The notes below the pieces were generated by a model. It was not told where the DNA came from and searched no databases. It saw only the letters and a list, made by a program, of their open reading frames with translations. Shown one piece after another: positions 1 through 64,000 of a DNA stretch of 64,000 bases. Source of the stretch: Falsiroseomonas ponticola (lineage in GTDB: Bacteria; Pseudomonadota; Alphaproteobacteria; Acetobacterales; Acetobacteraceae); contig NZ_JAERQN010000001.1 of NCBI RefSeq assembly GCF_016805305.1, positions 1,302,001 to 1,366,000 of the forward strand, in the 5' to 3' direction. The first letter of the stretch is position 1. Every line of letters begins with the position of its first letter. The translations under genes were made by a program, and so were the position numbers.

Positions 1-1987
<1,987 letters not shown>

Positions 1988-2029
1988 GCGGCTTCTTCAA
2001 TCGTCTTTATTTGATGCCCTCAGACGCCG

Positions 2030-2118
2030 GGCGGCGGCATCCGCCGCCTTGGCTTCGCCGCGCAACGGGTGCGTGGGTTGCGGGGGCAGTTGGGCGGCGC
2101 CGGCCGCGTTGCGGCCGG
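2030..2118 (+). other. two GC stem-loops in the atpD-atpC gap
   Basis: Within the 190-bp gap, 2030-2037 pairs with 2041-2048 (8 bp, loop CAT) and 2100-2107 pairs with 2111-2118 (8 bp, loop GTT). Neither is followed by a T run, so they are not ordinary terminators. They could act in mRNA processing or in attenuating atpC. No open frame with coding character is seen in the gap. Confidence 0.5.
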
Positions 2119-2177
2119 ATACTCGCGGGGCAGCGCCGTTCCTGCCCTGGTGTTGCTGACGGCGCGAGGGACTGACC

Positions 2178-2588
2178 ATGGCCACCTTCCAGCTCGAACT
2201 CGTCTCCCCGGAGAAGCTGCTGCTCAGCCGGGCGGTGGAGATGGCCGTGCTGCCCGCCGCCGAGGGCGAGATGGGCGTGCTGCCGGGCCATGCGCCGATG
2301 ATCGTGACGCTGCGCGGCGGCGTGATCGCGGTGACCGAGGGCGGGCAGATCACCGAACGCCTCTACGTCGCCGGCGGCTTCGCGGAAGTGACGCCCGACC
2401 GCTGCACGGTGCTGGCGGATGAGGCGACGCCGGTGGCGCAGCTCTCCAAGGCCGGCGCCGAGGCACGGCTGAAGGAGGCCGAGGCCGCCTATGCCGCCGC
2501 GGGCGCCGAGACGCCGGAGAAGCGCGACGCCGTGATGGCGAAGCTGCTGGCCGCGCGCGTGGCCGTCACGGTCGCCGAAGCGGCCTGA
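2178..2588 (+). CDS. atpC: ATP synthase F1 epsilon subunit
   Basis: Epsilon subunit, 136 residues, coupling the gamma stalk to the c-ring and limiting ATP hydrolysis. The N-terminal beta-sandwich is clear (FQLELVSPEKLLLS, then GEMGVLPGHAPMI, a hallmark of the family); the Ala-rich C-terminal helical hairpin follows from about residue 90. It closes the F1 operon: a strong hairpin terminator lies 20 bp downstream. The long leader between atpD and atpC contains two perfect GC stem-loops, which may tune its expression relative to beta (inference). Confidence 0.96.
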   Translation: MATFQLELVSPEKLLLSRAVEMAVLPAAEGEMGVLPGHAPMIVTLRGGVIAVTEGGQITERLYVAGGFAEVTPDRCTVLADEATPVAQLSKAGAEARLKEAEAAYAAAGAETPEKRDAVMAKLLAARVAVTVAEAA

Positions 2589-2608
2589 GCCCGACCGATG
2601 CCGCGACA

Positions 2609-2646
2609 GGGCCGCGCCGCGATGAGCGGCGCGGCCCTTCGTGTTT
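2609..2646 (+). terminator. Rho-independent terminator after atpC
   Basis: Perfect 12-bp GC stem (2609-2620 with 2626-2637), 5-nt loop GATGA, then TTCGTGTTT. It lies 20 bp after the atpC stop and ends the ATP synthase operon. Confidence 0.8.
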
Positions 2647-2740
2647 CGGCATGGCGTGTTTGAGGACCGCTTGAATCCGCGGCCCCGCCGCCGAACATCG
2701 AGGGGCACAGGGGGCGCGCAGCAGGGGTGGCGATCCGTCG

Positions 2741-3604
2741 ATGAAGCACTGGCATATCGATCAGGTGGCCTGGCACAGCTTCGACCGCACGAAGCTCGAT
2801 CCCGGCGTGGTGCCGCTGATCAAGGCGGCCGCGATGGTGGAGCGCAACGCGGCGGACTACGTCACCTACCTCACCCGCGTCTTCGCCGATGACCCCGCCT
2901 TCCAGGCCGCCGCGGAGCATTGGGGGGTGGAGGAGACGCAGCACGGCGACACGCTGGGCCGCTGGGGCATGCTGGCCGATCCGGGCTGGGATTTCGAGGC
3001 CGCCTTCGCCCGCTACCGCGCGGGCTACCAGATCGACCTCAAGGCCGATGCCTCCATCCGCGGGTCCCGCACCGGGGAGCTGATCGCCCGCTGCATGGTG
3101 GAGACCGGGACCAGCAGCTACTACACCGCGCTCGGCGAGGCGACGGAGGAGCCGGTGCTGAAGGAGATCTGCCGCCTGATCGCGGCGGATGAATACCGGC
3201 ACTTCAAGCTCTTCTACGACCACATGAAGCGGTACCTGGCGCGGGAGAACCTGTCCTTCCTCCAGCGCCTCAAGGTCGCGGCGGGGCGGATCGGGGAGAG
3301 CGAGGATGACGAACTCGCCTTCGCCTTCCATTGCGGCAATGAGAGCGAGGACACGCCCTACAGCCATGACCGCTGCATCGCGGGCTATATGAGCCGGGCG
3401 ATGGGCTATTACCGCTTCCGCCACATCGAGCGCGGCATGGGCATGGTGTTCAAGTCGATCGGGCTGGAGCCGCGCGGGCGGCTTTCCGCCGTGGCGGCGC
3501 GGGGCGCCTGGAAGCTGCTGGAATGGCGGCGCGACCGCTTCCGGCAGGAGATGGCGAAGGCGGCCGCGGCGAATGATTCGCGGTCCCCCGCGATGGCGGC
3601 CTGA
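2741..3604 (+). CDS. ferritin-like diiron-carboxylate protein
   Basis: 287-residue helical protein with a complete diiron ligand set of the ferritin-like superfamily: Glu34 in VERNAADY, Glu65-x-x-His68 in EETQH, Glu121 in VETGTSS, and Glu151-x-x-His154 in DEYRHFK. The long first half and spacing resemble acyl-ACP desaturase/rubrerythrin-type four-helix bundles more than bacterioferritin. No signal peptide, so cytoplasmic. The substrate cannot be read from the sequence; an oxidase or desaturase-like role is possible. It lies between the atp terminator and a secreted xylanase gene that starts 2 bp after its stop, so the two may share a transcript. Confidence 0.8.
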   Translation: MKHWHIDQVAWHSFDRTKLDPGVVPLIKAAAMVERNAADYVTYLTRVFADDPAFQAAAEHWGVEETQHGDTLGRWGMLADPGWDFEAAFARYRAGYQIDLKADASIRGSRTGELIARCMVETGTSSYYTALGEATEEPVLKEICRLIAADEYRHFKLFYDHMKRYLARENLSFLQRLKVAAGRIGESEDDELAFAFHCGNESEDTPYSHDRCIAGYMSRAMGYYRFRHIERGMGMVFKSIGLEPRGRLSAVAARGAWKLLEWRRDRFRQEMAKAAAANDSRSPAMAA

Positions 3605-3606
3605 CC

Positions 3607-4746
3607 TTGGACCTCACGCGGCGCGCGGCCGCGCCCCTGCTGCTGACCCCCTTCCTGGCGCAGGCGGCGCTGGGGCAGCCCTTCTCGCCCTCCAGCGCGC
3701 CGGACCGGCCACTGGGGGAGATCGCGACGGGGCGCGGCATGACCTATGGCTGCGCCGTCACCGCCAAGCTGATCGCGGAGGAGCCGGACTTCGCCGCCCT
3801 GGTCGCGCAGGAAGCCAGCGTGCTGGTGCCGGAATACGAAGGGAAGTTCGCGGCGCTGCAGCCGGAGGAAGGGCGGTTCGAGACCGGGCCGCTGGATGCG
3901 CTGCTGGCCTGGGCCGCGCATTTCCGCAAGACGGTGCGCGGCCATGCGCTGGTCTGGCACCAGGACCTGCCGCCCTGGGCCGTGGCCGCGATCGGGGAGG
4001 GACCTCGCCGCGCCCGCGCCGTGATGGAGGCGCATTTCGACCGCGTGCTGGCCCATACCCGCGCCCGCATCCGCGACTGGGACGTGGTGAACGAACCCAT
4101 CGCCAACCCGCCGGGCTCCGACGTGCCGGAACCCGCGGGCAACACCACCGACCTGCGGGATACGCCCTGGCTGCGGGCGCTGGGGCCCGACTACATCGCG
4201 ATCGCGCTGCGCGCGGCGCGGGAGAGGGACCCGCTGCTGCGCATCACGCTGAACGATTACGGGGTGGAGGACGACACGCCCTCCTCCGAGGAGAAGCGCC
4301 AGCGGCTGCTGCGGCTGCTGCGCGGGCTGCGCGCCCGCAACGTGCCGCTGGATGCGGTGGGCATCCAGGCGCATCTGCAGCTGCGCAATCCGTTCCGGCC
4401 CGACCAGTTCCGGGATTTCGTGCGGCAGATCCGGGCGCTCGACCTGCAGGTGCTGATCACGGAGCTGGATGTGCGGGAGCAGCGGCCGCCGGTCGGCGAC
4501 TTCCCGGCGCGGGATTTCGCCGTGGCGCAGCGCGTCCACGCCTTCGCCTCCGCGGCCTTCGAGGGCGGGGCGCGGACCCTGCTGACCTGGGGCATCAGCG
4601 ACCGCTGGTCCTGGCTGCACCGGGACCAGGCGGTGGCGCTGGCGGCCGGCGATGTGCATCGCGGCCTGCCCTATGACTGGGAGCTGAATCGCAAGCAGAT
4701 GTGGCGCGCCCTGGCCCGCGCCTATCTGGGCCTGCCCGCCGGCTGA
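3607..4746 (+). CDS. secreted endo-1,4-beta-xylanase, GH10 family
   Basis: 379 residues. A TTG start gives an N-terminus with a twin-arginine-like signal (LTRRAAAPLLL...AQAALGQ), so export is likely, possibly by Tat. The GH10 barrel shows GHALVWH at 112-118, the acid/base glutamate in WDVVNEP (Glu163) and the nucleophile in ITELDV (Glu286). The enzyme should hydrolyse xylan backbones in plant-derived material, suggesting a plant-associated or soil habitat. It starts 2 bp after the ferritin-like gene. The start codon is the main uncertainty; no ATG fits the signal peptide better. Confidence 0.9.
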   Translation: MDLTRRAAAPLLLTPFLAQAALGQPFSPSSAPDRPLGEIATGRGMTYGCAVTAKLIAEEPDFAALVAQEASVLVPEYEGKFAALQPEEGRFETGPLDALLAWAAHFRKTVRGHALVWHQDLPPWAVAAIGEGPRRARAVMEAHFDRVLAHTRARIRDWDVVNEPIANPPGSDVPEPAGNTTDLRDTPWLRALGPDYIAIALRAARERDPLLRITLNDYGVEDDTPSSEEKRQRLLRLLRGLRARNVPLDAVGIQAHLQLRNPFRPDQFRDFVRQIRALDLQVLITELDVREQRPPVGDFPARDFAVAQRVHAFASAAFEGGARTLLTWGISDRWSWLHRDQAVALAAGDVHRGLPYDWELNRKQMWRALARAYLGLPAG

Positions 4747-4805
4747 ACGGTGACGAAACGACCGCGCCTTGCCATGGTGCGCGCAACCACGGGAGACCCA
4801 CGACG

Positions 4806-5792
4806 ATGCTGAGCCGCCGCGCCGCCCTGATGACGCCGCTTGCCCTGCTGGCGACACCCGCCCTGGCCCAGGCCCCCTGGCCGAGCCGCCCGACGCGCAT
4901 CGTCGTGCCGATCGCGGCCGGCGGCGCGCTGGACCTGACGGCGCGGATGCTGGCCGAACGCCTGCAGGCGATGCTTGGCCAGCCCTTCGTGGTGGAGAAC
5001 CGCGCCGGCGCCGGCGGCAACATCGGCAGCCAGCATGTCGCGCAATCCGCGCCGGACGGCCACACGCTGATGCTGGCGGCGGCGAATACGCTGGCGGCCA
5101 ACAAGTTCCTCTACGGCAACCGCATGCCGATCGACCCGCTGCGGGAGCTGGGCCCGGTGACGCGGGTTTCCACCGGCACGATCCTGATGGCGGTGAACGC
5201 GCAGCGCCCCTGGCGCAGCTTCGCGGAGCTGATCGCCTTCGCGAAGGCCAATCCGGGCCGCGTCTCCATGGGGTCCTCCGGCACCGGCACCACCAGCCAC
5301 CTGTTCATCGAGCGGGTGAAGCGCGCCGCGGGCGTGGACATCACCCATGTGCCCTATCGCGGCGGCGGGCCGGCCGTGCAGGATCTGGTGGCGGGCAACA
5401 TCGACATGATGTTCGACGTGATGCCGGCGCTGATGCCGCATGTGCGCGAGGGCCGCGTGCGGGCGCTGGCCGTGGGGTCCGCCGCGCGCGTGACCTATGT
5501 GCCTGGGATCGAGAATGTGCCGGGCATGGATGAGCTGCTGCCGGGCCAGGGGATCGACGCGCAGGCCTGGTATGCCGTGGTCTCCCCGGCCGGGCTGCCG
5601 GCGCCGGTGCTGGAGAGGGTGCATGCCTCGATCGTGCAGGTGGTGCGCGCCCCGGATTTCGCCGAGCGCCTGGTGCCGATCGGCTTCCAGCCGGTGGTGG
5701 ATGCGACGCCGGCCGCCTTCCTCGCCTTCTGGCGGGCGGAGGAGGATCGCTGGAAGCAGCTGGTGGAGATCAGCGGGGCGACGGCGGAATAG
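4806..5792 (+). CDS. Bug-family (tripartite tricarboxylate) solute-binding protein
   Basis: 328 residues with a Tat/Sec-type signal (MLSRRAALMTPLALLATPALAQ). The mature start PWPSRPTRIVVPIAAGGALDL, the VENRAGAGGNIGS loop and the VPYRGGGPAVQDLVAGN segment are diagnostic of Bug/TctC receptors, which capture carboxylates in the periplasm. No TctA/TctB membrane genes are nearby, as is common for this expanded family. The ATG is chosen because it is the first codon giving a signal peptide. It ends in a convergent gap with two hairpins before rppH. The ligand is unknown. Confidence 0.93.
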   Translation: MLSRRAALMTPLALLATPALAQAPWPSRPTRIVVPIAAGGALDLTARMLAERLQAMLGQPFVVENRAGAGGNIGSQHVAQSAPDGHTLMLAAANTLAANKFLYGNRMPIDPLRELGPVTRVSTGTILMAVNAQRPWRSFAELIAFAKANPGRVSMGSSGTGTTSHLFIERVKRAAGVDITHVPYRGGGPAVQDLVAGNIDMMFDVMPALMPHVREGRVRALAVGSAARVTYVPGIENVPGMDELLPGQGIDAQAWYAVVSPAGLPAPVLERVHASIVQVVRAPDFAERLVPIGFQPVVDATPAAFLAFWRAEEDRWKQLVEISGATAE

Positions 5793-5872
5793 AGGCCGGC
5801 GGGACGGGGAAGTGCCGCTCCCCCCTCGCCAGCCTCCGGCCGGACCCTGCGCCGGGACCCATTGACGATGGT

Positions 5873-5928
5873 CCAGGGGGCTCTGCCCCCTGGCGGATGG
5901 GGTGCGGGGAAGGCAGCGCCTTCCCCGC
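5873..5928. terminator. tandem GC hairpins between convergent genes
   Basis: Two perfect stem-loops: 5873-5881 with 5885-5893 (9 bp, loop TCT) and 5904-5914 with 5918-5928 (11 bp, loop AGC). They fill the gap between the convergent Bug gene and rppH and probably act as a bidirectional terminator. A similar pair occurs at 13969-14022. Confidence 0.65.
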
Positions 5929-5930
5929 CA

Positions 5931-6413
5931 TCACCGGGCGAGCGGTCCGAAGGCCCGCACCAGCTCCTCATAGATCGCGCGCTTGAAGCTGACGGCGAGG
6001 TCCGGCAGCTCCTCGATCCTGGCCCAGCGCCAGGCATCGAATTCCGGGTGCGGATCGGCGTCGAGCCGGATGTCGCTGTCCGCCCCGGTGAAGCGCAGCG
6101 CGAACCAGCGCTGGCGCTGGCCGCGATACTTCTGCGCCATGCGCATGCGCTGGAGTTCGGGCGGGAAGTCGTAGGTCAGCCATTCCGGGTGTTCGGCGAT
6201 GATCTCCGCCTTGCCGGTGCCGATCTCCTCCGCCAGTTCGCGCAGCACCGCGACGCGCAGGTCCTCCCCCTCATCCACCCCGCCCTGCGGCAGCTGCCAG
6301 CCGCCAGAGCTTCCTTCGGCATTGGGCATGTCCGCGCGGCGGGCGACGAGGACCAGGCCATCCCGGTTGAACAGGACGGCCCCGACATTGGGGCGGTAGG
6401 GGAGGGGGCTCAT
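5931..6413 (-). CDS. rppH: RNA pyrophosphohydrolase (Nudix)
   Basis: 160 residues. The N-terminus MSPLPYRPNVGAVLFN and the segment WQLPQGGVDEGE are typical of RppH, which removes pyrophosphate from mRNA 5' ends and so starts 5'-dependent decay. The full Nudix box, G-x5-E-x7-RELAEEIGT, spans about residues 45-66. It is last in a four-gene minus-strand cluster (envC-like, ctpA, divergent polysaccharide deacetylase, rppH), an arrangement often seen in alphaproteobacteria. The gap to the upstream gene is 31 bp. Confidence 0.94.
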   Translation of the reverse strand: MSPLPYRPNVGAVLFNRDGLVLVARRADMPNAEGSSGGWQLPQGGVDEGEDLRVAVLRELAEEIGTGKAEIIAEHPEWLTYDFPPELQRMRMAQKYRGQRQRWFALRFTGADSDIRLDADPHPEFDAWRWARIEELPDLAVSFKRAIYEELVRAFGPLAR

Positions 6414-6444
6414 GCGGCGCTTGTAGCGCCGCGCCCCCGGATCG

Positions 6445-7641
6445 TCACCGAGTCGCGGTGGCGGGCGCGGCCTGTTCGGCGGGGCGGCGGAGCATGGTGG
6501 TGACGGGGGCCAGGACGGCGCCGCGTTCCTCCAGCCCGCTGGCCCAGGAGAGGATGGCGGCGACGGCCGCGGGGGTGGGGTTGCCGACCAGGCCGAGGGC
6601 GGAGCTCGGCGTGCTGGCGCGGGCCAGCGCCTCCAGCTCCGCCAGGCGGCGCTCGATCTCGCCCCGGGTCTCGGAGGGTTCGTCCAGCAGCACATCGACG
6701 GTGCGGCCGATGGCGCGGGCGGGCTGGGGGGCGCCCGGGCGCGGATCGATGTAGAGCAGGCCGCGCCCGTGCAGCGCCTGCTGCATCTGGGCCAGCAATT
6801 CGCCGTTCTGGGCGAAGCGTTCGCCCCGCATGCGGGACAGCGCGCCGATGGCGCCCACCTGCGCGGGCGTGCGGGAGAGCGCCCATTCCAGGCGCTCGAT
6901 ATTCTCGCCGATCGGCAGGGTGGTCAGCAGGGCGCGGTCGCCGGGATCGGCATCGCGGCCATAGCCCGCGGGTTCCAGGGGCAGCGCCGTCAGCACCTCC
7001 ATCCCCCGGGCGCGGGCGCGTTCCAGCAGGGGTTCGGGGCGGGTGGCGTAGGGGCTGAAGGCGAGGGTGACGGCGCCGGGAAGGCGGCGGATCGCTTCCT
7101 CCGAATGCTGGGCGAAGGCGCCCATGTTGCCGACGATCAGGCCGATGCGGGGGCGGCGATCCTCCCGGTCGAAGGGCCTTGCATAGGTGCGGATGGCGGT
7201 GCGGCCATCCGGGCCGAGCTTCGGGATGGGCGCGCCGTGGCGGGAGGGTTCCAGCAGCTGCGGGTCCGGCGGCGGGATGGCGGGGTCCGCCGCGGCGCGG
7301 CGCGTGGCGGGGGCGGCGAGCGGGGGCGGTTCCGGCGCCAGGACCGGCGCCGGGGTGCCGGCTGGGGTGCTTGCGGGCGCGCCGGCGGAGGCCCCGGCGG
7401 GGGTGGCGGCGGCGCTGGCGGGCGCGCTGGCCTGGGTGGCGGCGCCCGGTGCCGGGGGTGGCGCGGCGGCGGGTGGCGGGGAAGGCGCGGCTTCCGCCAC
7501 AGGGGTGGCGGGGGTCGCCTCCCCGGCTTCCGCCGGCGCGGCGGGCGGGCCAAGCCATTGCAGCGTGATGGCGCCGGCGCCCAGGCTGAGCAGCAGCCCG
7601 GCCCAGAATCCGGCCAGCGCCTGGCGGCTTGTCACCCTCAT
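6445..7641 (-). CDS. divergent polysaccharide deacetylase family protein (YibQ-like)
   Basis: 398 residues: one N-terminal membrane anchor (about residues 9-28), a long Pro/Ala-rich linker to about residue 150, then a catalytic-like domain starting RPRIGLIVGNMGAF and containing VTLAFSPYA, LPLEP and LLYIDPRPG. This matches the divergent polysaccharide deacetylase (YibQ) family, thought to act on peptidoglycan or envelope glycans, with incomplete metal-binding residues in many members. It is anchored facing the periplasm. It lies between ctpA and rppH with gaps of 22 and 31 bp, so probably one operon. Substrate unknown. Confidence 0.85.
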   Translation of the reverse strand: MRVTSRQALAGFWAGLLLSLGAGAITLQWLGPPAAPAEAGEATPATPVAEAAPSPPPAAAPPPAPGAATQASAPASAAATPAGASAGAPASTPAGTPAPVLAPEPPPLAAPATRRAAADPAIPPPDPQLLEPSRHGAPIPKLGPDGRTAIRTYARPFDREDRRPRIGLIVGNMGAFAQHSEEAIRRLPGAVTLAFSPYATRPEPLLERARARGMEVLTALPLEPAGYGRDADPGDRALLTTLPIGENIERLEWALSRTPAQVGAIGALSRMRGERFAQNGELLAQMQQALHGRGLLYIDPRPGAPQPARAIGRTVDVLLDEPSETRGEIERRLAELEALARASTPSSALGLVGNPTPAAVAAILSWASGLEERGAVLAPVTTMLRRPAEQAAPATATR

Positions 7642-7663
7642 CGGCCGCCAGGCATCGGTGGGA

Positions 7664-9175
7664 TCAGCGCTGGGCGCGGCGCTGCGGCTGGGCGGGGGCG
7701 GCGGCGATGGCGCGCAGCAGCTGGGCCGCCTGTTGCAGCTGGTGGTCGGTTTCCGGCTTGGTCGGGTCGAAGGCCGCGGCGCCTTCGGCCGGGGCGCGCA
7801 CCACGCGTTCCAGCACGCCCGCCGGCAGGTTCAGCGGCGGCAGGGGCGGGGGCGCGGGCTGCGGCGTGGCGGCGGCGCGTTCGCCATCGTTGCGCAGCGC
7901 GCGGCGGAGATCGGCTTCCCGGTCCCGCGCGGGGGCATTCGCCTCCACCCGGGCGGCCAGCACCTCGATATCCGGCTCGATGCCCGTGGCCTGGATGGAG
8001 CGGCCGGAGGGGGTGTAGTAGCGCGCCGTCGTCAGGCGGATGGCGCCCTGGCCGGGGATGGGCATCACGGTCTGGACGCTGCCCTTGCCGAAGGACTTCA
8101 CGCCCATCACGATTGCGCGACGATGGTCCTGCAGCGCGCCGGCGACGATTTCGGAGGCGCTGGCGGAGCCGGCATTGACCAGCACGACCATCGGCAGGCC
8201 CTGGGCGATGTCGCCCGGCCGGGCGTTCCAGCGCTGCGCGTCTTCCGGGCGGCGGGCGCGGGTGGAGACGATCTCCCCCTGGTCCAGGAAGTCGTCCGCC
8301 ACCTGCACGGCCTGGTCGAGCAGCCCGCCCGGATTGTTGCGCAGGTCCAGGATGACGCCCTTGAGGTTGGTGCCCGCCTGGTTGCGCATGGAGGTCATGG
8401 CCCGGCGCAGCGCGCCTTCCGTCTGCTCATTGAAGGAGGAGAGGCGGACATAGGCGATGTCGTTCCCCTCCAGCCGGAAGCGGGCGACCTGCGGGCGGAT
8501 GACGTCGCGCGTCAGCGAGAGTTCGACCGGGCGGCTTTCGCCTTCCCGGCGGATGGTCAGGCGGATCGCGGTGCCGCGTTCGCCGCGCATCTGCTCCACC
8601 GCTTCCTGCAGGGTCAGGCCCTGGGTGGACTGGCCGTTGAGATGGGTGATGAGGTCGCCGGGGCGCACGCCGGCCCGGGCGGCGGGGGTGTCGTCGATGG
8701 GCGAGATGACCTTGACGTACCCCCCCTCCTGCGTGACTTCGATGCCGAGGCCGCCGAATTCGCCGCGCGTCTGCACCTGCATGTCGCGGAAGCTGCGCGG
8801 GTTCATGTAGCTGCTGTGCGGGTCGAGGCCCTGGAGCATGCCGTTGATCGCGTTCTCGATCACGTCGCGGTCGGTCACAGGCTCCACATATTCGGCGCGG
8901 ATGCGTTCGAAGACGTCGCCGAAGAGGTTGAGCAGCCGGTAGGTCTCCGCCCGCCCGCCATCCTGCGCCCAGGCCTGGATGGTGGGCAGCGCGATCACCG
9001 GGCCGATCACGGCGCCGGCGACGAAGGCCGCGGTCACGGCCCCGAAGGTGCCGAGGCGCCGGCGCCTGGACACCGGGGGCGGGGCCGCTGGCGCCATCAC
9101 CGGCCCGAGACTCGGTATCCGCGCATCGCCCTTGGGGCCGCGCTGATCATCCTGCCGTCCAGACACGTCGCCCAT
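7664..9175 (-). CDS. ctpA: carboxy-terminal processing peptidase, S41 family
   Basis: 503 residues. An N-terminal membrane segment (about 41-65) anchors it in the periplasm. A PDZ domain follows (about 135-220; GGLGIEV, then VISPIDDTPAARAGVRPGD). The S41 protease core has ILDLRNNPGG, the serine segment NAGSASASE (334-342) and the lysine in SFGKGS (Lys364), so the Ser/Lys dyad is intact. CtpA-type proteases degrade or process periplasmic envelope proteins, including peptidoglycan hydrolases; linkage to an EnvC-like gene fits this. The ATG at 9175 is chosen; an open frame extends 17 codons further but is atypical. A later start at Met27 is also possible. Confidence 0.92.
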   Translation of the reverse strand: MGDVSGRQDDQRGPKGDARIPSLGPVMAPAAPPPVSRRRRLGTFGAVTAAFVAGAVIGPVIALPTIQAWAQDGGRAETYRLLNLFGDVFERIRAEYVEPVTDRDVIENAINGMLQGLDPHSSYMNPRSFRDMQVQTRGEFGGLGIEVTQEGGYVKVISPIDDTPAARAGVRPGDLITHLNGQSTQGLTLQEAVEQMRGERGTAIRLTIRREGESRPVELSLTRDVIRPQVARFRLEGNDIAYVRLSSFNEQTEGALRRAMTSMRNQAGTNLKGVILDLRNNPGGLLDQAVQVADDFLDQGEIVSTRARRPEDAQRWNARPGDIAQGLPMVVLVNAGSASASEIVAGALQDHRRAIVMGVKSFGKGSVQTVMPIPGQGAIRLTTARYYTPSGRSIQATGIEPDIEVLAARVEANAPARDREADLRRALRNDGERAAATPQPAPPPLPPLNLPAGVLERVVRAPAEGAAAFDPTKPETDHQLQQAAQLLRAIAAAPAQPQRRAQR

Positions 9176-9253
9176 GCGACCACCCGCATCCTTGGGTCCG
9201 GGCCGACGGGCCCATGACCTGACCAATATGACCCGGGGAGATGACCCCGGGGT

Positions 9254-10564
9254 TTACCCCCGCGCCGCGAACCAGGGCCGCGGATCCACCGGCTGCCCGT
9301 TGCGCCGAAGCTCCACATAGAGGGAACCGCCCGCAGCGCCAGCCCCGCCCAGCACACCGATCGGCTCCCCCGCCAGCAGCCTCTGCCCGGCCGCGGCGTC
9401 GAGCCGATCGAGGCCGGCCAGAACAAAATGGTATCCTCCCCCGCAATCCACAATCAACAGTAGCCCGAAGGATCGGAAGGGCGCCGCGAAAACGGCGCGG
9501 CCATTGCAGGGGGAGACGACGCGCGCCCCCCCCGCCGCGGCATAGGTCAGGCCCCGGTGCGGGCCGCCGGCGACGGCTTCCCCCCATTGGGTGGCGACCC
9601 GCCCGGCCACCGGCACGGCGCGGCCGCCGGAGGGCACGACGGGCGCGGCCGGGGCCGCGGCCTGGCGGGGGGGCGGTTCCGCCGCGGGGCGGCTGGCCGC
9701 GCGGGCGCGGGCTTCGTCGCGGGCCCGGGCTTCCTCCGCCGCCGCGCGGGCGCGGGCGGCTTCGGCCAGGCGGCGTTCGCGCGCTTCCTCCGCCGCGCGG
9801 CGGGCGGCTTCCGCGGCGCGGGCGGCGGCATTGGCGCGTTCCTCGGCCTCCCGCCTCACTCTTTCGCGCTCCAGCCGGGCCAGGACCTCCGCCAGGTCAC
9901 CGGCGCGGGCGGCGGCTTCGGCGGCGCGGGTGGCGGCGCGTTCCTCCTGCTCCTCCGCCGCGCCGCGGCGGCGGCGGGCCTCGGCGAGTTCGGCCTCCAG
10001 CGCCGACTCGGCCTCCCGCGCCGCGGCTTCGGCGGCGGCGAGCGCCGCGGCTTCCCGCGCGGCCAGGGCCTCCGCATCCCGCGCGGCGGCTTCGGCGCGG
10101 CGCAGCGCGGCGGATTCCTCCTCCAGCCGCCGGACCAGGCCGCGCAGCACGAGCGCGCCGCGCAGCGTGTCCTCGGGCTCCCCGGGCACGGCCAGGACGG
10201 TTTCCGCGGGCCAGAGGGAGAGGCGGAGCATGACGGGCAGCAGCGGGCGCAGCGCGGCGGCGCGGGCCGCCATCTCCGCCCCCGCGGCCTGGACCTGGCG
10301 GCGGGCGGCGATCAGGTCCTGCCGCGCCTGGTCCACCGCCGCTTCCGCGGCCTGGGCGCGGGCGGCGGCTTCCACCCGCCGGCCGGCCAGCGCGATCTCC
10401 TCCTCCGCCAGGGCGCGGGCGCGGTCGGTGGCGGCTTCGGCGGCGCGGCGGCGTTCGGTGGCGGTGCGCTCGGCCTCCCGCAGGTCGCGCGCGGAGGGCT
10501 GCGCCAGGGCCGGGGTGGCCAGCATGGCGAGGCAGAGCAGGGCCCAGGGGCCGGGCGGGATCAT
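9254..10564 (-). CDS. envC: EnvC-like murein hydrolase activator (degenerate LytM domain)
   Basis: 436 residues: signal peptide (MIPPGPWALLCLAMLATPALAQ), a very long Ala/Glu/Arg-rich coiled coil (about 25-320), then a C-terminal M23/LytM domain of ~120 residues. Active M23 enzymes use HxxxD and HxH zinc ligands. Here the first motif reads HRGLTY (Asp replaced) and the last reads SLYVELR (His replaced), so the domain should not be catalytic. That is the EnvC pattern: it activates amidases at the division septum. It is first in the envelope cluster, 78 bp before ctpA, and divergent from the acyl-CoA synthetase gene (120-bp gap). Confidence 0.88.
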   Translation of the reverse strand: MIPPGPWALLCLAMLATPALAQPSARDLREAERTATERRRAAEAATDRARALAEEEIALAGRRVEAAARAQAAEAAVDQARQDLIAARRQVQAAGAEMAARAAALRPLLPVMLRLSLWPAETVLAVPGEPEDTLRGALVLRGLVRRLEEESAALRRAEAAARDAEALAAREAAALAAAEAAAREAESALEAELAEARRRRGAAEEQEERAATRAAEAAARAGDLAEVLARLERERVRREAEERANAAARAAEAARRAAEEARERRLAEAARARAAAEEARARDEARARAASRPAAEPPPRQAAAPAAPVVPSGGRAVPVAGRVATQWGEAVAGGPHRGLTYAAAGGARVVSPCNGRAVFAAPFRSFGLLLIVDCGGGYHFVLAGLDRLDAAAGQRLLAGEPIGVLGGAGAAGGSLYVELRRNGQPVDPRPWFAARG

Positions 10565-10684
10565 CCAGCGGCGGATCGGCACCGGCCCTGGGTAGCACCA
10601 GGGGCGGCGCCGCGGCCAGTTCGCGCCCTTCCGCCCGGCCAGCGCCGCCGCCATACTCCGGGGCAAGCAAGGGGAGACTTCCGG

Positions 10685-12208
10685 ATGGTTGCCTACCGCA
10701 CCACGGCGGAACTGCTGCAACAGGGCGAGGCGGGCGCCGCCGCCATCCGCGCGACGGAGGGGCGGGCGAGCCTGACCTACGGGGCCCTGCGTGGCCTGGC
10801 GGAGGCGACGGTCGCCGCGCTGAACGCGCGCGGCATCGGGCGGGGCGACCGGGTGGCGATGGTGCTGCCGAACGGGCCGGAGATGGCCGCCGCCTTCGTG
10901 GCGGTGGCCGCCGGCGCCACCACCGCGCCGCTGAACCCGAGCTACCGGGGCGAGGAATTCGAATTCTACATCGAGGATCTGAGGGCCAAGGCGCTGATCG
11001 TGCTGAAGGGCAACGAGACGCCGGCGCGGGGCGCGGCGGCGAAGCTCGGCGTGCCGATCATCGAGCTGGTGCCGGATGCGGCCGCCGGCGCGGGCGCCTT
11101 CACGCTGGAGGGCGGGCCCACGGGCAGCGCTTCCGCCCCGGGCATGGCGGGGGAGGATGACGTGGCGCTGGTGCTGCATACCTCCGGCACCACGGCGCGG
11201 CCGAAGATCGTGCCGCTGACGCAGGGCAATATCTGCGCCTCCGCCCGCCACATCGGCGCGACGCTGGCGCTGACGCCGGCCGATGCCTGCCTCAACATCA
11301 TGCCGCTGTTCCACATCCACGGGCTGATCGCGGCGGTGCTGTCCTCGCTGGGGGCGGGCGCTTCCGTCTGCTGCACGCCGGGCTTCGACGCGCTGAAGTT
11401 CTTCCGCTGGATGGATGAGGAAAGGCCGTCCTGGTACACGGCCGTGCCGACCATGCACCAGACGATCCTGGCGCGGGCGGACCGCAATGCGGAGATCATC
11501 AAGCGCGCGCCGCTGCGCTTCATCCGATCCTCCTCCGCCTCCCTCCCCGGGCCGGTGATGAAGCAGCTGGAGGAGGTGTTCGGCGTGCCGCTGGTGGAGA
11601 GCTACGGCATGACGGAGGCGAGCCACCAGATGTGCTCCAACCCGCTCTCGGGCCCGCGCAAGCCGGGGCTGGTCGGGCTGCCGGCGGGGCCGGAGGTGGC
11701 CATCATGGATGATGACGGCACCATCATGGGCAAGGGCGGCATCGGGGAGGTCGTGATCCGCGGGCCGAACGTGACCAAGGGGTATGAGGCCAACCCGGAA
11801 GCCAACGCGAAGGCCTTCACCAACGGGTGGTTCCGCACCGGCGACCAGGGGATGTTCGACGAGGACGGCTTCCTGATGCTGACGGGGCGGCTGAAGGAAC
11901 TCATCAACCGGGGCGGGGAGAAGGTCTCGCCGCTGGAGGTCGATGGCATCCTCTCCGACCACCCGGCCGTGGCGCAGGCGCTGACCTTCGCCATCCCCCA
12001 CGCGAAGCTGGGCGAGGAAGTGGGCGCGGCGGTGGTGCTGCGGGACGGCATGGAGCTGACGGAGCGGGAGCTGCGCGACTTCGCGGCGAAGCACCTGGCC
12101 GACTTCAAGGTGCCGCGGAAGGTGGTGTTCCTGCCGGAGATCCCGAAGGGGGCGACGGGCAAGCTGATGCGCATCGGGCTGGCGGAGAAGCTGGGGCTTT
12201 CGCTGTGA
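10685..12208 (+). CDS. acyl-CoA synthetase (AMP-forming)
   Basis: 507-residue ANL-superfamily ligase. The P-loop TSGTTARPK is at 166-174, with the adenylation motif ESYGMTEASHQM, the hinge region TGRLKELINRGGEKVSP and the C-terminal catalytic lysine in PKGATGKLMR. It activates a carboxylic acid to an acyl-AMP and then an acyl-CoA in the cytoplasm. The architecture and length resemble the oxalyl-CoA/short-chain synthetase group, but the substrate cannot be fixed. The GTG start of the next gene overlaps its stop (GTGA), so the two are translationally coupled. Confidence 0.88.
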   Translation: MVAYRTTAELLQQGEAGAAAIRATEGRASLTYGALRGLAEATVAALNARGIGRGDRVAMVLPNGPEMAAAFVAVAAGATTAPLNPSYRGEEFEFYIEDLRAKALIVLKGNETPARGAAAKLGVPIIELVPDAAAGAGAFTLEGGPTGSASAPGMAGEDDVALVLHTSGTTARPKIVPLTQGNICASARHIGATLALTPADACLNIMPLFHIHGLIAAVLSSLGAGASVCCTPGFDALKFFRWMDEERPSWYTAVPTMHQTILARADRNAEIIKRAPLRFIRSSSASLPGPVMKQLEEVFGVPLVESYGMTEASHQMCSNPLSGPRKPGLVGLPAGPEVAIMDDDGTIMGKGGIGEVVIRGPNVTKGYEANPEANAKAFTNGWFRTGDQGMFDEDGFLMLTGRLKELINRGGEKVSPLEVDGILSDHPAVAQALTFAIPHAKLGEEVGAAVVLRDGMELTERELRDFAAKHLADFKVPRKVVFLPEIPKGATGKLMRIGLAEKLGLSL

Positions 12209-13182
12209 AGATCTGCGTTTTCGGCGCTGGCGCGATCGGCGGGCTGATGGCGGCGAAGCTCGCCGCCAAGGGCGACCACGAGGTCACGGTCATCGCCCGT
12301 GGCCCGCACCTGGCCGCCATGCAGCAGAAGGGCCTGGTGCTGCGGAGCGAGGGCACGGAGATCACCGTGCCCGTCCGCGCCGTCGCGACCGCGGAGGAAG
12401 CGGGCGTGCAGGACTACGTCGTCGTCACGCTGAAGGCGCATTCGCTGCCGGGCGCGGCGAAGCAGATGCAGCCGCTGCTGGGGCCGGAGACGGCCATCGT
12501 TTCCGCCGTCAACGGCATTCCCTGGTGGTATTTTCACAGGCTTGCCGGCCCGCATGAAGGGCGGCGGGTCGAGAGCGTGGACCCCGGCGGCGTGGTCAGC
12601 GACTTGCTCGCCCCGTCCCGTGCCATCGGCGCCATCGTCTATCCGGCGGCGGAAGTGCCGGAGCCCGGCGTGATCGAGCACACCTATGGCGACCGCTTCA
12701 CGCTCGGCGAACCCGATGGCAGCCGCAGCCCGCGCGTGGCGGCGCTCAGCGAGGCGCTGATCGCGGCGGGGCTCAAGGCGCCGGTGCGGCCCAAGATCCG
12801 CGACGAGCTCTGGGTCAAGCTCTGGGGCAACATGGCCTTCAACCCGATCAGCGCGCTGACGGGCGTGACGCTGGACGTGCTGATCGGCGATCCCGGCCAG
12901 CGGGCCGTGGCCCGCGCCATGATGCTGGAAGGCCAGGCGGTGGCGGAGAAGCTCGGCGTGCGCTTCGCCATCGACGTGGACAAGCGCATCGCGGGCGGCG
13001 CGGAGGTGGGGGCGCACAAGACCTCCATGCTGCAGGACCTGGAACGCGGGCGGCCGATGGAGATCGACGCGCTGCTCGGCGCCGTGGTGGAACTGGCGGG
13101 GCTGGTGGAGGTGCCGGTGCCGACCTGCGACACGGTGCTGGCCCTGGTGCGGGCCCGGGCGCGGGTGGCCGGCTGCTACTGA
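12205..13182 (+). CDS. 2-dehydropantoate 2-reductase family oxidoreductase
   Basis: 325 residues. The Rossmann motif is at the very start (KICVFGAGAIGGLMAAKLA); the lysine segment VVTLKAHSLPGA and the C-terminal helical half with KIRDELWVKLWGNMAFNPISAL match ketopantoate reductases (ApbA/PanE family). The GTG start sits in a 4-bp overlap with the acyl-CoA synthetase stop; any later start would remove the nucleotide-binding loop. Coupling to a CoA ligase suggests a catabolic 2-oxoacid or hydroxyacid step rather than pantothenate synthesis (inference). A second, distant family member is at 20144-21130. Confidence 0.85.
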   Translation: MKICVFGAGAIGGLMAAKLAAKGDHEVTVIARGPHLAAMQQKGLVLRSEGTEITVPVRAVATAEEAGVQDYVVVTLKAHSLPGAAKQMQPLLGPETAIVSAVNGIPWWYFHRLAGPHEGRRVESVDPGGVVSDLLAPSRAIGAIVYPAAEVPEPGVIEHTYGDRFTLGEPDGSRSPRVAALSEALIAAGLKAPVRPKIRDELWVKLWGNMAFNPISALTGVTLDVLIGDPGQRAVARAMMLEGQAVAEKLGVRFAIDVDKRIAGGAEVGAHKTSMLQDLERGRPMEIDALLGAVVELAGLVEVPVPTCDTVLALVRARARVAGCY

Positions 13183-13237
13183 GGCGGCGGATTCCGTCAA
13201 TCGGCGCGCCCCTGGCGCATGGTAGGGCCGTGGTGAT

Positions 13238-13268
13238 GCCCGGCGGGTCATCCGCCGGGCTTCTGATC
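13238..13268 (+). terminator. Rho-independent terminator
   Basis: Perfect 9-bp stem (13238-13246 with 13252-13260), loop GTCAT, followed by TTCTGATC. It separates the CoA-ligase/reductase pair from wrbA. Confidence 0.6.
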
Positions 13269-13348
13269 ATCATCACCGCCGGCTGATGGCGCGCCACGCG
13301 GCGCGGCGCGAGAAGGCGGCCAACGCAACCCGATTGGGAGCCTGTCCG

Positions 13349-13966
13349 ATGACCCGCGTCCTCGTGCTCTACTACTCCGCCTATGGCCATATCGAGACCA
13401 TGGCCCAGGCCGTGGCCGAAGGCGCCCGCGCCGCCGGCGCCGAGGTGGACATCAAGCGCGTGCCGGAACTGGTGCCGGAGGAAGTCGCGCGCAAATCCTA
13501 CTACAAGCTGGACCAGGCCGCGCCGATCGCGACGGTGGACGACCTGCCGAACTACGACGCCATCATCTTCGGCAGCGGCACGCGCTTCGGCAGCGTGACG
13601 TCCCAGATGCGGAACTTCATCGACCAGGCCGGCGGCCTCTGGGCGCGCGGCGCGCTGAACGGGAAGGTGGGCTCCGTCTTCACCTCCTCCGCCACGCAGC
13701 ATGGCGGGCAGGAGAGCACCATCCTGACCTTCCTGCCGACGCTGATGCATCTCGGCCTGGTCATCGTGGGCCTGCCCTACGCCTTCCAGGGGCAGATGGG
13801 CGTGGGCGAGGTGAAGGGCGGCAGCCCCTACGGCGCCTCCACCATCACGGATGGCGATGGCAGCCGCCAGCCCTCCGCGGTGGAACTGGAGGGCGCGCGG
13901 TTCCAGGGGCGCTACGTCGCCAAGGTGGCGGCGGCGGTGAAGGCGGGCGGGAACCTGTTCGCTTGA
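13349..13966 (+). CDS. wrbA: NAD(P)H:quinone oxidoreductase, WrbA type
   Basis: 205-residue flavodoxin-fold protein. It has the FMN phosphate-binding start [16 protein letters not shown], the insertion typical of WrbA ([19 protein letters not shown]), [12 protein letters not shown], and [10 protein letters not shown] in the flavin site. It reduces quinones by two electrons in the cytoplasm and protects against oxidative stress. The ATG at 13349 gives the canonical N-terminus. It stands alone between a terminator and a downstream convergent hairpin pair. Confidence 0.94.
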
Positions 13967-13968
13967 TC

Positions 13969-14022
13969 GCAGGGGGGCGCCGCCCCCCTGCAACCCCCCG
14001 CCAGGGTCCAGCGGGACCCTGG
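13969..14022. terminator. tandem GC hairpins between convergent wrbA and FAH gene
   Basis: Stem 13969-13979 with 13981-13991 (11 bp, almost no loop) and stem 14001-14009 with 14014-14022 (9 bp, loop AGCG). It is placed exactly between two convergent genes and is a likely bidirectional terminator. Confidence 0.65.
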
Positions 14023-14035
14023 ACCGCGAGGCCCT

Positions 14036-14806
14036 TCAAGCGCTGAACGTGTTCCGAAGGACGCCGATGCCCTCGATCGTGACCTCGACGGTCATGCCGG
14101 GGCGCATCGGCAGCGCGCCGACGCTGGTTCCGCAGGCGATCAGGTCGCCGGGCTCCAGCGTGATGTCCCGCGACAGCAGCGACACGATCCGCGCGGGCGG
14201 GATGATCATGTCCGCCGCCGGGTAATCCTGGCGGATGCGGCCATTGAGCGCGACCTTCACGCGCAGCGTGGACCAGTCGAGCCCCGTGGCGATGGCGGGG
14301 CCGACCGGGCCGAAACTGTCCGCGCCCTTGGCCCGCGCCCATTGCGGGAAGGAAGCCTCGGCCGTCAGCGTCTCCAGCGCCGTCACATCGTTCACGCAGG
14401 TCAGGCCGAAGATCGCCGCCGCGGCTTCCTCCTCGCTCGCATTCGACACGCGCTTGCCGATGACCAGGCCCAGCTCGCCCTCATAGATCACGCGGCCGGT
14501 GTAGCCGGGCGGCGGCGTGATGGTGGCGTCCGGCCCCACGACGCTGCGCGGGGACTTCAGGAAGAACAGCGGTGACTCCGGATGCGTCAGCCCCTGCTTG
14601 GCGGCCGCCTCGGCGAAATTGTTCCAGAGGCCGATGAAGACCGCGGGGCGCACCGGGGCCAGCAGCGTCGCCTCGGCCAGCGGGAAGGCCGGACCCGCGG
14701 GCGTGGCGCCGGCGAAGAGGTCGCCCTCATGCGGCTGGATCGCCTCGCCCTCCAGCGTGCCGAAGCCTTCCTGCCCGTTGCGCGCGTAGCGGACCCAGAG
14801 TGCCAT
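14036..14806 (-). CDS. fumarylacetoacetate hydrolase family protein
   Basis: 256 residues. FAH-fold enzymes use a metal bound by Glu/Glu/Asp; here the ligands lie in IYEGELGLVIGKR and FGLTCVNDVTA, with the family segment FIGLWNNFAEAA near the start and ACGTSVGALPMRPG near the end. The size fits the HpcE/YcgM-like hydrolases and decarboxylases of aromatic or dicarboxylate catabolism rather than tyrosine FAH. The ATG at 14806 starts MALWVRYARNG, which matches the family. It follows the MFS gene by 28 bp on the same strand, suggesting uptake and hydrolysis of one compound. Confidence 0.88.
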   Translation of the reverse strand: MALWVRYARNGQEGFGTLEGEAIQPHEGDLFAGATPAGPAFPLAEATLLAPVRPAVFIGLWNNFAEAAAKQGLTHPESPLFFLKSPRSVVGPDATITPPPGYTGRVIYEGELGLVIGKRVSNASEEEAAAAIFGLTCVNDVTALETLTAEASFPQWARAKGADSFGPVGPAIATGLDWSTLRVKVALNGRIRQDYPAADMIIPPARIVSLLSRDITLEPGDLIACGTSVGALPMRPGMTVEVTIEGIGVLRNTFSA

Positions 14807-14834
14807 GCCCGTTCCCCCGTGATGCGCGGCAGCT

Positions 14835-16052
14835 TTAGCCACGCCGGATGGCGCGCCGCAACAGCAGCGCCGCCCCCAGCCCCACCACGCCCAACTGCCC
14901 CGCCGCCAGCAGGAAGGCGAGCGTCCAGCTGCCGGTCAGCGACACCATCAGCGCGAAGAAGACCGGCGCGGCGAGGTAGCCGAGGAAGGTGAAGAGCGTG
15001 GAGCCGGAGGTGGCGGCCGCCACCTGCGCGGGCTGCACCAGGCGCGCGACCTCCGACATGTAGATGCCGTTCCAACTGGCGGCGACGAAGCCCGCCAGGC
15101 CGGACAGCGCGTAGATCAGCCAGGGCGCGGCATCGCCCGGCATCAGCGCGAAGGCGATGCCGGCCGCGCAGGCGACGCCCGCCTGCACCAGCAGGTTCAG
15201 CGAGGGCTGGCCCGTGCGGTCCGCGAGCCAGCCGAGCACGATGCGCGCCACCACGCCCGCGCCCTGCATGCAGGCGAAGGCGGTGCCGGCCTGCACCAGG
15301 CCGATGCCGTGGTCCACCGTCAGCCAGGTGACGGTGAAGGTGAAGAGGCAGCCCTGCAGCGTCGCGAAGCTCATCGCCAGCACGGTCAGCGGCGGCAGCG
15401 CGCCATGCAGGCCGAGCGCCGCGATGGGGGCGAGCCAGGTGGAACGGCGGAACAGCGTGAGGATCGTGAGGCGCTGCGTGGGATCACGCTCCACGTCGAG
15501 CGTGCGTTCCAGTGGCTGGATGATGGCGGCGGCGAGCAGCGCGACGGCGATGGTCGCCAGCAGCGCCACCACCCAGCCGAACTGCGCGGCGATGGGCGCG
15601 GTGGCGAGGCCCGCCAGCGCACCGCCCAGCGGCGCGCCCGCCTGCTTGACGGAGAAGATCAGCGTGCGGTGGCCGGGCGGCGCCGTGGCCGCCAGGATGC
15701 GGCTGCCCGCGGGGGGCGAGGGGCCATAGCCGATGCCGAGCAGCAGGGAGGCCAGCACCAGCGCGGCGGCGGAACCCTGCGCCGCCACCAGCATGGCCAT
15801 CGCCGAGATCGCAGCCCCCGCCTGCAAGGTGCGCACCGGCCCGAAGCGCGCCAGGAAGGGCCCGCCCAGCAGCAGGAACAGCACGGTGCCGAGGGCCACC
15901 AGCGCGGCGAGGTTGCCGATCGCCTCCGGCGGCAGGCCGGCGCTGGCGGTGATCAGCGGCGCCACCACGGGCAGCGATTGCGTGAGGAAGGAGGCGACGG
16001 TCTGCATCAGCAGCGTCGCCGACAGCGCGGCGATCCAGGCGGGGATGCCCAT
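14835..16052 (-). CDS. MFS transporter
   Basis: 405 residues with about twelve hydrophobic segments and the basic cytoplasmic loop LARFGPVRTL after TM2, characteristic of the major facilitator superfamily. The sixth/seventh segment boundary has a charged loop (LERTLDVERDPTQR). The N-terminus MGIPAWIAALSATLLMQTV enters the first membrane helix directly; upstream open frame is Arg-rich and not family-like. Cotranscribed with the FAH-family gene, so probably imports that enzyme's substrate or a precursor. Divergent from the polysaccharide deacetylase gene. Confidence 0.87.
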   Translation of the reverse strand: MGIPAWIAALSATLLMQTVASFLTQSLPVVAPLITASAGLPPEAIGNLAALVALGTVLFLLLGGPFLARFGPVRTLQAGAAISAMAMLVAAQGSAAALVLASLLLGIGYGPSPPAGSRILAATAPPGHRTLIFSVKQAGAPLGGALAGLATAPIAAQFGWVVALLATIAVALLAAAIIQPLERTLDVERDPTQRLTILTLFRRSTWLAPIAALGLHGALPPLTVLAMSFATLQGCLFTFTVTWLTVDHGIGLVQAGTAFACMQGAGVVARIVLGWLADRTGQPSLNLLVQAGVACAAGIAFALMPGDAAPWLIYALSGLAGFVAASWNGIYMSEVARLVQPAQVAAATSGSTLFTFLGYLAAPVFFALMVSLTGSWTLAFLLAAGQLGVVGLGAALLLRRAIRRG

Positions 16053-16174
16053 CACGCAACGCGCCGGTGCGGCGGGGGCAACGCCTTGCGGCGTGCTGGG
16101 GTGGCGTCCATGCTCCGCCACGATAGTCACGTCAGGCGCGCGGCGCGAAGTCCCCGCGCGCGGGGGAGCCGCCC

Positions 16175-17017
16175 ATGCCGCGCCACATCGCCTGCCTCTC
16201 CTTCGATTTCGATACCTGGTCGGGCTTCGCATCCCGCGGCATGACGACGCCGACGCCGGTATCCCGCGGCGAGTTCGGCGTGGTGGGCGCGGGGCGCATC
16301 CTGGACCTGCTCGGCAGCCGCGGCATCAAGGCGAGCTGGTATGTGCCCGGCGTCGTCATCAAGACCTATCCGCGGGCCTGCGAGCGCATCCTGAGGGAGG
16401 GGCACGAGATCGGTCACCACGGCTGGAGCCATGTGCCGCCCGCGGCGCTGGAGGCGCAGAAGGAGGCGGATGAATTCGCGCTCGCCGTCGAGGCCATCAA
16501 GGAGCTTCAGGGCAAGGGGCCGGTCGGCTACCGGTCACCCTCCTGGGACCTCAGCGACCGCACCATCGATCTGATCCGCCAGCACGGATGCCAGTACGAC
16601 AGCAGCATGATGGGGCATGACTGCCAGCCCTATTTCGCGCGGCGCGGCGATGTCTGCGTGGCGGACCAGCCGCTGCAATTCGGGGAGGTGACGGACCTCG
16701 TGGAGATTCCGATCTCCTGGTCGCTCGACGACCATCCGCATTTCGAGTTCTTCCGCGTTGGTGGCGCGGTGATGCCGGGGCTCGCGAATGCGAATGCGGT
16801 GCTGGAGAACTGGCTGGCGGATTTCGAATACATGACCCGCACCAATGAATGGGGAATGCTGGTCTTCACCTTCCACCCTTACGTCATCGGCCGCGGCCAC
16901 CGCATGATGATGCTGGAGAAGCTGATCGACGGCGTGGCGAAGATGGGGGCCGAGTTCCGCACGCTGGAACAGGTGCAGCAGGAATACCGGGACCGTGTCG
17001 CGGCGGGGCAGGCGTGA
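16175..17017 (+). CDS. polysaccharide deacetylase family protein
   Basis: 280 residues, NodB-type fold without a signal peptide. The metal site is visible: Asp11/Asp13 in SFDFDTW and His82/His86 in GHEIGHHGWSH; GYRSPSWDLS is the third motif. A cytoplasmic member of this length is more like the PuuE/allantoinase or PgdA-like branch acting on small C-N substrates than a secreted chitin deacetylase (inference). It leads a five-gene plus-strand operon (deacetylase, SDR, hydrolase, CMD-like, Bug); its stop overlaps the next start. Confidence 0.85.
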   Translation: MPRHIACLSFDFDTWSGFASRGMTTPTPVSRGEFGVVGAGRILDLLGSRGIKASWYVPGVVIKTYPRACERILREGHEIGHHGWSHVPPAALEAQKEADEFALAVEAIKELQGKGPVGYRSPSWDLSDRTIDLIRQHGCQYDSSMMGHDCQPYFARRGDVCVADQPLQFGEVTDLVEIPISWSLDDHPHFEFFRVGGAVMPGLANANAVLENWLADFEYMTRTNEWGMLVFTFHPYVIGRGHRMMMLEKLIDGVAKMGAEFRTLEQVQQEYRDRVAAGQA

Positions 17018-17796
17018 TGCTGGCGGGGAAGGTCGCCTTCATCTCGGGTGGTGGTGGCGGCATCGGCAGCGCGGCGGCGCGGGCCTTCGCGCAGGCGGGC
17101 GCGGCGGTGGTGGTGGCGGACCTGCTGGCGGACCGGGCGGAGGCGGCGGCGCGATCCGTGCGCGATGCCGGCGGTGAAGCGCTGGCCGTGACGATGGATG
17201 TGACGCAGGACGAGAGCGTCGCGGCGGGCGTCGCCGAAGCCGTCGCGCGCTTCGGGCGGATCGACGTGCTCTACAACACCGCGGGCGGCACGGACCCGAT
17301 GGATGGGCCGGTGACGGAAGTACCGCTGGAGGCCTTCGACCGCACCATCAACCTCGATCTGCGCGGCACCTTCCTGTGCTGCCGCCACGTGATCCCGCAC
17401 ATCATCGCGGCGGGTGGTGGCGCGGTGATCAACATGTCCTCCGGTGCCGCGCTGCGGGGCGCCAACCCCGCGCATTGCTACAGCGCGGCCAAGGGCGCGA
17501 TCCTGTCGCTGACCCGCGCGCTGGCGGGGCATTACGCGAAGCAGGGCGTGCGGGTGAATTGCATCGCCTCCGGCCGCGTGATGACGGAGCGCGTCATCCG
17601 CACCTTCGGCACGCTGGAGGAAGCGGCGGTGCCCGGGCGCGATCCGCAGGACCCCGTGAACCGCGCGAAGGAATATCCCTTCTGGATCGGCGATCCCGAG
17701 CATATCGCGGCGACGGCGGTGTTCCTGGCGACCGACGCCGCGCGGATGATCACCGGCGCCACCATTCCCGCCGATGGCGGGCGATCGGCCTATTGA
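17017..17796 (+). CDS. short-chain dehydrogenase/reductase
   Basis: 259-residue classical SDR: cofactor loop SGGGGGIG (10-17), NTAGG for the usual NNAG, and the catalytic Ser...Tyr-x-x-x-Lys set in NMSSGAA and CYSAAKGA. The acidic residue after strand 2 (VVADLLADRA) predicts NAD preference. The ATG at 17017 overlaps the deacetylase stop by one base. It is part of the operon with an alpha/beta hydrolase and a Bug receptor, suggesting oxidation of a hydroxy-acid imported by that receptor (inference). Specific substrate unknown. Confidence 0.88.
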   Translation: MLAGKVAFISGGGGGIGSAAARAFAQAGAAVVVADLLADRAEAAARSVRDAGGEALAVTMDVTQDESVAAGVAEAVARFGRIDVLYNTAGGTDPMDGPVTEVPLEAFDRTINLDLRGTFLCCRHVIPHIIAAGGGAVINMSSGAALRGANPAHCYSAAKGAILSLTRALAGHYAKQGVRVNCIASGRVMTERVIRTFGTLEEAAVPGRDPQDPVNRAKEYPFWIGDPEHIAATAVFLATDAARMITGATIPADGGRSAY

Positions 17797-17797
17797 G

Positions 17798-18616
17798 ATG
17801 ACGGAACGCGCCCACTTCACCACCAGCGATGGCGAGCGGATCGCCTACTACATCGATGACTTCACCGATCCCTGGCGCACGCCGCCGGTGATGCTGCTGC
17901 TGCATTCCGCCATGGGCAATTCGCAGCGCTTCTATTCCTGGGTGCCGGGGCTCGCGCGGCATTTCCGGCTGGTGCGGATGGATCTGCGCGGGCATGGCGC
18001 GTCATCCGTGCCGCCCGCCGACAAGCAATTCGACATGGACCGGCTGGTGGCGGATGTGACGGAGCTGATGGCGCTGCTGGGGCTGGAGGCCGCGCATGTC
18101 ACGGGCAATTCCGCCGGCGGCTATGTCGCGCAGAATCTCGCGCTGAAGCATCCGGAGAAGGTGCGGAGCCTGGCGCTGGTGGGATCGACGCCGGGGCTGA
18201 GCCCGAGTGCGCGCGGCTGGCTGACGCGCATCGCGCAGGAGGGGCTGACGCCCTTCCTGACGGACACCATCGCCATGCGCTTCGACCTGGCCACCACCGA
18301 TCCCGGCCTGGTCGAATGGTTCCTGAAGCAGACGGCAGAGAACGATGCCGGCTTCCTCGCCCGCTTCATCGGCTACAACACCACGCAGGATTGGAGCGGC
18401 GAGCTGCACCGCATCGCCTGCCCCACCCTGGTGATCTTCCCGGGGGGCGAGACGGTGGGGGAGGCGAATGTCTATGACCTCATGCGCGACCGCATCCCGG
18501 ATGTGCGCATGGCGGAATACGAACACATGCCGCACAACATCGCGGACATGATGCCGGATCGCTGCGTGGCCGACATCCTGGCCTTCCACCGCGACAGATT
18601 CGGCCATCCCGTATGA
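17798..18616 (+). CDS. alpha/beta hydrolase (IDDFTDPWR subgroup)
   Basis: 272 residues. The nucleophile elbow is GNSAGG (Ser105), the oxyanion loop LLHSAMGNSQ, and the catalytic His lies in EHMPHNIAD. The N-terminal segment AYYIDDFTDPWR is shared almost exactly by the paralogue at 21127-21942. This group resembles 3-oxoadipate enol-lactonase-like hydrolases, but no substrate can be assigned. It starts 1 bp after the SDR stop and its own stop overlaps an ATG, so it is tightly coupled in the operon. Confidence 0.86.
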   Translation: MTERAHFTTSDGERIAYYIDDFTDPWRTPPVMLLLHSAMGNSQRFYSWVPGLARHFRLVRMDLRGHGASSVPPADKQFDMDRLVADVTELMALLGLEAAHVTGNSAGGYVAQNLALKHPEKVRSLALVGSTPGLSPSARGWLTRIAQEGLTPFLTDTIAMRFDLATTDPGLVEWFLKQTAENDAGFLARFIGYNTTQDWSGELHRIACPTLVIFPGGETVGEANVYDLMRDRIPDVRMAEYEHMPHNIADMMPDRCVADILAFHRDRFGHPV

Positions 18617-18627
18617 GGAGCGACGCC

Positions 18628-19191
18628 ATGCGACTGCCGGATGCCGATCCCGCGCAATCCCCCGAACTCGCCGCGGCCTATGCCGAATTCCTGCGCACGC
18701 GGGGCATCGTCTCCAACGTCATGAAGTCCTTCGCCCATGCGCCGGCGGGGCTTTCGGCGATCGTCGATCTCGGCAGCTATTGCCGCTACGGCACCGACCT
18801 GACGGAGAAGCAGAAGGAGCTGGTGATCCTGATCACCGGGCGAGGCGTGGCCTATGCCTGGCACCACCACGCGCCGCTCGGCCTCAAGGCGGGGCTGAGC
18901 GAGGCGCAGCTGCAGGCGCTGCGCGATGGCCGCGTGCCGGAGGGGCTGGAGGAGGCGGAGAGCGCGCTCTGCGCCTATGTCTTCGCCTATGCCGCGCTGA
19001 AGGGCGTGCCGGCCGATGTCTTCGCGCGGATGCGGGCGGCCTTCTCCCCTCGCCGGATCACGGATGTGAACATCACCGCGGGCTACTACCTCTGCCTCGC
19101 CTCCTCCATCATCGCGATGGAGGTGCAGCCGGATGCGCCGCAGGTGCTGGACGCCGCCACGCATTTCCACGCCACCGCCGAGAGAGGCTGA
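18628..19191 (+). CDS. carboxymuconolactone decarboxylase-like protein
   Basis: 187-residue helical protein with the CMD/AhpD-like core TEKQKELVILITGRGVAYAWHHHAPLG... AhpD peroxidase activity needs a Cys-x-x-Cys pair, which is absent here (VAYAWHHH instead), so it should not be a redox AhpD; the histidine is kept. The start at 18628 is preferred because GAGGAG lies 7-12 bp upstream; an alternative ATG at 18613 overlaps the previous stop. It lies between the hydrolase and a Bug gene in the same operon and probably acts on the same unknown acid. Confidence 0.8.
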   Translation: MRLPDADPAQSPELAAAYAEFLRTRGIVSNVMKSFAHAPAGLSAIVDLGSYCRYGTDLTEKQKELVILITGRGVAYAWHHHAPLGLKAGLSEAQLQALRDGRVPEGLEEAESALCAYVFAYAALKGVPADVFARMRAAFSPRRITDVNITAGYYLCLASSIIAMEVQPDAPQVLDAATHFHATAERG

Positions 19192-19194
19192 GCC

Positions 19195-20154
19195 ATGATC
19201 CGCCGTCGCACCCTGGCCCTGGCCGCGCTGGCCACGCCGTCCCTGGCCATGGCGCAGGATCGATGGCCGCGGCGGCCCATCACGGTGATCGTCGCCTACC
19301 CCGCGGGCGGCGCGAACGACATCGTCGCGCGGTCGGTGGCGGAGCCGATGCGGGCCGTGCTGGGCCAGCCGCTGGTGATCGAGAATCGTGGTGGCGCGGC
19401 GGGCACGCTGGGTGCGGCGCAGGCGGCGCGGGCGGCGGCGGATGGCTACACGCTGTTCATGGCGGCGGGCGCGCATACGCTGGCGCCGGCGCTGATGCGC
19501 AACCTGACCTACGACATCGTCACGGATTTCCGCCCCATCAGCCGCGTGGCGGCATCGAGCTTCATGCTGGTGACGCGGCCGGACCTGCCGGCCTCGGATG
19601 TGCCTTCCCTCATCGCGCTGCTGCGGGCGGCGCCGGGGCGGTACAACTTCGCCTCCTCCGGCGCCGGCGCGCCGCCGCACCTCGCGGCCGTGCTGTTCCA
19701 GGAGATGACGGGCACGCGCATGGAACACGTGCCCTATGCCGGCGATACGCCCGCGCTGACGGACCTGGCGGCGGGGCATGTGGACCTCGGCTTCATGTCG
19801 CTCTCCGCCGTCAAGGCGCTGGTGGATGCGGGGCGGCTGAAGGCGCTGGCGGTGACGGACCCCGCGCGCAATCCGATCTATCCGGCCATCCCCACCGTCG
19901 CGGAGGCGGGGCTGGCGGGCTACGAGATCGGCACCTGGTGGGGGCTGGTGGCGCCGAAGGGCACGCCGGAGGAGGTGGTGGCGCGCTGCAACGCCGCCGT
20001 GGTGCAGGCGCTGCGCGCGCCGGAGGTGCTGGCGCGCTTCGGCGAGCTTGGCATCACGCCCGTCGGCAGCACGCCGGAGGAATTCGCCACGCGCATCCGC
20101 GACGACGTGGAGCGCTTCGGCCGCATCGTGCGCAGCGCGGGGCTCAGCCCGTAA
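19195..20154 (+). CDS. Bug-family solute-binding protein
   Basis: 319 residues with signal peptide MIRRRTLALAALATPSLAMAQ. Diagnostic segments: WPRRPITVIVAYPAGGANDIV, IENRGGAAGTLG and VPYAGDTPALTDLAAG. It is a periplasmic receptor of the tripartite tricarboxylate type and the last gene of the deacetylase-SDR-hydrolase-CMD operon, 3 bp after the CMD-like gene, so it probably binds the substrate those enzymes process. Its 3' end overlaps the convergent ketopantoate-reductase-like gene by 11 bp. Confidence 0.92.
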   Translation: MIRRRTLALAALATPSLAMAQDRWPRRPITVIVAYPAGGANDIVARSVAEPMRAVLGQPLVIENRGGAAGTLGAAQAARAAADGYTLFMAAGAHTLAPALMRNLTYDIVTDFRPISRVAASSFMLVTRPDLPASDVPSLIALLRAAPGRYNFASSGAGAPPHLAAVLFQEMTGTRMEHVPYAGDTPALTDLAAGHVDLGFMSLSAVKALVDAGRLKALAVTDPARNPIYPAIPTVAEAGLAGYEIGTWWGLVAPKGTPEEVVARCNAAVVQALRAPEVLARFGELGITPVGSTPEEFATRIRDDVERFGRIVRSAGLSP

Positions 20155-21130
20155 GCGCTTCCAGCCGTTCGACCACGCCCTGGTTGAGCGGCGCGGCCAG
20201 CCCGTGCCGGGCGGCCTGCTCGACCACCGCGCCGTTGATCAGCGTGACCTCCGTCCGCCGCCCGCGCGCCAGATCCTGCGCCATGCCGCTGATGGCGGCG
20301 GGATCGACCTTGCGCCCATAGGCCAGCAGCCCCGCATCCACGGCCGAGGCCGCGCCCGCATCGCCGCGCGCGGCGGCGGTCCAGGTGGCGCCGGGGATGC
20401 CGCAGATCGCATCCAGCGTGACGCCGGCGGCATCCGCCACGGCCACGACTTCCAGCGCCACCGCCTGCATCGCCGCGCGCATCGGCGCTTCCGTGAACAG
20501 CGCGTGCAGGTTGGTGCGATGCAGCGCGCAGAGCGGCGAGGTCATGGCGTTGAAGACCAGCTTGGTCCAGCGCGCGGCCGGCAGGTCATCCACCGCTTCC
20601 GCCCTGTCCACCTGGCCGAGGCGCTGCACCATCGCCTGGATGCGTGGCGTGGCGGGGCCGGCGACCTCGCCGATGCGGAAGCTGGCCGCGCCGCCATCAT
20701 GGCGGCGGCGGTGGCGTTGCAGGCGGCCGGGTGCGACCAGATTGGCGAAAAGGCCGGTGACGATGCAGCCCATGACGCGATCCGCGCCGATCCGCGCCGC
20801 CAGGTCGAGATCCGCCAGCGCGTTGAGCGTGACGAGGTAGCGCGCGCGGTGCGTACCCTCCAGCGCCGCGACCATCGCCGGCGAATCCGCGAGCTTGGTG
20901 CAGAGGATGACGAGGCCGGGCGCCATGGCGGGTACCTCCGCCGCGCTGTCGATCATCGGCAGGTCGATGCGGAAATCGCCGGAGGGTTCCTCCACCGCCA
21001 GGCCATGCGCGCGGATCGCCTCGCGGTTCGGGGCCCACGGCTCCAACACCGCCACGGCCTCTCCCGCGCGGGCGAGATGGGCGGCGATGTAGCCGCCGAC
21101 CGCGCCGGCGCCGATGACGAGGATCGTCAC
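20144..21130 (-). CDS. ketopantoate reductase family oxidoreductase
   Basis: 328 residues. Rossmann loop GAGAVGGYIAAHLARAG at the start, KLADS after strand 5, and the C-terminal helical part ARWTKLVFNAMTSPLCAL, which has the family lysine and asparagine. The GTG start overlaps the upstream hydrolase stop by 4 bp (GTGA), and an earlier start would add only Gly/Arg-rich residues. Coupled to an alpha/beta hydrolase and Bug receptor, so a catabolic 2-hydroxy/2-oxo acid role is more likely than pantothenate synthesis (inference). Confidence 0.84.
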   Translation of the reverse strand: MTILVIGAGAVGGYIAAHLARAGEAVAVLEPWAPNREAIRAHGLAVEEPSGDFRIDLPMIDSAAEVPAMAPGLVILCTKLADSPAMVAALEGTHRARYLVTLNALADLDLAARIGADRVMGCIVTGLFANLVAPGRLQRHRRRHDGGAASFRIGEVAGPATPRIQAMVQRLGQVDRAEAVDDLPAARWTKLVFNAMTSPLCALHRTNLHALFTEAPMRAAMQAVALEVVAVADAAGVTLDAICGIPGATWTAAARGDAGAASAVDAGLLAYGRKVDPAAISGMAQDLARGRRTEVTLINGAVVEQAARHGLAAPLNQGVVERLEALTG

Positions 21131-21942
21131 GCCCGCGCCGCCAGGAAGCGCAGCACCTCTGCCGCGCAACGCTCCGGCGCCGCGTCGCCGATGTTGTGGG
21201 GCATGCCGTCATACTCGACGAGTTCGGCGTTCGGGATGGCCTTCGCCATCACCTCATAGGTGTTGTTCTCCCCGATCGGCTCATGGCCCGGCGCGACGAT
21301 CAGCGTGGGGCAGGCGATGCGGGGCAGGTCCTCGGTCCAGTCGCGGGAGGACATGTGCGTGACGAAGCGGCCGATCCAGGCGGGGTCGTTGCTGCCGACC
21401 TGGCGGCAGAACCAGTCCACCAGCGCGGGATCGGCATCGGGGCCGAAGCGGTCGCTGGCGGTGGCGCGGACGAAGGCCTCGATCCCGACCTGGCCGATGC
21501 GCGCCGGCCAGGTGGCCGCCTGGGTGCCCTTCAGGCCGGGGGTGGAGGCGAAGAGGCTCAGCGTCGCGACGCGCTCCGGGCTCTCGATGGCCAATCGCTG
21601 GCCGACATAGCCGCCGGCGGAGAGCCCTACGACATGAACGCGCGGGACGGCGAGCAGGTCCAGCAATTCCCGCGCATCCTGCACCAGGCGTTCCAGGCTG
21701 AAGGGCATATCGGCGCCGGGCACTTCGGACGAGCCATGGCCACGGAGTTCCAGGCTGATGGTGGCGTGCTGGCGGGCGATGATCGGCGTCCAGGCATACC
21801 AGCGGCGATAGCGGCCCATGGCGGCGTGCAGCATCAGCACGGGAATGCCCTGGTCCCGCCAGGGATCGGTGAAGTCGTCGATCCGATACGCCAGGCTGAT
21901 GCCGTCGCTGCTGGTGAAGCGCGACAGGGTCGGCTCGATCAT
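21127..21942 (-). CDS. alpha/beta hydrolase (IDDFTDPWR subgroup)
   Basis: 271 residues, a paralogue of the hydrolase at 17798-18616: both carry IDDFTDPWR after a DGxxxAY start and end with MPHNI around the catalytic histidine. The nucleophile elbow is GLSAGG (Ser108). It lies 17 bp downstream of a Bug gene and overlaps the following reductase gene, so three genes form a minus-strand operon facing the related plus-strand operon. Substrate not readable from sequence. Confidence 0.86.
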   Translation of the reverse strand: MIEPTLSRFTSSDGISLAYRIDDFTDPWRDQGIPVLMLHAAMGRYRRWYAWTPIIARQHATISLELRGHGSSEVPGADMPFSLERLVQDARELLDLLAVPRVHVVGLSAGGYVGQRLAIESPERVATLSLFASTPGLKGTQAATWPARIGQVGIEAFVRATASDRFGPDADPALVDWFCRQVGSNDPAWIGRFVTHMSSRDWTEDLPRIACPTLIVAPGHEPIGENNTYEVMAKAIPNAELVEYDGMPHNIGDAAPERCAAEVLRFLAARA

Positions 21943-21959
21943 GCGTGGAACTTTCCTGT

Positions 21960-22934
21960 TCAGTCGGGCCGGATGTTGGCGGTGCGGATCACCGCGGTGA
22001 AGCGCGCGGTCTCCCGCGCAATGGTCTCGGCATAGCGCGCGGCACCCGCACCGGCGGGCACGAAGCCGAGGTCGTTCAGGCGCTGCTTCAGGTCGGGGCG
22101 CAGCACGGCCTCGTTGAAGGCGGTGGCGAGGCGGTCGATCACGGGCTGCGGCGTGCCGGCGCGGGTCAGCACGCCCCAATGCGTGTAGAGATCGACGCCG
22201 GGCAGGCCGAGTTCCTTGAAGGTGGGCACATCGGGGAAGGCATCGGCGCGGGCATCGCCGGTGACGGCCAGCGCGCGCACGCGGCCGCTGCTGATATGCG
22301 CGGCGGAGGCGCTGAGCCCGTTGACGCCGAGCGGCACATGGCCGGCGATGATGTCGTTCATGGCGGGGCCGGTGCCGCGATAGGGCAGGTGCGTCAGGTC
22401 GATCCCGGCCTCGGCCTTCAGCATTTCGCCGACGAGGTGCGTCGGCGCGCCATTGCCGCCGGAGGCATAGGCGAGGGTGCCGGGCCGCGCCTTCGCCAGC
22501 GCGATCAGCTGCGGCAGCGTCGTGGCGGGCAGCGACGGATGCGCCAGGAGCACGACCGGCGCATGGGCCAGGATGGTGACGGGCGCGAAATCCCGCGCGG
22601 GGTCATAGGGCAGGGAAGGCAGCAGGCCGGGGTTGATGACGAAGGTGCTGTCGAGGGCGACCAGCGTGTAGCCATCGGGCTCCGCCCGCGCCGCGATCTC
22701 CGTGCCGACGACGCTGGCGGCGCCGGGGCGGTTCTCGATCACCAGCTGCTGGCCGAGCGCGCGGCTGACATAGGGCTCCAGGATGCGCACCAGATTGTCC
22801 GTGCCGCCGCCGGGGCCGAAGGGGATGACGACGCGGATCGGCCGGTTCGGGAAGGCCGGCTGCGCGGCGGCGGTGCCGGCCAGCGCGGCCGCGCCGAACA
22901 GGCCGAGGAGAGGGCGGCGGGCGAGCGTCGTCAT
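21960..22934 (-). CDS. Bug-family solute-binding protein
   Basis: 324 residues with a cleavable signal (MTTLARRPLLGLFGAAALAGTAAAQ). Family segments FPNRPIRVVIPFGPGGGTDN, IENRPGAASVVGTE and LPYRGTGPAMNDIIAG are present. It is first in the minus-strand operon with the hydrolase and ketopantoate-reductase-like genes. Periplasmic carboxylate receptor; ligand unknown. Confidence 0.92.
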   Translation of the reverse strand: MTTLARRPLLGLFGAAALAGTAAAQPAFPNRPIRVVIPFGPGGGTDNLVRILEPYVSRALGQQLVIENRPGAASVVGTEIAARAEPDGYTLVALDSTFVINPGLLPSLPYDPARDFAPVTILAHAPVVLLAHPSLPATTLPQLIALAKARPGTLAYASGGNGAPTHLVGEMLKAEAGIDLTHLPYRGTGPAMNDIIAGHVPLGVNGLSASAAHISSGRVRALAVTGDARADAFPDVPTFKELGLPGVDLYTHWGVLTRAGTPQPVIDRLATAFNEAVLRPDLKQRLNDLGFVPAGAGAARYAETIARETARFTAVIRTANIRPD

Positions 22935-23113
22935 GGCACCGATGTCCCTGCTGTATCCCAGGCAGCGTGCCGGTGTGGCGGTGGGGGCGCAAGGTTTTCG
23001 CCTTTCCGGAAGCGGGCGATGCCGCCGGGCGCGCGCATCCCGCGTTGCGGTGGATCAAGGCGCCGCGGGCCAGCCGGGCGCAGCCTGCGTCGAACCGGGG
23101 AGGAGGCCTTGCG

Positions 23114-23533
23114 ATGCGTGACCGCAGCATGGGTGATCTGGTGAAGGACCAGCTGCCGCTGGCGATGCCGCCGGGGGCGAGCGTGGCGGAGGCCTGCGCG
23201 GCCATGCGCGCCCGGCGCGTCGGCGCCGTGCTGGTGGTGGAAGGGGACCGGCTGGTGGGCATCTTCACCGGCCGCGACGCGCTGCGCTGCCTGGCGGAGG
23301 CGCTGGACGCCAAGGCCACGACGCTGGCAGCGGTGATGACGCCGGACCCGACCACGCTGGACCCGCGCCGCGGGGCGATGGAGGCGCTGCGCGTGCTGGA
23401 CGATGGCGGCTTCCGTCATTTGCCGGTCTGCGAGGATGGGCGGGTGGTGGGCATCGTCTCCCGCTACGATTTCCGGGCGCGGGAGCATGCGCGCCTGGAT
23501 GAGGAAAGCGGCTTCTTCGAGCGGATGCGCTGA
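23114..23533 (+). CDS. CBS-domain protein
   Basis: 139 residues made of two CBS motifs: about 8-65 (VAEACAAMRARRVGAVLVVEG, then LVGIFTGRDALR) and about 75-130 (ALRVLDDGGFRHLPVCEDG, VVGIVSRYDF). Such stand-alone pairs bind adenosine nucleotides and act as energy or cofactor sensors, but the partner is unknown. The ATG at 23114 is taken because upstream frame is Arg/Ala-rich and reads through the divergent Bug promoter region. No obvious operon partner; the dioxygenase gene starts 38 bp later. Confidence 0.86.
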   Translation: MRDRSMGDLVKDQLPLAMPPGASVAEACAAMRARRVGAVLVVEGDRLVGIFTGRDALRCLAEALDAKATTLAAVMTPDPTTLDPRRGAMEALRVLDDGGFRHLPVCEDGRVVGIVSRYDFRAREHARLDEESGFFERMR

Positions 23534-23571
23534 GACTATCCTGCCCGCGGACGAATCGCGGGAACGCCACC

Positions 23572-24543
23572 ATGGAAACGCCGGAGCCGGTCTGGGACAT
23601 CGCCCATCTCGGCCATGTGGAACTGCTGACGCCGAAGCCGGAGGAGAGCCTGCGCTTCTTCGTCGATGTGATGGGCATGACGGAAGCGGGGCGGCGGGGC
23701 GACAGCGTCTATCTGCGCGGCTGGGACGATTACGAACGCTATTCGCTGCAGCTGACGGCGAGCACGACGTCGGGCCTCGGCCATGCCGCCTTTCGCACGC
23801 GCAGCCCGCAGGCGCTGGCGCGGCGCGTGGCGGCGCTGCGCGCGGCGGGGCATGAGGTGACGGCGCATGAGGGCGAGTTCGGCCACGGCACGGGCTGGCG
23901 CTTCCGCGACCCGGACGGGCATCTCTTCGAGATCTACTACGAGACCGAATGGTACGAGGCGCCGGCGGCGCTGCGGCCCGCGCTGAAGAACCAGGCGCAG
24001 CGCTTTCCCGCGCGCGGCGTCAATGTGCGGCGGCTGGACCATTTCAACTGCCTGGCGGTGGATGTGCGGGCGTGCCGCGAGTTCTTCGAAAGCACCCTCG
24101 GCTTCCGCTGCACGGAGCGGATCGAGCTGGACAGCGGCGAGGAAGCGGGGATGTGGCTGACGGCCACGAACAAATCCTACGACTTCGCCTTCACGAAGGA
24201 AGCGCATGGCGTGGGGGGACGCTTCCACCACGTCACCTTCGCGCTGGACAGCCGGGAAGCCATTCTCCAGGCCGCGGACGTCTTCCTGGAGCATGGCGTC
24301 TTCATCGAGACGGGGCCGCACAAGCACGCGGTGCAGCAGACCTTCTTCCTCTATGTCTGGGAGCCCGGTGGCAACCGCGTGGAGGTGGCGAATGCCGGCG
24401 CGCGGCTGGTGCTGGCGCCGGACTGGAAGACCATCACCTGGACCGAGACGGAGCGGAAGAAGGGCCAGGCCTGGGGCTTGCAGACCATCAAGTCCTTTCA
24501 CACCCATGGCACGCCGCCGCTGCCGGATGGCGTTCAGGACTGA
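23572..24543 (+). CDS. extradiol (catechol 2,3-dioxygenase type) VOC protein
   Basis: 323 residues with two vicinal-oxygen-chelate domains. Domain 1 (about 9-125) starts HLGHVELLTPKPEESLRFF; domain 2 (about 145-285) carries the likely Fe ligands: His in RRLDHFNCL, His in RFHHVTFAL and Glu in GNRVEVANA. This is the type I extradiol ring-cleavage layout. It would open a catechol next to a hydroxyl group. No full meta-cleavage operon surrounds it, so the substrate is open. Its 3' end overlaps the convergent epoxide-hydrolase-like gene by 10 bp. Confidence 0.86.
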   Translation: METPEPVWDIAHLGHVELLTPKPEESLRFFVDVMGMTEAGRRGDSVYLRGWDDYERYSLQLTASTTSGLGHAAFRTRSPQALARRVAALRAAGHEVTAHEGEFGHGTGWRFRDPDGHLFEIYYETEWYEAPAALRPALKNQAQRFPARGVNVRRLDHFNCLAVDVRACREFFESTLGFRCTERIELDSGEEAGMWLTATNKSYDFAFTKEAHGVGGRFHHVTFALDSREAILQAADVFLEHGVFIETGPHKHAVQQTFFLYVWEPGGNRVEVANAGARLVLAPDWKTITWTETERKKGQAWGLQTIKSFHTHGTPPLPDGVQD

Positions 24544-25631
24544 AGGAAATCCAGCAGCAGCCGTGCCGTCACGGCCGGCTGTTCCTGCTGCACCCAATGG
24601 CCCGCGCCCGGCACCAGGTGCGCGCCACGGAAATCGGCGCAGGCGGTGTCCTGCATGCGGGTGAAGGCGCCGGGGAACTGGTAGGTGCCCCAGTCGCTGG
24701 CGCCGCTGATGAACAGCGCCGGCACCTCGATCCGCCTGCCGCTGAACAGCACGAGGTCGGCGGCATTCGCGCCGCCGGTGTTGCAGCGATAGGATTGCAG
24801 CCCGCCCTGGAAGCCGGTGCGCGCATATTCGGCGGCATAGACGGCGAGGTCGCTATCCGGCAGCCAGCTATTGGCCGCGATCTCCGCGGGCGTGGGCATG
24901 AAGGGATCGACGGCTTCCGGCATCGTCGCGTGCAGCGGCATGATGTAGTAGTCCGGCATCTTCGCGAGTTCGGTCGCCGTCCAGCCCTTCAGCGGATAGG
25001 GCTTGTTGCCGGCCCAGTCCGCCGATTTGTGGTGGTAGTAGGCGCGCAGGAAGGCGTGCAGGCCCTGCGGCGCGTGGTTCATGTCGGCCGCCGCGGGGCG
25101 CGTCGCGTAGTACCATTGGTAGTGCTTGCGCGGCGGCGTCAGTGCGGCCATGGCGGCGTGCACATCCTCCTGTGGCGCGGGCTTGCGCGCAGGCGGCCCC
25201 GCAAAGGGCGATGACATCAGGGCCACTCTTGAGAAAATGTCGGGGCGGACCAGCGCGCACCAAGCGGCGACGGGCGATCCGAAATCATGGCCGATGACGC
25301 CATGCGTCCGCGCGATGCCCATCGCTTCCAGCAGCGCCAACGCATCGCGCACGAAGTTCAGCATGTGGAAGGGGGCGAGGGGCGCGTCGTAATCGGCGGT
25401 CCATCCGGTGGTGCGGCCATAGCCGCGCTGGTCCGGCGCGATGACGTGGTAGCCCGCGGCGGCCAGGCGCGGCATGACATGGCGCCAGGAGAAGGCGAGT
25501 TCCGGGAAGCCATGCAGCAGCAGCAGGCAGGGGCGGCCCGGCTGCCCGGCTTCCAGCACATGCATGGCGAGGCCGTTGACGCGGGGGACCATGCGGCTGG
25601 TGATGCCGGGCGGCAGGGGCAGGGGAGTCAT
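24534..25631 (-). CDS. epoxide hydrolase-like alpha/beta hydrolase
   Basis: 365 residues. The nucleophile elbow GHDFGSP places Asp116, not Ser, at the active site; together with the HGFPE oxyanion motif (40-44), the proton relay PGAGHWVQQE and lid tyrosines (QWYYATR, AYYHHK), this points to a soluble epoxide hydrolase, or less likely a haloacid dehalogenase. Cytoplasmic, no signal. The ATG at 25631 gives a normal N-terminus; 16 further codons are open but unlikely. Divergent from the aminotransferase gene, 80 bp apart. Confidence 0.85.
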   Translation of the reverse strand: MTPLPLPPGITSRMVPRVNGLAMHVLEAGQPGRPCLLLLHGFPELAFSWRHVMPRLAAAGYHVIAPDQRGYGRTTGWTADYDAPLAPFHMLNFVRDALALLEAMGIARTHGVIGHDFGSPVAAWCALVRPDIFSRVALMSSPFAGPPARKPAPQEDVHAAMAALTPPRKHYQWYYATRPAAADMNHAPQGLHAFLRAYYHHKSADWAGNKPYPLKGWTATELAKMPDYYIMPLHATMPEAVDPFMPTPAEIAANSWLPDSDLAVYAAEYARTGFQGGLQSYRCNTGGANAADLVLFSGRRIEVPALFISGASDWGTYQFPGAFTRMQDTACADFRGAHLVPGAGHWVQQEQPAVTARLLLDFLQS

Positions 25632-25711
25632 GCGGCGCGTTTCCCTCGATGGCTTGCGGGCAGTGTAGCAGCCGACCACACTCGCGGCGACCAGCAGCGA
25701 AAGGCGACGCG

Positions 25712-26623
25712 ATGTGGCAGGCCCACACCATCATCCACAACGGCGTGGCGATGCCATTCAACGATGCGCGCATCCATCCGCTCGCCCTCGGTGTCGCCTT
25801 CGGCGTTGCGGTGTTTGAGGGGCTGCGCGCCTATCGCCACCCCGTCACCGGCGGCTTCAGCGTCTTCCGGCTGGATGAGCACCTGGTGCGGTTGCAGCAG
25901 GGCATGAAGGTGATGCGCTTCGACAACCCGCCTTCGACGGAGACGCTGCGCGCGGCGGTGCTGGAGGTGATCCGCCTGAACGCGCCGGATGAGGATGCCT
26001 ATCTCCGCGTGCAGGTGCAGATCGAATCCATGGGCATGATGGCGACGACGGGACCCGTTGGCTGGATCGCGGCCGCGCTGCCGCGGGAACGCAGCAAGAA
26101 ATTCGCAAGCGGGCTGGCGGCCTGCGTCTCCTCCTGGACCCGCATCGCGGACAATGCGATGCCGCCGCGGATCAAGGCCTCCGCCAATTATCATGCGAGC
26201 CGGCTCGCGACGCTGCAGGCCAAGGCGGATGGCTATGACAGCGCGCTGCTGCTGACGGCGCGGGGCAAGCTTTCGGAGGCCGCGGCGGCCTGCCTGTTCC
26301 TGGTGCGGGACGGCGTGCTGGTGACGCCGGGGCGGACCAGCGACATCCTGGAGAGCGTCACGCGCGCGACGGTGCTGACGCTGGCTGGCGAGCTTGGCAT
26401 CGCGGTGGAGGAGCGGGAGGTGGACCGCACCGAATTGTATGTGGCGGACGAGGTGTTCCTCTGCGGCACGGGGCAGGAGCTGGTGGCGGTGACCTCGGTG
26501 GACCGGCTGCCGGTCGGTGACGGCAAGCCGGGAGCGATGACGCAGCGTTTGCAGGCGGCCTATGAGGCGGTGGTGCGCGGCACCACCGACGCCCATCCGG
26601 AGTGGCGCGCCATCGTCAGCTGA
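25712..26623 (+). CDS. ilvE: branched-chain amino-acid aminotransferase (class IV)
   Basis: 303 residues, PLP fold-type IV. The Schiff-base lysine is in RIKASANY (Lys155), the family segment GVAVFEGLRAY is at 31-41, and the phosphate-binding region SEAAAACLF and YVADEVFLCGT follow. It transfers amino groups between Val/Leu/Ile and 2-oxoglutarate in the cytoplasm; a related D-amino-acid or aromatic role cannot be excluded. The usual SEGAGEN motif reads SEAAAAC, so the substrate pocket may differ. Its stop overlaps the convergent hyuA gene by 8 bp. Confidence 0.86.
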   Translation: MWQAHTIIHNGVAMPFNDARIHPLALGVAFGVAVFEGLRAYRHPVTGGFSVFRLDEHLVRLQQGMKVMRFDNPPSTETLRAAVLEVIRLNAPDEDAYLRVQVQIESMGMMATTGPVGWIAAALPRERSKKFASGLAACVSSWTRIADNAMPPRIKASANYHASRLATLQAKADGYDSALLLTARGKLSEAAAACLFLVRDGVLVTPGRTSDILESVTRATVLTLAGELGIAVEEREVDRTELYVADEVFLCGTGQELVAVTSVDRLPVGDGKPGAMTQRLQAAYEAVVRGTTDAHPEWRAIVS

Positions 26624-28685
26624 AGCGCACCACGAGGTTGAGCCCGACGTCGCAGGTGGCGGTGGCGCCGGGGGGGAGGACCAGCGTGCTCTCCCGCTCC
26701 TCGACCAAGGCGGGGCCGGAGACGGTGTCGCCGGGGCGGAGCGCGGTGCGGTCGATGACCGCGGCCTCCACGAAGCCGTCGCCGAACCAGGCGTGGCGCA
26801 TGCCCTTGCGGGTGGCGCCGCCGCGCTGGCCGGCGGGGGCGAGGCGCAGCGACGGCGTGGGGCCGCTGACGATGACGCGCCAGCCGACGGTTTCCACCGG
26901 CAGACCGGATTCGATGCGGCCATAGAGGCGGCGGTATTCGGCCTCGAAGGCGCGGCGGATGGCATCGCGGTCACCCTGCGCGATGGCATCAGCGCTGATC
27001 GCGGCCTCCACCTGGTAGCCCTGGCCGGCATAGCGCAACGCGGCGAGGATGCGGATCGTGACATCGCTGTCGGCGACGCCGGCTTCCGCGACCATGGCAC
27101 GGCCCTCTGCCTCCATCGCGCCGATCATCGCGCGCAGCTCGCCCCTATCGAGCGTCGCCAGCGGCGCCACCATCGCCCGCAGATGCGCGAAGGCGATGGG
27201 GGCGGCGAGGAATCCGAAGGCCGAGGCGACGCCGGCGCCGGGCGGCGAGACGAGTGTCGGAAGGCCCAGCTTCATGGCGATGGCGCAGGCATGGACGGGG
27301 CCGGCACCGCCGATGGGCACCATGGCGTAGTCCTCGATCCGTCGTGCCTTCTCCAGCGCATGGATGGCGGCGGCCTGGGCCATGGTGCCGTTCACGGTCT
27401 CATGCACCGCCCAGGCGGCCTCCACGGCGGAAAGGCCGAGCGGCTTGCCGATATGGTCGAGCAGCGCGCGCTCCGCCGCCGCCACATCCAGCGCCATGTC
27501 GCCGCCGAGGAAGCTGTCCGGCGCCAGGTAGCCCAGCAGGAGGTCGGCATCGGTCACGGTGGGCCATGTGCCGCCCAGCCCGTAGCAGGCGGGGCCGGGA
27601 TCGCTGCTGGCGCTGTCGGGCCCGACCTTGATGAGGCCGAGGCGATCGACGCGCGCGATCGAGCCGCCGCCCGCGCCGATCTCGATCATCTCCACGACCG
27701 GCACCTTCAGCGGAAAGCCACTGCCTTTCCGGAAGCGATCAACCCGGGAGACCTCGAAATCGAGGCTGCGCTGCGGCTCGCCCTGGTCGATCAGCGCGGC
27801 CTTGGCGGTGGTGCCGCCCATGTCGAAGCAGAGCACGTCCCGCGCGCCGGCCGCCTGGCCCACGATGCGCGTCGCCTGCACGCCGCCGGCGGGGCCGGAT
27901 TGCACCAGGCGGATCGGGTGCTTCGCGGCGACGTCGTCCCGCACCGTGCCGCCATCGGACAGCATCAGGAAGAGCGGGCCGGTGAGGCCGGCGTCGCGAA
28001 GGCCACCGCGCAGGCGTGCGAGGTAGCGTTCGAAGACGGGCTGGACATAGGCGTTGCAGATGGTGGTGGTACCGCGCTCGTACTCCCCGATCTCCGGCAC
28101 GAGGTCGGAGGAGAGGCAGAGCGTGAGATCAGGCGCTTCCTCCCGCGCCAGCTCCGCCAGCCGGCGTTCATGCACGGGGTTGAGGAAGGCGTGCAGCAGG
28201 CAGATGGCGAGCGCCTGGGCGCCGCCATCCCGCAGCGCGCGGATGGCCGCGCGGGCAGCATCCTCCTCCAGCGGCGTGACGACCGCGCCATCGGCGCGGA
28301 GCCGCTCCGGCACGCCGAGGCGCAGGCGGCGCGGCACCAGCGGTTCCGGCCGGCGCATGAAGAGGTCATAGGTATCGTGGCGGAGTTCGGTGCCGATCTC
28401 CGGGATGTCGCGGAAGCCTTCGGTCGTCAGGAAGCCCGTCGGCACGCCGCGGCGTTCGATCAGCGCATTGGCGACGAGGGTGGTGCCGTGGATGACGTGG
28501 CTGACCTCGGTGGGTGCGACACCATGCGTGGCCAGGAGCTGGCGGATGCCTTCCAGCACCGCCTGTTCGGGCGCATGCGGCGTGGTGAGGAGCTTGCCGT
28601 TGAAGAGCCGCCCGTCGCGGCTGTCCAGCAGCACGAAATCGGTGAAGGTGCCGCCGATATCGACGCCGATCTGCCAGGGCGTCAT
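26616..28685 (-). CDS. hyuA: hydantoinase/oxoprolinase family subunit A
   Basis: 689 residues. The ATPase phosphate loop DIGGTFTDFVLLD (9-21) and GTTLVANALIERRG are hallmarks of HyuA/5-oxoprolinase A; CFDMGGTTAKAAL is the second ATP motif. The family performs ATP-dependent opening of cyclic amides (N-methylhydantoin, 5-oxoproline) or acetone-type carboxylation; which one is not decided by sequence. It overlaps hyuB by 4 bp (ATGA), consistent with a two-subunit enzyme. Confidence 0.92.
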   Translation of the reverse strand: MTPWQIGVDIGGTFTDFVLLDSRDGRLFNGKLLTTPHAPEQAVLEGIRQLLATHGVAPTEVSHVIHGTTLVANALIERRGVPTGFLTTEGFRDIPEIGTELRHDTYDLFMRRPEPLVPRRLRLGVPERLRADGAVVTPLEEDAARAAIRALRDGGAQALAICLLHAFLNPVHERRLAELAREEAPDLTLCLSSDLVPEIGEYERGTTTICNAYVQPVFERYLARLRGGLRDAGLTGPLFLMLSDGGTVRDDVAAKHPIRLVQSGPAGGVQATRIVGQAAGARDVLCFDMGGTTAKAALIDQGEPQRSLDFEVSRVDRFRKGSGFPLKVPVVEMIEIGAGGGSIARVDRLGLIKVGPDSASSDPGPACYGLGGTWPTVTDADLLLGYLAPDSFLGGDMALDVAAAERALLDHIGKPLGLSAVEAAWAVHETVNGTMAQAAAIHALEKARRIEDYAMVPIGGAGPVHACAIAMKLGLPTLVSPPGAGVASAFGFLAAPIAFAHLRAMVAPLATLDRGELRAMIGAMEAEGRAMVAEAGVADSDVTIRILAALRYAGQGYQVEAAISADAIAQGDRDAIRRAFEAEYRRLYGRIESGLPVETVGWRVIVSGPTPSLRLAPAGQRGGATRKGMRHAWFGDGFVEAAVIDRTALRPGDTVSGPALVEERESTLVLPPGATATCDVGLNLVVRFS

Positions 28686-30274
28686 GCCACATAGCCTTCC
28701 GCACTGTCCTGCGCACGCGCTTCTGCGCTGCGTTCGCCGGGCGGGCCGAAGCCGCCGCCGCCGGGGGTCTCGAAGGTCAGCGTATCGCCGGGTTGCAGCA
28801 CGATGCGCGCCTTGGCGGCGACCTGCTGGCCGTTGAGAAGATCGCGCCCCGCGCGCCCGGCCTCCCCGCCCAGCAACCCGCGTGGCGGGTGCTGCACGCG
28901 TTCATGGCGGTAGGTGGCGGTGACAGGCCTCTCGCCGATGACGCGGAAGCCGAGGCGCTGGCCGAGACCGCCCCGCATCCGGCCATCGCCGCCGCTGCCC
29001 GGGATGAGCGACTTCTCCGTCACCAGCATCGGCACCGCATTCTCGAACTGCTCCACCGGCTGCGTCGCGACGTTGGAGGGGAAGGAGAGGCAGGAGGCGC
29101 CGTCATGGGACGACGCGGCGCCATGGCCGCCATTCATGAAGAACATGCGGACATAGCGCCGGCCATCGGGCTGCTCGCCGGTGAAATAGACGTTCCAGAG
29201 CGGGCTGCCGCATTCCGCCACCACGCGATCCGGAATCATCTTCGCCAGTGCCGCCAGAACCAGCATGGGCAGGTAGTGGCCCGTCAGGTGGCGGCCCCAG
29301 ACGGGGGCGGGGTGGCGGGGGTTCACGATGGAACCTTCAGGCGCGATCAGATGGATCGGCCGGAAGCTGCCATCGTTGTTCGGCGTCAGCGGATCGAAGG
29401 CGCATTTCACGGCGTAGTTGGAATAGGCGCGGGTGAAGTTCAGCGGCGAATTCACGGGGCGCGGGATCTGGGCGCCGGTACCGGTGAAGTCGAGCGTCAG
29501 CGCATCGCCCTTGATCGCCAGGCGCAGCTTGATCGTCACGGGATGTTCGAAGCCATCCGCGGTGACTTCGTCCGTCACCTCCCCATCCGGCACGGCGGCG
29601 ATGGCGTCGCGCATGGCGCGCTCCGAACGCCCGAAGATCTCGGCGGCGAGTTCGTCCACTGAGGAAATGCCTTCCTCCGCGAGGATGCGGAGCAGGCGGG
29701 GCTCAGCCTGGTCATACATCGCGAATTGCGCGCGGATGTCGCCCAGCACCTCCCCGGGCATGCGGCAATTGGCTTCGAGGAAGGCGATGACGTCCTCGTT
29801 CTCGACACCGCCCTTCAGGATGCGCGCCACGGGGATGGTGAGGCCTTCCTCCCAGGCGTCGCGCGCCTCCACGGAGGGGGCACCGCCGATGTCGGTGGCG
29901 TGGAAGATGCTGCCGATCCAGGCGGTGATGCGGCCGCCCGCGAAGACCGGCTTCACCATGGTGATGTCGTTGAGGTGGCCGGTGCCGAGATAGCCATCAT
30001 TGCTGATCAGCACGTCACCGGGCTGCAGCCGCGCGCGCGGGATGCGGGCGAGCATGGCGGCGAGGGTGCGCGGCATGGTGCCGACGAAGCTGGGGACGGA
30101 GCGCGAGGATTGCGCGAATTGCCGGCCCTCGCTGTCCATCAGCCCGACGGCCATGTCCCAGTTGTCGCGCACCACGGAGGAGAAGGAGGTGCGGACGAAG
30201 GTTTCCGCGGCCTCATCCATCAGCCCCGCGATGCGGGCCCAGGCATTGCCGAGGCGAAGGGCGGAGAGCGCCAT
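28682..30274 (-). CDS. hyuB: hydantoinase/oxoprolinase family subunit B
   Basis: 530 residues, the partner of HyuA. The start ALRLGNAWARIAGLMDEAAETFVRTSFS... leads to the conserved DNWDMAVGLMD, then GDVLISNDGYLGTGHLNDIT and the C-terminal GGGGFGPPGERS typical of HyuB. Transcribed upstream of hyuA and 1 bp downstream of the ThDP-enzyme stop, so three genes form one operon. HyuB carries part of the catalytic site for cyclic amide hydrolysis. Confidence 0.92.
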   Translation of the reverse strand: MALSALRLGNAWARIAGLMDEAAETFVRTSFSSVVRDNWDMAVGLMDSEGRQFAQSSRSVPSFVGTMPRTLAAMLARIPRARLQPGDVLISNDGYLGTGHLNDITMVKPVFAGGRITAWIGSIFHATDIGGAPSVEARDAWEEGLTIPVARILKGGVENEDVIAFLEANCRMPGEVLGDIRAQFAMYDQAEPRLLRILAEEGISSVDELAAEIFGRSERAMRDAIAAVPDGEVTDEVTADGFEHPVTIKLRLAIKGDALTLDFTGTGAQIPRPVNSPLNFTRAYSNYAVKCAFDPLTPNNDGSFRPIHLIAPEGSIVNPRHPAPVWGRHLTGHYLPMLVLAALAKMIPDRVVAECGSPLWNVYFTGEQPDGRRYVRMFFMNGGHGAASSHDGASCLSFPSNVATQPVEQFENAVPMLVTEKSLIPGSGGDGRMRGGLGQRLGFRVIGERPVTATYRHERVQHPPRGLLGGEAGRAGRDLLNGQQVAAKARIVLQPGDTLTFETPGGGGFGPPGERSAEARAQDSAEGYVA

Positions 30275-30275
30275 C

Positions 30276-31865
30276 TCAGCCCCGCATCGCCTGGAGCTGC
30301 GCGGGATAGCCGGCGGGGTTGACGGTGACGTCGATCAGCGAGGGGCCGTCATGCGCGAAGGCCTGGCGCAGCGCGGTCTCGTATTGCGCGGGGTCGTCGG
30401 CGCGCAGGCCCTTGACGCCGAAGCCCTCCGCCACGGCCGCGAAATCCGTGCGGGTGAAGCGCACGCCGGCCTGGGGAAGCTGGCGCTGCTGCTGCTTGAT
30501 GTCGATCAGCGACAGGGCGCTGTCGTTGAAGACGATGGTGACGAGCTTCGCGCCGAGCTGCGCGGCCGTGGCGAGTTCGCCCAGGCACATCATCAGCCCG
30601 CCATCGCCGGTGAAGGCGATGGCGCCACGCGCGGGGTCATGCAGCGCGGCGGCGAGGCCCGCGGGCAGCGCGAAGCCCATGGAGGCGAGGCCGTTCGAGA
30701 TCAGCAGGTCCCGCGGGTGCTCGCATTGCCAGAAGGCGGTGGCGGAGAACATGTGCGCGCCGGCATCGACGGCGACGCGCGGCGTGGCGCCGGCGGCCCG
30801 CGCTTCCTTCTGCGCGATGCGGACGATGTCGGGGGGCGAGACGCCGCCGCTGCCCTGCCATTCCAGCGCGGCCAGCGCCGCGTCGCGCAGCGCGGCGATT
30901 TCCGCCGGCGTCCAGCTGGAGGCGCGCGGCGCCAATGCCGCGATGCTGTCGGCCAGCTTGCCGTGCAGCGCGGCGGTCGGATCGGCGTAGCGGACGGGAT
31001 GCGGGCGCAGCGCGATGTCGAGGATCGGCGCGGTGTAGCGCCAGGGCTGCAGGATCAGCTCCACCGGGTCGAGCCCGGCCTGGATGATGAGGTCCGCCTG
31101 GCCGACGCAGGGCGCTTCCAGCGTGCCACCCGTGAAAATGCCGGCATGGAGCGGATGCGCGTCCGGCAGCACGCCCTTGGCCTTGTAGGTGACGAGGACG
31201 GGGCAACCCAGCGCCTCCGCGAAGCGCCGCAGCGCGGCGGCGTCGGTGGCGTTGGCGGCCTCCACGCCGACCAGCAGCACGGGGCGCCTGGCGGCGGCCA
31301 GGAGGCCGGCGGCATCGCCGACCGGGGGGTGGTGCGGCGCCATGGCCTGGAAGGCTTCCACGGGCTGCGCGGGGCGGCGCACGGCCTCTCCGGTCAGGTC
31401 CAGGTGCACGGCGCCGCGGGGGGCGGCCTCCGCCTGGTCCAGCAGGGCGATGATGCCGGCCATCGGCGCTTCCGCATCCGCACGGGCATAGCCCTTCACC
31501 ACGCCACCGGTCATGGCGCGCTGGTCGAAATACTGGTGCGTCACCCAGCTGGCCTGCTTCGGCGTGAAGCCATCGGCCAGCAGCAGCAGCGGCGCGCGTT
31601 CCAGCGTGGCGCAGGCCAGGCCGTTCACGGCGTTGCCGACGCCGGGGCCCTTGGTCGTCAGCACCACGCCGGGCGCGCCGGTCAGCTCCGCATCCGCCAT
31701 GGCGGCGATGGCGGCGTTGGATTCCTGGCGGGCGAGGATGAAGTCGATGCCGAAGCGGGGCGCGGCCTCGATCACGTCCAGCGAGGAGCCGCCGCCGGGC
31801 ACGCCCCAGATGCGCCGCGTGCCGCGCCGTGCGAGTTCGGCAAGCAAGGCTTCCGTCAAGGTCAT
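30276..31865 (-). CDS. thiamine-diphosphate-dependent enzyme (acetolactate synthase/decarboxylase-like)
   Basis: 529 residues with the three-domain ThDP fold. The activating glutamate is in ARQESNAAIA (Glu48), and the Mg-ThDP motif TGDGGLMMCLGELATA... ends in FNDSA about 30 residues later. It lacks the FAD-binding details of true acetolactate synthase that can be judged by eye; closest overall to the benzoylformate decarboxylase/ALS-like group acting on 2-oxoacids. It heads the operon with hyuB and hyuA. The ATG at 31865 gives the family start MTLTEALLAELARRG; upstream frame is unrelated. Confidence 0.85.
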   Translation of the reverse strand: MTLTEALLAELARRGTRRIWGVPGGGSSLDVIEAAPRFGIDFILARQESNAAIAAMADAELTGAPGVVLTTKGPGVGNAVNGLACATLERAPLLLLADGFTPKQASWVTHQYFDQRAMTGGVVKGYARADAEAPMAGIIALLDQAEAAPRGAVHLDLTGEAVRRPAQPVEAFQAMAPHHPPVGDAAGLLAAARRPVLLVGVEAANATDAAALRRFAEALGCPVLVTYKAKGVLPDAHPLHAGIFTGGTLEAPCVGQADLIIQAGLDPVELILQPWRYTAPILDIALRPHPVRYADPTAALHGKLADSIAALAPRASSWTPAEIAALRDAALAALEWQGSGGVSPPDIVRIAQKEARAAGATPRVAVDAGAHMFSATAFWQCEHPRDLLISNGLASMGFALPAGLAAALHDPARGAIAFTGDGGLMMCLGELATAAQLGAKLVTIVFNDSALSLIDIKQQQRQLPQAGVRFTRTDFAAVAEGFGVKGLRADDPAQYETALRQAFAHDGPSLIDVTVNPAGYPAQLQAMRG

Positions 31866-31989
31866 CGCCACGTTCCTTCCCCCGATCCTCCATTCCTCTG
31901 CCCCCGCGCGCGCGGCTTGCCAAGACGGGTGTCTTGCCAAAGGGGGGCGCGCACCCTCTGCTGCGCGGGATCGGCATGGGAGAGGCGTG

Positions 31990-32736
31990 ATGGCGAGTTT
32001 CGCGGGCAAGCGGGTGCTGGTGGCGGGCGGCAGCAGGGGCATCGGGCGATCGATCGCGCTGGGCTTCGCGCAGGCGGGCGCGGCGGTGTCCATCTGCGCG
32101 CGCGGCGCGGGGCCGCTGGAGGCGACGCGGGCGGAGATCGCGGCCTGCGGCGTGCCGGCGCATGCGGCCTCCGCCGATCTTGGCGTGCTGGCCGATGTCA
32201 CGGGCTGGGTGGAGGCCGCGGCGGGCGCGCTGGGCGGGATCGACGTGCTGGTGAACAATGCCAGCGGCTTCGGGTCTCGTGACACGGAGGAGGATTGGGC
32301 GCGCGGGCTCAACGTGGACGTCATGGCGACGGTGCGCGCCAGCCGCGCCGCGACGCCGTGGCTGAAGCAGTCCCGCGGCAGCATCGTGAACGTGACCTCG
32401 ATCTCGGGCTTCCGACCCTCCCTGCGCACGCCGGCCTATGCGGCGGTGAAGGCGCTGCTGGTGAACTACACGCAGAGCCAGGCAGCCGCCTTCGCGCCGG
32501 ATGGCGTGCGGGTGAATGCGGTGGCGCCGGGCTCCATCGAATTCCCGGGCGGGTCCTGGGAACAGCGGCGGGCGAGCGATCCCGCGCTGTACAACCGGAT
32601 CCTCGGCTCCATCCCCTTCGGCCGGCTCGGCACGCCGGAGGAGGTGGCGGAGGTCGCGCTGTTCCTGGCGAGCGATGCGGCGCGCTGGGTGACGGGGCAG
32701 ACCATCATCGTCGATGGCGGCCAGATGTTGTCGTGA
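31990..32736 (+). CDS. short-chain dehydrogenase/reductase
   Basis: 248 residues. NADP-type loop AGGSRGIG (12-19), NNASG, catalytic Ser in NVTSISG and Tyr-x-x-x-Lys in PAYAAVKAL. The C-terminus ends VTGQTIIVDGGQMLS, the usual SDR closing segment. Arg in ICARGAG after strand 2 suggests NADPH. Divergent from the ThDP enzyme (124-bp gap), so the two may share regulation and substrate. A GTG one codon upstream is an alternative start. Confidence 0.88.
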   Translation: MASFAGKRVLVAGGSRGIGRSIALGFAQAGAAVSICARGAGPLEATRAEIAACGVPAHAASADLGVLADVTGWVEAAAGALGGIDVLVNNASGFGSRDTEEDWARGLNVDVMATVRASRAATPWLKQSRGSIVNVTSISGFRPSLRTPAYAAVKALLVNYTQSQAAAFAPDGVRVNAVAPGSIEFPGGSWEQRRASDPALYNRILGSIPFGRLGTPEEVAEVALFLASDAARWVTGQTIIVDGGQMLS

Positions 32737-32826
32737 AACACGCGTGAAACGGAGGAAACGGCCGGCGACATGAAGGGGCGGGGGTGCGGGTCTAGAAGGG
32801 CCGCCCTTCAGTCAAGGACCTTCACC

Positions 32827-33237
32827 ATGCCCCGGCTTCCGCTGTTCTTCCTGATCGCCGCCGCCACCTGCCTGCTGGTGGGCGTGTGCCTTGGTGTCCT
32901 GATGGGCATCCAGCATGATTTCCACCTGGCGCCCGTGCATGCGCATCTCAACCTGCTGGGCTGGACGTCGCTGGCGCTGATGGGCCTGACCTTCCGGGCC
33001 TATCCGCAGCTGCACGCCAACCCGATGCCGGCGCTGGCGCAATTCGCGCTCTCCACCAGCAGCGCCTTCCTGTTCCCCTTCGGCATCTACCTCTCGATCG
33101 AGCAGCAGGCGCCGGCGCTGGCGATCGCGGCGGCGCTGGTCTGGCTGGCGGGGGCGGCGATGTTCCTGGTGCGGCTGGTGCTGCTGGCCGTCTCCCGATC
33201 GCCCCGCCGCTACCCCGCGCTGATGCCGGCGGAATGA
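32827..33237 (+). CDS. small membrane protein resembling heme-copper oxidase subunit I
   Basis: 136 residues, about four hydrophobic helices (6-28, 40-60, 70-92, 100-125). Helix 2 starts APVHAHLNLLGWTSLALMG, a motif like the heme-binding helix of cbb3/NorB subunit I, with His38 and His40. The remaining ligands of an oxidase are absent, so it cannot be a full terminal oxidase. It may bind heme b or be a reduced relic of that family; function unknown. The ATG at 32827 is chosen as it precedes the first helix directly. Confidence 0.7.
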   Translation: MPRLPLFFLIAAATCLLVGVCLGVLMGIQHDFHLAPVHAHLNLLGWTSLALMGLTFRAYPQLHANPMPALAQFALSTSSAFLFPFGIYLSIEQQAPALAIAAALVWLAGAAMFLVRLVLLAVSRSPRRYPALMPAE

Positions 33238-33320
33238 GGGGGTGACCGGGCGCTGACATCCGGCCCCTGATGTGGCGATATGGGGGGAGCGGCAGCACGG
33301 CCGAGACCCCCGAGGAAACC

Positions 33321-34868
33321 ATGATCGACCTTCACGCCAAGCGCCTGAACGGCCCCGTCATCCGCCTGCATCCCGATGACAACGTCGTCGTCGCCCGCAC
33401 GGAATGCGAACCCGGCACCTCCATCCCCGGGGAGAACCTGGTGACGCGGGACAAGGTGCCGGCGGGCTACAAGATCGCCACCCAGCACCTGCGGAAGGGC
33501 GACCCGGTGCTGAAGTACCAAGTCACCATCGGCTTCGCGGCGGATGACATCCCCGCCGGCACCATGCTGCACAACCACAATATCGAGTTCCGGGAATTCG
33601 ACCGCGACTACGCCATCGGCCGGGACTACCGCCCGGTGGCCATGGTGCCAGCAGAGCAGCGCAAGACTTTCGCGGGCATCGTGCGGCCGGACGGACGCGT
33701 CGGCACCCGCAACTACATCGCCATCGTCTCCTCCGTAAATTGTTCCGCGACCGTCAGCCACGCGGTGGCGGACTGGTTCACGCCGGAGCGCCTCGCCGAG
33801 TATCCGAATGTCGATGGCGTCGCCGCCTTCACCCATTCCACGGGCTGCGGCATGGAATTGTCCGGGGAGCCGATGCAGCTGCTGCGCCGGACGCTGGGCG
33901 GCTATATGCGCCACGCCAATGTCGCGGGCGTGGTCGTCATCGGCCTGGGGTGTGAGCGCAACCAGATCGCGGGGCTGCTGGCCGAGCAGGGCCTGGCGCC
34001 CGGGCCGCTGCTGCGGACGCTGGTGATGCAGGAGATCGGCGGCACGCGGAAGAGCATCGATGCGGGCATCGAGGCGGTGAAGGCGATGCTGCCGGAGGCG
34101 AACAAGGCCACGCGGAGCACGGTCTCCGCCGAGCATCTGACGGTCGGGCTGCAATGCGGCGGCTCCGACGGCTTCTCGTCCATCACCGCGAACCCGGCGC
34201 TCGGCAATGCGATGGATCTGCTGGTGCGCCATGGCGGGACCGCGATCCTGTCGGAGACGCCGGAGATCTATGGCGTCGAGCACACGCTGACGCGCCGCGC
34301 CGCGAGCCGGGAGGTCGGCGAGAAGCTGATCGAGCGCATCCGCTGGTGGAAGGATGTCTATACGCCGGGCCGCGACACGCAGATCAACGGCACGGTCAGC
34401 CCGGGCAACCAGACCGGCGGCCTCGCCAACATCTTCGAGAAGTCGCTGGGCGCCTCGATGAAGGGCGGCACGGGGCCGCTGATGGATGTGCTGCGCTATG
34501 CGGAGCCGGTGACGACGAAGGGCTTCGTCTTCATGGATACGCCGGGCTTCGATCCCGTCTCCGCCACCGGCCAGGTCGCGGGTGGCGCCAACATGATCGC
34601 CTTCACCACGGGGCGCGGCTCCATGTATGGCGCGAAGCCCGTGCCTTCCATCAAGCTCGCCACCAACACGCCCATGTTCCGCCGGCTGGAGGAGGACATG
34701 GACATCAATTGCGGCGAGATCCTGGATGGCACCGCCAGCATGGAGGAGATGGGGGAGCGCATCCTGGATCTGATGCTGCGCATCGCCTCGGGCGAGAAGA
34801 CGAAGAGCGAGGAACTCGGCGTCGGCAAGCACGAATTCGCGCCCTGGCAGATCGGCATCACGGGGTAG
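33321..34868 (+). CDS. altronate dehydratase (UxaA) family protein
   Basis: 515 residues combining the N-terminal SAF domain (about 10-95; VIRLHPDDNVVVARTECEPG) with the long UxaA/GarD catalytic domain (GYVRTNG-like start GRVGTRNYIAI, THSTGCGMELSG, VIGLGCERN, LQCGGSDGFSS, and GNQTGGLANI). These enzymes dehydrate sugar acids such as D-altronate or galactarate using a metal bound by conserved Cys/His. The exact sugar acid is not decided. It stands alone, followed by a hairpin terminator shared with a convergent amidase gene. Confidence 0.9.
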   Translation: MIDLHAKRLNGPVIRLHPDDNVVVARTECEPGTSIPGENLVTRDKVPAGYKIATQHLRKGDPVLKYQVTIGFAADDIPAGTMLHNHNIEFREFDRDYAIGRDYRPVAMVPAEQRKTFAGIVRPDGRVGTRNYIAIVSSVNCSATVSHAVADWFTPERLAEYPNVDGVAAFTHSTGCGMELSGEPMQLLRRTLGGYMRHANVAGVVVIGLGCERNQIAGLLAEQGLAPGPLLRTLVMQEIGGTRKSIDAGIEAVKAMLPEANKATRSTVSAEHLTVGLQCGGSDGFSSITANPALGNAMDLLVRHGGTAILSETPEIYGVEHTLTRRAASREVGEKLIERIRWWKDVYTPGRDTQINGTVSPGNQTGGLANIFEKSLGASMKGGTGPLMDVLRYAEPVTTKGFVFMDTPGFDPVSATGQVAGGANMIAFTTGRGSMYGAKPVPSIKLATNTPMFRRLEEDMDINCGEILDGTASMEEMGERILDLMLRIASGEKTKSEELGVGKHEFAPWQIGITG

Positions 34869-34877
34869 ATGCGGGGT

Positions 34878-34906
34878 CCGGGGGGCGCCACGCCCCCCGG
34901 CTTTGC
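34878..34906. terminator. convergent-gene hairpin terminator
   Basis: Perfect 10-bp stem 34878-34887 with 34891-34900, loop CCA, followed by CTTTGC on the plus strand. It separates the UxaA-family gene from the convergent amidase gene. Confidence 0.7.
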
Positions 34907-34911
34907 TGTCG

Positions 34912-36282
34912 TTACAGCGGCGGCCAGCGATCCGCCCAGGGATGCGCGGCCTCGTATTGCCGCGCCAGCGCCACCAGCAGCCAGTCCGCGCCATAGGGCC
35001 CGATGAGCTGGAAGCCGATGGGCAGCCCATCGGCGGAGGGGGCGCAGGGCACGTTCATGCCGGGCAGCCCGCCGGCGTTCACGATGCCGGTGAAGGCGCG
35101 GTTGTGCGGCGGGCCGAACTGGTCGGCGGGCCAGGGCAGGGCGCCGGCCGTCGGCGTCATCAGCACGTCCCAGTCCTGGAAGGCGATGGCGAATTGCGCC
35201 TGCACTTCCCGGAACGCCGCGAGCCCGTCGATGTAGTCGGCGGCGGTGAGGGTGGCGCCGCGATCGGCCATCTCCTCATAGATCGCGCCGATCTTTCCGC
35301 GCCATTCCTTGCCCCGCAGAAGCCAGGCGAGGCCGCCCTGCGTGAAGGTCGGCCAGTGCTTCTCGAACAGCGCGAGATCGACGGGAAGCCGGCCGGTGGT
35401 GACGCGGTGGCCGAGCGCGGCCATGTGCCGCGCGGCCTCCGCGCAGCTCTCCGCGACGGGGGCATCGACCTTCCAGTCGCCGAATTGCGGGATGTAGAGC
35501 ACGCGGAGGTTCTTCGGCGCCGGCGGCTCCTCATGCGGGCCGGGCACGCCGATGGAAAGGCGGTCCTCCGCCAGCGGGCCCTGGATGAGGGACAGCGTCG
35601 CGGCCAGGTCATCGACCGTGCGGGCGATGGGGCCGATCACCTCCGCATCGTCGAGGATGATGGGCAGGCCGTGGCGGCGCGCGACGCGGCCGGTGGAGGG
35701 CTTCAGCCCCACCAGGCCGTTGTGGCAGGCGGGACGGCGGATGGAGCCGCCGCCATCCGTGCCGAGCGTGACGGGCCCGAAGCCGGAGGCAACCGCCGCC
35801 GCGCCGCCGCCCGTGGAGGCGCCGGAGGTCAGCGCGGGGTTGTAGGGGTTGCGCGTGACGCCGAAGGCCTTGGTGTCGATGTTGCCGCGGCCGAGGGTGA
35901 ATTCGGAGACATTGGTCTTGCCGATCAGCACCGCGCCGGCGGCGCGCAGGCGGGCGACCGGCGTCTCGTCATGCTCGGGCACGTAGTCGAGATAGAGTTC
36001 GCTGCCCCAGGCGCAGCGCAGCCCGGCCTGGGTGATGTTGTCCTTGATGGAGACGGGCACGCCATCCAGTGCGCTGAGCGGCGTGCCCGCGGAGAAGCGC
36101 GCATCGGCGGCGGCCGCCGCTTCCTTGGCGCCGGCCTCGTCCAGCGTCGCGATGGCGTTGATGGTGGGGTTCGCCTGCGCGATGCGGGCGAGGATGGAGG
36201 CCAGCGCCTCGCTCGGCCGCAGCGTGCCGGCGCGGTAGCGCGCGGCGAGTTCGGTGGCGGAAAGGCGCCAGATATCCGTCAT
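34912..36282 (-). CDS. amidase (amidase-signature family)
   Basis: 456 residues. The Ser-cisSer-Lys triad is visible: Lys80 in VSIKDN, cis-Ser156 in SGASTGGG and nucleophile Ser180 in TDGGGSIRRPA. It hydrolyses C-N bonds of amides; without a GatC partner or GatA-specific features it is a stand-alone amidase, not the tRNA amidotransferase. No signal peptide. The second Ser of the usual GGSSGG is Thr here, a tolerated change. Substrate unknown. Confidence 0.9.
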   Translation of the reverse strand: MTDIWRLSATELAARYRAGTLRPSEALASILARIAQANPTINAIATLDEAGAKEAAAAADARFSAGTPLSALDGVPVSIKDNITQAGLRCAWGSELYLDYVPEHDETPVARLRAAGAVLIGKTNVSEFTLGRGNIDTKAFGVTRNPYNPALTSGASTGGGAAAVASGFGPVTLGTDGGGSIRRPACHNGLVGLKPSTGRVARRHGLPIILDDAEVIGPIARTVDDLAATLSLIQGPLAEDRLSIGVPGPHEEPPAPKNLRVLYIPQFGDWKVDAPVAESCAEAARHMAALGHRVTTGRLPVDLALFEKHWPTFTQGGLAWLLRGKEWRGKIGAIYEEMADRGATLTAADYIDGLAAFREVQAQFAIAFQDWDVLMTPTAGALPWPADQFGPPHNRAFTGIVNAGGLPGMNVPCAPSADGLPIGFQLIGPYGADWLLVALARQYEAAHPWADRWPPL

Positions 36283-36350
36283 GTCCTGCTTGTCCCTTGA
36301 CCTTTCGCGCCCGCGACCCGCTTGCTTCGCGCATCGAGGAGCGACAACCC

Positions 36351-36707
36351 ATGTCCTACGGCACGCGACCCCCGCCGCAAGCCCGTCCCTGGCCTTCTTC
36401 GCAAGGCCGGCCTTCCGACGACGCCATCGCGATGATGCGCTACGACGCGGCGAAGAAGTCGGTGCTGGTGGCCTATCTGCTGTGGTTCTTCCTCGGCTAT
36501 CTCGGCGCGCACCGCTTCTACCTCGGCCGCGTGGTGTCCGGCATCGTCATGCTGGTGATGTCGCTGCTGTCGGTGCTGCTCACCGTGGTGCTCATCGGCT
36601 TCCTCGGCCTGCTGGTGATCGGGCTGTGGTGGTTCATCGATGCCTTCCTCATTCCCGGCATGGCCGCCCGCTGCAACGGGCGGCTGATCGACCAGCTGCG
36701 CGGCTGA
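36351..36707 (+). CDS. TM2-domain membrane protein
   Basis: 118 residues: a Pro-rich cytoplasmic start, then a TM2 domain (about 38-105) with LLWFFLGYLGAHRFYLGR, a glycine/aromatic pattern diagnostic of the family, and the closing WWFIDAFLIPG. Two membrane helices are predicted. TM2 proteins are widespread and poorly characterised. The ATG at 36351 follows GAGGAG at 36336-36341, a good ribosome-binding site. Confidence 0.88.
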   Translation: MSYGTRPPPQARPWPSSQGRPSDDAIAMMRYDAAKKSVLVAYLLWFFLGYLGAHRFYLGRVVSGIVMLVMSLLSVLLTVVLIGFLGLLVIGLWWFIDAFLIPGMAARCNGRLIDQLRG

Positions 36708-36712
36708 ACCGC

Positions 36713-38284
36713 TCACGGTGCCGGGGTGAAGAAGCGCGCCAGCGTCCACTCATCCGCGCGCGGCGTATAGGTGATGCCGCCGCGCGTCGCCCAGATGTTG
36801 ACCTGGTAGAGGATCGGCACCAGCGCGTGGTCGGCCATCGCCATCTCGCTGGCCTGCTGCAGCAGCGCGGCGCGCGCGGCATCGTCCACCGTGCCCAGCG
36901 CCTGGTGGATGACGGCGTCGAGGGCGGGGTTGGAATAGCGGCCGCGATTGCCGACCCCCATGCCCCGGTCACGATCCACCGTGGCCAGCAGCGCGCGGAG
37001 CGGTGACGAGGCCTCCCCGGTATTGCTGCCCCAGCCCAGCAGCATGGCGGAATAGGCGTGGTTGGGCGGGCCGCCCTGCGACAGGATGGTGTTGAAGGGC
37101 AGCGCCTCCGCCCGCGTCTCGATCCCCGCGCGCTGCAGCATCTGCGCAACGGCCTGCAGGATCTTCTCGTCATTGGGGAAGCGGTCGTTGGGGCCGTGGA
37201 TGGTCAGGGCGAAGCCCTGCGGCAGGCCCGCTTCGCGCAGCAGGCGGCGCGCGGCCTCGAGGTCGAAGGCCTCCGGCACCAGGCGCGGGCTGGCGCCGAA
37301 GAAGCCCGGCGCCAGCAGGCCGCCGGCGGCGATGGCCTCGCCCTCCATCAGCCGGTCCACGATGGCGGGGCGGTTGATGGCGCGGGAGATGGCGGCGCGC
37401 ACGCGCGGGTCGCGCAGCGGATTCGGCATGGCGCCGCCGCCGCGCTGGGTGGCGTGCGGCGTCTGTTCGCGGAAGGTGTCGAAGGACAGGAACATCACGC
37501 GGTTGGAGGTGGCGCGGAACAGGCGGAGATCGGGGCGGCGCTTCAGCGCCTCCAGCTGCGTGATGGGCACGGCGTCCACCGCATCGACATCGCCGGCCAG
37601 CAGCGCGGCGGCGCGGGCGCTGTCATTCGGGATGATGCGCAAGGTCACGCGCTGCCAGGGCGCGCTGCCACCCCAGTAGCCGTCGTTGCGCGTCAGTGTC
37701 ACGCGGTCGCCTGGCACAAAGCCCTCGAAGCGGAAGGGGCCGGTGCCGACCACGGCGGTGCCGGCGCGGAAATCCGCCGTGGTGGCGGCTTCCAGCCGGC
37801 GCGGGATGATGTTGATGACGGAGAGGTCCGTCGGCAGCAGCGGCTGGGGCCCGCGGGTCGTGATGCGGAGCGTGCGGGCATCGACGACCTCCACGCCCGC
37901 GATGCCGCGCGTGAACTGCGTGAAGGGGCCGGGGCTGTTCGGCACGGCGGGCACGCGGCGGAGGCTGGCGGCGACGTCCCCCGCCTCCAGCGCCGATCCG
38001 TCATGGAAGGTGACGCCGGCGCGCAGCCGGAATTCCCAGACGGTTTCGGAGAGCGGGCGCCAGGATTCCGCCAGGCCCGGGATCAGCTGCTGCCGTTCAT
38101 CCTGGTGGACCAGCTTGTCGAAGACATGCGCGGCGATGGCGTTGTTCGGCACCAGGTTGTGGAAATGCGGGTCCACCGCGGTGGGGGTGGAGGCCAGCGC
38201 CAGCGTCAGCCCCTGGGCGCGCGGGGAGGCGGCGGGGATCGCCGCGGCCAGCAGCGCGAGGGCGAGGAGGAAGGGCCTGGACAT
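36713..38284 (-). CDS. ABC transporter substrate-binding protein, peptide/nickel type (family 5)
   Basis: 523 residues with signal MSRPFLLALALLAAAIPAASPRAQG. Family 5 features: HVFDKLVHQDERQQLIPGLAESW, TVWEFRLRAGVTFHDGSAL, and NAVPI-like segments near the hinge. It delivers peptides or similar ligands to an ABC importer, but no permease or ATPase gene is adjacent, so it is an orphan receptor or serves a distant system. It ends 6 bp from the convergent TM2 gene and is divergent from the next Bug gene. Confidence 0.9.
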   Translation of the reverse strand: MSRPFLLALALLAAAIPAASPRAQGLTLALASTPTAVDPHFHNLVPNNAIAAHVFDKLVHQDERQQLIPGLAESWRPLSETVWEFRLRAGVTFHDGSALEAGDVAASLRRVPAVPNSPGPFTQFTRGIAGVEVVDARTLRITTRGPQPLLPTDLSVINIIPRRLEAATTADFRAGTAVVGTGPFRFEGFVPGDRVTLTRNDGYWGGSAPWQRVTLRIIPNDSARAAALLAGDVDAVDAVPITQLEALKRRPDLRLFRATSNRVMFLSFDTFREQTPHATQRGGGAMPNPLRDPRVRAAISRAINRPAIVDRLMEGEAIAAGGLLAPGFFGASPRLVPEAFDLEAARRLLREAGLPQGFALTIHGPNDRFPNDEKILQAVAQMLQRAGIETRAEALPFNTILSQGGPPNHAYSAMLLGWGSNTGEASSPLRALLATVDRDRGMGVGNRGRYSNPALDAVIHQALGTVDDAARAALLQQASEMAMADHALVPILYQVNIWATRGGITYTPRADEWTLARFFTPAP

Positions 38285-38484
38285 GCGGCGGGCTTTCGTA
38301 ACGGGTCAGGGAGCTTCCGCCCGGGACAGGCTGCGCGCAAGACGGGCGGGTTGCCTGCAAACCATGCTGATTTGCGCAATCGGCGATGCTGTGCTGGCAA
38401 ATTGAGCAGAAGGAGCCTTCCGCGCATTGCCGCCCGGCCATGGCGGGCCGATGCTTCCGGCCCCACCCGCCCGGAGCCCGCGCC

Positions 38485-39462
38485 ATGCCCCCGATCGCCC
38501 GTCGCCTCCTGCTGGCCGGACTGGCCGGCGGCCTCGCCGCGCCGGCCCTGGCGCAGGGCGCCTTCCCGAGCCGCGCCATCCGCGTGGTCGTGCCCTTCGC
38601 CCCGGGGGGCATCACGGACATCCTGGCCCGGGCGGCGGCGGAGGCGATGGCGCGCAGCCTCGGCCAGCCCGTGGTGGTGGAGAACCGCGCCGGCGCGGGC
38701 GGCAATGTGGGGTCGGAGGCCGTGGCGAAGGCGACGCCGGATGGCTACACGCTGCTGGCCGTGGGACCCGCGGTGATGGGAATCGCCAAGCCGCTCTACA
38801 GCCGGCTGAACTACGACCCGGATGGCGACTTCACCTGCCTCGGCCTGCTGGGTGCTCAAGCGAATGTGATGCTGGTCAGCCCGCGCGCCCTGCCGCAGCC
38901 GACGCTGCCCGCGCTGCTGGAAGCGGCGCGCGCGAAGCCGGGGGAATTGCCCTTCGCCTCATCCGGCAGCGGGTCGCTGACGCATCTGACGGCGGAGCTC
39001 TTCGCCGCCGATGCGGGGCTGCGCCTGGTGCATGTGCCCTATCGCGGCAGCCCGCCGGCGCTGGCGGACCTGGCGGGCGGGCAGGTGGCGATGATGTTCG
39101 ATGCGCTGACCACCGCGCTGCCGCTGCACCAGGGCGGCCAGGCGCGGATCGTCGGCATCGCCACGCGCGGCCGCGCGGCGGACCTGCCGGAGGTGCCATC
39201 CCTGGTGGAGGCGGGCTTCCCGAGCCTGGACGCGCCGAACTGGTTCGGCCTCTTCGCGCCGGTGGGGACGCCGGCGCCCATCGTCGCGCGGCTGTCGGCG
39301 GTGGTGGCGGAGGTCACGACCTCCGACTCCTATGGCGCGCTGATGCGGGCCCGCAGCGCGGAACCCGTGGCGCTCGGCAGCCGCAGCCTGGACGCCTTCC
39401 TGGCGGCGGAGCGGCTGCGCTGGGCGGAGGCGGTGCGGCGCAGCGGTGCGCGGGCGGATTGA
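38485..39462 (+). CDS. Bug-family solute-binding protein
   Basis: 325 residues with signal MPPIARRLLLAGLAGGLAAPALAQ. Segments FPSRAIRVVVPFAPGGITDIL, VENRAGAGGNVGSE and VPYRGSPPALADLAGG identify the Bug/TctC family. It is the fourth Bug gene in the window, monocistronic and divergent from the peptide-type binding protein (200-bp gap). Ligand unknown. Confidence 0.92.
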   Translation: MPPIARRLLLAGLAGGLAAPALAQGAFPSRAIRVVVPFAPGGITDILARAAAEAMARSLGQPVVVENRAGAGGNVGSEAVAKATPDGYTLLAVGPAVMGIAKPLYSRLNYDPDGDFTCLGLLGAQANVMLVSPRALPQPTLPALLEAARAKPGELPFASSGSGSLTHLTAELFAADAGLRLVHVPYRGSPPALADLAGGQVAMMFDALTTALPLHQGGQARIVGIATRGRAADLPEVPSLVEAGFPSLDAPNWFGLFAPVGTPAPIVARLSAVVAEVTTSDSYGALMRARSAEPVALGSRSLDAFLAAERLRWAEAVRRSGARAD

Positions 39463-39591
39463 AGCCGTCGTGAAACCGGATCGTCCCACCATCGAATGGG
39501 CTGGTCGCCGGTCTGCCTACGGAGTAACCTTCCAACGCCCCAGGTATACAAAATGAACGATCTGGGTAAGTGTTTTTGAGGCGACCCCGAG

Positions 39592-40323
39592 ATGCTCACT
39601 TCGGAACGAGTCGGCGCGATCCGGCTCTCCGTCCTGCTCTTCCTGCTCATGGCGCTCGGACTGCCACCGCGGGCTGAGGCGCAGCCGAACCAGGCGAACA
39701 AGCCGGTCGACAGCATGTCCTGCCGGCGCCAATGCGATGCCCGCATGCCGGAACGCGCGATGAACCCGCAGCCCGTGCAGGCCTGCCTGGTGCGCTGCGC
39801 GGCGGGGGAGCGGCATCTGTCGCGGCAGAACCAGCGCGGCACGCCGGAGGCCACGGGGCGGGGCAGCACCGGCGCCGGCGCGGCCGGGGTGATGGCGGGC
39901 GCGGCGGCCGGGGCGGGGCTGGCGCTCGGCGTGCCCAGCGCCATGCCGCAGCGCGCGGCCGCGGCCACCGGGCGCAGCATCGTCGCCTATGCCGCGCCGC
40001 TGCCGGGCCGCGGCCTGTCCGTCTCCATGCCGCTGGAACGCATGGCGGCGCATCGGGGGGCGGAGACGGAATGCTTCCGCCGCAACAACAACAACCCCTG
40101 CCGCCTGCTGGCGGAAACGGCGGACCGGTGCCTCGCCGTCGCCTATGGCATCCGGGCCAACGGGCTGGTCATCACCTCCGACCCCCGCACCTTCACCATC
40201 CACCACTACGGCACGGGGTCGGGGCAGGACGAGACGGCGGCGGAATTCGCGGCGCTGCGCGACTGTTCCGGGCGGCTCGCCGCCGGCGTCTCCTGCCGGA
40301 TCGCGACGTCGCGCTGCGGCTGA
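39592..40323 (+). CDS. secreted DUF4189-like protein
   Basis: 243 residues with a signal peptide (hydrophobic stretch to about 30, cleavage near AEAQ), two Cys pairs in the first mature part (SCRRQCDAR, ACLVRCAAG), a Gly/Ala-rich segment around 100-120, and a C-terminal domain with four more cysteines (ECFRRN, NPCRLLAETADRCLAVA, DCSGR, SCRIATSRCG) resembling DUF4189. Probably a disulfide-rich periplasmic or secreted protein. The 129-bp leader is less GC-rich than its surroundings. Function unknown. Confidence 0.7.
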   Translation: MLTSERVGAIRLSVLLFLLMALGLPPRAEAQPNQANKPVDSMSCRRQCDARMPERAMNPQPVQACLVRCAAGERHLSRQNQRGTPEATGRGSTGAGAAGVMAGAAAGAGLALGVPSAMPQRAAAATGRSIVAYAAPLPGRGLSVSMPLERMAAHRGAETECFRRNNNNPCRLLAETADRCLAVAYGIRANGLVITSDPRTFTIHHYGTGSGQDETAAEFAALRDCSGRLAAGVSCRIATSRCG

Positions 40324-40680
40324 TCAGGGGATCGTCGCGGGGAAGTCATGCGTGCCGTCCGCGCGCAGCGGCAGGCGCGTGACGGACAGCACGGCGGACA
40401 GCGGCAGCCTAGCGTAGAGATGCGGGAACAGGCCGGGCCGGCTGCTGCCGGATGCCGGTTCCCACTTCAGCGCATCGCCAAGCCGCGCCGCATCCGCTTC
40501 CACCAGCCAGAGATCCGGCACGCCGGCCCGGTGCTTGGCCGCGCTGGCGCGCAGCTGCGCGGCGGTGGAGAAATGCAGGAAGCCGTCGCGCTGGTCATGC
40601 GCGCTGCCGGCATAGGCGCCGGCGGCTTCCGCCGCGCGCCAATCGGCTTCCCTGACCATGGTGTAGATGCGGTCTTCCAT
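40324..40680 (-). CDS. DUF952 family protein
   Basis: 118 residues. The start IYTMVREADW and the segments DQRDGFLHFSTAAQL, LWLVEADAARLGDALKWEP and GLFPHLYARLPLSAV are typical of DUF952, a small cytoplasmic family of unknown activity. It follows the phage-type endolysin by 29 bp on the same strand, so it is either the first host gene beyond the phage module or a passenger transcribed with it. It abuts the convergent DUF4189-like gene with no spare bases. Confidence 0.82.
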   Translation of the reverse strand: MEDRIYTMVREADWRAAEAAGAYAGSAHDQRDGFLHFSTAAQLRASAAKHRAGVPDLWLVEADAARLGDALKWEPASGSSRPGLFPHLYARLPLSAVLSVTRLPLRADGTHDFPATIP

Positions 40681-40709
40681 CGCGCGGCCCCCATGCCCAG
40701 GGCCGCGTT

Positions 40710-41156
40710 TCAGCCGAGCAGGCGGTAGAAGACAAGCCCGCCCGCTTCCGCCACCGGCACCTGGCCCACCGCCCAGCGCGGCAGCGTATCCGCGGCGTGG
40801 TAGTGGGTGGCGCCCCGCGTCGGGTCCGGCAGGGCGCCGGACAGCGCGCGGGCGGCGATGCGCTGGCAGATGGCGAAGGCGGGGTCGTTGCGCGTCGCGG
40901 GATCCACCATCGCGTCCCGCCTCGGGTGGCGGGGATGCCAGCAGGCGAACTGGAAGGGCGCGCGGCAGATGGCGCCGACGGCGGTGCCCAGGTGCTTCGG
41001 CCCGTCGGGGCGGGCGGCCAGGCGCAGCCGGTTCATCACCACCGCGGCGACGCCTTCCACCCCCCGCACCGGGCGGCCGGCGGCCTCCCCCCACAGCGTC
41101 AGCGCCAGCACCGTCAGGCCCGCGGGCTCCGCCACGCGATCGATCGCCGCGCTCAT
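40710..41156 (-). CDS. phage-type cell wall hydrolase (SleB/Hydrolase_2 family)
   Basis: 148 residues. SleB-like lytic enzyme: LTLWGEAAGRPVRGVEGVAAVVMNR places the likely catalytic Glu24; ATHYHAADTLPRWA is the other conserved part. No signal peptide, so it needs a holin or another route to reach peptidoglycan, as for phage endolysins. Its ATG overlaps the stop of the upstream membrane-coiled-coil gene by one base, forming a lysis cassette at the end of the T7-like module. Release of particles is the inferred job. Confidence 0.82.
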   Translation of the reverse strand: MSAAIDRVAEPAGLTVLALTLWGEAAGRPVRGVEGVAAVVMNRLRLAARPDGPKHLGTAVGAICRAPFQFACWHPRHPRRDAMVDPATRNDPAFAICQRIAARALSGALPDPTRGATHYHAADTLPRWAVGQVPVAEAGGLVFYRLLG

Positions 41157-41521
41157 CACCGGCTTTCCCCCTCGGCGCGGGCGGAGAAGCCGACCTTGCG
41201 CTGCGTCACCACCTGGCCGGAGATGGCGGCGGCGGCCGTCGCGGCGCGGCTCACCTCGTCCAGCTTCTCCTCGATGCGGACCAGGTGCAGGGACAGGCGC
41301 GAATCGAGGTCCCGGATCAGGGAAAGCGGCACATAGGTGCGCGCGACCTCCAGCTTGAACTCCGCCAGGTCGTCGCGCGCGGAAGGCGCGGGCGGCGCGG
41401 CGGGCGGTTCCGGCCGGCTCATCAGGTCCCGGCGCAGCAGGTGCACCATCCAGAGCATCAGCAGCGCCAGCGGCGCATCCGCGGCCGCGGCCAGCATCTG
41501 GGGCGGGATTTCGGGGATCAT
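41156..41521 (-). CDS. phage membrane protein with coiled coil (holin/spanin-like position)
   Basis: 121 residues: one N-terminal membrane helix (about 13-29, APLALLMLWMVHLL) followed by a Pro-rich hinge and an amphipathic helix (VPLSLIRDLDSRLSLHLVRIEEKL in two heptad blocks). No recognised family. Its position between the terminase and the endolysin, its size and the single anchor fit a spanin- or holin-associated lysis protein, but this rests on context. It overlaps the endolysin gene. Confidence 0.6.
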   Translation of the reverse strand: MIPEIPPQMLAAAADAPLALLMLWMVHLLRRDLMSRPEPPAAPPAPSARDDLAEFKLEVARTYVPLSLIRDLDSRLSLHLVRIEEKLDEVSRAATAAAAISGQVVTQRKVGFSARAEGESR

Positions 41522-41568
41522 GGGGGCACTCCTTGAAGGGAAGCGGCGGCGGAACCACCCTGGGGAAG

Positions 41569-41644
41569 CCGCGCGGGGGGGCCGCGCGGCGTTGGGGGAT
41601 GCGCCGCGCGGCGGGACCGCGCGGCAGGGGGACGCACCGCGCGG
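41569..41644. repeat. five copies of palindrome CCGCGCGG
   Basis: The 8-bp palindrome CCGCGCGG occurs at 41569, 41582, 41604, 41617 and 41637 inside 76 bp, between the membrane-coiled-coil gene and the small plus-strand gene at 41648. A further copy lies at 45953-45960 upstream of the terminal genes. It may be a protein-binding array or a structural intergenic element. Confidence 0.6.
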
Positions 41645-41647
41645 CCG

Positions 41648-41866
41648 ATGTGGAACGAGCCTTACCTGGAGACCTGCTGCCGATCGGCGCTGCACCGGCT
41701 GACCCTGGTGCGGCCGCATGGGCGCCCTGACGGGCTGAAGGACGGGCCCTGCCTGCAACGCCTGGCGGGCATGGGCCTGGCCCGCGCCCGCCCCGATGGC
41801 CGGTTCGAGGCGACGGAAGCCGGCCTCGACCGGCATGCGACCGAAATCGCCCGCAAGCGGGCCTGA
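41648..41866 (+). CDS. small winged-helix-like protein inside the phage module
   Basis: 72 residues, the only plus-strand gene in the module. The second half (LQRLAGMGLARARPDGRFEATEAGLDRH) looks like the last helix and wing of a winged-helix DNA-binding fold, where Leu-rich helix, GLA turn and TEAG are common. Two adjacent cysteines are present (ETCCRS). It lacks a clear Shine-Dalgarno sequence and starts 3 bp after a CCGCGCGG repeat array. It ends 3 bp before the large terminase stop. Could be a regulator; its reality needs comparative support. Confidence 0.5.
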   Translation: MWNEPYLETCCRSALHRLTLVRPHGRPDGLKDGPCLQRLAGMGLARARPDGRFEATEAGLDRHATEIARKRA

Positions 41867-41869
41867 CGA

Positions 41870-43306
41870 TCAGAAGCCCCGCCAGGGCAGGGCGGTGCGC
41901 GGCGCGGGGGGCGTGAAGGGCAGGCGCACCGGCTCCGCCAGCAGGCAGCCCGCGACGGCGTCCAGCGCATCATCGGCCAGCCCCGGCGTATCCGGGCGCC
42001 ATTCCGCCATCTCCCGCACGAAGCGGCCGCGGAAGACGCTGTCATGCGCCGACAGGCGCCGCGCCGCCAGCACCGGGTCCAGCGCCGCCAGGATGCGGTC
42101 GGACTTGGCGCGCCGGCTCGTCGCCTCGACCACCGTGCAGGCGGTGCCGATGCGCGCGATCTCCCGCCGCAACAGGCCGGGCAGGAAGCGGCCGAGCCCG
42201 TTGGTCTCCACCCGCACCACCGGCAGCAGCAGGTCCCGCGCCAGCGCCGCGACGGCGCGGCATTGCTGGGTGGCGGCGTCCTCCTCCGCCTCCGGGTCGT
42301 GCAGCAGGTAGGCGACGCGGTGCAGGTAGTGCCGGCCCTCCGCATCCGCGAACATCGCGGCCAGCACGCTGGCATCGCCGCTGCCGGGGCGCCCATAGGC
42401 CGGGTCCCACCAGCCGCCGCCGGAGACGAGCCGCGTGCCCATCAGGGACAGCACGCCCCGCCCATTGGCCTCCCGGTAGTCGATCTCCGCGCCGTAGCGC
42501 GCCATCGCCGCGGGATCGAGCCGCGCGGCGCCGGTCGCCACGCGTTCCAGCATCATCTGCCGGCGGAAGGCCAGCGGGCCGACCCGGTCGCGCAGCGCGG
42601 CCACGGCCTCGTCCGGGAAGCGTTCCGGCCAGGTGCTGCGGCCCGCCGTGTCCAGCAGCGGCAGCGTGAGGCGCCGGTAGCCGGAGAGGAAGGCATCCTC
42701 CCCTTCCGCGTAGAGGCTGTCCTCCGCATGCGGCGTGCCGACGAAGAGGATGGTGCCGCCGGGGACGAGGACGAACTCGGCCTCCGTCAGCCTCTCCCGC
42801 AGTTCCTCGCGCTTGCCCGGCGTGTCGCAATTGCCGGCCACCTCCACGTCATCGGCGATGATGAGGTCGGCGCGCGCGCCGGTGATGTTGCCGCCGATCC
42901 CCGCCGCGATCATGGAGGCGTCGCGCAGCACGCCGTCGCGCGCCACCGTGAAGCGGTCCGCGGCCCAGGAGCCTTCGCCATGCCCCGGCAGCAGCGCGGC
43001 GCAGAGCGGATGGCGGCCGAGCACGCGGCGCACATTCGCCACCATCTTCGTCGCCAGCGCATGGTCCGCTGCCACCACCAGGATCCGCGTCTCCGGCGCG
43101 CGGTACAGCCGCCAGGCGCAGTAGAGGCCGATGAGCGTGGACTTGCCGAAGCCGCGGAAGGCCATCAGCAGCAGCCGCCGGTCCCCGGCGGCCTGCCGCG
43201 CCTGCAGCCAGCGCAGGACGCGCCGGTGCAGGGCGGGGGTGCCGAGGCCGCTCGCCTGGTTCCAGATCCAGGCGAATTCGACGAGGTCGGCGGGGCGGGG
43301 GCTCAA
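41870..43306 (-). CDS. terL: phage terminase large subunit, T7-like
   Basis: 478 residues. ATPase: Walker A FRGFGKST (50-57, the T7 gp19-type variant) and Walker B DLIIADDVE (147-155). Nuclease: the RNase H-like aspartates appear in WWDPAYGRPGSGDAS and near the end in DDALDAVAGC. Both activities therefore look intact, so DNA packaging is plausible. Its start overlaps the small-terminase stop (ATGA). Position after the tail spike and small terminase repeats the T7 order 17-18-19. Confidence 0.92.
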   Translation of the reverse strand: MSPRPADLVEFAWIWNQASGLGTPALHRRVLRWLQARQAAGDRRLLLMAFRGFGKSTLIGLYCAWRLYRAPETRILVVAADHALATKMVANVRRVLGRHPLCAALLPGHGEGSWAADRFTVARDGVLRDASMIAAGIGGNITGARADLIIADDVEVAGNCDTPGKREELRERLTEAEFVLVPGGTILFVGTPHAEDSLYAEGEDAFLSGYRRLTLPLLDTAGRSTWPERFPDEAVAALRDRVGPLAFRRQMMLERVATGAARLDPAAMARYGAEIDYREANGRGVLSLMGTRLVSGGGWWDPAYGRPGSGDASVLAAMFADAEGRHYLHRVAYLLHDPEAEEDAATQQCRAVAALARDLLLPVVRVETNGLGRFLPGLLRREIARIGTACTVVEATSRRAKSDRILAALDPVLAARRLSAHDSVFRGRFVREMAEWRPDTPGLADDALDAVAGCLLAEPVRLPFTPPAPRTALPWRGF

Positions 43307-43641
43307 GCCTCCTCCTCCCCCTCACCGGCCGGCGGCGGCGGATCGGCGTCGCCTTCCCGCGCGAGGGTGGCGCGGGCCTTGGCCAGGATGTCCTCCGCCG
43401 TCTCCTCCGCCGTCTCCGGCTCCTCCGCCGCCAGGGCGGCGAGTTCGCTGATATGCGCCAGCGCCACGCGGGCGGCCGCCTGGCGCGCGGCGAAGTTCTT
43501 CGAATCCGGCGGCACATCCTCCAGCGGCGGGTCGCTGACGAAATGCGCGTATTCCTCGGCCACGCGGTCGATCACGGCGGCGAGCTTCGCGCGCGGCACG
43601 CCGGGCGTCCTGCCGCGCGGGGCGGTGGCAGGCTTCCTCAT
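43303..43641 (-). CDS. probable terminase small subunit
   Basis: 112 residues, mostly helical: a basic start (KPATAPRGRTPGVPRAKL), a helical centre (VIDRVAEEYAHFV...ARQAAARVALAHISELAAL) and a very acidic, Pro-rich tail. No sequence signature is decisive. Assignment rests on position directly upstream of, and 4-bp overlap with, the large terminase, as gp18 precedes gp19 in T7. It also overlaps the tail-spike stop by 4 bp. Confidence 0.65.
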   Translation of the reverse strand: MRKPATAPRGRTPGVPRAKLAAVIDRVAEEYAHFVSDPPLEDVPPDSKNFAARQAAARVALAHISELAALAAEEPETAEETAEDILAKARATLAREGDADPPPPAGEGEEEA

Positions 43642-45920
43642 GCCTTCACCACCCGCACGCGCACCGTGCCGGGATTGAGGTCCACCGCCGCGCCCGACCG
43701 GTTCCAGGCCGTGACCGTCACCGTATCCTGCGCCCCGATCTGCGCCAGGAAGACGCAGCCGGAGGTGGCGAGGGAGAAGGCGGCCTGGGCGAAGTCGCCG
43801 GGCCTGGCGCCGGCGAGGGTGACGTTGATCTGCGCGCTGGCGCCGGCGGCGATGGAGGGCGGGTCCCAGGCCAGCTCCGCCGTCAGTTCGCGGACGCCGA
43901 CGCGCAGGTCCGGCAGGCCGGACAGCAGCGGTGGCGCGTGGCGCGGGTCGCAATGCAGGCGCATGGCGCGCAGTTCGTAATCCGCCGTGATGCGGGCGAC
44001 GCCGATGATGGCGGTGGCCACCTGCGGCGCCAGGCGGATGGCCTGCAGCCGCGTCAGCCCCGCATCGTCCATGTCCGCCGACCCCTGCCACCAGCGCGCC
44101 GTGGCGTTCCAGGTGAGCGACTGGCCGGAGGCCATCACCATGGTGCCGGCGGCATCGGTCAGCAGGTTCCAGGCGGTGTCGAAGGCCATGACGACGAGGC
44201 GCGGCGAATCCGCATCCACCGTCAGCGCGAAATCCTTGCAGCGCGAGGTATCGACCACGAAGCCGAGGCCGCGCCCGCCCGTCAGCACCACGCCGCGATT
44301 CGTGAGCGTGTAGGAATCGAGCGCGGGGAAGGCGAATTGCGGCAGGCTGGTCGGGCTGCCGGAGACGTTGGTGGACAGGCAGGCGAGCCTGTCGAAGCCC
44401 GTCTCCGTCGCGTTCCAGCGGATGGCGGCGGCGCGCAGCGATGGCACGGCGGCCACTTCCCGCGTCGCTTCCCGGTTCGGCAGCGCCTGGTGATAGGCCT
44501 TCACCGCGCCGCCCAGCCTTGTCGCGGTCTCCGTGTGCTCGATCTCGATCGCATAGCCCTGGCTCGCCCAGGCGACCTCGTACAGGTGGTCCTGCGCCCC
44601 GGCGGTGTGGCGGGCGACGATGGGGTCGCAGCCTTCCATCCGGATGGCGCGCGCGATCACGGCACGGCTGTTCACCTCCATCAGGAAGGGGATGCCCGTG
44701 GCCGGGATGGTGCGCGCGTTCAGCTCGAAGTTCGGGCCGTCGAACAGGTGGCGGTTATGCGCGACATAGGCGCCGGGCTCGGCGGAGAAGCGGATGCCGA
44801 AGCGGTCCTTGTCCGTATTGACCGTGCTGCCCACGGCGAAGTGGCCGCCATAGTAGCGGATGGAGGTGTTCCACGCCGCCGCCGTCAGGGTATGGACGTC
44901 GAGCCCGATCTTGTTGTTGACGAAGCGGCCGAGGATCAGCGTGCTGTCCTCGAACCCCCGCTCGTCGCCCAGCGTGCGCAGGCCGATGGTGAAGCCCGCG
45001 ATCTCCCGGATCTCGATGAGGGAGGCGTCGTGGTTGCGGATCACCACGCCGATGTCGCCCTCGCTCAGCCAGTCGCTGATGGTGGCGCGCGTCACCGCGA
45101 TGCCGCTGTGCAGCTTGTTGGCGTTGCGCGTGGTGCCGCCATCGCCGATGGTCAGCGCGGGCTGGCCGCCCGGGCCGGCATAGATGATCCGGCCGCGCAT
45201 GGTCAGCCCGGCCGCGGCGCCGGGCAGCGTCAGCGGCTGCTGCGTGCGGAAGGACCCTTCGCCGATCGTCAGCATCTTGCCGGAAGCCGCCGCCGCGTTC
45301 ATCGCGGCCTGCAGCGCCGGGCCATCATCCGTCACGCCATCGCCGGTCGCGCCGAAGTCACGCGCGCTCAGCGTCTCCGCCAGCTTGTCCTCCACCGTAT
45401 GCGGCACGGCGCCGGGGAAGGGGGAGGTCAGCAGGCCGGAATCGCGCGGCACCACGACGATGTCGCCGACGCTGTCGAAGCCCAGCAGCCGGTTGGCGCG
45501 CGCCGTCCGCATCGGCAGCGTCATGTCGCCGCCAAGGTCGGCGGGGTCCTGCCGCAGGGTGGAGGAGAGTTCCTCCCGCTGCTCCTGCAGGGCGGCGACG
45601 ACGCGGTCCAGCTCGTCATTCAGCGTGCGCGCGCGGAGCACGCCATTGTCCTGGAAGTCGGAGGTGCGCTCGACCTTCACGCGGCGGCGCAGCGTGACGG
45701 TGCTGCCGGCGGCGGGGGCGGTGGGCAGCGTGACCGTGCCGCCTTCCGACAGGCCGGCGCCGGAGACATCGAAGCCGCTGCCGAGGACGATGCCGTCGAT
45801 GCGGACCTCCAGCTCCTCCGCCAGGAAGATGGGGAAGGGGTAGGTGAAGTCGGTACGCGCGCCATCGCCCACGTATTGCACGCGCGGCGCGACGTCGCCG
45901 ATGCGGATGTGCTCGGCCAT
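43638..45920 (-). CDS. phage tail spike: T7 fibre-type anchor plus pectate-lyase-like beta-helix
   Basis: 760 residues. The first ~140 resemble the N-terminal attachment domain of T7 gp17 (VQYVGDGARTDFTYPFPIF, TLRRRVKVERTSDFQ, LNDELDRVVAALQEQ). From about 180 a right-handed beta-helix begins with the pectate-lyase-3 motif ARDFGATGDGVTDDGPALQ, followed by repeated short strands. The C-terminal ~130 residues are Ig/lectin-like strands. Such proteins bind and cut host surface polysaccharide. Located between the gp14-like gene and the terminases, as in T7. Confidence 0.85.
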   Translation of the reverse strand: MAEHIRIGDVAPRVQYVGDGARTDFTYPFPIFLAEELEVRIDGIVLGSGFDVSGAGLSEGGTVTLPTAPAAGSTVTLRRRVKVERTSDFQDNGVLRARTLNDELDRVVAALQEQREELSSTLRQDPADLGGDMTLPMRTARANRLLGFDSVGDIVVVPRDSGLLTSPFPGAVPHTVEDKLAETLSARDFGATGDGVTDDGPALQAAMNAAAASGKMLTIGEGSFRTQQPLTLPGAAAGLTMRGRIIYAGPGGQPALTIGDGGTTRNANKLHSGIAVTRATISDWLSEGDIGVVIRNHDASLIEIREIAGFTIGLRTLGDERGFEDSTLILGRFVNNKIGLDVHTLTAAAWNTSIRYYGGHFAVGSTVNTDKDRFGIRFSAEPGAYVAHNRHLFDGPNFELNARTIPATGIPFLMEVNSRAVIARAIRMEGCDPIVARHTAGAQDHLYEVAWASQGYAIEIEHTETATRLGGAVKAYHQALPNREATREVAAVPSLRAAAIRWNATETGFDRLACLSTNVSGSPTSLPQFAFPALDSYTLTNRGVVLTGGRGLGFVVDTSRCKDFALTVDADSPRLVVMAFDTAWNLLTDAAGTMVMASGQSLTWNATARWWQGSADMDDAGLTRLQAIRLAPQVATAIIGVARITADYELRAMRLHCDPRHAPPLLSGLPDLRVGVRELTAELAWDPPSIAAGASAQINVTLAGARPGDFAQAAFSLATSGCVFLAQIGAQDTVTVTAWNRSGAAVDLNPGTVRVRVVKA

Positions 45921-45981
45921 CGTGGGCTCCAGGAAGGGGGGGCAGGGAAGGGCCGCGCGGCGGGCGCGCGGCGGCGGGGAA

Positions 45982-46422
45982 TCAATCGAGCAGGTTGCGC
46001 AGCGATGTGCCGAAGCTGGTGCCGGCGCGCAGCCAGGTGGTCAGCGACCCGTCATTGTTCAGCAGGCTGCGGCGCCCGGCGGCGAGCCGCGCGGCGAAGA
46101 GCTGGTCGCTGTCGGATTGCGCCGCGGCGGCATCGCGTTCGAGCCCGGCCGTCAGCGCGGCGGCGGAGCCCTCGTCCGGCGAGACGCCGCTGGCGGCTAG
46201 CCGGGCGCGGGCGGCGGCCGTGGTGCCGGCCAGCCGCGCCTCCCGCGCCCTGGCCTCGGCCGCCTGCTGCGCGGCCAGCTGCTGCTGCCGCGCCGCTTCC
46301 TGCTGCCGGGCGGCATCGGCCTGGGCGCGGGCATTGCTGGACTGCACCTGGGCCTGGCGCACGGTGGAGTAGAGCGAGGCGCCCGCGCCGAGGGCGGTCG
46401 CGATGGGGGCGAGTTGCGCCAT
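45982..46422 (-). CDS. internal-virion-like phage protein (T7 gp14 position)
   Basis: 146 residues: a short hydrophobic start (MAQLAPIATALGAGASLY), a long Ala/Gln coiled coil (about 25-75), GVSPDEGSAAAL, and a polar end. Residue pattern and position after the tail tubular B-like gene match small internal virion/ejection proteins such as gp14, although no signature can be proven by eye. Its ATG overlaps the upstream gene stop by one base. Between it and the tail spike lie 61 bp containing a CCGCGCGG copy. Confidence 0.55.
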   Translation of the reverse strand: MAQLAPIATALGAGASLYSTVRQAQVQSSNARAQADAARQQEAARQQQLAAQQAAEARAREARLAGTTAAARARLAASGVSPDEGSAAALTAGLERDAAAAQSDSDQLFAARLAAGRRSLLNNDGSLTTWLRAGTSFGTSLRNLLD

Positions 46423-48302
46423 CAGTCGGTCATCCTCATGTCGGTGGTGACGGAAAGCAGGGTCAGGGGCAGCGGCGTCTCGCCCTCCACCCGCCACAGC
46501 GGCGCCATCGCATCGCGCCGCCAGCCCAGCGCGCGCAGCGTGACGTCGCCGGTGAAGGGCGCGGGCGCGGCATCCAGCAGCGCCGTGTCCAGGCGCCGGA
46601 ACGGCACCGGCTGCACGCCGCGGCCGAGATCGACCTCCAGCGCCGGCGTCTCCATCACCCGGAAGGTGGCGGAGACCAGGCGGAGCGGCGCGGAAGCCGC
46701 CCCGCCCGCCCCGGCCAGGGCCATGGGCAGCGGTTCCACCACATGGCGGAAGGGCAGCCCCACCTGCACGCTGCGCGCCGGCGGATCCAGCGTGACGGCG
46801 CCGGCCGAGACCGTCAGCACGCCGCGCGGCGCGCCATCGGCCAGGATGCCGACGGAGGCGCCTTCCAGATGGCCGAGCCCGGACCAGACATCCTGTTCCG
46901 CGACGGCGATGCCGGACAGCGCGGCATCGAAGCCGATGCCCGTGTCGAAGCGTTCCAGCCGGTGCCAGCCATTGCGTTCCACCACGACGAAGACGCGGCC
47001 CTCGGTCTCCGCCACCGCCTTGAAGCGGCCCGCCGTCTCCAGCCGCGTCCAGGCCGTCACCTGCTCCGCGCGATAGAGCGTCAGGGTCGCGATCGACCCG
47101 TCCGCCATCACCACATGCAGCAGCCGCATGGTCTGGTCATAGGCCATGGAGACCGGCGCCTGGATCAGGTGGTGCGCGACCAGCGCGAGGTCATTGGCCT
47201 GGTACACGTCGGCGACGTCGGTATAGGCGAATTCATGCACCGCGCGGCCGGACCGCGCGACGAAGAGCGTCGCGCCATCCACATCGACCGGCGGCACCTG
47301 CCGGTCCACCAGGCTGCCGACGCGCGTCTGGCGGTGCAGCTGGATCGAGGACGGCGTCAGCGGATCGCCCGTCACCATCCATTCGGCGCCGGAGGTGAAG
47401 ACCTGCAGGTGGCGGCCGGAGAAGACGGCGCGGATCGCGTTCACCTGGTCCGACACCAGCGCGAATTCGATCGCCTGGTCATCGAGCCCCGTGCCGTTGT
47501 CGAAATTGGCGATGTCGCCGGTGCGCGACAGCCACAGCCGGTTCGGCAGGTCCCGCGACCCGCCCAGCACCAGCCGGTCCTGGTGGAAGCAGGCGGAGAC
47601 GGGGTAGCCGCGCACGCCGCTGAAGGCGGGCTCCGCCCAATCCGTGGTCGGCGTGGTGCCGGGCAGCGTGCCGTTGACGACCCCCGTGGCGGAGCGCGCA
47701 TTGGCCACCGCGGTGATCGCGACGGTGAGGCCCGAGATGCGGAACGCCGCCGTGACATGGCCGCTGGAGAAGAGGTCGGCGGAGGCCGTCAGCGTCACGG
47801 TGCCCGTGGTGGCGGAGGCCGCGAGCGTGACGCCGGGGCGGAAGTTGAAGACCGGCACGGCATCGAAGACGAAGGGCGCCAGCGTCCAGCTGGTGTGGCT
47901 GGTGCGCGTCAGCCGCTGCGGCGCCACGTCGGGGTGGAACAGCAGCAGCGTGTCCGCGCTTTGCGTGAAGGCGACCTGGCCCTGCATGCCGGTGGACCAG
48001 GGCGCGGGCAGGCTCGCCACCGCGACATCGCCCAGGAAGACGTGCAGCTGCCCCTCGGTCAGCGCCAGCAGGTAGGTCTGCTCGGTGTTGAACTCGAAGG
48101 GGATCAGCCGCGCGGGGCCGGGCAGGGATGCCACATGCAGCAGCCCCGGCCGGCGCGCGACGCCGCCCGTCGGCTGGATGACGACGTTGCGCAGCCGCCG
48201 CGCGCCATTCTCGAAGGCGCGCAGGTCGGCACGGCCGAACAGGTTGGGCGCGAGCTCCCCGGCGGTGAAGGAAGCCTTGGTGCGCCGCGTGGCGATGGTC
48301 AT
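46422..48302 (-). CDS. phage tail nozzle / tail tubular protein B-like
   Basis: 626 residues. The start SFTAGELAPNLFGRADLRAF...GARRLRNVVIQPTGGVARRPG is a conserved opening of podovirus tail nozzle-like proteins; the rest is beta-rich with repeated blade-like segments (QTYLLALTEGQLHVF, DTLLLFHPDVAPQRLTR, DRLVLGGSRDLPNRLWLSR). Position after gp11-like gene matches T7 gp12. It would form the distal tail tube and attach the spike. Starts 4 bp after the gp11-like stop. Confidence 0.75.
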   Translation of the reverse strand: MTIATRRTKASFTAGELAPNLFGRADLRAFENGARRLRNVVIQPTGGVARRPGLLHVASLPGPARLIPFEFNTEQTYLLALTEGQLHVFLGDVAVASLPAPWSTGMQGQVAFTQSADTLLLFHPDVAPQRLTRTSHTSWTLAPFVFDAVPVFNFRPGVTLAASATTGTVTLTASADLFSSGHVTAAFRISGLTVAITAVANARSATGVVNGTLPGTTPTTDWAEPAFSGVRGYPVSACFHQDRLVLGGSRDLPNRLWLSRTGDIANFDNGTGLDDQAIEFALVSDQVNAIRAVFSGRHLQVFTSGAEWMVTGDPLTPSSIQLHRQTRVGSLVDRQVPPVDVDGATLFVARSGRAVHEFAYTDVADVYQANDLALVAHHLIQAPVSMAYDQTMRLLHVVMADGSIATLTLYRAEQVTAWTRLETAGRFKAVAETEGRVFVVVERNGWHRLERFDTGIGFDAALSGIAVAEQDVWSGLGHLEGASVGILADGAPRGVLTVSAGAVTLDPPARSVQVGLPFRHVVEPLPMALAGAGGAASAPLRLVSATFRVMETPALEVDLGRGVQPVPFRRLDTALLDAAPAPFTGDVTLRALGWRRDAMAPLWRVEGETPLPLTLLSVTTDMRMTD

Positions 48303-48306
48303 GCGA

Positions 48307-48885
48307 TCACCCCCTGACCGAGACCAGCGGGAAATCCTCGATCCCGCGCGGCGTGTCCTGCTGGCTGTCGATCTGCCGCGCGCCGCGCAGCTCCGTCTCC
48401 GCCAGGCGGAACAGCATCTCCGCCCGCGATGCGGATTCCGTCAGCGGCAGGCAGAATTCCGCCGCGAGGCGCGCCACGAGGGCCTGCGCGAAGAAGGGCG
48501 GGAAGGCGCTTTCGTCGGCGCGGAAGATGTAGGTCAGCACGATGGAATCGGCATCCGCGTGCAGCCGGTCCTCATGGATGCGGTAGGGCGTGCCGCGCCC
48601 GCGGCCGCCGCTGCCGGCCGACAGGGCGCGCAGGAACCCCGGCGGCAGCTGGAAGGCATGCGCCAGGTCGGCGCGCGGCACGGCGGCCAGGCGTGGCAGG
48701 GAAGCCTGGCCCGTGGCGAAGGACCAGGGATGGGCGGAGAGCAGCGCATCGCGCACCGGCGCGTAGAGGTTCGCCGCCACCTCCGCCTCCGCCGTCCCCT
48801 CATCCAGTGAGGCGACGGGCTGCGCGCCAAGGCGCAGCAGGGCGCGCGAGCACAGCGCGAGCGCGGTGAGTGCCATGGTTGTCAT
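48307..48885 (-). CDS. tail tubular protein A (T7 gp11-like adaptor)
   Basis: 192 residues. ALTALALCSRALLRLGAQPVASLDEGTAEAEVAANLYAPVRDALL is a classic gp11/tail tubular A opening; AHPWSFATGQ and the C-terminal LAAEFCLPLTES...MLFRLAETEL also fit. This adaptor ring links portal and nozzle. The start may be 48885 (MTTMALTAL) or 48876 (MALTAL). It follows the capsid gene by 76 bp, in T7 order. Confidence 0.85.
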   Translation of the reverse strand: MTTMALTALALCSRALLRLGAQPVASLDEGTAEAEVAANLYAPVRDALLSAHPWSFATGQASLPRLAAVPRADLAHAFQLPPGFLRALSAGSGGRGRGTPYRIHEDRLHADADSIVLTYIFRADESAFPPFFAQALVARLAAEFCLPLTESASRAEMLFRLAETELRGARQIDSQQDTPRGIEDFPLVSVRG

Positions 48886-48961
48886 GTCCGTTCGCGGGAG
48901 GATGGGCGGCCCCGATGACGGGACCGCCCGGGGTGATGGCGACGATGTCAGCCTGCCGACG

Positions 48962-49801
48962 TCACTCCGCCGCGCGCATGCGCACGACGCCCAGGTCATC
49001 GACCAGCACGGCGCCCTGGCTCATCATGTTGGCGACGAAATGCGCGGCGCGGTCGCCGTGCCAGGTCACGTCCGTCTGCACTTCCGCCGCCGCGGCGTGG
49101 CCGATGGCGGTGCGGTGGAAGAAGTAGCAGTAGCGCAGCGCGCCCGCCTTGGTCAGGCCGGAATGCGGCACCCACAGCGCGCCCAGCCATCGCTTCGCCT
49201 GGCTGCCCTTCCAGGGCAGGGCGTCGTCGCCGACATACTGGGAGGAGGCGAATTCCTCGATCGCCAGCAGCTGGCTCCACTGCTTCCAGCCGACGACGGC
49301 GACGCGCCCGCCATCGTCCGGCACGTCGGCCGCGCCCATCATCTCGAAGGCCAGCAGCACCTTCTCCTTCGTCAGGCCGTCCGTGTCCGTCGTGCCCGCG
49401 GCGGTGCCGATCGCCTCCCGCGTGCCGGCATCCAGCGCCGCGATGATCAGCTCATCCGTCTTGCGGCCCAGCGCATAGGCGCCGGCATTGGCGACGACGG
49501 TGCGCTCGTCGATGTTGGTCTTCAGCTCATCGAGGCGGTCGATCCAGTCGCCGGCATAGTAGTCCTGCATCACGCATTCGACCTGCGCGTGCTCCAGGTT
49601 CATCACCGGCACGGCGCCGTTGCGCGTCTTCGCCGCGGCGACGCCCTTGCCGACCTTCGGGAAGAAGGTGCTGGAGCCGGTGACGCCGGACTTGGAGCGC
49701 ACCAGCGGGCGCAGCTTGCTGCCCTGGCGCTGATAGGCCTCCTTCACCTCGGCCTGGAACTGGCGGGTGAAGACGGCGTCGATCTGGGTGCTGGTGGGCA
49801 T
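48962..49801 (-). CDS. phage major capsid protein
   Basis: 279 residues. An N-terminal helix with QIDAVFTRQFQAEVKEAYQRQGS, then SGVTGSSTFFPKVGKG and DWIDRLDELKTNIDERTVVANAGAYALGRKTDE, typical of podovirus-type HK97-fold capsid proteins; the C-terminal part has beta-rich segments. It follows the scaffold gene, separated by 268 bp of non-coding DNA with strong hairpins. That gap and its own leader may set a higher expression level, as needed for capsid protein. Confidence 0.85.
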   Translation of the reverse strand: MPTSTQIDAVFTRQFQAEVKEAYQRQGSKLRPLVRSKSGVTGSSTFFPKVGKGVAAAKTRNGAVPVMNLEHAQVECVMQDYYAGDWIDRLDELKTNIDERTVVANAGAYALGRKTDELIIAALDAGTREAIGTAAGTTDTDGLTKEKVLLAFEMMGAADVPDDGGRVAVVGWKQWSQLLAIEEFASSQYVGDDALPWKGSQAKRWLGALWVPHSGLTKAGALRYCYFFHRTAIGHAAAAEVQTDVTWHGDRAAHFVANMMSQGAVLVDDLGVVRMRAAE

Positions 49802-50069
49802 CGAGGCCCTCCTTCGTGATGGGGAAGCGGGGAAGGGACCGCGCCGCCGGTTGCCCCCGGGGGATCGCCCCTGGGGCCGGCGCCACGGCGTGGCTCCGCA
49901 GGCCCGCCTGCGCGGGTTGCTTGCGGGAAAGGGGGCGGGGCGGATGGGGGCCGTGCGGCCCGCGCCATCCGCCCCGCGGTCGCCGCGCCCGGGGATGGGG
50001 CGCGGCGATGCCGGCCGGCGCCACGCGCTGCGTTGCGCAGCGGGCGCCCGGCCGGATCCCGGCGGCGGG
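49802..50069 (-). other. non-coding gap with three strong hairpins between scaffold and capsid genes
   Basis: No gene is seen. Hairpins: 49937-49953 with 49956-49975 (11-bp outer and 6-bp inner stem, 3-nt bulge), 49980-49990 with 49998-50008 (11 bp), and 50026-50032 with 50036-50042 (7 bp, loop TTG) extended outward by complementary GGCGCC arms. No U-run follows them on the minus strand, so simple termination is unlikely; processing or mRNA stabilisation of the capsid transcript is possible. Confidence 0.6.
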
Positions 50070-50807
50070 CTATTCGCCGACGAGGCGCCTGAACCCGTCC
50101 GTGACGCGCTTCACGAAATCGGGCTCCCGCGTCCGCCAGTAGCGGGGGTCGCGCATCATCCGGCGCAGCTCGCCCTCATCGGGCCCGGCTTCCGCCTGCG
50201 CATCGCGCGCCAGCGGCGGTTCCTTGCCTTCCATCATGCGGCTGAGCGCGACCACGCCCTCCGCCGTGCTGGACAGCGCGGTGAAGACCGCCTCCGGCAG
50301 GTTGGCGCGGCCCCAGGCGGAAAGCTGGGCGGCGATGCGGCGGAACCGCTCCTCGCCGCCGAAATGCGCCTGCAGCTTCTCGATCTGGCGCGCGGCCTCG
50401 AAATCGGCGGCGGCCTCGGCGATCAGCGGCAGCAGGCGTTCCGCCGCCAGGTCATAGACCAGCTGCACCTGGCGCGGCGTGAAGCCGGCCTCGTGCAGCT
50501 TGGCGTTCACGGCGGGGTCCGGCGTCACCACCTCGTTCGGCGGCGTGATCGCGTAGCCATCGGGGCTGTCGGGGATGCCGAGCAGCCGGCGCCAGCGCAG
50601 CCGCTCCTCCTCCGGCGCGTCATCCGCCGGCGGGCCCTGGCGCTGCGACAGGCGGCGTTCCAGTTCCAGGTAGGATTTCAGCAGCGCATCGACGCGCAGC
50701 GCGCCGGCGGCCTCGTCCCAGAACTTGTCCGGCACCTCGGCCGGGCGGGTGGGGCGCCCGGCCGGCGCTTCCGGCTTCAGGGCGGTCTCGAGAAGATCCT
50801 CGGGCAT
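50070..50807 (-). CDS. phage capsid assembly scaffold protein
   Basis: 245 residues, helical and acidic. VPDKFWDEAAGALRVDALLKSYLELERRL and the following LLGIPDSPDGY are the usual opening of podovirus scaffold/capsid-assembly proteins (T7 gp9-like position); the C-terminal part is a long amphipathic helix set ending KRVTDGFRRLVGE. It lies 8 bp after the portal stop and before the capsid gene, as in T7. Confidence 0.82.
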   Translation of the reverse strand: MPEDLLETALKPEAPAGRPTRPAEVPDKFWDEAAGALRVDALLKSYLELERRLSQRQGPPADDAPEEERLRWRRLLGIPDSPDGYAITPPNEVVTPDPAVNAKLHEAGFTPRQVQLVYDLAAERLLPLIAEAAADFEAARQIEKLQAHFGGEERFRRIAAQLSAWGRANLPEAVFTALSSTAEGVVALSRMMEGKEPPLARDAQAEAGPDEGELRRMMRDPRYWRTREPDFVKRVTDGFRRLVGE

Positions 50808-50815
50808 GCCGGGGC

Positions 50816-52264
50816 TCACTCCTGGGTCTGGGGTTGGGCGGGGGCCGCATCGGCGGGCCGCAGGATCTCCGGCGGCGCGCCCAGCGTTCGGGCCAGCCAC
50901 CGCGCGGCGGCCGGGGCATCCAGCGTCGCGCGCGCCTCGGGGCCGAGCGTCGCGGCGGCCTGCAGGAAGAGCAGCGTGTCCGCCGCATCGGCCCGCGCCT
51001 GGACGCGGGCGAGCGGCGAGGCGTAGGTCAGCCGCGCTTCCCGCCCATCGGGCAGCAGCGCGGGGATCTCGCCCCGCCGGCGCAGCACGGCCAGGCAGCG
51101 GGCCACCAGCGGCGTCAGCAGCTCCGCCTGCAGGCGGCCATAGGTGGCGCCGAGCCGCCGCGCGCTCTGCGCGCTGCGTTCCAGCACCTCGGTCGCCGTC
51201 ATGCCGGGCTTCTCCGCCTGCGCGATCCGGTCGGCCAGCAGCGCGCCGCGGATGCGGCTGCGCAGGTCGGCCAGCACCAGCTGGGAGACGTCGAAATTGC
51301 CCGGCGCGGCGAGGGGTGTGAGGCCGGAGGAACCCGGCGCCTTCGGGATGATGGCGCCCGGCACCAGCCGCACGGTGGCGGGGTTCAGCACGCCATCGTC
51401 TTCCGCCTGCCAGATGCCGGTGGCGGCGATGGAGGCGTTCTTCAGCACCAGCTCCACCACCTTGTTGGCGGTGCGGATGTCCGGCAGCGCCTTGGCGACC
51501 GGGCCGCGGCCATAGGTCTCGCCCGGCACCTTCAGCCAGCGGAAGGCGATGAAGGGGCTTTCCGCGAAGCGGCCCTCGGCCAGCAGCCGGGGGGTGCCGT
51601 CCTCCTCCTCCGCCACCACCGCCAGGCGGTGGCCGTGGCGCGGATCGGGCCAGGCGGCTTCCACCACCCGCAGCGTCGGCGCCGCCTCATCCTCCGCCCG
51701 CCGGCGTTCCGCGATCGCCGCGGCCGGCCAGCGCGCCCGGATCTCCTCCGCCGTCAGGCGCAGCGACCGGAACACGGTGTCGAGCCGGCCGGAGACGCCT
51801 TCCTCCAGCACCGCCTCGCGCATCGGCACGGCGGAGAAGCGCAGCGCCGAGGCCTCTCCCACCGGCGCCTCCTCCACCATCAGCAGGCCGGTGCCGGTGA
51901 CGACGAGTTCGAGGAAGGCCTGGTGGATCTCCAGCGCGAAGTTCGACCGGTCGAGGTGGCCCTGCAGCGTTTCCGCCGCCGCCTCCAGCGCCTTCGCCAC
52001 CTCCTGCGCGGCGGCGCCATCGGCCACCGGGCGGGCGGGCGCCAGGCCGAACCAGCGCGACCAGGGCGGCACCAGCTCCGCCAGCAGGGAGGCCGCGAGC
52101 TGTTCCGCCGCGTCGGCGGCCGTCGCATCGAACAGCGGCGGGGTGTTCGGCGCCGGCAGGGCCATGTCGTAGCAATCCTGCCACTGGCCCTCCATCGGGC
52201 GGCGGCGGGCGCTGGCGCGGGCGTGGCGGGCCAGGATGTCCTCGGGTGTCATCATCGCCCTCAT
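50816..52264 (-). CDS. head-tail connector (portal) protein, T7 gp8-like
   Basis: 482 residues. MEGQWQDCYDMALPAP, LAASLLAELVPPWSRWFGL, the ring-forming middle, KVPGETYGRGPVAKALPDIRTANK and EKPGMTATEVLERSAQSARRLGATYGRL are typical of the podovirus head-tail connector family. The protein forms the dodecameric vertex through which DNA is packaged. The ATG at 52264 overlaps the upstream stop (ATGA) and gives MRAMMTPED; starts at 52255 or 52252 are alternatives. Confidence 0.9.
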   Translation of the reverse strand: MRAMMTPEDILARHARASARRRPMEGQWQDCYDMALPAPNTPPLFDATAADAAEQLAASLLAELVPPWSRWFGLAPARPVADGAAAQEVAKALEAAAETLQGHLDRSNFALEIHQAFLELVVTGTGLLMVEEAPVGEASALRFSAVPMREAVLEEGVSGRLDTVFRSLRLTAEEIRARWPAAAIAERRRAEDEAAPTLRVVEAAWPDPRHGHRLAVVAEEEDGTPRLLAEGRFAESPFIAFRWLKVPGETYGRGPVAKALPDIRTANKVVELVLKNASIAATGIWQAEDDGVLNPATVRLVPGAIIPKAPGSSGLTPLAAPGNFDVSQLVLADLRSRIRGALLADRIAQAEKPGMTATEVLERSAQSARRLGATYGRLQAELLTPLVARCLAVLRRRGEIPALLPDGREARLTYASPLARVQARADAADTLLFLQAAATLGPEARATLDAPAAARWLARTLGAPPEILRPADAAPAQPQTQE

Positions 52265-52509
52265 TCGCCCAGCAGGCTCTTGCGCACGGCGAAGCCCGGC
52301 GCCGGGTCCAGCACGCCCCGCGGTGAGGTCGCGATGGTGCCCGCCAGGCCCCGGCGGGCGCGCTCCAGCGCCTTCAGGCGGGCTTCCCGGGCCGCGGCTT
52401 CGGCATTGGCCGCGGCGGCAGCGCTGGCATCGGCCTGCGCCTGGGCGTTGGCCGCACTGGAATCGACGGCAGGCGCCGCCGGCTTCGGCGCCCTGATCAG
52501 GCCACCCAT
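52261..52509 (-). CDS. small Ala-rich phage protein upstream of portal
   Basis: 82 residues: MGGLIRAPKPAAPAVD, a long Ala/Glu/Arg helix (about 20-55) and a short end. No family recognised. It is first in the structural operon and overlaps the portal start. The upstream 163 bp contain a good sigma-70 promoter followed by a terminator-like hairpin, so this gene is the first to benefit from read-through. Confidence 0.65.
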   Translation of the reverse strand: MGGLIRAPKPAAPAVDSSAANAQAQADASAAAAANAEAAAREARLKALERARRGLAGTIATSPRGVLDPAPGFAVRKSLLGE

Positions 52510-52553
52510 GCGCGCTTCCTTCGGCTCGATCGGTGAAAGGGAACCGGGCGCCC

Positions 52554-52592
52554 GCCAAAGAAATGGGCCCGCCCGGCGAACCGGACGGGCCC
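52554..52592 (-). terminator. Rho-independent terminator just after a promoter
   Basis: On the minus strand, 52586-52592 pairs with 52565-52571 (7 bp), then a C-A mismatch and a 4-bp CCGG stem closed by a 4-base loop, followed by ATTTCTTTGG (T-rich, 52564-52555). This is a proper terminator for minus-strand transcription, placed about 50 bp after the predicted transcription start of the promoter at 52648-52676. Confidence 0.65.
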
Positions 52593-52641
52593 GAGGCAGG
52601 GACCGGAGGGAGGTGCCATCGGGCGCAACTCGCCCCGTGGC
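52555..52641 (-). ncRNA. candidate ~87-nt attenuator leader RNA or small RNA
   Basis: Defined by the promoter at 52648-52676 (start near 52641) and the terminator ending near 52555. The RNA would contain CACCUCC (52615-52609), a perfect complement to a strong Shine-Dalgarno sequence, in a single-stranded-looking stretch. It could be a lambda-6S-like leader awaiting antitermination, or an acting small RNA. Prediction only; no homology known to me. Confidence 0.35.
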
Positions 52642-52647
52642 CTGGCC

Positions 52648-52676
52648 TGTGTAGCGGCCTGTCAGGGCCGAGTCAA
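52648..52676 (-). promoter_or_regulatory. strong sigma-70-type promoter for the structural operon
   Basis: Minus strand: -35 TTGACT (52676-52671), 17-bp spacer, -10 TACACA (52653-52648). The -35 matches five of six consensus bases and the form resembles alphaproteobacterial stable-RNA promoters. The -35 lies just inside the end of the upstream gene. Confidence 0.5.
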
Positions 52677-53137
52677 GAATTAATTCCTATTTCGCCGAAG
52701 ATTCTGCGCGGCGCCGGATCAGCCACCTGGCCGCCCAGCGCGCGGAACAACCCATAGGGCGTGACCGCGAAGGGCGCGCCCGGCCCCAGCAGCGCCCGGC
52801 AGAGCGAGACGCAGGTGAAGGGCAGCAGCGCCGGGCCGAGGCTCGCCACGGGCTCGCCCGGCAGGAAGGGGCCCAGCACCCGCAGCCCCGCGCGGCGGTA
52901 GAAGCCCGGCAGGTCGAACCCCGCGGCAACCGGCAGCCGCGCCACCACCAGGCGGCCGGAAAGCGGTTCCAGCACCGTCCAGCCGCCCTCATCCGACAGC
53001 GCCGCGAAGCAGTGGCGGAAGCCCGGCCGCAGCAGGCGCAGCCAGGGCTGGTCCGCCACACCGCCGAAGGCGATCCAGACGCCCTGGCCGGCCGGGTCGG
53101 CCGCCAGCGCCCGGCGATGCGCCAGCCGCGCGGTCAT
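52673..53137 (-). CDS. conserved phage-module protein with His...Cys peptidase-like motifs
   Basis: 154 residues, not recognised with confidence. HCFAALSDEGGWTVLEPLSG and LPFTCVSLCRALLG...FAVTPYGLFRAL are two strongly patterned segments: a histidine followed by a beta-hairpin with Trp/Glu, then a cysteine at the start of a helix. This order (His before Cys) is that of permuted NlpC/P60-like (YaeF/YiiX-like) peptidases, but this is a by-eye inference. Its start overlaps the upstream gene (ATGA). Confidence 0.6.
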   Translation of the reverse strand: MTARLAHRRALAADPAGQGVWIAFGGVADQPWLRLLRPGFRHCFAALSDEGGWTVLEPLSGRLVVARLPVAAGFDLPGFYRRAGLRVLGPFLPGEPVASLGPALLPFTCVSLCRALLGPGAPFAVTPYGLFRALGGQVADPAPRRIFGEIGINS

Positions 53138-53697
53138 CGCCGCGGCCCGGGGAAGGGCAGGATCTCCGCGCCCCCGCTCTTCCGCGGCTCGTCCTTCGCC
53201 GTCCCGGCCTTCGGTGCCCCCGGCTTCGGTACTGCCGGCGCCCCGCCGCCCGCCGCGCCCCCAGCCGCGCCCCCCACGGGGCCGGCTTCCGTCGCCAGCG
53301 TCCGCACCGCTTCCATCCCCCGCGCCGGGCCGGCCACGATCCCCTTGGCGCGCAGCGGGTGGTCGAGCCTGTCCATCGCCTCCCGCCACAGGCGCAGGTC
53401 GCCGGCTTCCTGCGGGATGCGGGCGCTGGGCTGGTCGCCACGCTCCCCCCAGATGCGCAGGATGCGCGCATGCGCCAGGTCGATCCGCCGCTGGCGATAC
53501 AGCCGGTCCAGCACCTTCACCACGTCATCGGGCTCGCAGGGGCGGACCACGGCGCCGCGGGCCGCGCCCAGCCGGGCGCCGTCGCGGCGGGCGGTCAGCG
53601 CCGCCATGGTCCAGAACCAGGCATCCTCGGCGCAGCTGAAGGGCTCCGCGCGGCTCATGCTGGCCAGGACAGGGGCGCGGCTGGTGATGAAAGCCAT
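53134..53697 (-). CDS. conserved hypothetical protein, first gene of the phage module
   Basis: 187 residues. The N-terminal 125 residues are well structured (MAFITSRAPVLASMSRAEPF, CAEDAWFWTMAALTARRDG, CEPDDVVKVLDRLYRQRRID, LWREAMDRLDHPLR), the rest is a Gly/Ala/Pro-rich tail. No domain known to me. It has a ribosome-binding site (GGAAGGA) 12 bp upstream. It is the first gene downstream of the LexA-box promoter, divergent from the S24 repressor. Role unknown; being first under SOS control hints at a control or packaging-recognition function (inference). Confidence 0.75.
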   Translation of the reverse strand: MAFITSRAPVLASMSRAEPFSCAEDAWFWTMAALTARRDGARLGAARGAVVRPCEPDDVVKVLDRLYRQRRIDLAHARILRIWGERGDQPSARIPQEAGDLRLWREAMDRLDHPLRAKGIVAGPARGMEAVRTLATEAGPVGGAAGGAAGGGAPAVPKPGAPKAGTAKDEPRKSGGAEILPFPGPRR

Positions 53698-53719
53698 ATC
53701 AAGGGGTCCTTCCTCGTCC

Positions 53720-53740
53720 GTTCCCGAACAAAACAGGAAC
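53720..53740 (-). promoter_or_regulatory. LexA-type operator GTTC-N7-GTTC
   Basis: Read on the minus strand, GTTC (53740-53737), seven bases, GTTC (53729-53726): the exact alphaproteobacterial LexA box. The second GTTC is also half of a palindrome GTTC-N2-GAAC (53720-53729). It covers the predicted start site of the module's first operon. Additional copies of the half-site lie at 53755-53760 (TGTTC) and 53781-53788 (TTGTTCCT, inverted relative to 53735-53742). Confidence 0.65.
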
Positions 53741-53746
53741 AATCCC

Positions 53747-53775
53747 CTTCTAGGCTGTTCTATCTGAGGTTGCAA
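53747..53775 (-). promoter_or_regulatory. sigma-70 promoter for the phage-module leading operon
   Basis: Minus strand: -35 TTGCAA (53775-53770), 17-bp spacer, -10 TAGAAG (53752-53747). The predicted start near 53740 falls inside the LexA-type box, so a bound repressor would block initiation. Confidence 0.4.
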
Positions 53776-53874
53776 GGATGTTGTTCCTATTGATTCGCGA
53801 CTCGAAACCTAGGATGTGATGCCCAGGTCGAGCCCCCATATGCGGGCCTCGATTCGCATGAGGGGCCGGCTGCG

Positions 53875-54519
53875 ATGCGGCACGAGGATATCTGGCGGGC
53901 GATCGATGCCCTGGCTGCCGAGCATGGGCTCTCGGCCTCCGGCCTCGCGCGCCGCGCCGGGTTGGACGCCACCGCCTTCAACCCGTCGAAGCGCACCGGC
54001 GCCGATGGCAGGGCGCGCTGGCCCTCCACCGAAAGCGTCGCCAAGGTCCTGCATGCGACGGGGACGGGGATGGAGGCCTTCGCCTCCCTCGTCACCGGCG
54101 CCCCCGCCCTGCCGCGCAACCGCGCCATCAGCGCGCGGCGCATCCCCCTGATCGGCCTGGCCCAGGCGGGCGGCGATGGCTATTTCGACGATGGCGGCTA
54201 CCCCGTCGGCGGCGGCTGGGACGAGATCTCGGTGCCCGACGTGCCGGACCCCAACGCCTATGCGCTGGAGATCAGCGGGGAGAGCATGGAGCCCGTCTTC
54301 CGCGACGGCGACGTGGTCATCGTCTCCCCCGGCGCGCCGGTGCGGCGCGGGGATCGCGTGGTGGTGCGCACCCGGGCGGGGGAGGTGATGGCCAAGCAGC
54401 TGCTGCGGCAATCCGCGCGGCGGGTGGAGCTGGCCAGCCTCAATCCCGCCCATCCCAACTACAGCTTCGACCTGTCGGAACTCGCCTGGATGCACCGCAT
54501 CGTCTGGGCCAGCCAGTAG
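53875..54519 (+). CDS. S24/LexA-like autocleavable transcriptional repressor
   Basis: 214 residues. N-terminal helix-turn-helix (about 6-60; DIWRAIDALAAEHGLSASGLARRAGLD), then an S24 peptidase domain: cleavage site Ala98-Gly99 in LAQAGG, Ser137 in SGESMEP and Lys174 in VMAKQLL. All residues for RecA-stimulated self-cleavage are present. It is divergent from the phage module with LexA-type half-sites in between, so it probably controls that module and itself; it may instead be a conserved host regulator. The ATG at 53875 starts the helix-turn-helix cleanly. Confidence 0.88.
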   Translation: MRHEDIWRAIDALAAEHGLSASGLARRAGLDATAFNPSKRTGADGRARWPSTESVAKVLHATGTGMEAFASLVTGAPALPRNRAISARRIPLIGLAQAGGDGYFDDGGYPVGGGWDEISVPDVPDPNAYALEISGESMEPVFRDGDVVIVSPGAPVRRGDRVVVRTRAGEVMAKQLLRQSARRVELASLNPAHPNYSFDLSELAWMHRIVWASQ

Positions 54520-54645
54520 CGGGCCTGTCCCCCGTTTCGGCAAGGCTGACGCGGCTACGCCCTCATGCGCCGGCGCGGCCATGGGGCCGCCTGGCGTGGC
54601 CGCCCCGGCGGTGGCGCCCATCCGGGCGCTCGGCCCTTTCCGCCT

Positions 54646-56820
54646 TCACCACCGCGGCGCCCAGCGCAGCAGGCGCAGCGCGTTCAGCGTCACCAGCACC
54701 GTCGCCCCCGTATCGGCCAGGATCGCCGGCCACAGCCCCGTGACGCCGGCCAGCGTGGTGGCCAGGAACACGGCCTTCAGCCCGATGGCGACGGCGACGT
54801 TCTGGCGCACATTCGCCATCGTCGCCCGCGACAGGGACACGAGCTCCGCCACCCCGGTGACGCGGTCCTTGAGCACGGCCGCATCGGCCGTCTCCAGCGC
54901 CACATCGGTGCCGCCGCCCATGGCGACGCCCACGCTGGCGGCCGCCAGCGCCGGCGCATCGTTGATGCCATCGCCCACCATCACCACGGGGCCATCCTGC
55001 CGCAGGTGCCCGATCTCCCGCAGCTTGTCGCCGGGCAGCAGCTCCGCCTTGGCCTCCAGGCCGATCGAGGCCGCGATGGCCGCGCCGGTGCGGGCATTGT
55101 CGCCCGTCAGCATCACGGATCGCAGGCCGAGCGCGGCCAGCGCCGCCACGCCCGCCCGCGCATCGGCGCGCGGTTCGTCGCGCAGCGCGACCAGGCCGAG
55201 CGGCGCGTCGTCGATCAGCACCACCGCGACCGTCATGCCCTCCGTCTCCAGCCGCGGCAGCTCGGCGGCCAGGCCGCCGAGCGGCACGCCGGCCTCCGCC
55301 GCATGGCGCGGGCTGCCGACGGTGATGCGCCGCCCGGCGACGGTCGCGACCACCGCGCGGCCGGCAATGGCGGCCAGGCCCCGGGCCGGCGGCAGGGACA
55401 GGCCGCGCTGCGCCGCCTCCGCCAGGATCGCGCGGGCCAGGGGATGGGCGGAGCCCTGCTCCACGCCGCCCGCCAGGGCCAGCACCTCCTCCGCCGAACG
55501 GCCGGGCGCGGGCAGCACGGCGGTGACGCGCGGGCGGCCTTCCGTCAGCGTGCCGGTCTTGTCGAAGGCCACGATCCGGGCGGCGCCGATCCGCTCCAGC
55601 GCCGCGCCGCCCTTCACCAGCAGGCCGCGCCGCGCCCCGGCGGAAAGCCCCGATGCCATGGCGGCGGGGACCGAGATGACCAGCGCGCAGGGGCAGGCGA
55701 TCAGCAGCACCGCCAGCCCGCGATAGAGGCTCGTCTCCCACGTCCAGCCCAGCAGGAAGGGCGGCAGCAGGACCGCCAGCAGCGCGACGGCCATCGCCGC
55801 CGGCGTCCACCAGCGGGAGAACCGCTCGATGAAGCGCTGCGTCGGCGCGCGGGATGCCGTCGCCTCCTCCACCAGGGCGATGATGCGGGCGATGGTGTTG
55901 TCCGCCGCGGCGCGCGTGACGCGCACGCGGATGGCGCCATCGGCGTTGATGGAACCGGCGATCACCGCATCGCCGCGGCCGCGGGAGACGGGCACGCTCT
56001 CCCCGGTCACGGGGCTTTCGTCGATCGCGCTCCTGCCTTCCTCGATCACGCCGTCGCAGGGCACGCGGTCCCCGGGGCGCACCAGCACCAGGTCGCCGAT
56101 CGCCAGCCGCTCCGGCGCCAGCGGTTCGGTGCCGCCATCGGGGCGGAGCCGCAGCGCCACCCGCGGCATCAGCCCCGCCAGCGCGCGGATGCCGGCGCGC
56201 GCGCTGCCGGCGGCGACATTCTCCAGCAGTTCCCCCGTGGCGAAGAGCAGCACGACGACGGCCGCTTCCTCCGCCGCGCCGATCACCGCGGCGCCGAGGG
56301 CGGCGGTGCACATCAGCGTCTCGATGCTGAAGGGGCTGCCGGCGCGGGCGAGGGCGAGCGCACGCCGCCCGAAGGGCACCAGGGCGATGGCGGTGGCGGC
56401 CAGGAAGAGCGGGTAGGTCAGGCTGTCCGGCAGCACCAGGGAGGCCGCCTGCGCCCCCAGCACCAGCGCGCCGAGCAGCCCGGTGAGGCGCGCCTTCCCG
56501 GTGGCCCACCACGGCGTGGCGGCATCCGCCGGATCATCATGCCCGGCATGCCCATGGGTGGGCCCTGCCGACGCCGGCGCCACTGGGCCGTCGCCGTCGA
56601 TCCGCGTCGCGCGGTAGCCCAGCGCGGCGATCTGCGCCTCCACGGCCTCCAGCGCCTCCGCCCCGCCGCCGCCGAGATCCAGCGCCAGCCGCTCCGCCAT
56701 CAGGTTCACCTCGACCGCGGCAATGCCGGGCAGCCGTTCCACCGCCCGCGTCACCTTGGCGACGCAGGCGGCGCAATCCATGCCCTCCACCCGCCAGGTC
56801 ACTCTCCTCGCTGCGTCCAT
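54646..56820 (-). CDS. zntA: Zn/Cd/Pb-exporting P1B-type ATPase
   Basis: 724 residues. N-terminal HMA domain with GMDCAAC (Cys16, Cys19) and a His-rich linker (THGHAGHDD); membrane motif ACPCAL, phosphorylation motif DKTGTLTEG, TGDN, and GDGINDAPAL. The last membrane helix has ILADTGATVLVTLNALRLLR; this Asp is typical of the P1B-2 subgroup that exports Zn, Cd and Pb, so Cu is unlikely. Inner membrane. Expressed from a MerR-type promoter 28 bp upstream, 83 bp from mntH. Confidence 0.92.
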   Translation of the reverse strand: MDAARRVTWRVEGMDCAACVAKVTRAVERLPGIAAVEVNLMAERLALDLGGGGAEALEAVEAQIAALGYRATRIDGDGPVAPASAGPTHGHAGHDDPADAATPWWATGKARLTGLLGALVLGAQAASLVLPDSLTYPLFLAATAIALVPFGRRALALARAGSPFSIETLMCTAALGAAVIGAAEEAAVVVLLFATGELLENVAAGSARAGIRALAGLMPRVALRLRPDGGTEPLAPERLAIGDLVLVRPGDRVPCDGVIEEGRSAIDESPVTGESVPVSRGRGDAVIAGSINADGAIRVRVTRAAADNTIARIIALVEEATASRAPTQRFIERFSRWWTPAAMAVALLAVLLPPFLLGWTWETSLYRGLAVLLIACPCALVISVPAAMASGLSAGARRGLLVKGGAALERIGAARIVAFDKTGTLTEGRPRVTAVLPAPGRSAEEVLALAGGVEQGSAHPLARAILAEAAQRGLSLPPARGLAAIAGRAVVATVAGRRITVGSPRHAAEAGVPLGGLAAELPRLETEGMTVAVVLIDDAPLGLVALRDEPRADARAGVAALAALGLRSVMLTGDNARTGAAIAASIGLEAKAELLPGDKLREIGHLRQDGPVVMVGDGINDAPALAAASVGVAMGGGTDVALETADAAVLKDRVTGVAELVSLSRATMANVRQNVAVAIGLKAVFLATTLAGVTGLWPAILADTGATVLVTLNALRLLRWAPRW

Positions 56821-56847
56821 GATGCCCGCCCGATCCGTCAGGGCCCT

Positions 56848-56878
56848 GTTATGGGACCTCCAGCGACTGGAGGTTCAA
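56848..56878 (-). promoter_or_regulatory. MerR-type operator-promoter of the Zn/Cd ATPase gene
   Basis: Minus strand: -35 TTGAAC (56878-56873), a 19-bp spacer, -10 CATAAC (56853-56848). A perfect dyad ACCTCCAG-N3-CTGGAGGT (56856-56874) fills the spacer. The overlong spacer with a central dyad is the hallmark of promoters activated by MerR-family metal sensors; the regulator at 58757-59197 is the obvious candidate. Confidence 0.8.
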
Positions 56879-56903
56879 GCCCCCTCCGGCGGTCCCGGCG
56901 CCG

Positions 56904-58226
56904 TCAGTCGCCCGCCAGGAAATCGATGATCAGCTTCAGGTTGAGCCCGACGATGACCGCCGCGATCAGCCAGCCGAGCGCGAGCTGCCAGGCCGGCGCC
57001 GCGAGCCTGCCGAAGCGCTTCCGGTCGGAGGCGAACATCATCAGCGGGATCACCGCGAAGGGCAGCTGCAGCGACAGCACCACCTGGCTGAGGATCAGCA
57101 GCTGCGCCGTGCCGGATGCGCCATGCAGCCAGGTGACGGCCACGGCGGGGACGATCGCGATCAGCCGCGTCACCAGCCGGCGCAGCACGGGGGAGAGGCG
57201 GAAGCGGAGAAAGCCCTCCATCACCACCTGCCCGGCCAGCGTCGCCGTGACGGTCGCGTTCACGCCGCAGAGCAGCAGCGCGATCGCGAAGAGCTTGGCC
57301 GCCAGCACGCTGCCCAGCAGCGGCGCCATCAGCTGGTAGGCCTCCCCGATCTCCGCCACCTCGGTCCGCCCGGCGGCATGGAAGGTGGCCGCGGCGGTGA
57401 TGAGGATGGCGGAGTTGATGAACAGCGCCAGCGTCAGCGCGATGGTGCTGTCGAGGGAGGCGAAGGTGATCGCCTCCCGCTTCCCGGCCTCGTCCTGCGC
57501 CCAGGCGCGGGACTGCACGACGGCGGTGTGCAGGTAGAGGTTGTGGGGCATCACCGTGGCGCCGAGGATGCCCATGGCGATGTAGAGCTGCGTCTCGTTC
57601 GTCACGATGGAGACGGCCGGCACGTAGCCGCGCAGCACCGCGCCCCATTCGGGGTCCGACAGCACCACCTGCACGCCGAAGCAGCCGACGATCAGCAGGA
57701 TGAAGCCGACGATCAGCGCCTCCAGCCACCGCACGCCCTTGTTCTGCAGCCACAGGATCAGGAAGGCGTCGAGTGCCGTCAGCATCACGCCGTAGAGCAG
57801 GGGGATGCCGAAGAGCAGTTCCAGCGCGATCGCCGTGCCGATCAGCTCCGCCAGGTCCGTGGCGCAGATCGCGACCTCCGCCAGCAGCCACAGCGGATAG
57901 GCGACGGCGCGCGGGAAACGCTCGCGGCAGAGCTGCGCCAGGTCCCGCTCCGTGACGATGCCGATCCGCGCGCAGAGCGCCTGCAGCAGCATCGCCATCA
58001 GGGAGGAGGCCAGCGCGACGGCGAGCAGCGTGTAGCCGAAGGCCGACCCGCCCGCGAGCGCGGTCGCCCAGTTGCCGGGGTCCATGTAGCCCACGGCCAC
58101 CAGGTAGCCGGGACCCATGAAGGCCAGCAGCTTGCGCAGGAAGCCCGCGGCGTTCGGCACGGCGACGCTGCGATGCACCTCGGGCAGGCTGGGCGTGGGG
58201 GCGGCGACGTCCGAAGGCGGGTTCAT
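56904..58226 (-). CDS. mntH: Nramp-type Mn2+/Fe2+ proton symporter
   Basis: 440 residues, eleven hydrophobic helices. Metal-binding motifs are present: [10 protein letters not shown] in TM1 and VMPHNLYLH in TM6. It imports Mn2+ (and Fe2+) with protons across the inner membrane. Divergent from mntR with a 51-bp gap that holds a perfect 10-bp palindrome, so repression by Mn-loaded MntR is expected. It lies upstream of the Zn/Cd ATPase on the same strand. Confidence 0.94.
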
Positions 58227-58244
58227 GTCACGGCTCCGAAGTTC

Positions 58245-58254
58245 AGCCTAGGCT
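58245..58254. promoter_or_regulatory. MntR operator (palindrome AGCCTAGGCT)
   Basis: Perfect 10-bp palindrome AGCCTAGGCT in the 51-bp gap between divergent mntH and mntR, 19 bp before the mntH start. Its position and symmetry fit an MntR box that would control both genes. Confidence 0.6.
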
Positions 58255-58277
58255 AAGTTATCACCCAGCCGCTATCA

Positions 58278-58760
58278 ATGCCGCCCCATCGTGACATCCG
58301 GTCCATGAAGCGCAGCCCTGCCCCGCGATGCCTGCCGCCTGCCCAGGACCACGCGGCGCGCTTCGCCCGCCAGCGGGAGGCCGACCGCACCGCGACGGCG
58401 GAGGATTACGTGGAGCTGATCGCCGACCTGCTGCGGGAGGAGGGGGAGGCCCGCGCCGTGGACCTGGCGCGCCGGATGGGCATCTCCCAGGCGACGGTGA
58501 CGGCGACGATCGGGCGCCTGCAGCGCGACGGGCTGGTGGAGACCAAGCCCTATCGCGGCCTGTTTCTGACCGAGGCCGGCCGCGCCATGGCGGAGGCCGC
58601 GAAGCTGCGCCATGACCTGCTGGTCCGCTTCCTGATCGCCGTCGGGCTGGATGCGGAGACGGCGGAACAGGATGCGGAGGGGCTGGAGCACCATGCCAGC
58701 GAGAAGGCGCTGGAAGCCTTCGCCGCCTTCGTCGCGAAGCGGGAGGCGGAGGGCGCATGA
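58278..58760 (+). CDS. mntR: manganese-responsive regulator MntR (DtxR family)
   Basis: 160 residues. A winged helix (about 43-105; EDYVELIADLLREEGEARAVDLARRMGISQATVTATIGRL) and a C-terminal dimerisation helix set (LEHHASEKALEAF) match MntR; the metal ligands sit in the Asp/Glu/His residues of ADRTATAEDYVEL and EHHASE. No SH3 domain, as in proteobacterial MntR. The start may be 58278 or 58305. The stop overlaps the MerR gene (ATGA), so both regulators are made from one transcript. Confidence 0.9.
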   Translation: MPPHRDIRSMKRSPAPRCLPPAQDHAARFARQREADRTATAEDYVELIADLLREEGEARAVDLARRMGISQATVTATIGRLQRDGLVETKPYRGLFLTEAGRAMAEAAKLRHDLLVRFLIAVGLDAETAEQDAEGLEHHASEKALEAFAAFVAKREAEGA

Positions 58761-59197
58761 GCACGGCCTATTCCATCGGCGACCTCGCCCGGGCGACGGG
58801 CGTGAAGCCCACCACCATCCGCTGGTACGAGCAGGAGGGCTGGCTGCCCCCGCCCGCGCGCACCGGGGGTGGCCACCGGGTCTATGGCGATCCCCATCTC
58901 CGGCGCCTCGGCTTCATCCGCCATGCGCGGGAGCTGGGCTTCGAGAGCGAGGCGATCCGCGCGCTGCTGGACCTGGCCGACCATCCCGATGCCGATTGCG
59001 GCAAGGCGCACCAGCTGGCGGTGGCCCAGATCCGCGCGATCGACGACCGCCTGCGGCGCCTGGCGGCGCTGCGGCGAGAGCTGGACCGGATGGCGGAAAG
59101 CTGCGCCGGCGGCGTCGCCGGCCAGTGCCGGATCATCGAGACGCTGTCCGATTTCGACCACGGCCATTGCGCGGACCCGTCGCATCGGGGCGGGTGA
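58757..59197 (+). CDS. MerR-family metal-responsive activator
   Basis: 146 residues. Winged helix at the start (YSIGDLARATGVKPTTIRWYEQEGWL), a long dimer helix, and a metal loop with Cys in ADCGKAH, and CAGGVAGQC near the end plus GHC; this is the ZntR/CadR/PbrR type of divalent-metal site. The likely target is the 19-bp-spacer promoter upstream of the Zn/Cd ATPase at 56848-56878. Translationally coupled to mntR by an ATGA overlap, an unusual Mn/Zn co-regulator pairing. Confidence 0.88.
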   Translation: MSTAYSIGDLARATGVKPTTIRWYEQEGWLPPPARTGGGHRVYGDPHLRRLGFIRHARELGFESEAIRALLDLADHPDADCGKAHQLAVAQIRAIDDRLRRLAALRRELDRMAESCAGGVAGQCRIIETLSDFDHGHCADPSHRGG

Positions 59198-59219
59198 GCC
59201 TGCCGCCGGGGCGGCCGGC

Positions 59220-59294
59220 TGGTTGGGGCGCCAGGATTCGAACCTGGGAATGGCGGTACCAAAAACCGCTGCCTTACCGCTTGGCGACGCCCCA
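59220..59294 (-). tRNA. tRNA-Gln (anticodon UUG)
   Basis: 75 nt, complete cloverleaf: acceptor TGGGGCG/CGCCCCA, D arm GCCAAGCGGTAAGGC, anticodon stem GCGGT/ACCGC with loop TTTTGGT (anticodon TTG), T arm CCAGG-TTCGAAT-CCTGG, discriminator A and an encoded CCA. It starts with U as tRNA-Gln does in bacteria. Confidence 0.97.
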
Positions 59295-59595
59295 TCGCGC
59301 CAGATCGCGTTGCGGCGCCTCCGGTAGCGCGGAAGCGGCGATCGCACAACGGGGGGCGCCCCGGGGGTGTCGCAGGGGTGGCGCAACGCGGGATCTGCAC
59401 GGGATGATTCGCACCGCACGGCTGCCGTCTCGTGCCACGGACGCGGCGTTCACCGACGCTTCACCTCCAGCACCGATAAAGGGGGCACAGGGCCTGCCGG
59501 CGTGGGCCCCGTGACCAGCCCCGCAACAAGCGGAGGGCGGGCGCGCGTGTGAAGTCCTGGCCGCAAAAGCGGCCCCGGACGATCACGGCGTGTCG
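59295..59595. other. non-coding gap between tRNA-Gln and serralysin gene
   Basis: About 300 bp without a supportable gene. It holds the candidate tRNA promoter at 59321-59349 and the upstream region of the serralysin gene; no repeat or terminator was recognised. Confidence 0.6.
59321..59349 (-). promoter_or_regulatory. candidate promoter of tRNA-Gln
   Basis: Minus strand -35 TTGTGC (59349-59344), 17-bp spacer, -10 TACCGG (59326-59321), about 27 bp before the mature 5' end. Spacing is right, sequence match moderate. Confidence 0.4.
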
Positions 59596-61365
59596 ATGCG
59601 CCGGACAATCTGGAACATGGCCATGTGCTGGCTGTGCAGGCCCCATAACGGGGCCGCCGACGACGGACCCTCCGTCGCCGTGCGGCTCTCTGCGGACTCG
59701 CCGCTGCCGACCGCCCCGCGGTTGCACCTGACGACGTCGGGCATCACCGCCGTGGACGGCGTGCTGAGCGGCTTCGCCTGGGGCGATGGCGATCCCGTCA
59801 GCTTCGCCTTCACGGACAGCCCCTCGGACTACGAAAGCTTCTACGGCAGCAACGAGCCGATCCGCGGCTTCGCGGCGGTCAGCGGCACCATGCGCGATGC
59901 CGTGCGCAAGATCCTGCTGGGCGACGCCACCGGCGGCCCCGGCAGCCCCGGCCCCTGGGTGACGGGCTTCACCAACCTCTCCATCGTCGAAAGCGCCACC
60001 GATTCGACGGCCGATATCCGCATCGCCCGCTCCTCCGCCCCCTCCACCGCCTGGGCCTACTATCCGAACGGTCGGGAGGGCGGGGATGTCTGGTTCGGCT
60101 CCCGCAGCGCCTTCGATGCCCCCCAGCTCGGCAACTACGCCTTCCTGGTCGCGGTGCATGAACTCGGCCATTCCCTCGGCCTCAAGCACCCGCATGAAAG
60201 CTGGAACGGCTTCGGCGCCCTGTCGGCCGAATGGGACATGCTGGAATTCACCGTCATGTCCTACCGGTCCCATGCCGGGGTGACGACCAGCACCGGCTAC
60301 ACCAACGGCACCTTCGACTACCCGCAGGGCTGGATGATGCTGGACATCGCCGCGCTGCAGGCCCTCTACGGCGCCGACTACACGATGCACAGCGGCAACA
60401 CCCGCTACTTCTGGAACCCGGAGACGGGGGAGACGGTGATCGACGGCGTCGGCCAGGGCGCGCCCGGCGGCGGCGCCGGCGGCACGGCGAACCGCGTCTT
60501 CCTGACGATCTGGGACGGCGGCGGCATCGATACCTACGACCTCTCCGCCTATGCCGGCGGCGTCGCGGCGGACCTGGCGCCGGGCAGCTGGAGCGTGCTG
60601 TCCGCCACGCAGCTGGCGGTGCTGGACGTGCGCGAGGGGCTGGTCACGCAGGCCCGCGGCAACGTGTTCAATTCGATGCTCTACCAGGGCAACACGGCGT
60701 CGCTGATCGAGGATGCGATCGGCGGCGCCGGCGCCGACACGCTGCTCGGCAACGACGCCATCAACCAGCTCTCCGGCGGCGCGGGGCGGGACCTGCTCGA
60801 CGGGCGCGCGGGGAACGACGTGCTCGATGGCGGCACGGGTGCCGACACGATGCGCGGCGGCGTCGGCGACGACCGCTACCGGGTCGATGACGCGGGCGAC
60901 CTCGTGATCGAACTCGCGGGCCAGGGCAACGACACGATCGTCGCCGCCATCAGCGGTTCCATCACCTTGCCGGACCATGTGGAGGCGCTGGTGCTGGAAG
61001 CCGGCGCGACCGGGATCGGCAACGCGCTGCGCAACCTGATGACGGGCAATGCCGGCGCGAACCGCCTGGAAGGCCGCGGCGGGGACGATGTGCTCGAAGG
61101 CCGCGGCGGCAACGACACGCTGGTCGGCGGTACTGGAGCGGACAGCTTCGTGCTGCGGCGCGGCGATGGCATGGACCGGATCGAGGATTTCACCCCGGGC
61201 ACGGACCTGCTGGTGCTGGTCGGCTTCCAGCGCAGCGCGACCTCCCTCATCAACGGGGCCATGCCGCTGACGGATGGGCTGTGGATCGACCTCGGCAGCG
61301 GCGACGGCGTGCTGCTGGCGGGCCTCACCGCCGGGCGGCTCAGCGCCTCCGACTTCGTGCTGTAG
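59596..61365 (+). CDS. secreted serralysin-type metalloprotease with RTX repeats
   Basis: 589 residues. M10B zinc motif HELGHSLGLKHPH (188-200) and Met-turn VMSY give a complete catalytic site. The C-terminal part has nonapeptide RTX calcium-binding repeats in two blocks (about 375-440 and 492-530; GGAGADTLLG, GRAGNDVLDG, GRGGNDTLVG). It ends DFVL, the acidic-plus-three-hydrophobic signal for type I secretion. No exporter genes are in the window. Start ATG 59596 or GTG 59590. Probably an extracellular protease. Confidence 0.92.
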   Translation: MRRTIWNMAMCWLCRPHNGAADDGPSVAVRLSADSPLPTAPRLHLTTSGITAVDGVLSGFAWGDGDPVSFAFTDSPSDYESFYGSNEPIRGFAAVSGTMRDAVRKILLGDATGGPGSPGPWVTGFTNLSIVESATDSTADIRIARSSAPSTAWAYYPNGREGGDVWFGSRSAFDAPQLGNYAFLVAVHELGHSLGLKHPHESWNGFGALSAEWDMLEFTVMSYRSHAGVTTSTGYTNGTFDYPQGWMMLDIAALQALYGADYTMHSGNTRYFWNPETGETVIDGVGQGAPGGGAGGTANRVFLTIWDGGGIDTYDLSAYAGGVAADLAPGSWSVLSATQLAVLDVREGLVTQARGNVFNSMLYQGNTASLIEDAIGGAGADTLLGNDAINQLSGGAGRDLLDGRAGNDVLDGGTGADTMRGGVGDDRYRVDDAGDLVIELAGQGNDTIVAAISGSITLPDHVEALVLEAGATGIGNALRNLMTGNAGANRLEGRGGDDVLEGRGGNDTLVGGTGADSFVLRRGDGMDRIEDFTPGTDLLVLVGFQRSATSLINGAMPLTDGLWIDLGSGDGVLLAGLTAGRLSASDFVL

Positions 61366-61377
61366 GCGCCGCGCGCG

Positions 61378-62142
61378 TCAGGCCCACAGCTCCGGCCGGG
61401 CGAATTCGCCGGCCAGGCGCGCCGCCGCCGCCTCCAGCAGCCGCTCCCCCTTGGCCGCGCTGGCGCTGCGGGGGTCGCCGATCACGCCGGTATCGGTCAT
61501 CTGGTCGAAGGCGCGGCTGCGCTTGAAGCCGGGGGGCGCGGGCGGTGCGAATTTCCGCGGCACGGCCTCGGCGATGCGGTCCGCCCGCACGCCATCGGGG
61601 GCCAGCGCCATCATCATGGAGGTCTCGGCCTCGCAGGCATGCATGACATTGGGCTGGGCTTCGAGGATGGCGCCGAAGGTATCCGCATTGGCCAGCCAGT
61701 AGGTCAGCCCCACCACCGGCACGCCGAGGCCGCGCGTCAGCTCGATCGCGCAGCTCGCGATGGCTTCCGTGTTCCCGCCATGGCCGTTGACCAGCGCGAT
61801 GCGCCGGAAGCCGTGCCGCGCCACGCTGCGGGCGATGCCGCCGACCAGCGCCATGAAGGTCGGCAGGTCGAGCGTCATGGTGCCGCCGAAGGCCATGTGG
61901 TGCTCGGCCAGGCCGCTCCAGATGGTGGGCGTGACCAGCGCGGGCTGGCCCTGCGCCAGCAGGCGCCGCGCCGTGCGTTCCGCCACCGCGGTGGCCAGCA
62001 CGGTATCGACCCCGACCGCCAGGTGCGGGCCGTGCTGTTCGATGGAGGCGACGGGGATCAGGACGACGGTCTCGGGCCTGGCCCGGGACTGGATCTCGGC
62101 AGCGGTCAGCCGCGCCCAGAAGACTTCCTTCGAAACATCCAT
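61378..62142 (-). CDS. creatininase family amidohydrolase
   Basis: 254 residues. Metal and catalytic motifs VASIEQHGPHLAVGVD, VNGHGGNTEA and CEAETSM are those of the creatininase/mycofactocin-type amidohydrolases; the actual substrate is often not creatinine. The ATG at 62142 has a purine-rich site 6-7 bp upstream; one 9 bp earlier is possible. Convergent with the serralysin gene. Upstream on the same strand is a small membrane protein, separated by a hairpin. Confidence 0.88.
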   Translation of the reverse strand: MDVSKEVFWARLTAAEIQSRARPETVVLIPVASIEQHGPHLAVGVDTVLATAVAERTARRLLAQGQPALVTPTIWSGLAEHHMAFGGTMTLDLPTFMALVGGIARSVARHGFRRIALVNGHGGNTEAIASCAIELTRGLGVPVVGLTYWLANADTFGAILEAQPNVMHACEAETSMMMALAPDGVRADRIAEAVPRKFAPPAPPGFKRSRAFDQMTDTGVIGDPRSASAAKGERLLEAAAARLAGEFARPELWA

Positions 62143-62186
62143 CCCTGCCATCCCCCCTCGGCGAGGATGGCAGGGTAGGGGCGGTT

Positions 62187-62207
62187 GGCCCCCCTTGTCA
62201 GGGGGCC
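62187..62207 (-). terminator. hairpin between membrane-protein and creatininase genes
   Basis: Stem 62187-62193 with 62201-62207 (7 bp, 7-nt loop), just after the membrane-protein stop. Weak T-tract; probable partial terminator. Confidence 0.4.
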
Positions 62208-62213
62208 TTGGGG

Positions 62214-62675
62214 TCAGCCCTGGCCCGCGTTCTTGCTGCGGATGTGCAGCGAGAAGGCCATCAGCGCGGCGCCGACCAGCATCGGCACATAGCCCGCGCC
62301 CGGGTCGATGCGGACGTTGCGGGTGCCCGCCATCTCCACGATCATCGGCCGCAGGCCGGACCAGACATCGATGGCGGCGACGAAGCCCCAGAGCGCCGGC
62401 GCGACGATCGCCAGGATGGCGACGATGGTCGCGTGCTCCGCCCAGCGCTGCCACTGCGGCACGAAGCGCGTCGCGATGGCGAAGACCAGCGCCGCGAAGG
62501 TGACGGCGGAGAGCACGGGCAGCTTCTCGATCATCGAGAGGTCGTGCACGGCGTTGCCGCTGCCCTTGAAGACCACCGCGGGCATGACGTAGCCGAGGAT
62601 GGCGGCGCCGATGCCGACCATCAGGGTCATCCGCTCGGTATTCTGGGCGCTGGCGCGCAGGTCGGTGGTGGCCAT
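62214..62675 (-). CDS. four-helix membrane protein, unknown function
   Basis: 153 residues with about four hydrophobic helices (17-36, 55-70, 84-105, 130-145). No family recognised; MATTDLRASAQNTERMTLMVGIGAAILGYVMPAVV opens it in two stretches. It ends SLHIRSKNAGQG. Lies upstream of the creatininase gene on the same strand, 71 bp apart. Function unknown. Confidence 0.7.
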   Translation of the reverse strand: MATTDLRASAQNTERMTLMVGIGAAILGYVMPAVVFKGSGNAVHDLSMIEKLPVLSAVTFAALVFAIATRFVPQWQRWAEHATIVAILAIVAPALWGFVAAIDVWSGLRPMIVEMAGTRNVRIDPGAGYVPMLVGAALMAFSLHIRSKNAGQG

Positions 62676-62878
62676 GGGTTTCGTTCCTGTCCTGGACTTG
62701 AGGGGGAGGGACCGCCGGCCGATGTCCCCCGGCTCCGCGACCCGGCCGTGCTCCCGGCGCCGGCCCGCCTTCATGGACGAAGGGTTGCTCACAGGTAATT
62801 TACTCAAGCAACCAGCGCAAGCGCCGAATCGCGGCCGCGGCAGTTGCGGGGGCGCGGGGGCTGGGCGAATTCTGCGGC

Positions 62879-64000
62879 ATGCGCGCGATGCTCCTCCTCC
62901 TCCTCCTTTCCCTCGTGCCGCCTCGCGCCCAGGCGCAGGAGGCCGTGCATGGCGGGCCGGTGCGGGCGCTGGCGGTGGCGCCGGATGGCACCCTGGCCTC
63001 GGCCGGCTTCGACCAGTCCATGATCCTCTGGGATGCGGCGGGCGGCCGGGCGCGGGCGGTGGTGCGGTGGCATGCGGGGGCGGTGAACGCGCTGGCGGCG
63101 CTGCCCGGCGGCATGGTCGCCAGCGCCGGGGAGGATGGGCGCATCGCCCTCTGGCCGCCGCGCCCGGGCGCCCAGCCGCTGCGGGTGCTGGAGGGGCATG
63201 AGGGTCCGATCGTGGCGCTGGCCGCGGCCGGCCCGCGCCTGGCCTCCGCCGCCTGGGACGGCACGGCGCGGGTCTGGGACCTGGGCGGCTTGCAGCCCCC
63301 GCGGGTGCTGGAAGGCCACCAAGGCAATGTGAACGCGGTGGCCTTCGGGCAGGACGGCATCGTGGTGACGACGGGCTTCGACGGCACGCTGCGCGCCTGG
63401 CCGGAAGGGGAGCCGCCGCGCACCCTGGCCGAATTCGGCCTGCCGCAGAACACGCTGGCGGTGCTGCCCGGCGGCACGATCGCGGTGGGCGGCGTGGATG
63501 GCGTGGTGCGCCTGATCGCGCCCGAGGGCGGGGTGCGGGAGTTGCAGGCGGGGCCGCGGCCCATTGTGGCGCTGGCCGCATCGCCGGACGGGGCGGTCCT
63601 GGCGGCTGGGTCGATCGGCGGCAGCGTCGCGCTGTGGGAGGTGGCGTCGGGCCGGCTGCGGCACAGGCTGGAAGGGCCGGGCCTGCCGGTCTGGTCCGTC
63701 GCCTTCGCGCCGGATGGACGCACCCTCTGGACCGGCGGCGCGGACCGGCGGGTGCGGCGCTGGGATGCCGCGACGGGCCGGCCGCTGGGACCGCTGGGCG
63801 GCCCGCCGGGCGGAGAGGCGGAGGCGGCGCCGGTGGCGGGGCTCGATGCGCATGGCGCGCGCGTCTTCCGCGCCTGCAGCGCCTGCCATGCGCTGACGCC
63901 GGAGGGCGGCAACATGGCCGGGCCGCATCTGCACGGGCTGTTCGGCCGCCGCATGGGCAGCGTGCCGGGCTACGAGTATTCCGAGCGCCTGGCGCGCGGC
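62879..64000 (+). CDS. secreted WD40 beta-propeller fused to cytochrome c (3'-truncated)
   Basis: 374 residues in the window; the frame is open to the right edge. A signal peptide (MRAMLLLLLLSLVPPRAQAQ) is followed by about seven WD-type repeats (AGFDQSMILWD, AGEDGRIALW, AAWDGTARVWD, TGFDGTLRAW, GSIGGSVALWE, GGADRRVRRWD), then a class I cytochrome c with the heme motif CSACH and MAGPHLHGLFGRRMGSVPGY. A periplasmic electron carrier with a built-in propeller. The Met heme ligand should lie beyond the edge. Confidence 0.85.
   Translation, partial: MRAMLLLLLLSLVPPRAQAQEAVHGGPVRALAVAPDGTLASAGFDQSMILWDAAGGRARAVVRWHAGAVNALAALPGGMVASAGEDGRIALWPPRPGAQPLRVLEGHEGPIVALAAAGPRLASAAWDGTARVWDLGGLQPPRVLEGHQGNVNAVAFGQDGIVVTTGFDGTLRAWPEGEPPRTLAEFGLPQNTLAVLPGGTIAVGGVDGVVRLIAPEGGVRELQAGPRPIVALAASPDGAVLAAGSIGGSVALWEVASGRLRHRLEGPGLPVWSVAFAPDGRTLWTGGADRRVRRWDAATGRPLGPLGGPPGGEAEAAPVAGLDAHGARVFRACSACHALTPEGGNMAGPHLHGLFGRRMGSVPGYEYSERLARG

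Follow-up and report, generated by a model that had tools for sequence, protein, structure and literature searches.

The locus raises a simple question: is a block of short-tailed phage genes in the genome of Falsiroseomonas ponticola a virus, the remains of one, or a particle that serves its host? Few origins of gene transfer agents (GTAs) have been recorded, and for the Alphaproteobacteria our reading turned up the RcGTA and Bartonella kinds; no prior description of an element such as this one was found in the literature searched. The gene content, wiring, inheritance and selection reported below, and the absence from the locus of genes for replication and integration, are read directly from the DNA. 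On these grounds we consider it rather probable that the module descends from a podovirus, has been domesticated and is inherited vertically, and that it most likely works as a gene transfer agent. In the best reading it would be ancient, wired to the SOS response and independent of RcGTA, and it probably packages and shares host DNA rather than being a virus.

The phage-derived block occupies positions 40710-53137, on the minus strand, of the window (the whole 64,000-nucleotide stretch that was analysed), and holds intact podovirus morphogenesis and lysis genes in the T7 order. An earlier note on this DNA had placed such particle genes and a lysis pair here, and Pfam and PHROGs matches bear it out. 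The note had drawn the module as 40710-53697; the part to 53137 is indeed phage-derived, and the remainder (53134-53697) is orfA, a host gene. The features are the following.

53875..54519, plus strand: S24 (LexA/CI-type) regulator, PF00717 1.9e-21, divergent from the module; an old host gene
53785..53815, minus strand: paired ATCCTAGG / CAATAGGA half-sites, conserved blocks in an alignment of 47 intergenic regions
53726..53740, minus strand: LexA-type SOS box GTTC-N7-GTTC, upstream of orfA
53134..53697, minus strand: orfA, conserved host gene of 187 aa without a family, leading the operon
52673..53137, minus strand: orfB, first module gene, matched in 48 of 48 loci
52261..52509, minus strand: orfC, small Ala-rich protein, matched in 44 of 48 loci
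50816..52264, minus strand: portal (head-to-tail connector, T7 gp8-like), PF12236 1.3e-121
50070..50807, minus strand: scaffold (T7 gp9-like), PF05396 1.6e-13 (query 50070-50813), start codon estimated
48962..49801, minus strand: major capsid protein, PF19821 2.6e-77
48307..48885, minus strand: tail tubular protein A (gp11-like), phrog_394 1.3e-45
46422..48302, minus strand: tail tubular protein B or nozzle (gp12-like), phrog_376 2.7e-146
45982..46422, minus strand: internal virion protein (gp14-like), phrog_418 6.2e-9
43638..45920, minus strand: tail spike with a pectate-lyase/epimerase-like domain, PF03906 1.4e-8 and PF12708 7.4e-7
43303..43641, minus strand: small terminase candidate, from position, size and a weak match to phrog_31793 (2.5e-5)
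41870..43306, minus strand: large terminase (TerL), phrog_38 1.2e-79
41156..41521, minus strand: putative holin-like protein, phrog_29007 (1e-13, unknown function), just before the endolysin
40710..41156, minus strand: endolysin (SleB-type cell wall hydrolase), PF07486 3e-12
40324..40680, minus strand: DUF952 protein, PF06108 9.8e-27, often linked to the module 3' end

All frames are open, as the earlier note had it, with GC3 of 0.89-0.94 in the main genes. The overlaps of 1-4 bp that it thought predominant occur at some junctions, and gaps lie between scaffold and capsid, TerL and holin, orfB and orfC, and gp14 and spike. Of what it listed as missing, integration and replication genes gave no Pfam or PHROGs match in the block or its searched surroundings, and no polymerase appeared among the flanking proteins tested. 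On this contig one must go about 828 kb to reach an integrase-domain match, and our search returned no direct repeats of at least 18 bases spanning both block ends. By these gene matches the locus is neither an autonomous phage nor a complete prophage, although such genes may lie elsewhere in the genome. Where a neighbouring protein could be assigned to a family, the family is of a host type (DUF952, DUF4189, an amidase, two solute-binding proteins, a P-type ATPase and Nramp).

Several of the smaller genes deserve comment. The product of orfB weakly matches the folds of 2if6 and 3kw0 and possibly adopts a permuted NlpC/P60 (YiiX-like) fold; five prophage stretches carry relatives ahead of the portal gene. 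For orfC, there is a weak match to phrog_831 (E 0.032, query 52261-52512). The holin-like assignment is a weak call made from gene place. Membership of the DUF952 gene in the module is uncertain; Acetobacteraceae loci have a match in 35 of 48 cases, class loci in 3 of 40. Among the 44 loci where spike and TerL were both found, 42 have an ORF of 93-115 aa at the small-terminase position (G246 has none, and that of G102 is spurious), and Pfam, PHROGs and NCBIfam gave no DNA-binding domain for the candidate. Its shortness was dropped as a GTA signature, the small terminase of Alcaligenes phage Piluca (MZ326864) being 102 aa long. The earlier note judged both terminase active sites intact; for TerL, the motif residues are near-invariant, being present in 63-64 of the 64 aligned rows, with sequences shorter than 400 aa excluded.

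The head of the operon is of host derivation. We regard orfA as a host gene because the pair it forms with the S24 regulator gene also occurs in module-less genomes, where the two stand side by side in 14 of 20 loci and a LexA-type SOS box usually precedes orfA. At a threshold of E 1e-15, the regulator itself has a match in 92 of 120 family genomes, some of them without the module. At its other end, orfA runs into orfB or directly adjoins it in 40 of 47 loci. The SOS control that the earlier note had guessed at is consistent with the LexA-type box at 53726-53740: such a box lies ahead of orfA in 38 of 47 carrier loci against a shuffling expectation of 0.25, and lexA of the same genome is also preceded by a GTTC-N7-GTTC-type box. 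Nine of the 47 carrier loci are without the exact box, as are 18 of 31 loci at class level. The paired half-sites, whose pattern recurs in a looser version in 35 of 47 intergenic regions, form a candidate operator of the S24 regulator. Residues Ser137, Lys174 and Ala98-Gly99 of this protein, singled out for the roles that they presumably have, are conserved in 47 of 47 Acetobacteraceae loci.

Within Acetobacteraceae, the module has co-diversified with its host. Genomes were sampled at one per species, the family, order and class samples being even draws. The portal is present in 15 of 15 Falsiroseomonas genomes with one match each (the G005 match is a partial one where the contig ends), and in 80 of 299 family genomes (75 at at least 60% identity, fragments included). 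Patchy presence, which the earlier note would have counted against a maintained element, is thus not seen in the genus; across the family the portal occurs in 27 of 102 genera, yet by rpoB the carriers make up one clade that has lost it once. The rpoB tree covers 57 hand-picked genomes (G154 was left out for a missing motif, and G246 is only 21% filled). In it, 40 carriers fall into a single clade (support 100/99) with one non-carrier inside, a sister genome without the element, and the carrier state changes twice versus 14.9 times after shuffling. Module and host trees, whose comparison the note had proposed, largely agree: 20 of 35 splits appear both in rpoB and in the 38-genome module tree, where shuffling gives 0.2, 17 of 21 strong splits are shared, and the Mantel r is 0.80. 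G246, G011 and G154 were excluded from this comparison in advance, rpoB was not matched in G025 and G052, and two strong rpoB splits are contradicted by the module tree.

Gene order at the same locus in relatives points the same way, since layout and lengths are nearly constant across Acetobacteraceae loci, even for the spike (759-931, median 760, in 44 loci). Among the principal structural and lysis genes, median dN/dS ratios run from 0.11 to 0.26 (capsid 0.11, portal 0.145, spike 0.16, TerL 0.17, gp12 0.20, lysin 0.26), and that of the small terminase candidate is about 0.57 (six pairs). Alignment scans of gp12 took the best 80 of 252 relatives from genome contigs and the best 80 of 391 from viral contigs; the genome-contig scan includes Falsiroseomonas stagni DSM 19981 and Neoroseomonas lacus, both of which carry the module. 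Head, tail and packaging genes of phage origin are kept intact, with decay, another sign that the note had named as contrary, confined at one genome per species to a minority of species with a truncated TerL, a truncated gp12 or, in one case, no gp12-gp14-spike segment.

Living phages offer a different account of the locus. The genes are of phage origin, and some carrier genomes also harbor prophages whose portals are related and which mostly have an integrase match close by, as might be expected if a defective prophage, or a satellite of a living phage, had repeatedly lodged behind orfA. We find this highly improbable given the one carrier clade with its one loss, the congruent trees, and the lack of a nearby integrase and of flanking repeats; a recent prophage or satellite was rejected on the clade pattern, the remote integrase match and the absence of direct repeats in our search. 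Moreover, the prophage portals are only 35-40% identical to that of the module, the module TerL profile matched none of the proteins called in these prophages, and the TerL of the G058 prophage belongs to another PHROG. On the portal tree, the portals linked to S24 group on short branches in a clade separate from phage portals (L370 is an exception and L365 an extra row), and on this tree, built by a quick method with long-branch warnings and few phage rows, the module appears distinct from and slower evolving than its phage homologues.

Two further alternatives retain a domesticated particle or its lysis genes. The four same-family prophages that were fetched carry large internal proteins absent from the module, including a transglycosylase-bearing one in the G058 prophage, which also has an integrase and primases. 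This absence, together with the SOS box, the holin-like/endolysin pair and the depolymerase-like domain of the spike, would suit an SOS-triggered device for altruistic lysis or killing, whose particles or lysis pair kill or feed neighbours while DNA packaging is incidental. However, a killing tail or a lysis pair needs no portal, scaffold or TerL, and these three are under purifying selection with the TerL motifs preserved, which makes this explanation unlikely. The missing internal proteins, and the presence of orfB and DUF952 as conserved passengers without explanation, would also accord with a domesticated particle used for protein delivery or for releasing capsid-protected DNA as a public good. 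Mapping of the module genes shows no obvious variable cargo gene in the conserved layout, and we judge such a use very unlikely. A pilot protein of one prophage, sought in 22 genomes, was found in G058, G311, G387 and G059 and not in G061, and because the G061 prophage carries a different protein set, the absence of this one protein elsewhere is only suggestive.

If the module is a gene transfer agent, DNA damage would activate RecA, whereupon LexA, and probably the S24 regulator too, would be released from the orfA promoter. A single transcript would then run from host orfA through the phage genes, and the cell would assemble short-tailed capsids that the terminase loads with host DNA before the spike is attached. 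Holin and endolysin would lyse the producer, and the particles would bind polysaccharide of neighbouring kin. The DNA may stay in the periplasm, because the large internal or pilot proteins of related temperate phages are missing, and the recipient would take it up by its own means. This uptake step is weak; C. crescentus, according to PMC9632790, makes GTAs yet has no competence machinery. We infer induction, a single transcript, packaging of host DNA, delivery, transfer and a benefit to cells, perhaps in the form of repair templates. We put at about even the chances of the fullest version, in which a second ancient alphaproteobacterial GTA lineage, of podovirus origin and set in a host SOS operon, occurs where RcGTA-like elements are absent and shares the DNA of damaged cells with kin through the recipient's own uptake, its internal delivery proteins having been lost.

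In how it would work, the module resembles RcGTA (type I, Rhodogtaviriformidae) as a host-wired, phage-derived and vertically inherited cluster that is separate from phage homologues and has a tail spike. In contrast to RcGTA, its portal, scaffold and nozzle set is of podovirus type and its operon is headed by an SOS box. The RcGTA marker GTA_TIM (PF13547) has no match in the F. ponticola genome, and among 385 class genomes it occurs in 36 and in none of the 61 with the portal (probability 0.0014, treating genomes as independent, though they are not). RcGTA-like clusters are given for 0 of 62 Acetobacterales genomes in table 3 of PMC6821227. The Bartonella GTA (type II, Bartogtaviriformidae) is likewise alphaproteobacterial and co-evolving with its hosts, but has HK97-type capsid homologues (both PMC9662315) and is tied to a run-off replication origin (PMC11841831); the module is set apart from it by description only. 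Also by description, it is distinct from FpGTA of Faecalibacterium, a GTA-like and most likely podovirus-like element with structural and lysis genes, which belongs to another phylum and has two operons (PMC12946183). The Caulobacter GTA is reported to aid survival after DNA damage (PMC9632790), and the SOS box suggests a similar use here, although Caulobacter vibrioides is the sole control genome with GTA_TIM and thus has the RcGTA-like kind.

The temperate podovirus Piluca has a TerL 28.6% identical to that of the module. Its portal, capsid, gp11-like and gp12-like genes follow a similar order, and it too has a terminase-fibre-holin-endolysin block, but an integrase, an immunity repressor, replication genes and three large tail or pilot proteins are also present, all of which the module lacks. 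A low-cost (low-carbon) amino-acid signature has been reported for RcGTA (PMC7360931). Set against 3-6 prophage sequences per gene, the result is mixed: carbon use is lower in the module portals than in three prophage portals, higher in the module scaffolds, and not clearly different for capsids. That the signature is not clear here counts against the gene-transfer reading, and composition was not used as a GTA signature.

Should the gene-transfer reading be true, different phages would have been domesticated repeatedly to the same end within one class, groups without RcGTA would have a route of gene exchange, and catalogued 12-13 kb 'proviruses' would need reclassifying. Selection for DNA-damage-driven gene sharing would become directly testable in culture-collection bacteria. 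The regulator-orf-portal start recurs in 21 other alphaproteobacterial families and a fuller block in 13; among 40 hand-picked class-level loci, S24, orfA or orfB, and the portal occur together in 31, from 21 families. In L350, L352, L353, L372, L375, L377 and L381 the gene cluster breaks off behind the scaffold. Comparison at class level, made with the linked S24 gene only, gives a Mantel r of 0.52-0.79. The spread of the element is wider than the earlier note had supposed.

An earlier note had read 40710-53697 as a stand-alone T7-order morphogenesis module and a candidate podovirus-type gene-transfer agent (GTA). A phage morphogenesis and lysis block is borne out at 40710-53137, but the first gene of the interval, orfA, is judged from its distribution to be an old host gene instead. 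The block reads, in transcription order:

40710-53137, minus strand, first half: orfB, orfC, portal, scaffold, major capsid protein, gp11-like protein, gp12-like tail tube/nozzle protein
40710-53137, minus strand, second half: gp14-like internal protein, spike, small-terminase candidate, large terminase (TerL), holin-like protein, SleB-type endolysin

The module has a GC content of 0.737 versus 0.718 for the remainder of the window, its spike carries a pectate-lyase-like domain, and the flanking proteins that have a family match are host types. Family search found no DNA-binding domain in the small-terminase candidate, an absence that we do not count because the small terminase of the real phage Piluca is equally short. 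A DUF952 gene near the endolysin (40324-40680) has matches in 35 of 48 Acetobacteraceae loci and 3 of 40 class-level loci.

The stand-alone character claimed for the module holds with respect to integrase, since the nearest integrase-domain match on its contig lies about 828 kb away. Piluca, a temperate podovirus, carries an integrase, a repressor, replication genes and three large tail/pilot proteins, whereas the module has a 61-base gap between the gp14-like and spike genes, where the large proteins would stand. A second portal, 35-40% identical, occurs in six genomes (G058, G061, G073, G311, G375 and G387). Where the module has its gap, prophage stretches L248, L250 and L254 encode three proteins of 793-1116 aa, and L252 encodes two, of 1022 and 1564 aa. 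Among these large proteins, those of the G058 prophage comprise a virion structural protein and an internal protein bearing a transglycosylase domain; nearby are an integrase, a pair of primases and a TerL that belongs to a different PHROG. The second portal has an integrase-domain match no more than about 20 kb away in G061, G387, G058, G375 (under the Pfam cut-off) and G073; none was found at such a distance in G311. Over its whole length the G061 prophage spike (L252:3482) shares 55% identity with spikes from the modules of relatives, and thus the spike or receptor seems common to prophage and module.

All 15 genomes of the genus Falsiroseomonas carry the portal, and matches occur in 80 of 299 genomes of the family sample, five of these at 26-31% identity. 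Among the best 80 of 252 gp12 relatives, carriers include Neoroseomonas, Pseudoroseomonas, Roseococcus, Belnapia, Siccirubricoccus, Rubritepida, Elioraea, Dankookia, Humitalea, Roseicella and Caldovatus. In an rpoB tree of 57 genomes that we chose, one clade holds all 40 carriers included, and G137 is the sole non-carrier inside it. When the module was compared with this host tree, as the earlier note had proposed, the concatenated module tree (38 genomes) shared 20 of 35 splits with rpoB, versus 0.2 by label shuffling, and recovered 17 of 21 strong rpoB splits; strong module splits contradicted two (G035/G140 and G187-G227-G236). Without the spike, 18 of 21 were recovered and two contradicted, while TerL alone and spike alone each recovered 15 of 21. 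From these largely shared and occasionally conflicting splits, we conclude that the module has passed on mostly by vertical descent and to some extent by exchange.

Across the class, 61 of 385 genomes, our own included, have a portal at E <= 1e-60, and we chose 40 of the remaining 60 for fetching. A portal, an oppositely directed S24 regulator and orfA or orfB occur together in 31 of these 40 loci (21 families), and capsid, gp11, gp12 and TerL are also in the stretch in 18 (13 families). The block goes no further than the scaffold in seven loci over the 14 kb read; three loci break off early at a contig end, and the layout differs in five (L366-L369 and L371). In a portal tree built by a quick method that gave long-branch warnings, the 19 Acetobacteraceae rows used, 31 of 32 S24-layout class rows and L365 form a clade (SH-aLRT 95) apart from phage and prophage portals.

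Several class loci vary further. L357, L364 and L365 have the same genes in altered order, with the terminase-lysis block of L357 placed between orfB and orfC. L358, L361 and L382 (1.1-1.2 Mb genomes) retain the SOS box, but their gp14 and small-terminase genes start about 500 bases apart, too close to fit a spike gene. L366 and L367, from 99% complete genomes of about 0.9 Mb, have a portal of 45-46% identity and, in the stretch, relatives of TerL and gp11, with the remaining cluster absent; three genomes of one genus (G488, G607 and G777) have the portal. These loci may represent a scattered or decaying version of the cluster in reduced genomes.

The element had been proposed to be a maintained one, and NG86 dN/dS medians (up to ten pairs per gene) run from 0.11 to 0.57: capsid 0.11, gp14 0.11, gp11 0.14, portal 0.145, spike 0.16, TerL 0.17, scaffold 0.18, holin-like 0.18, gp12 0.20, orfB 0.23, lysin 0.26, orfC 0.37 and small terminase 0.57 (six pairs). 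The earlier note held that decay of the genes in sister strains would count against its claim; among the species compared, damaged copies do occur, with TerL and lysin broken in L059, gp12 broken in L069, gp12, gp14 and spike absent from L081, and interrupted portals in G086, G287 and G397. Phage spikes usually turn over, whereas the module spike, like gp12, is of near-constant length among carrier loci.

The S24 regulator (53875-54519, plus strand) is likewise an old host gene by its distribution, with matches at E <= 1e-15 in 92 of 120 family genomes, many without any portal found. Because orfA adjoins S24 in 14 of 20 module-less loci, the phage block probably inserted directly behind orfA; overlap or abutment of orfA and orfB in 40 of 47 carrier loci suggests a single transcript. 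Residues Ser137, Lys174 and Ala98-Gly99 of the S24 protein are kept in 47 of 47 Acetobacteraceae loci. Among 28 class-level relatives, Ser137 is present in 19, Lys174 in 20, Ala98 in 23 and Gly99 in 20, so self-cleavage is probably not retained everywhere.

Between S24 and orfA lies GTTC-N7-GTTC, which we take to be the LexA box of Alphaproteobacteria and which also precedes lexA in this genome. The window match alone is little proof, since the pattern occurs twice versus 0.52 expected; conservation across loci carries the case. The box is at this site in 38 of 47 carrier loci (0.25 expected), with 49 boxes in the whole 897 kb of 48 loci, and in 13 of 31 class-level loci with the S24-orf-portal layout (0.28 expected). 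By raw count, 15 of the 20 module-less loci have the box ahead of S24 as well. A second pair of conserved half-sites between S24 and orfA may be an operator of the S24 protein. L061 (G030) and L082 (G019), both without the SOS box, have repeated CCTAT-type half-sites around a TTGACA-like sequence there, and may be controlled by the S24 protein alone.

In our working model, DNA damage would release LexA from the orfA promoter. Downstream of the promoter, we infer that transcription would run from orfA into the module, followed by particle assembly, packaging, lysis and spread among kin. Uptake in R. capsulatus depends on competence-type genes of the recipient, and on this basis DNA might enter recipients via the periplasm. 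PMC9632790 describes C. crescentus as being without competence machinery, which argues against generalising such uptake, and reports that Caulobacter GTAs aid survival after DNA damage. An RcGTA spike is reported to degrade biofilm and raise transfer (PMC13420450).

RcGTA-like clusters were reported in 0 of 62 Acetobacterales genomes (a table in PMC6821227), and neither a GTA_TIM nor a Terminase_6N match was found in our own genome. GTA_TIM occurs in 36 of 385 class genomes, none of them among the 61 portal genomes, versus 5.7 expected if genomes are treated as independent, which related genomes are not. Open-licence literature searched by title and opening of the abstract gave no paper describing a podovirus-type GTA in these bacteria, and passages of PMC10883770 and PMC13236601 did not mention one. 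The IMG/VR relatives are short contigs, 41 of the best 80 of 391 measuring 11.0-13.8 kb.
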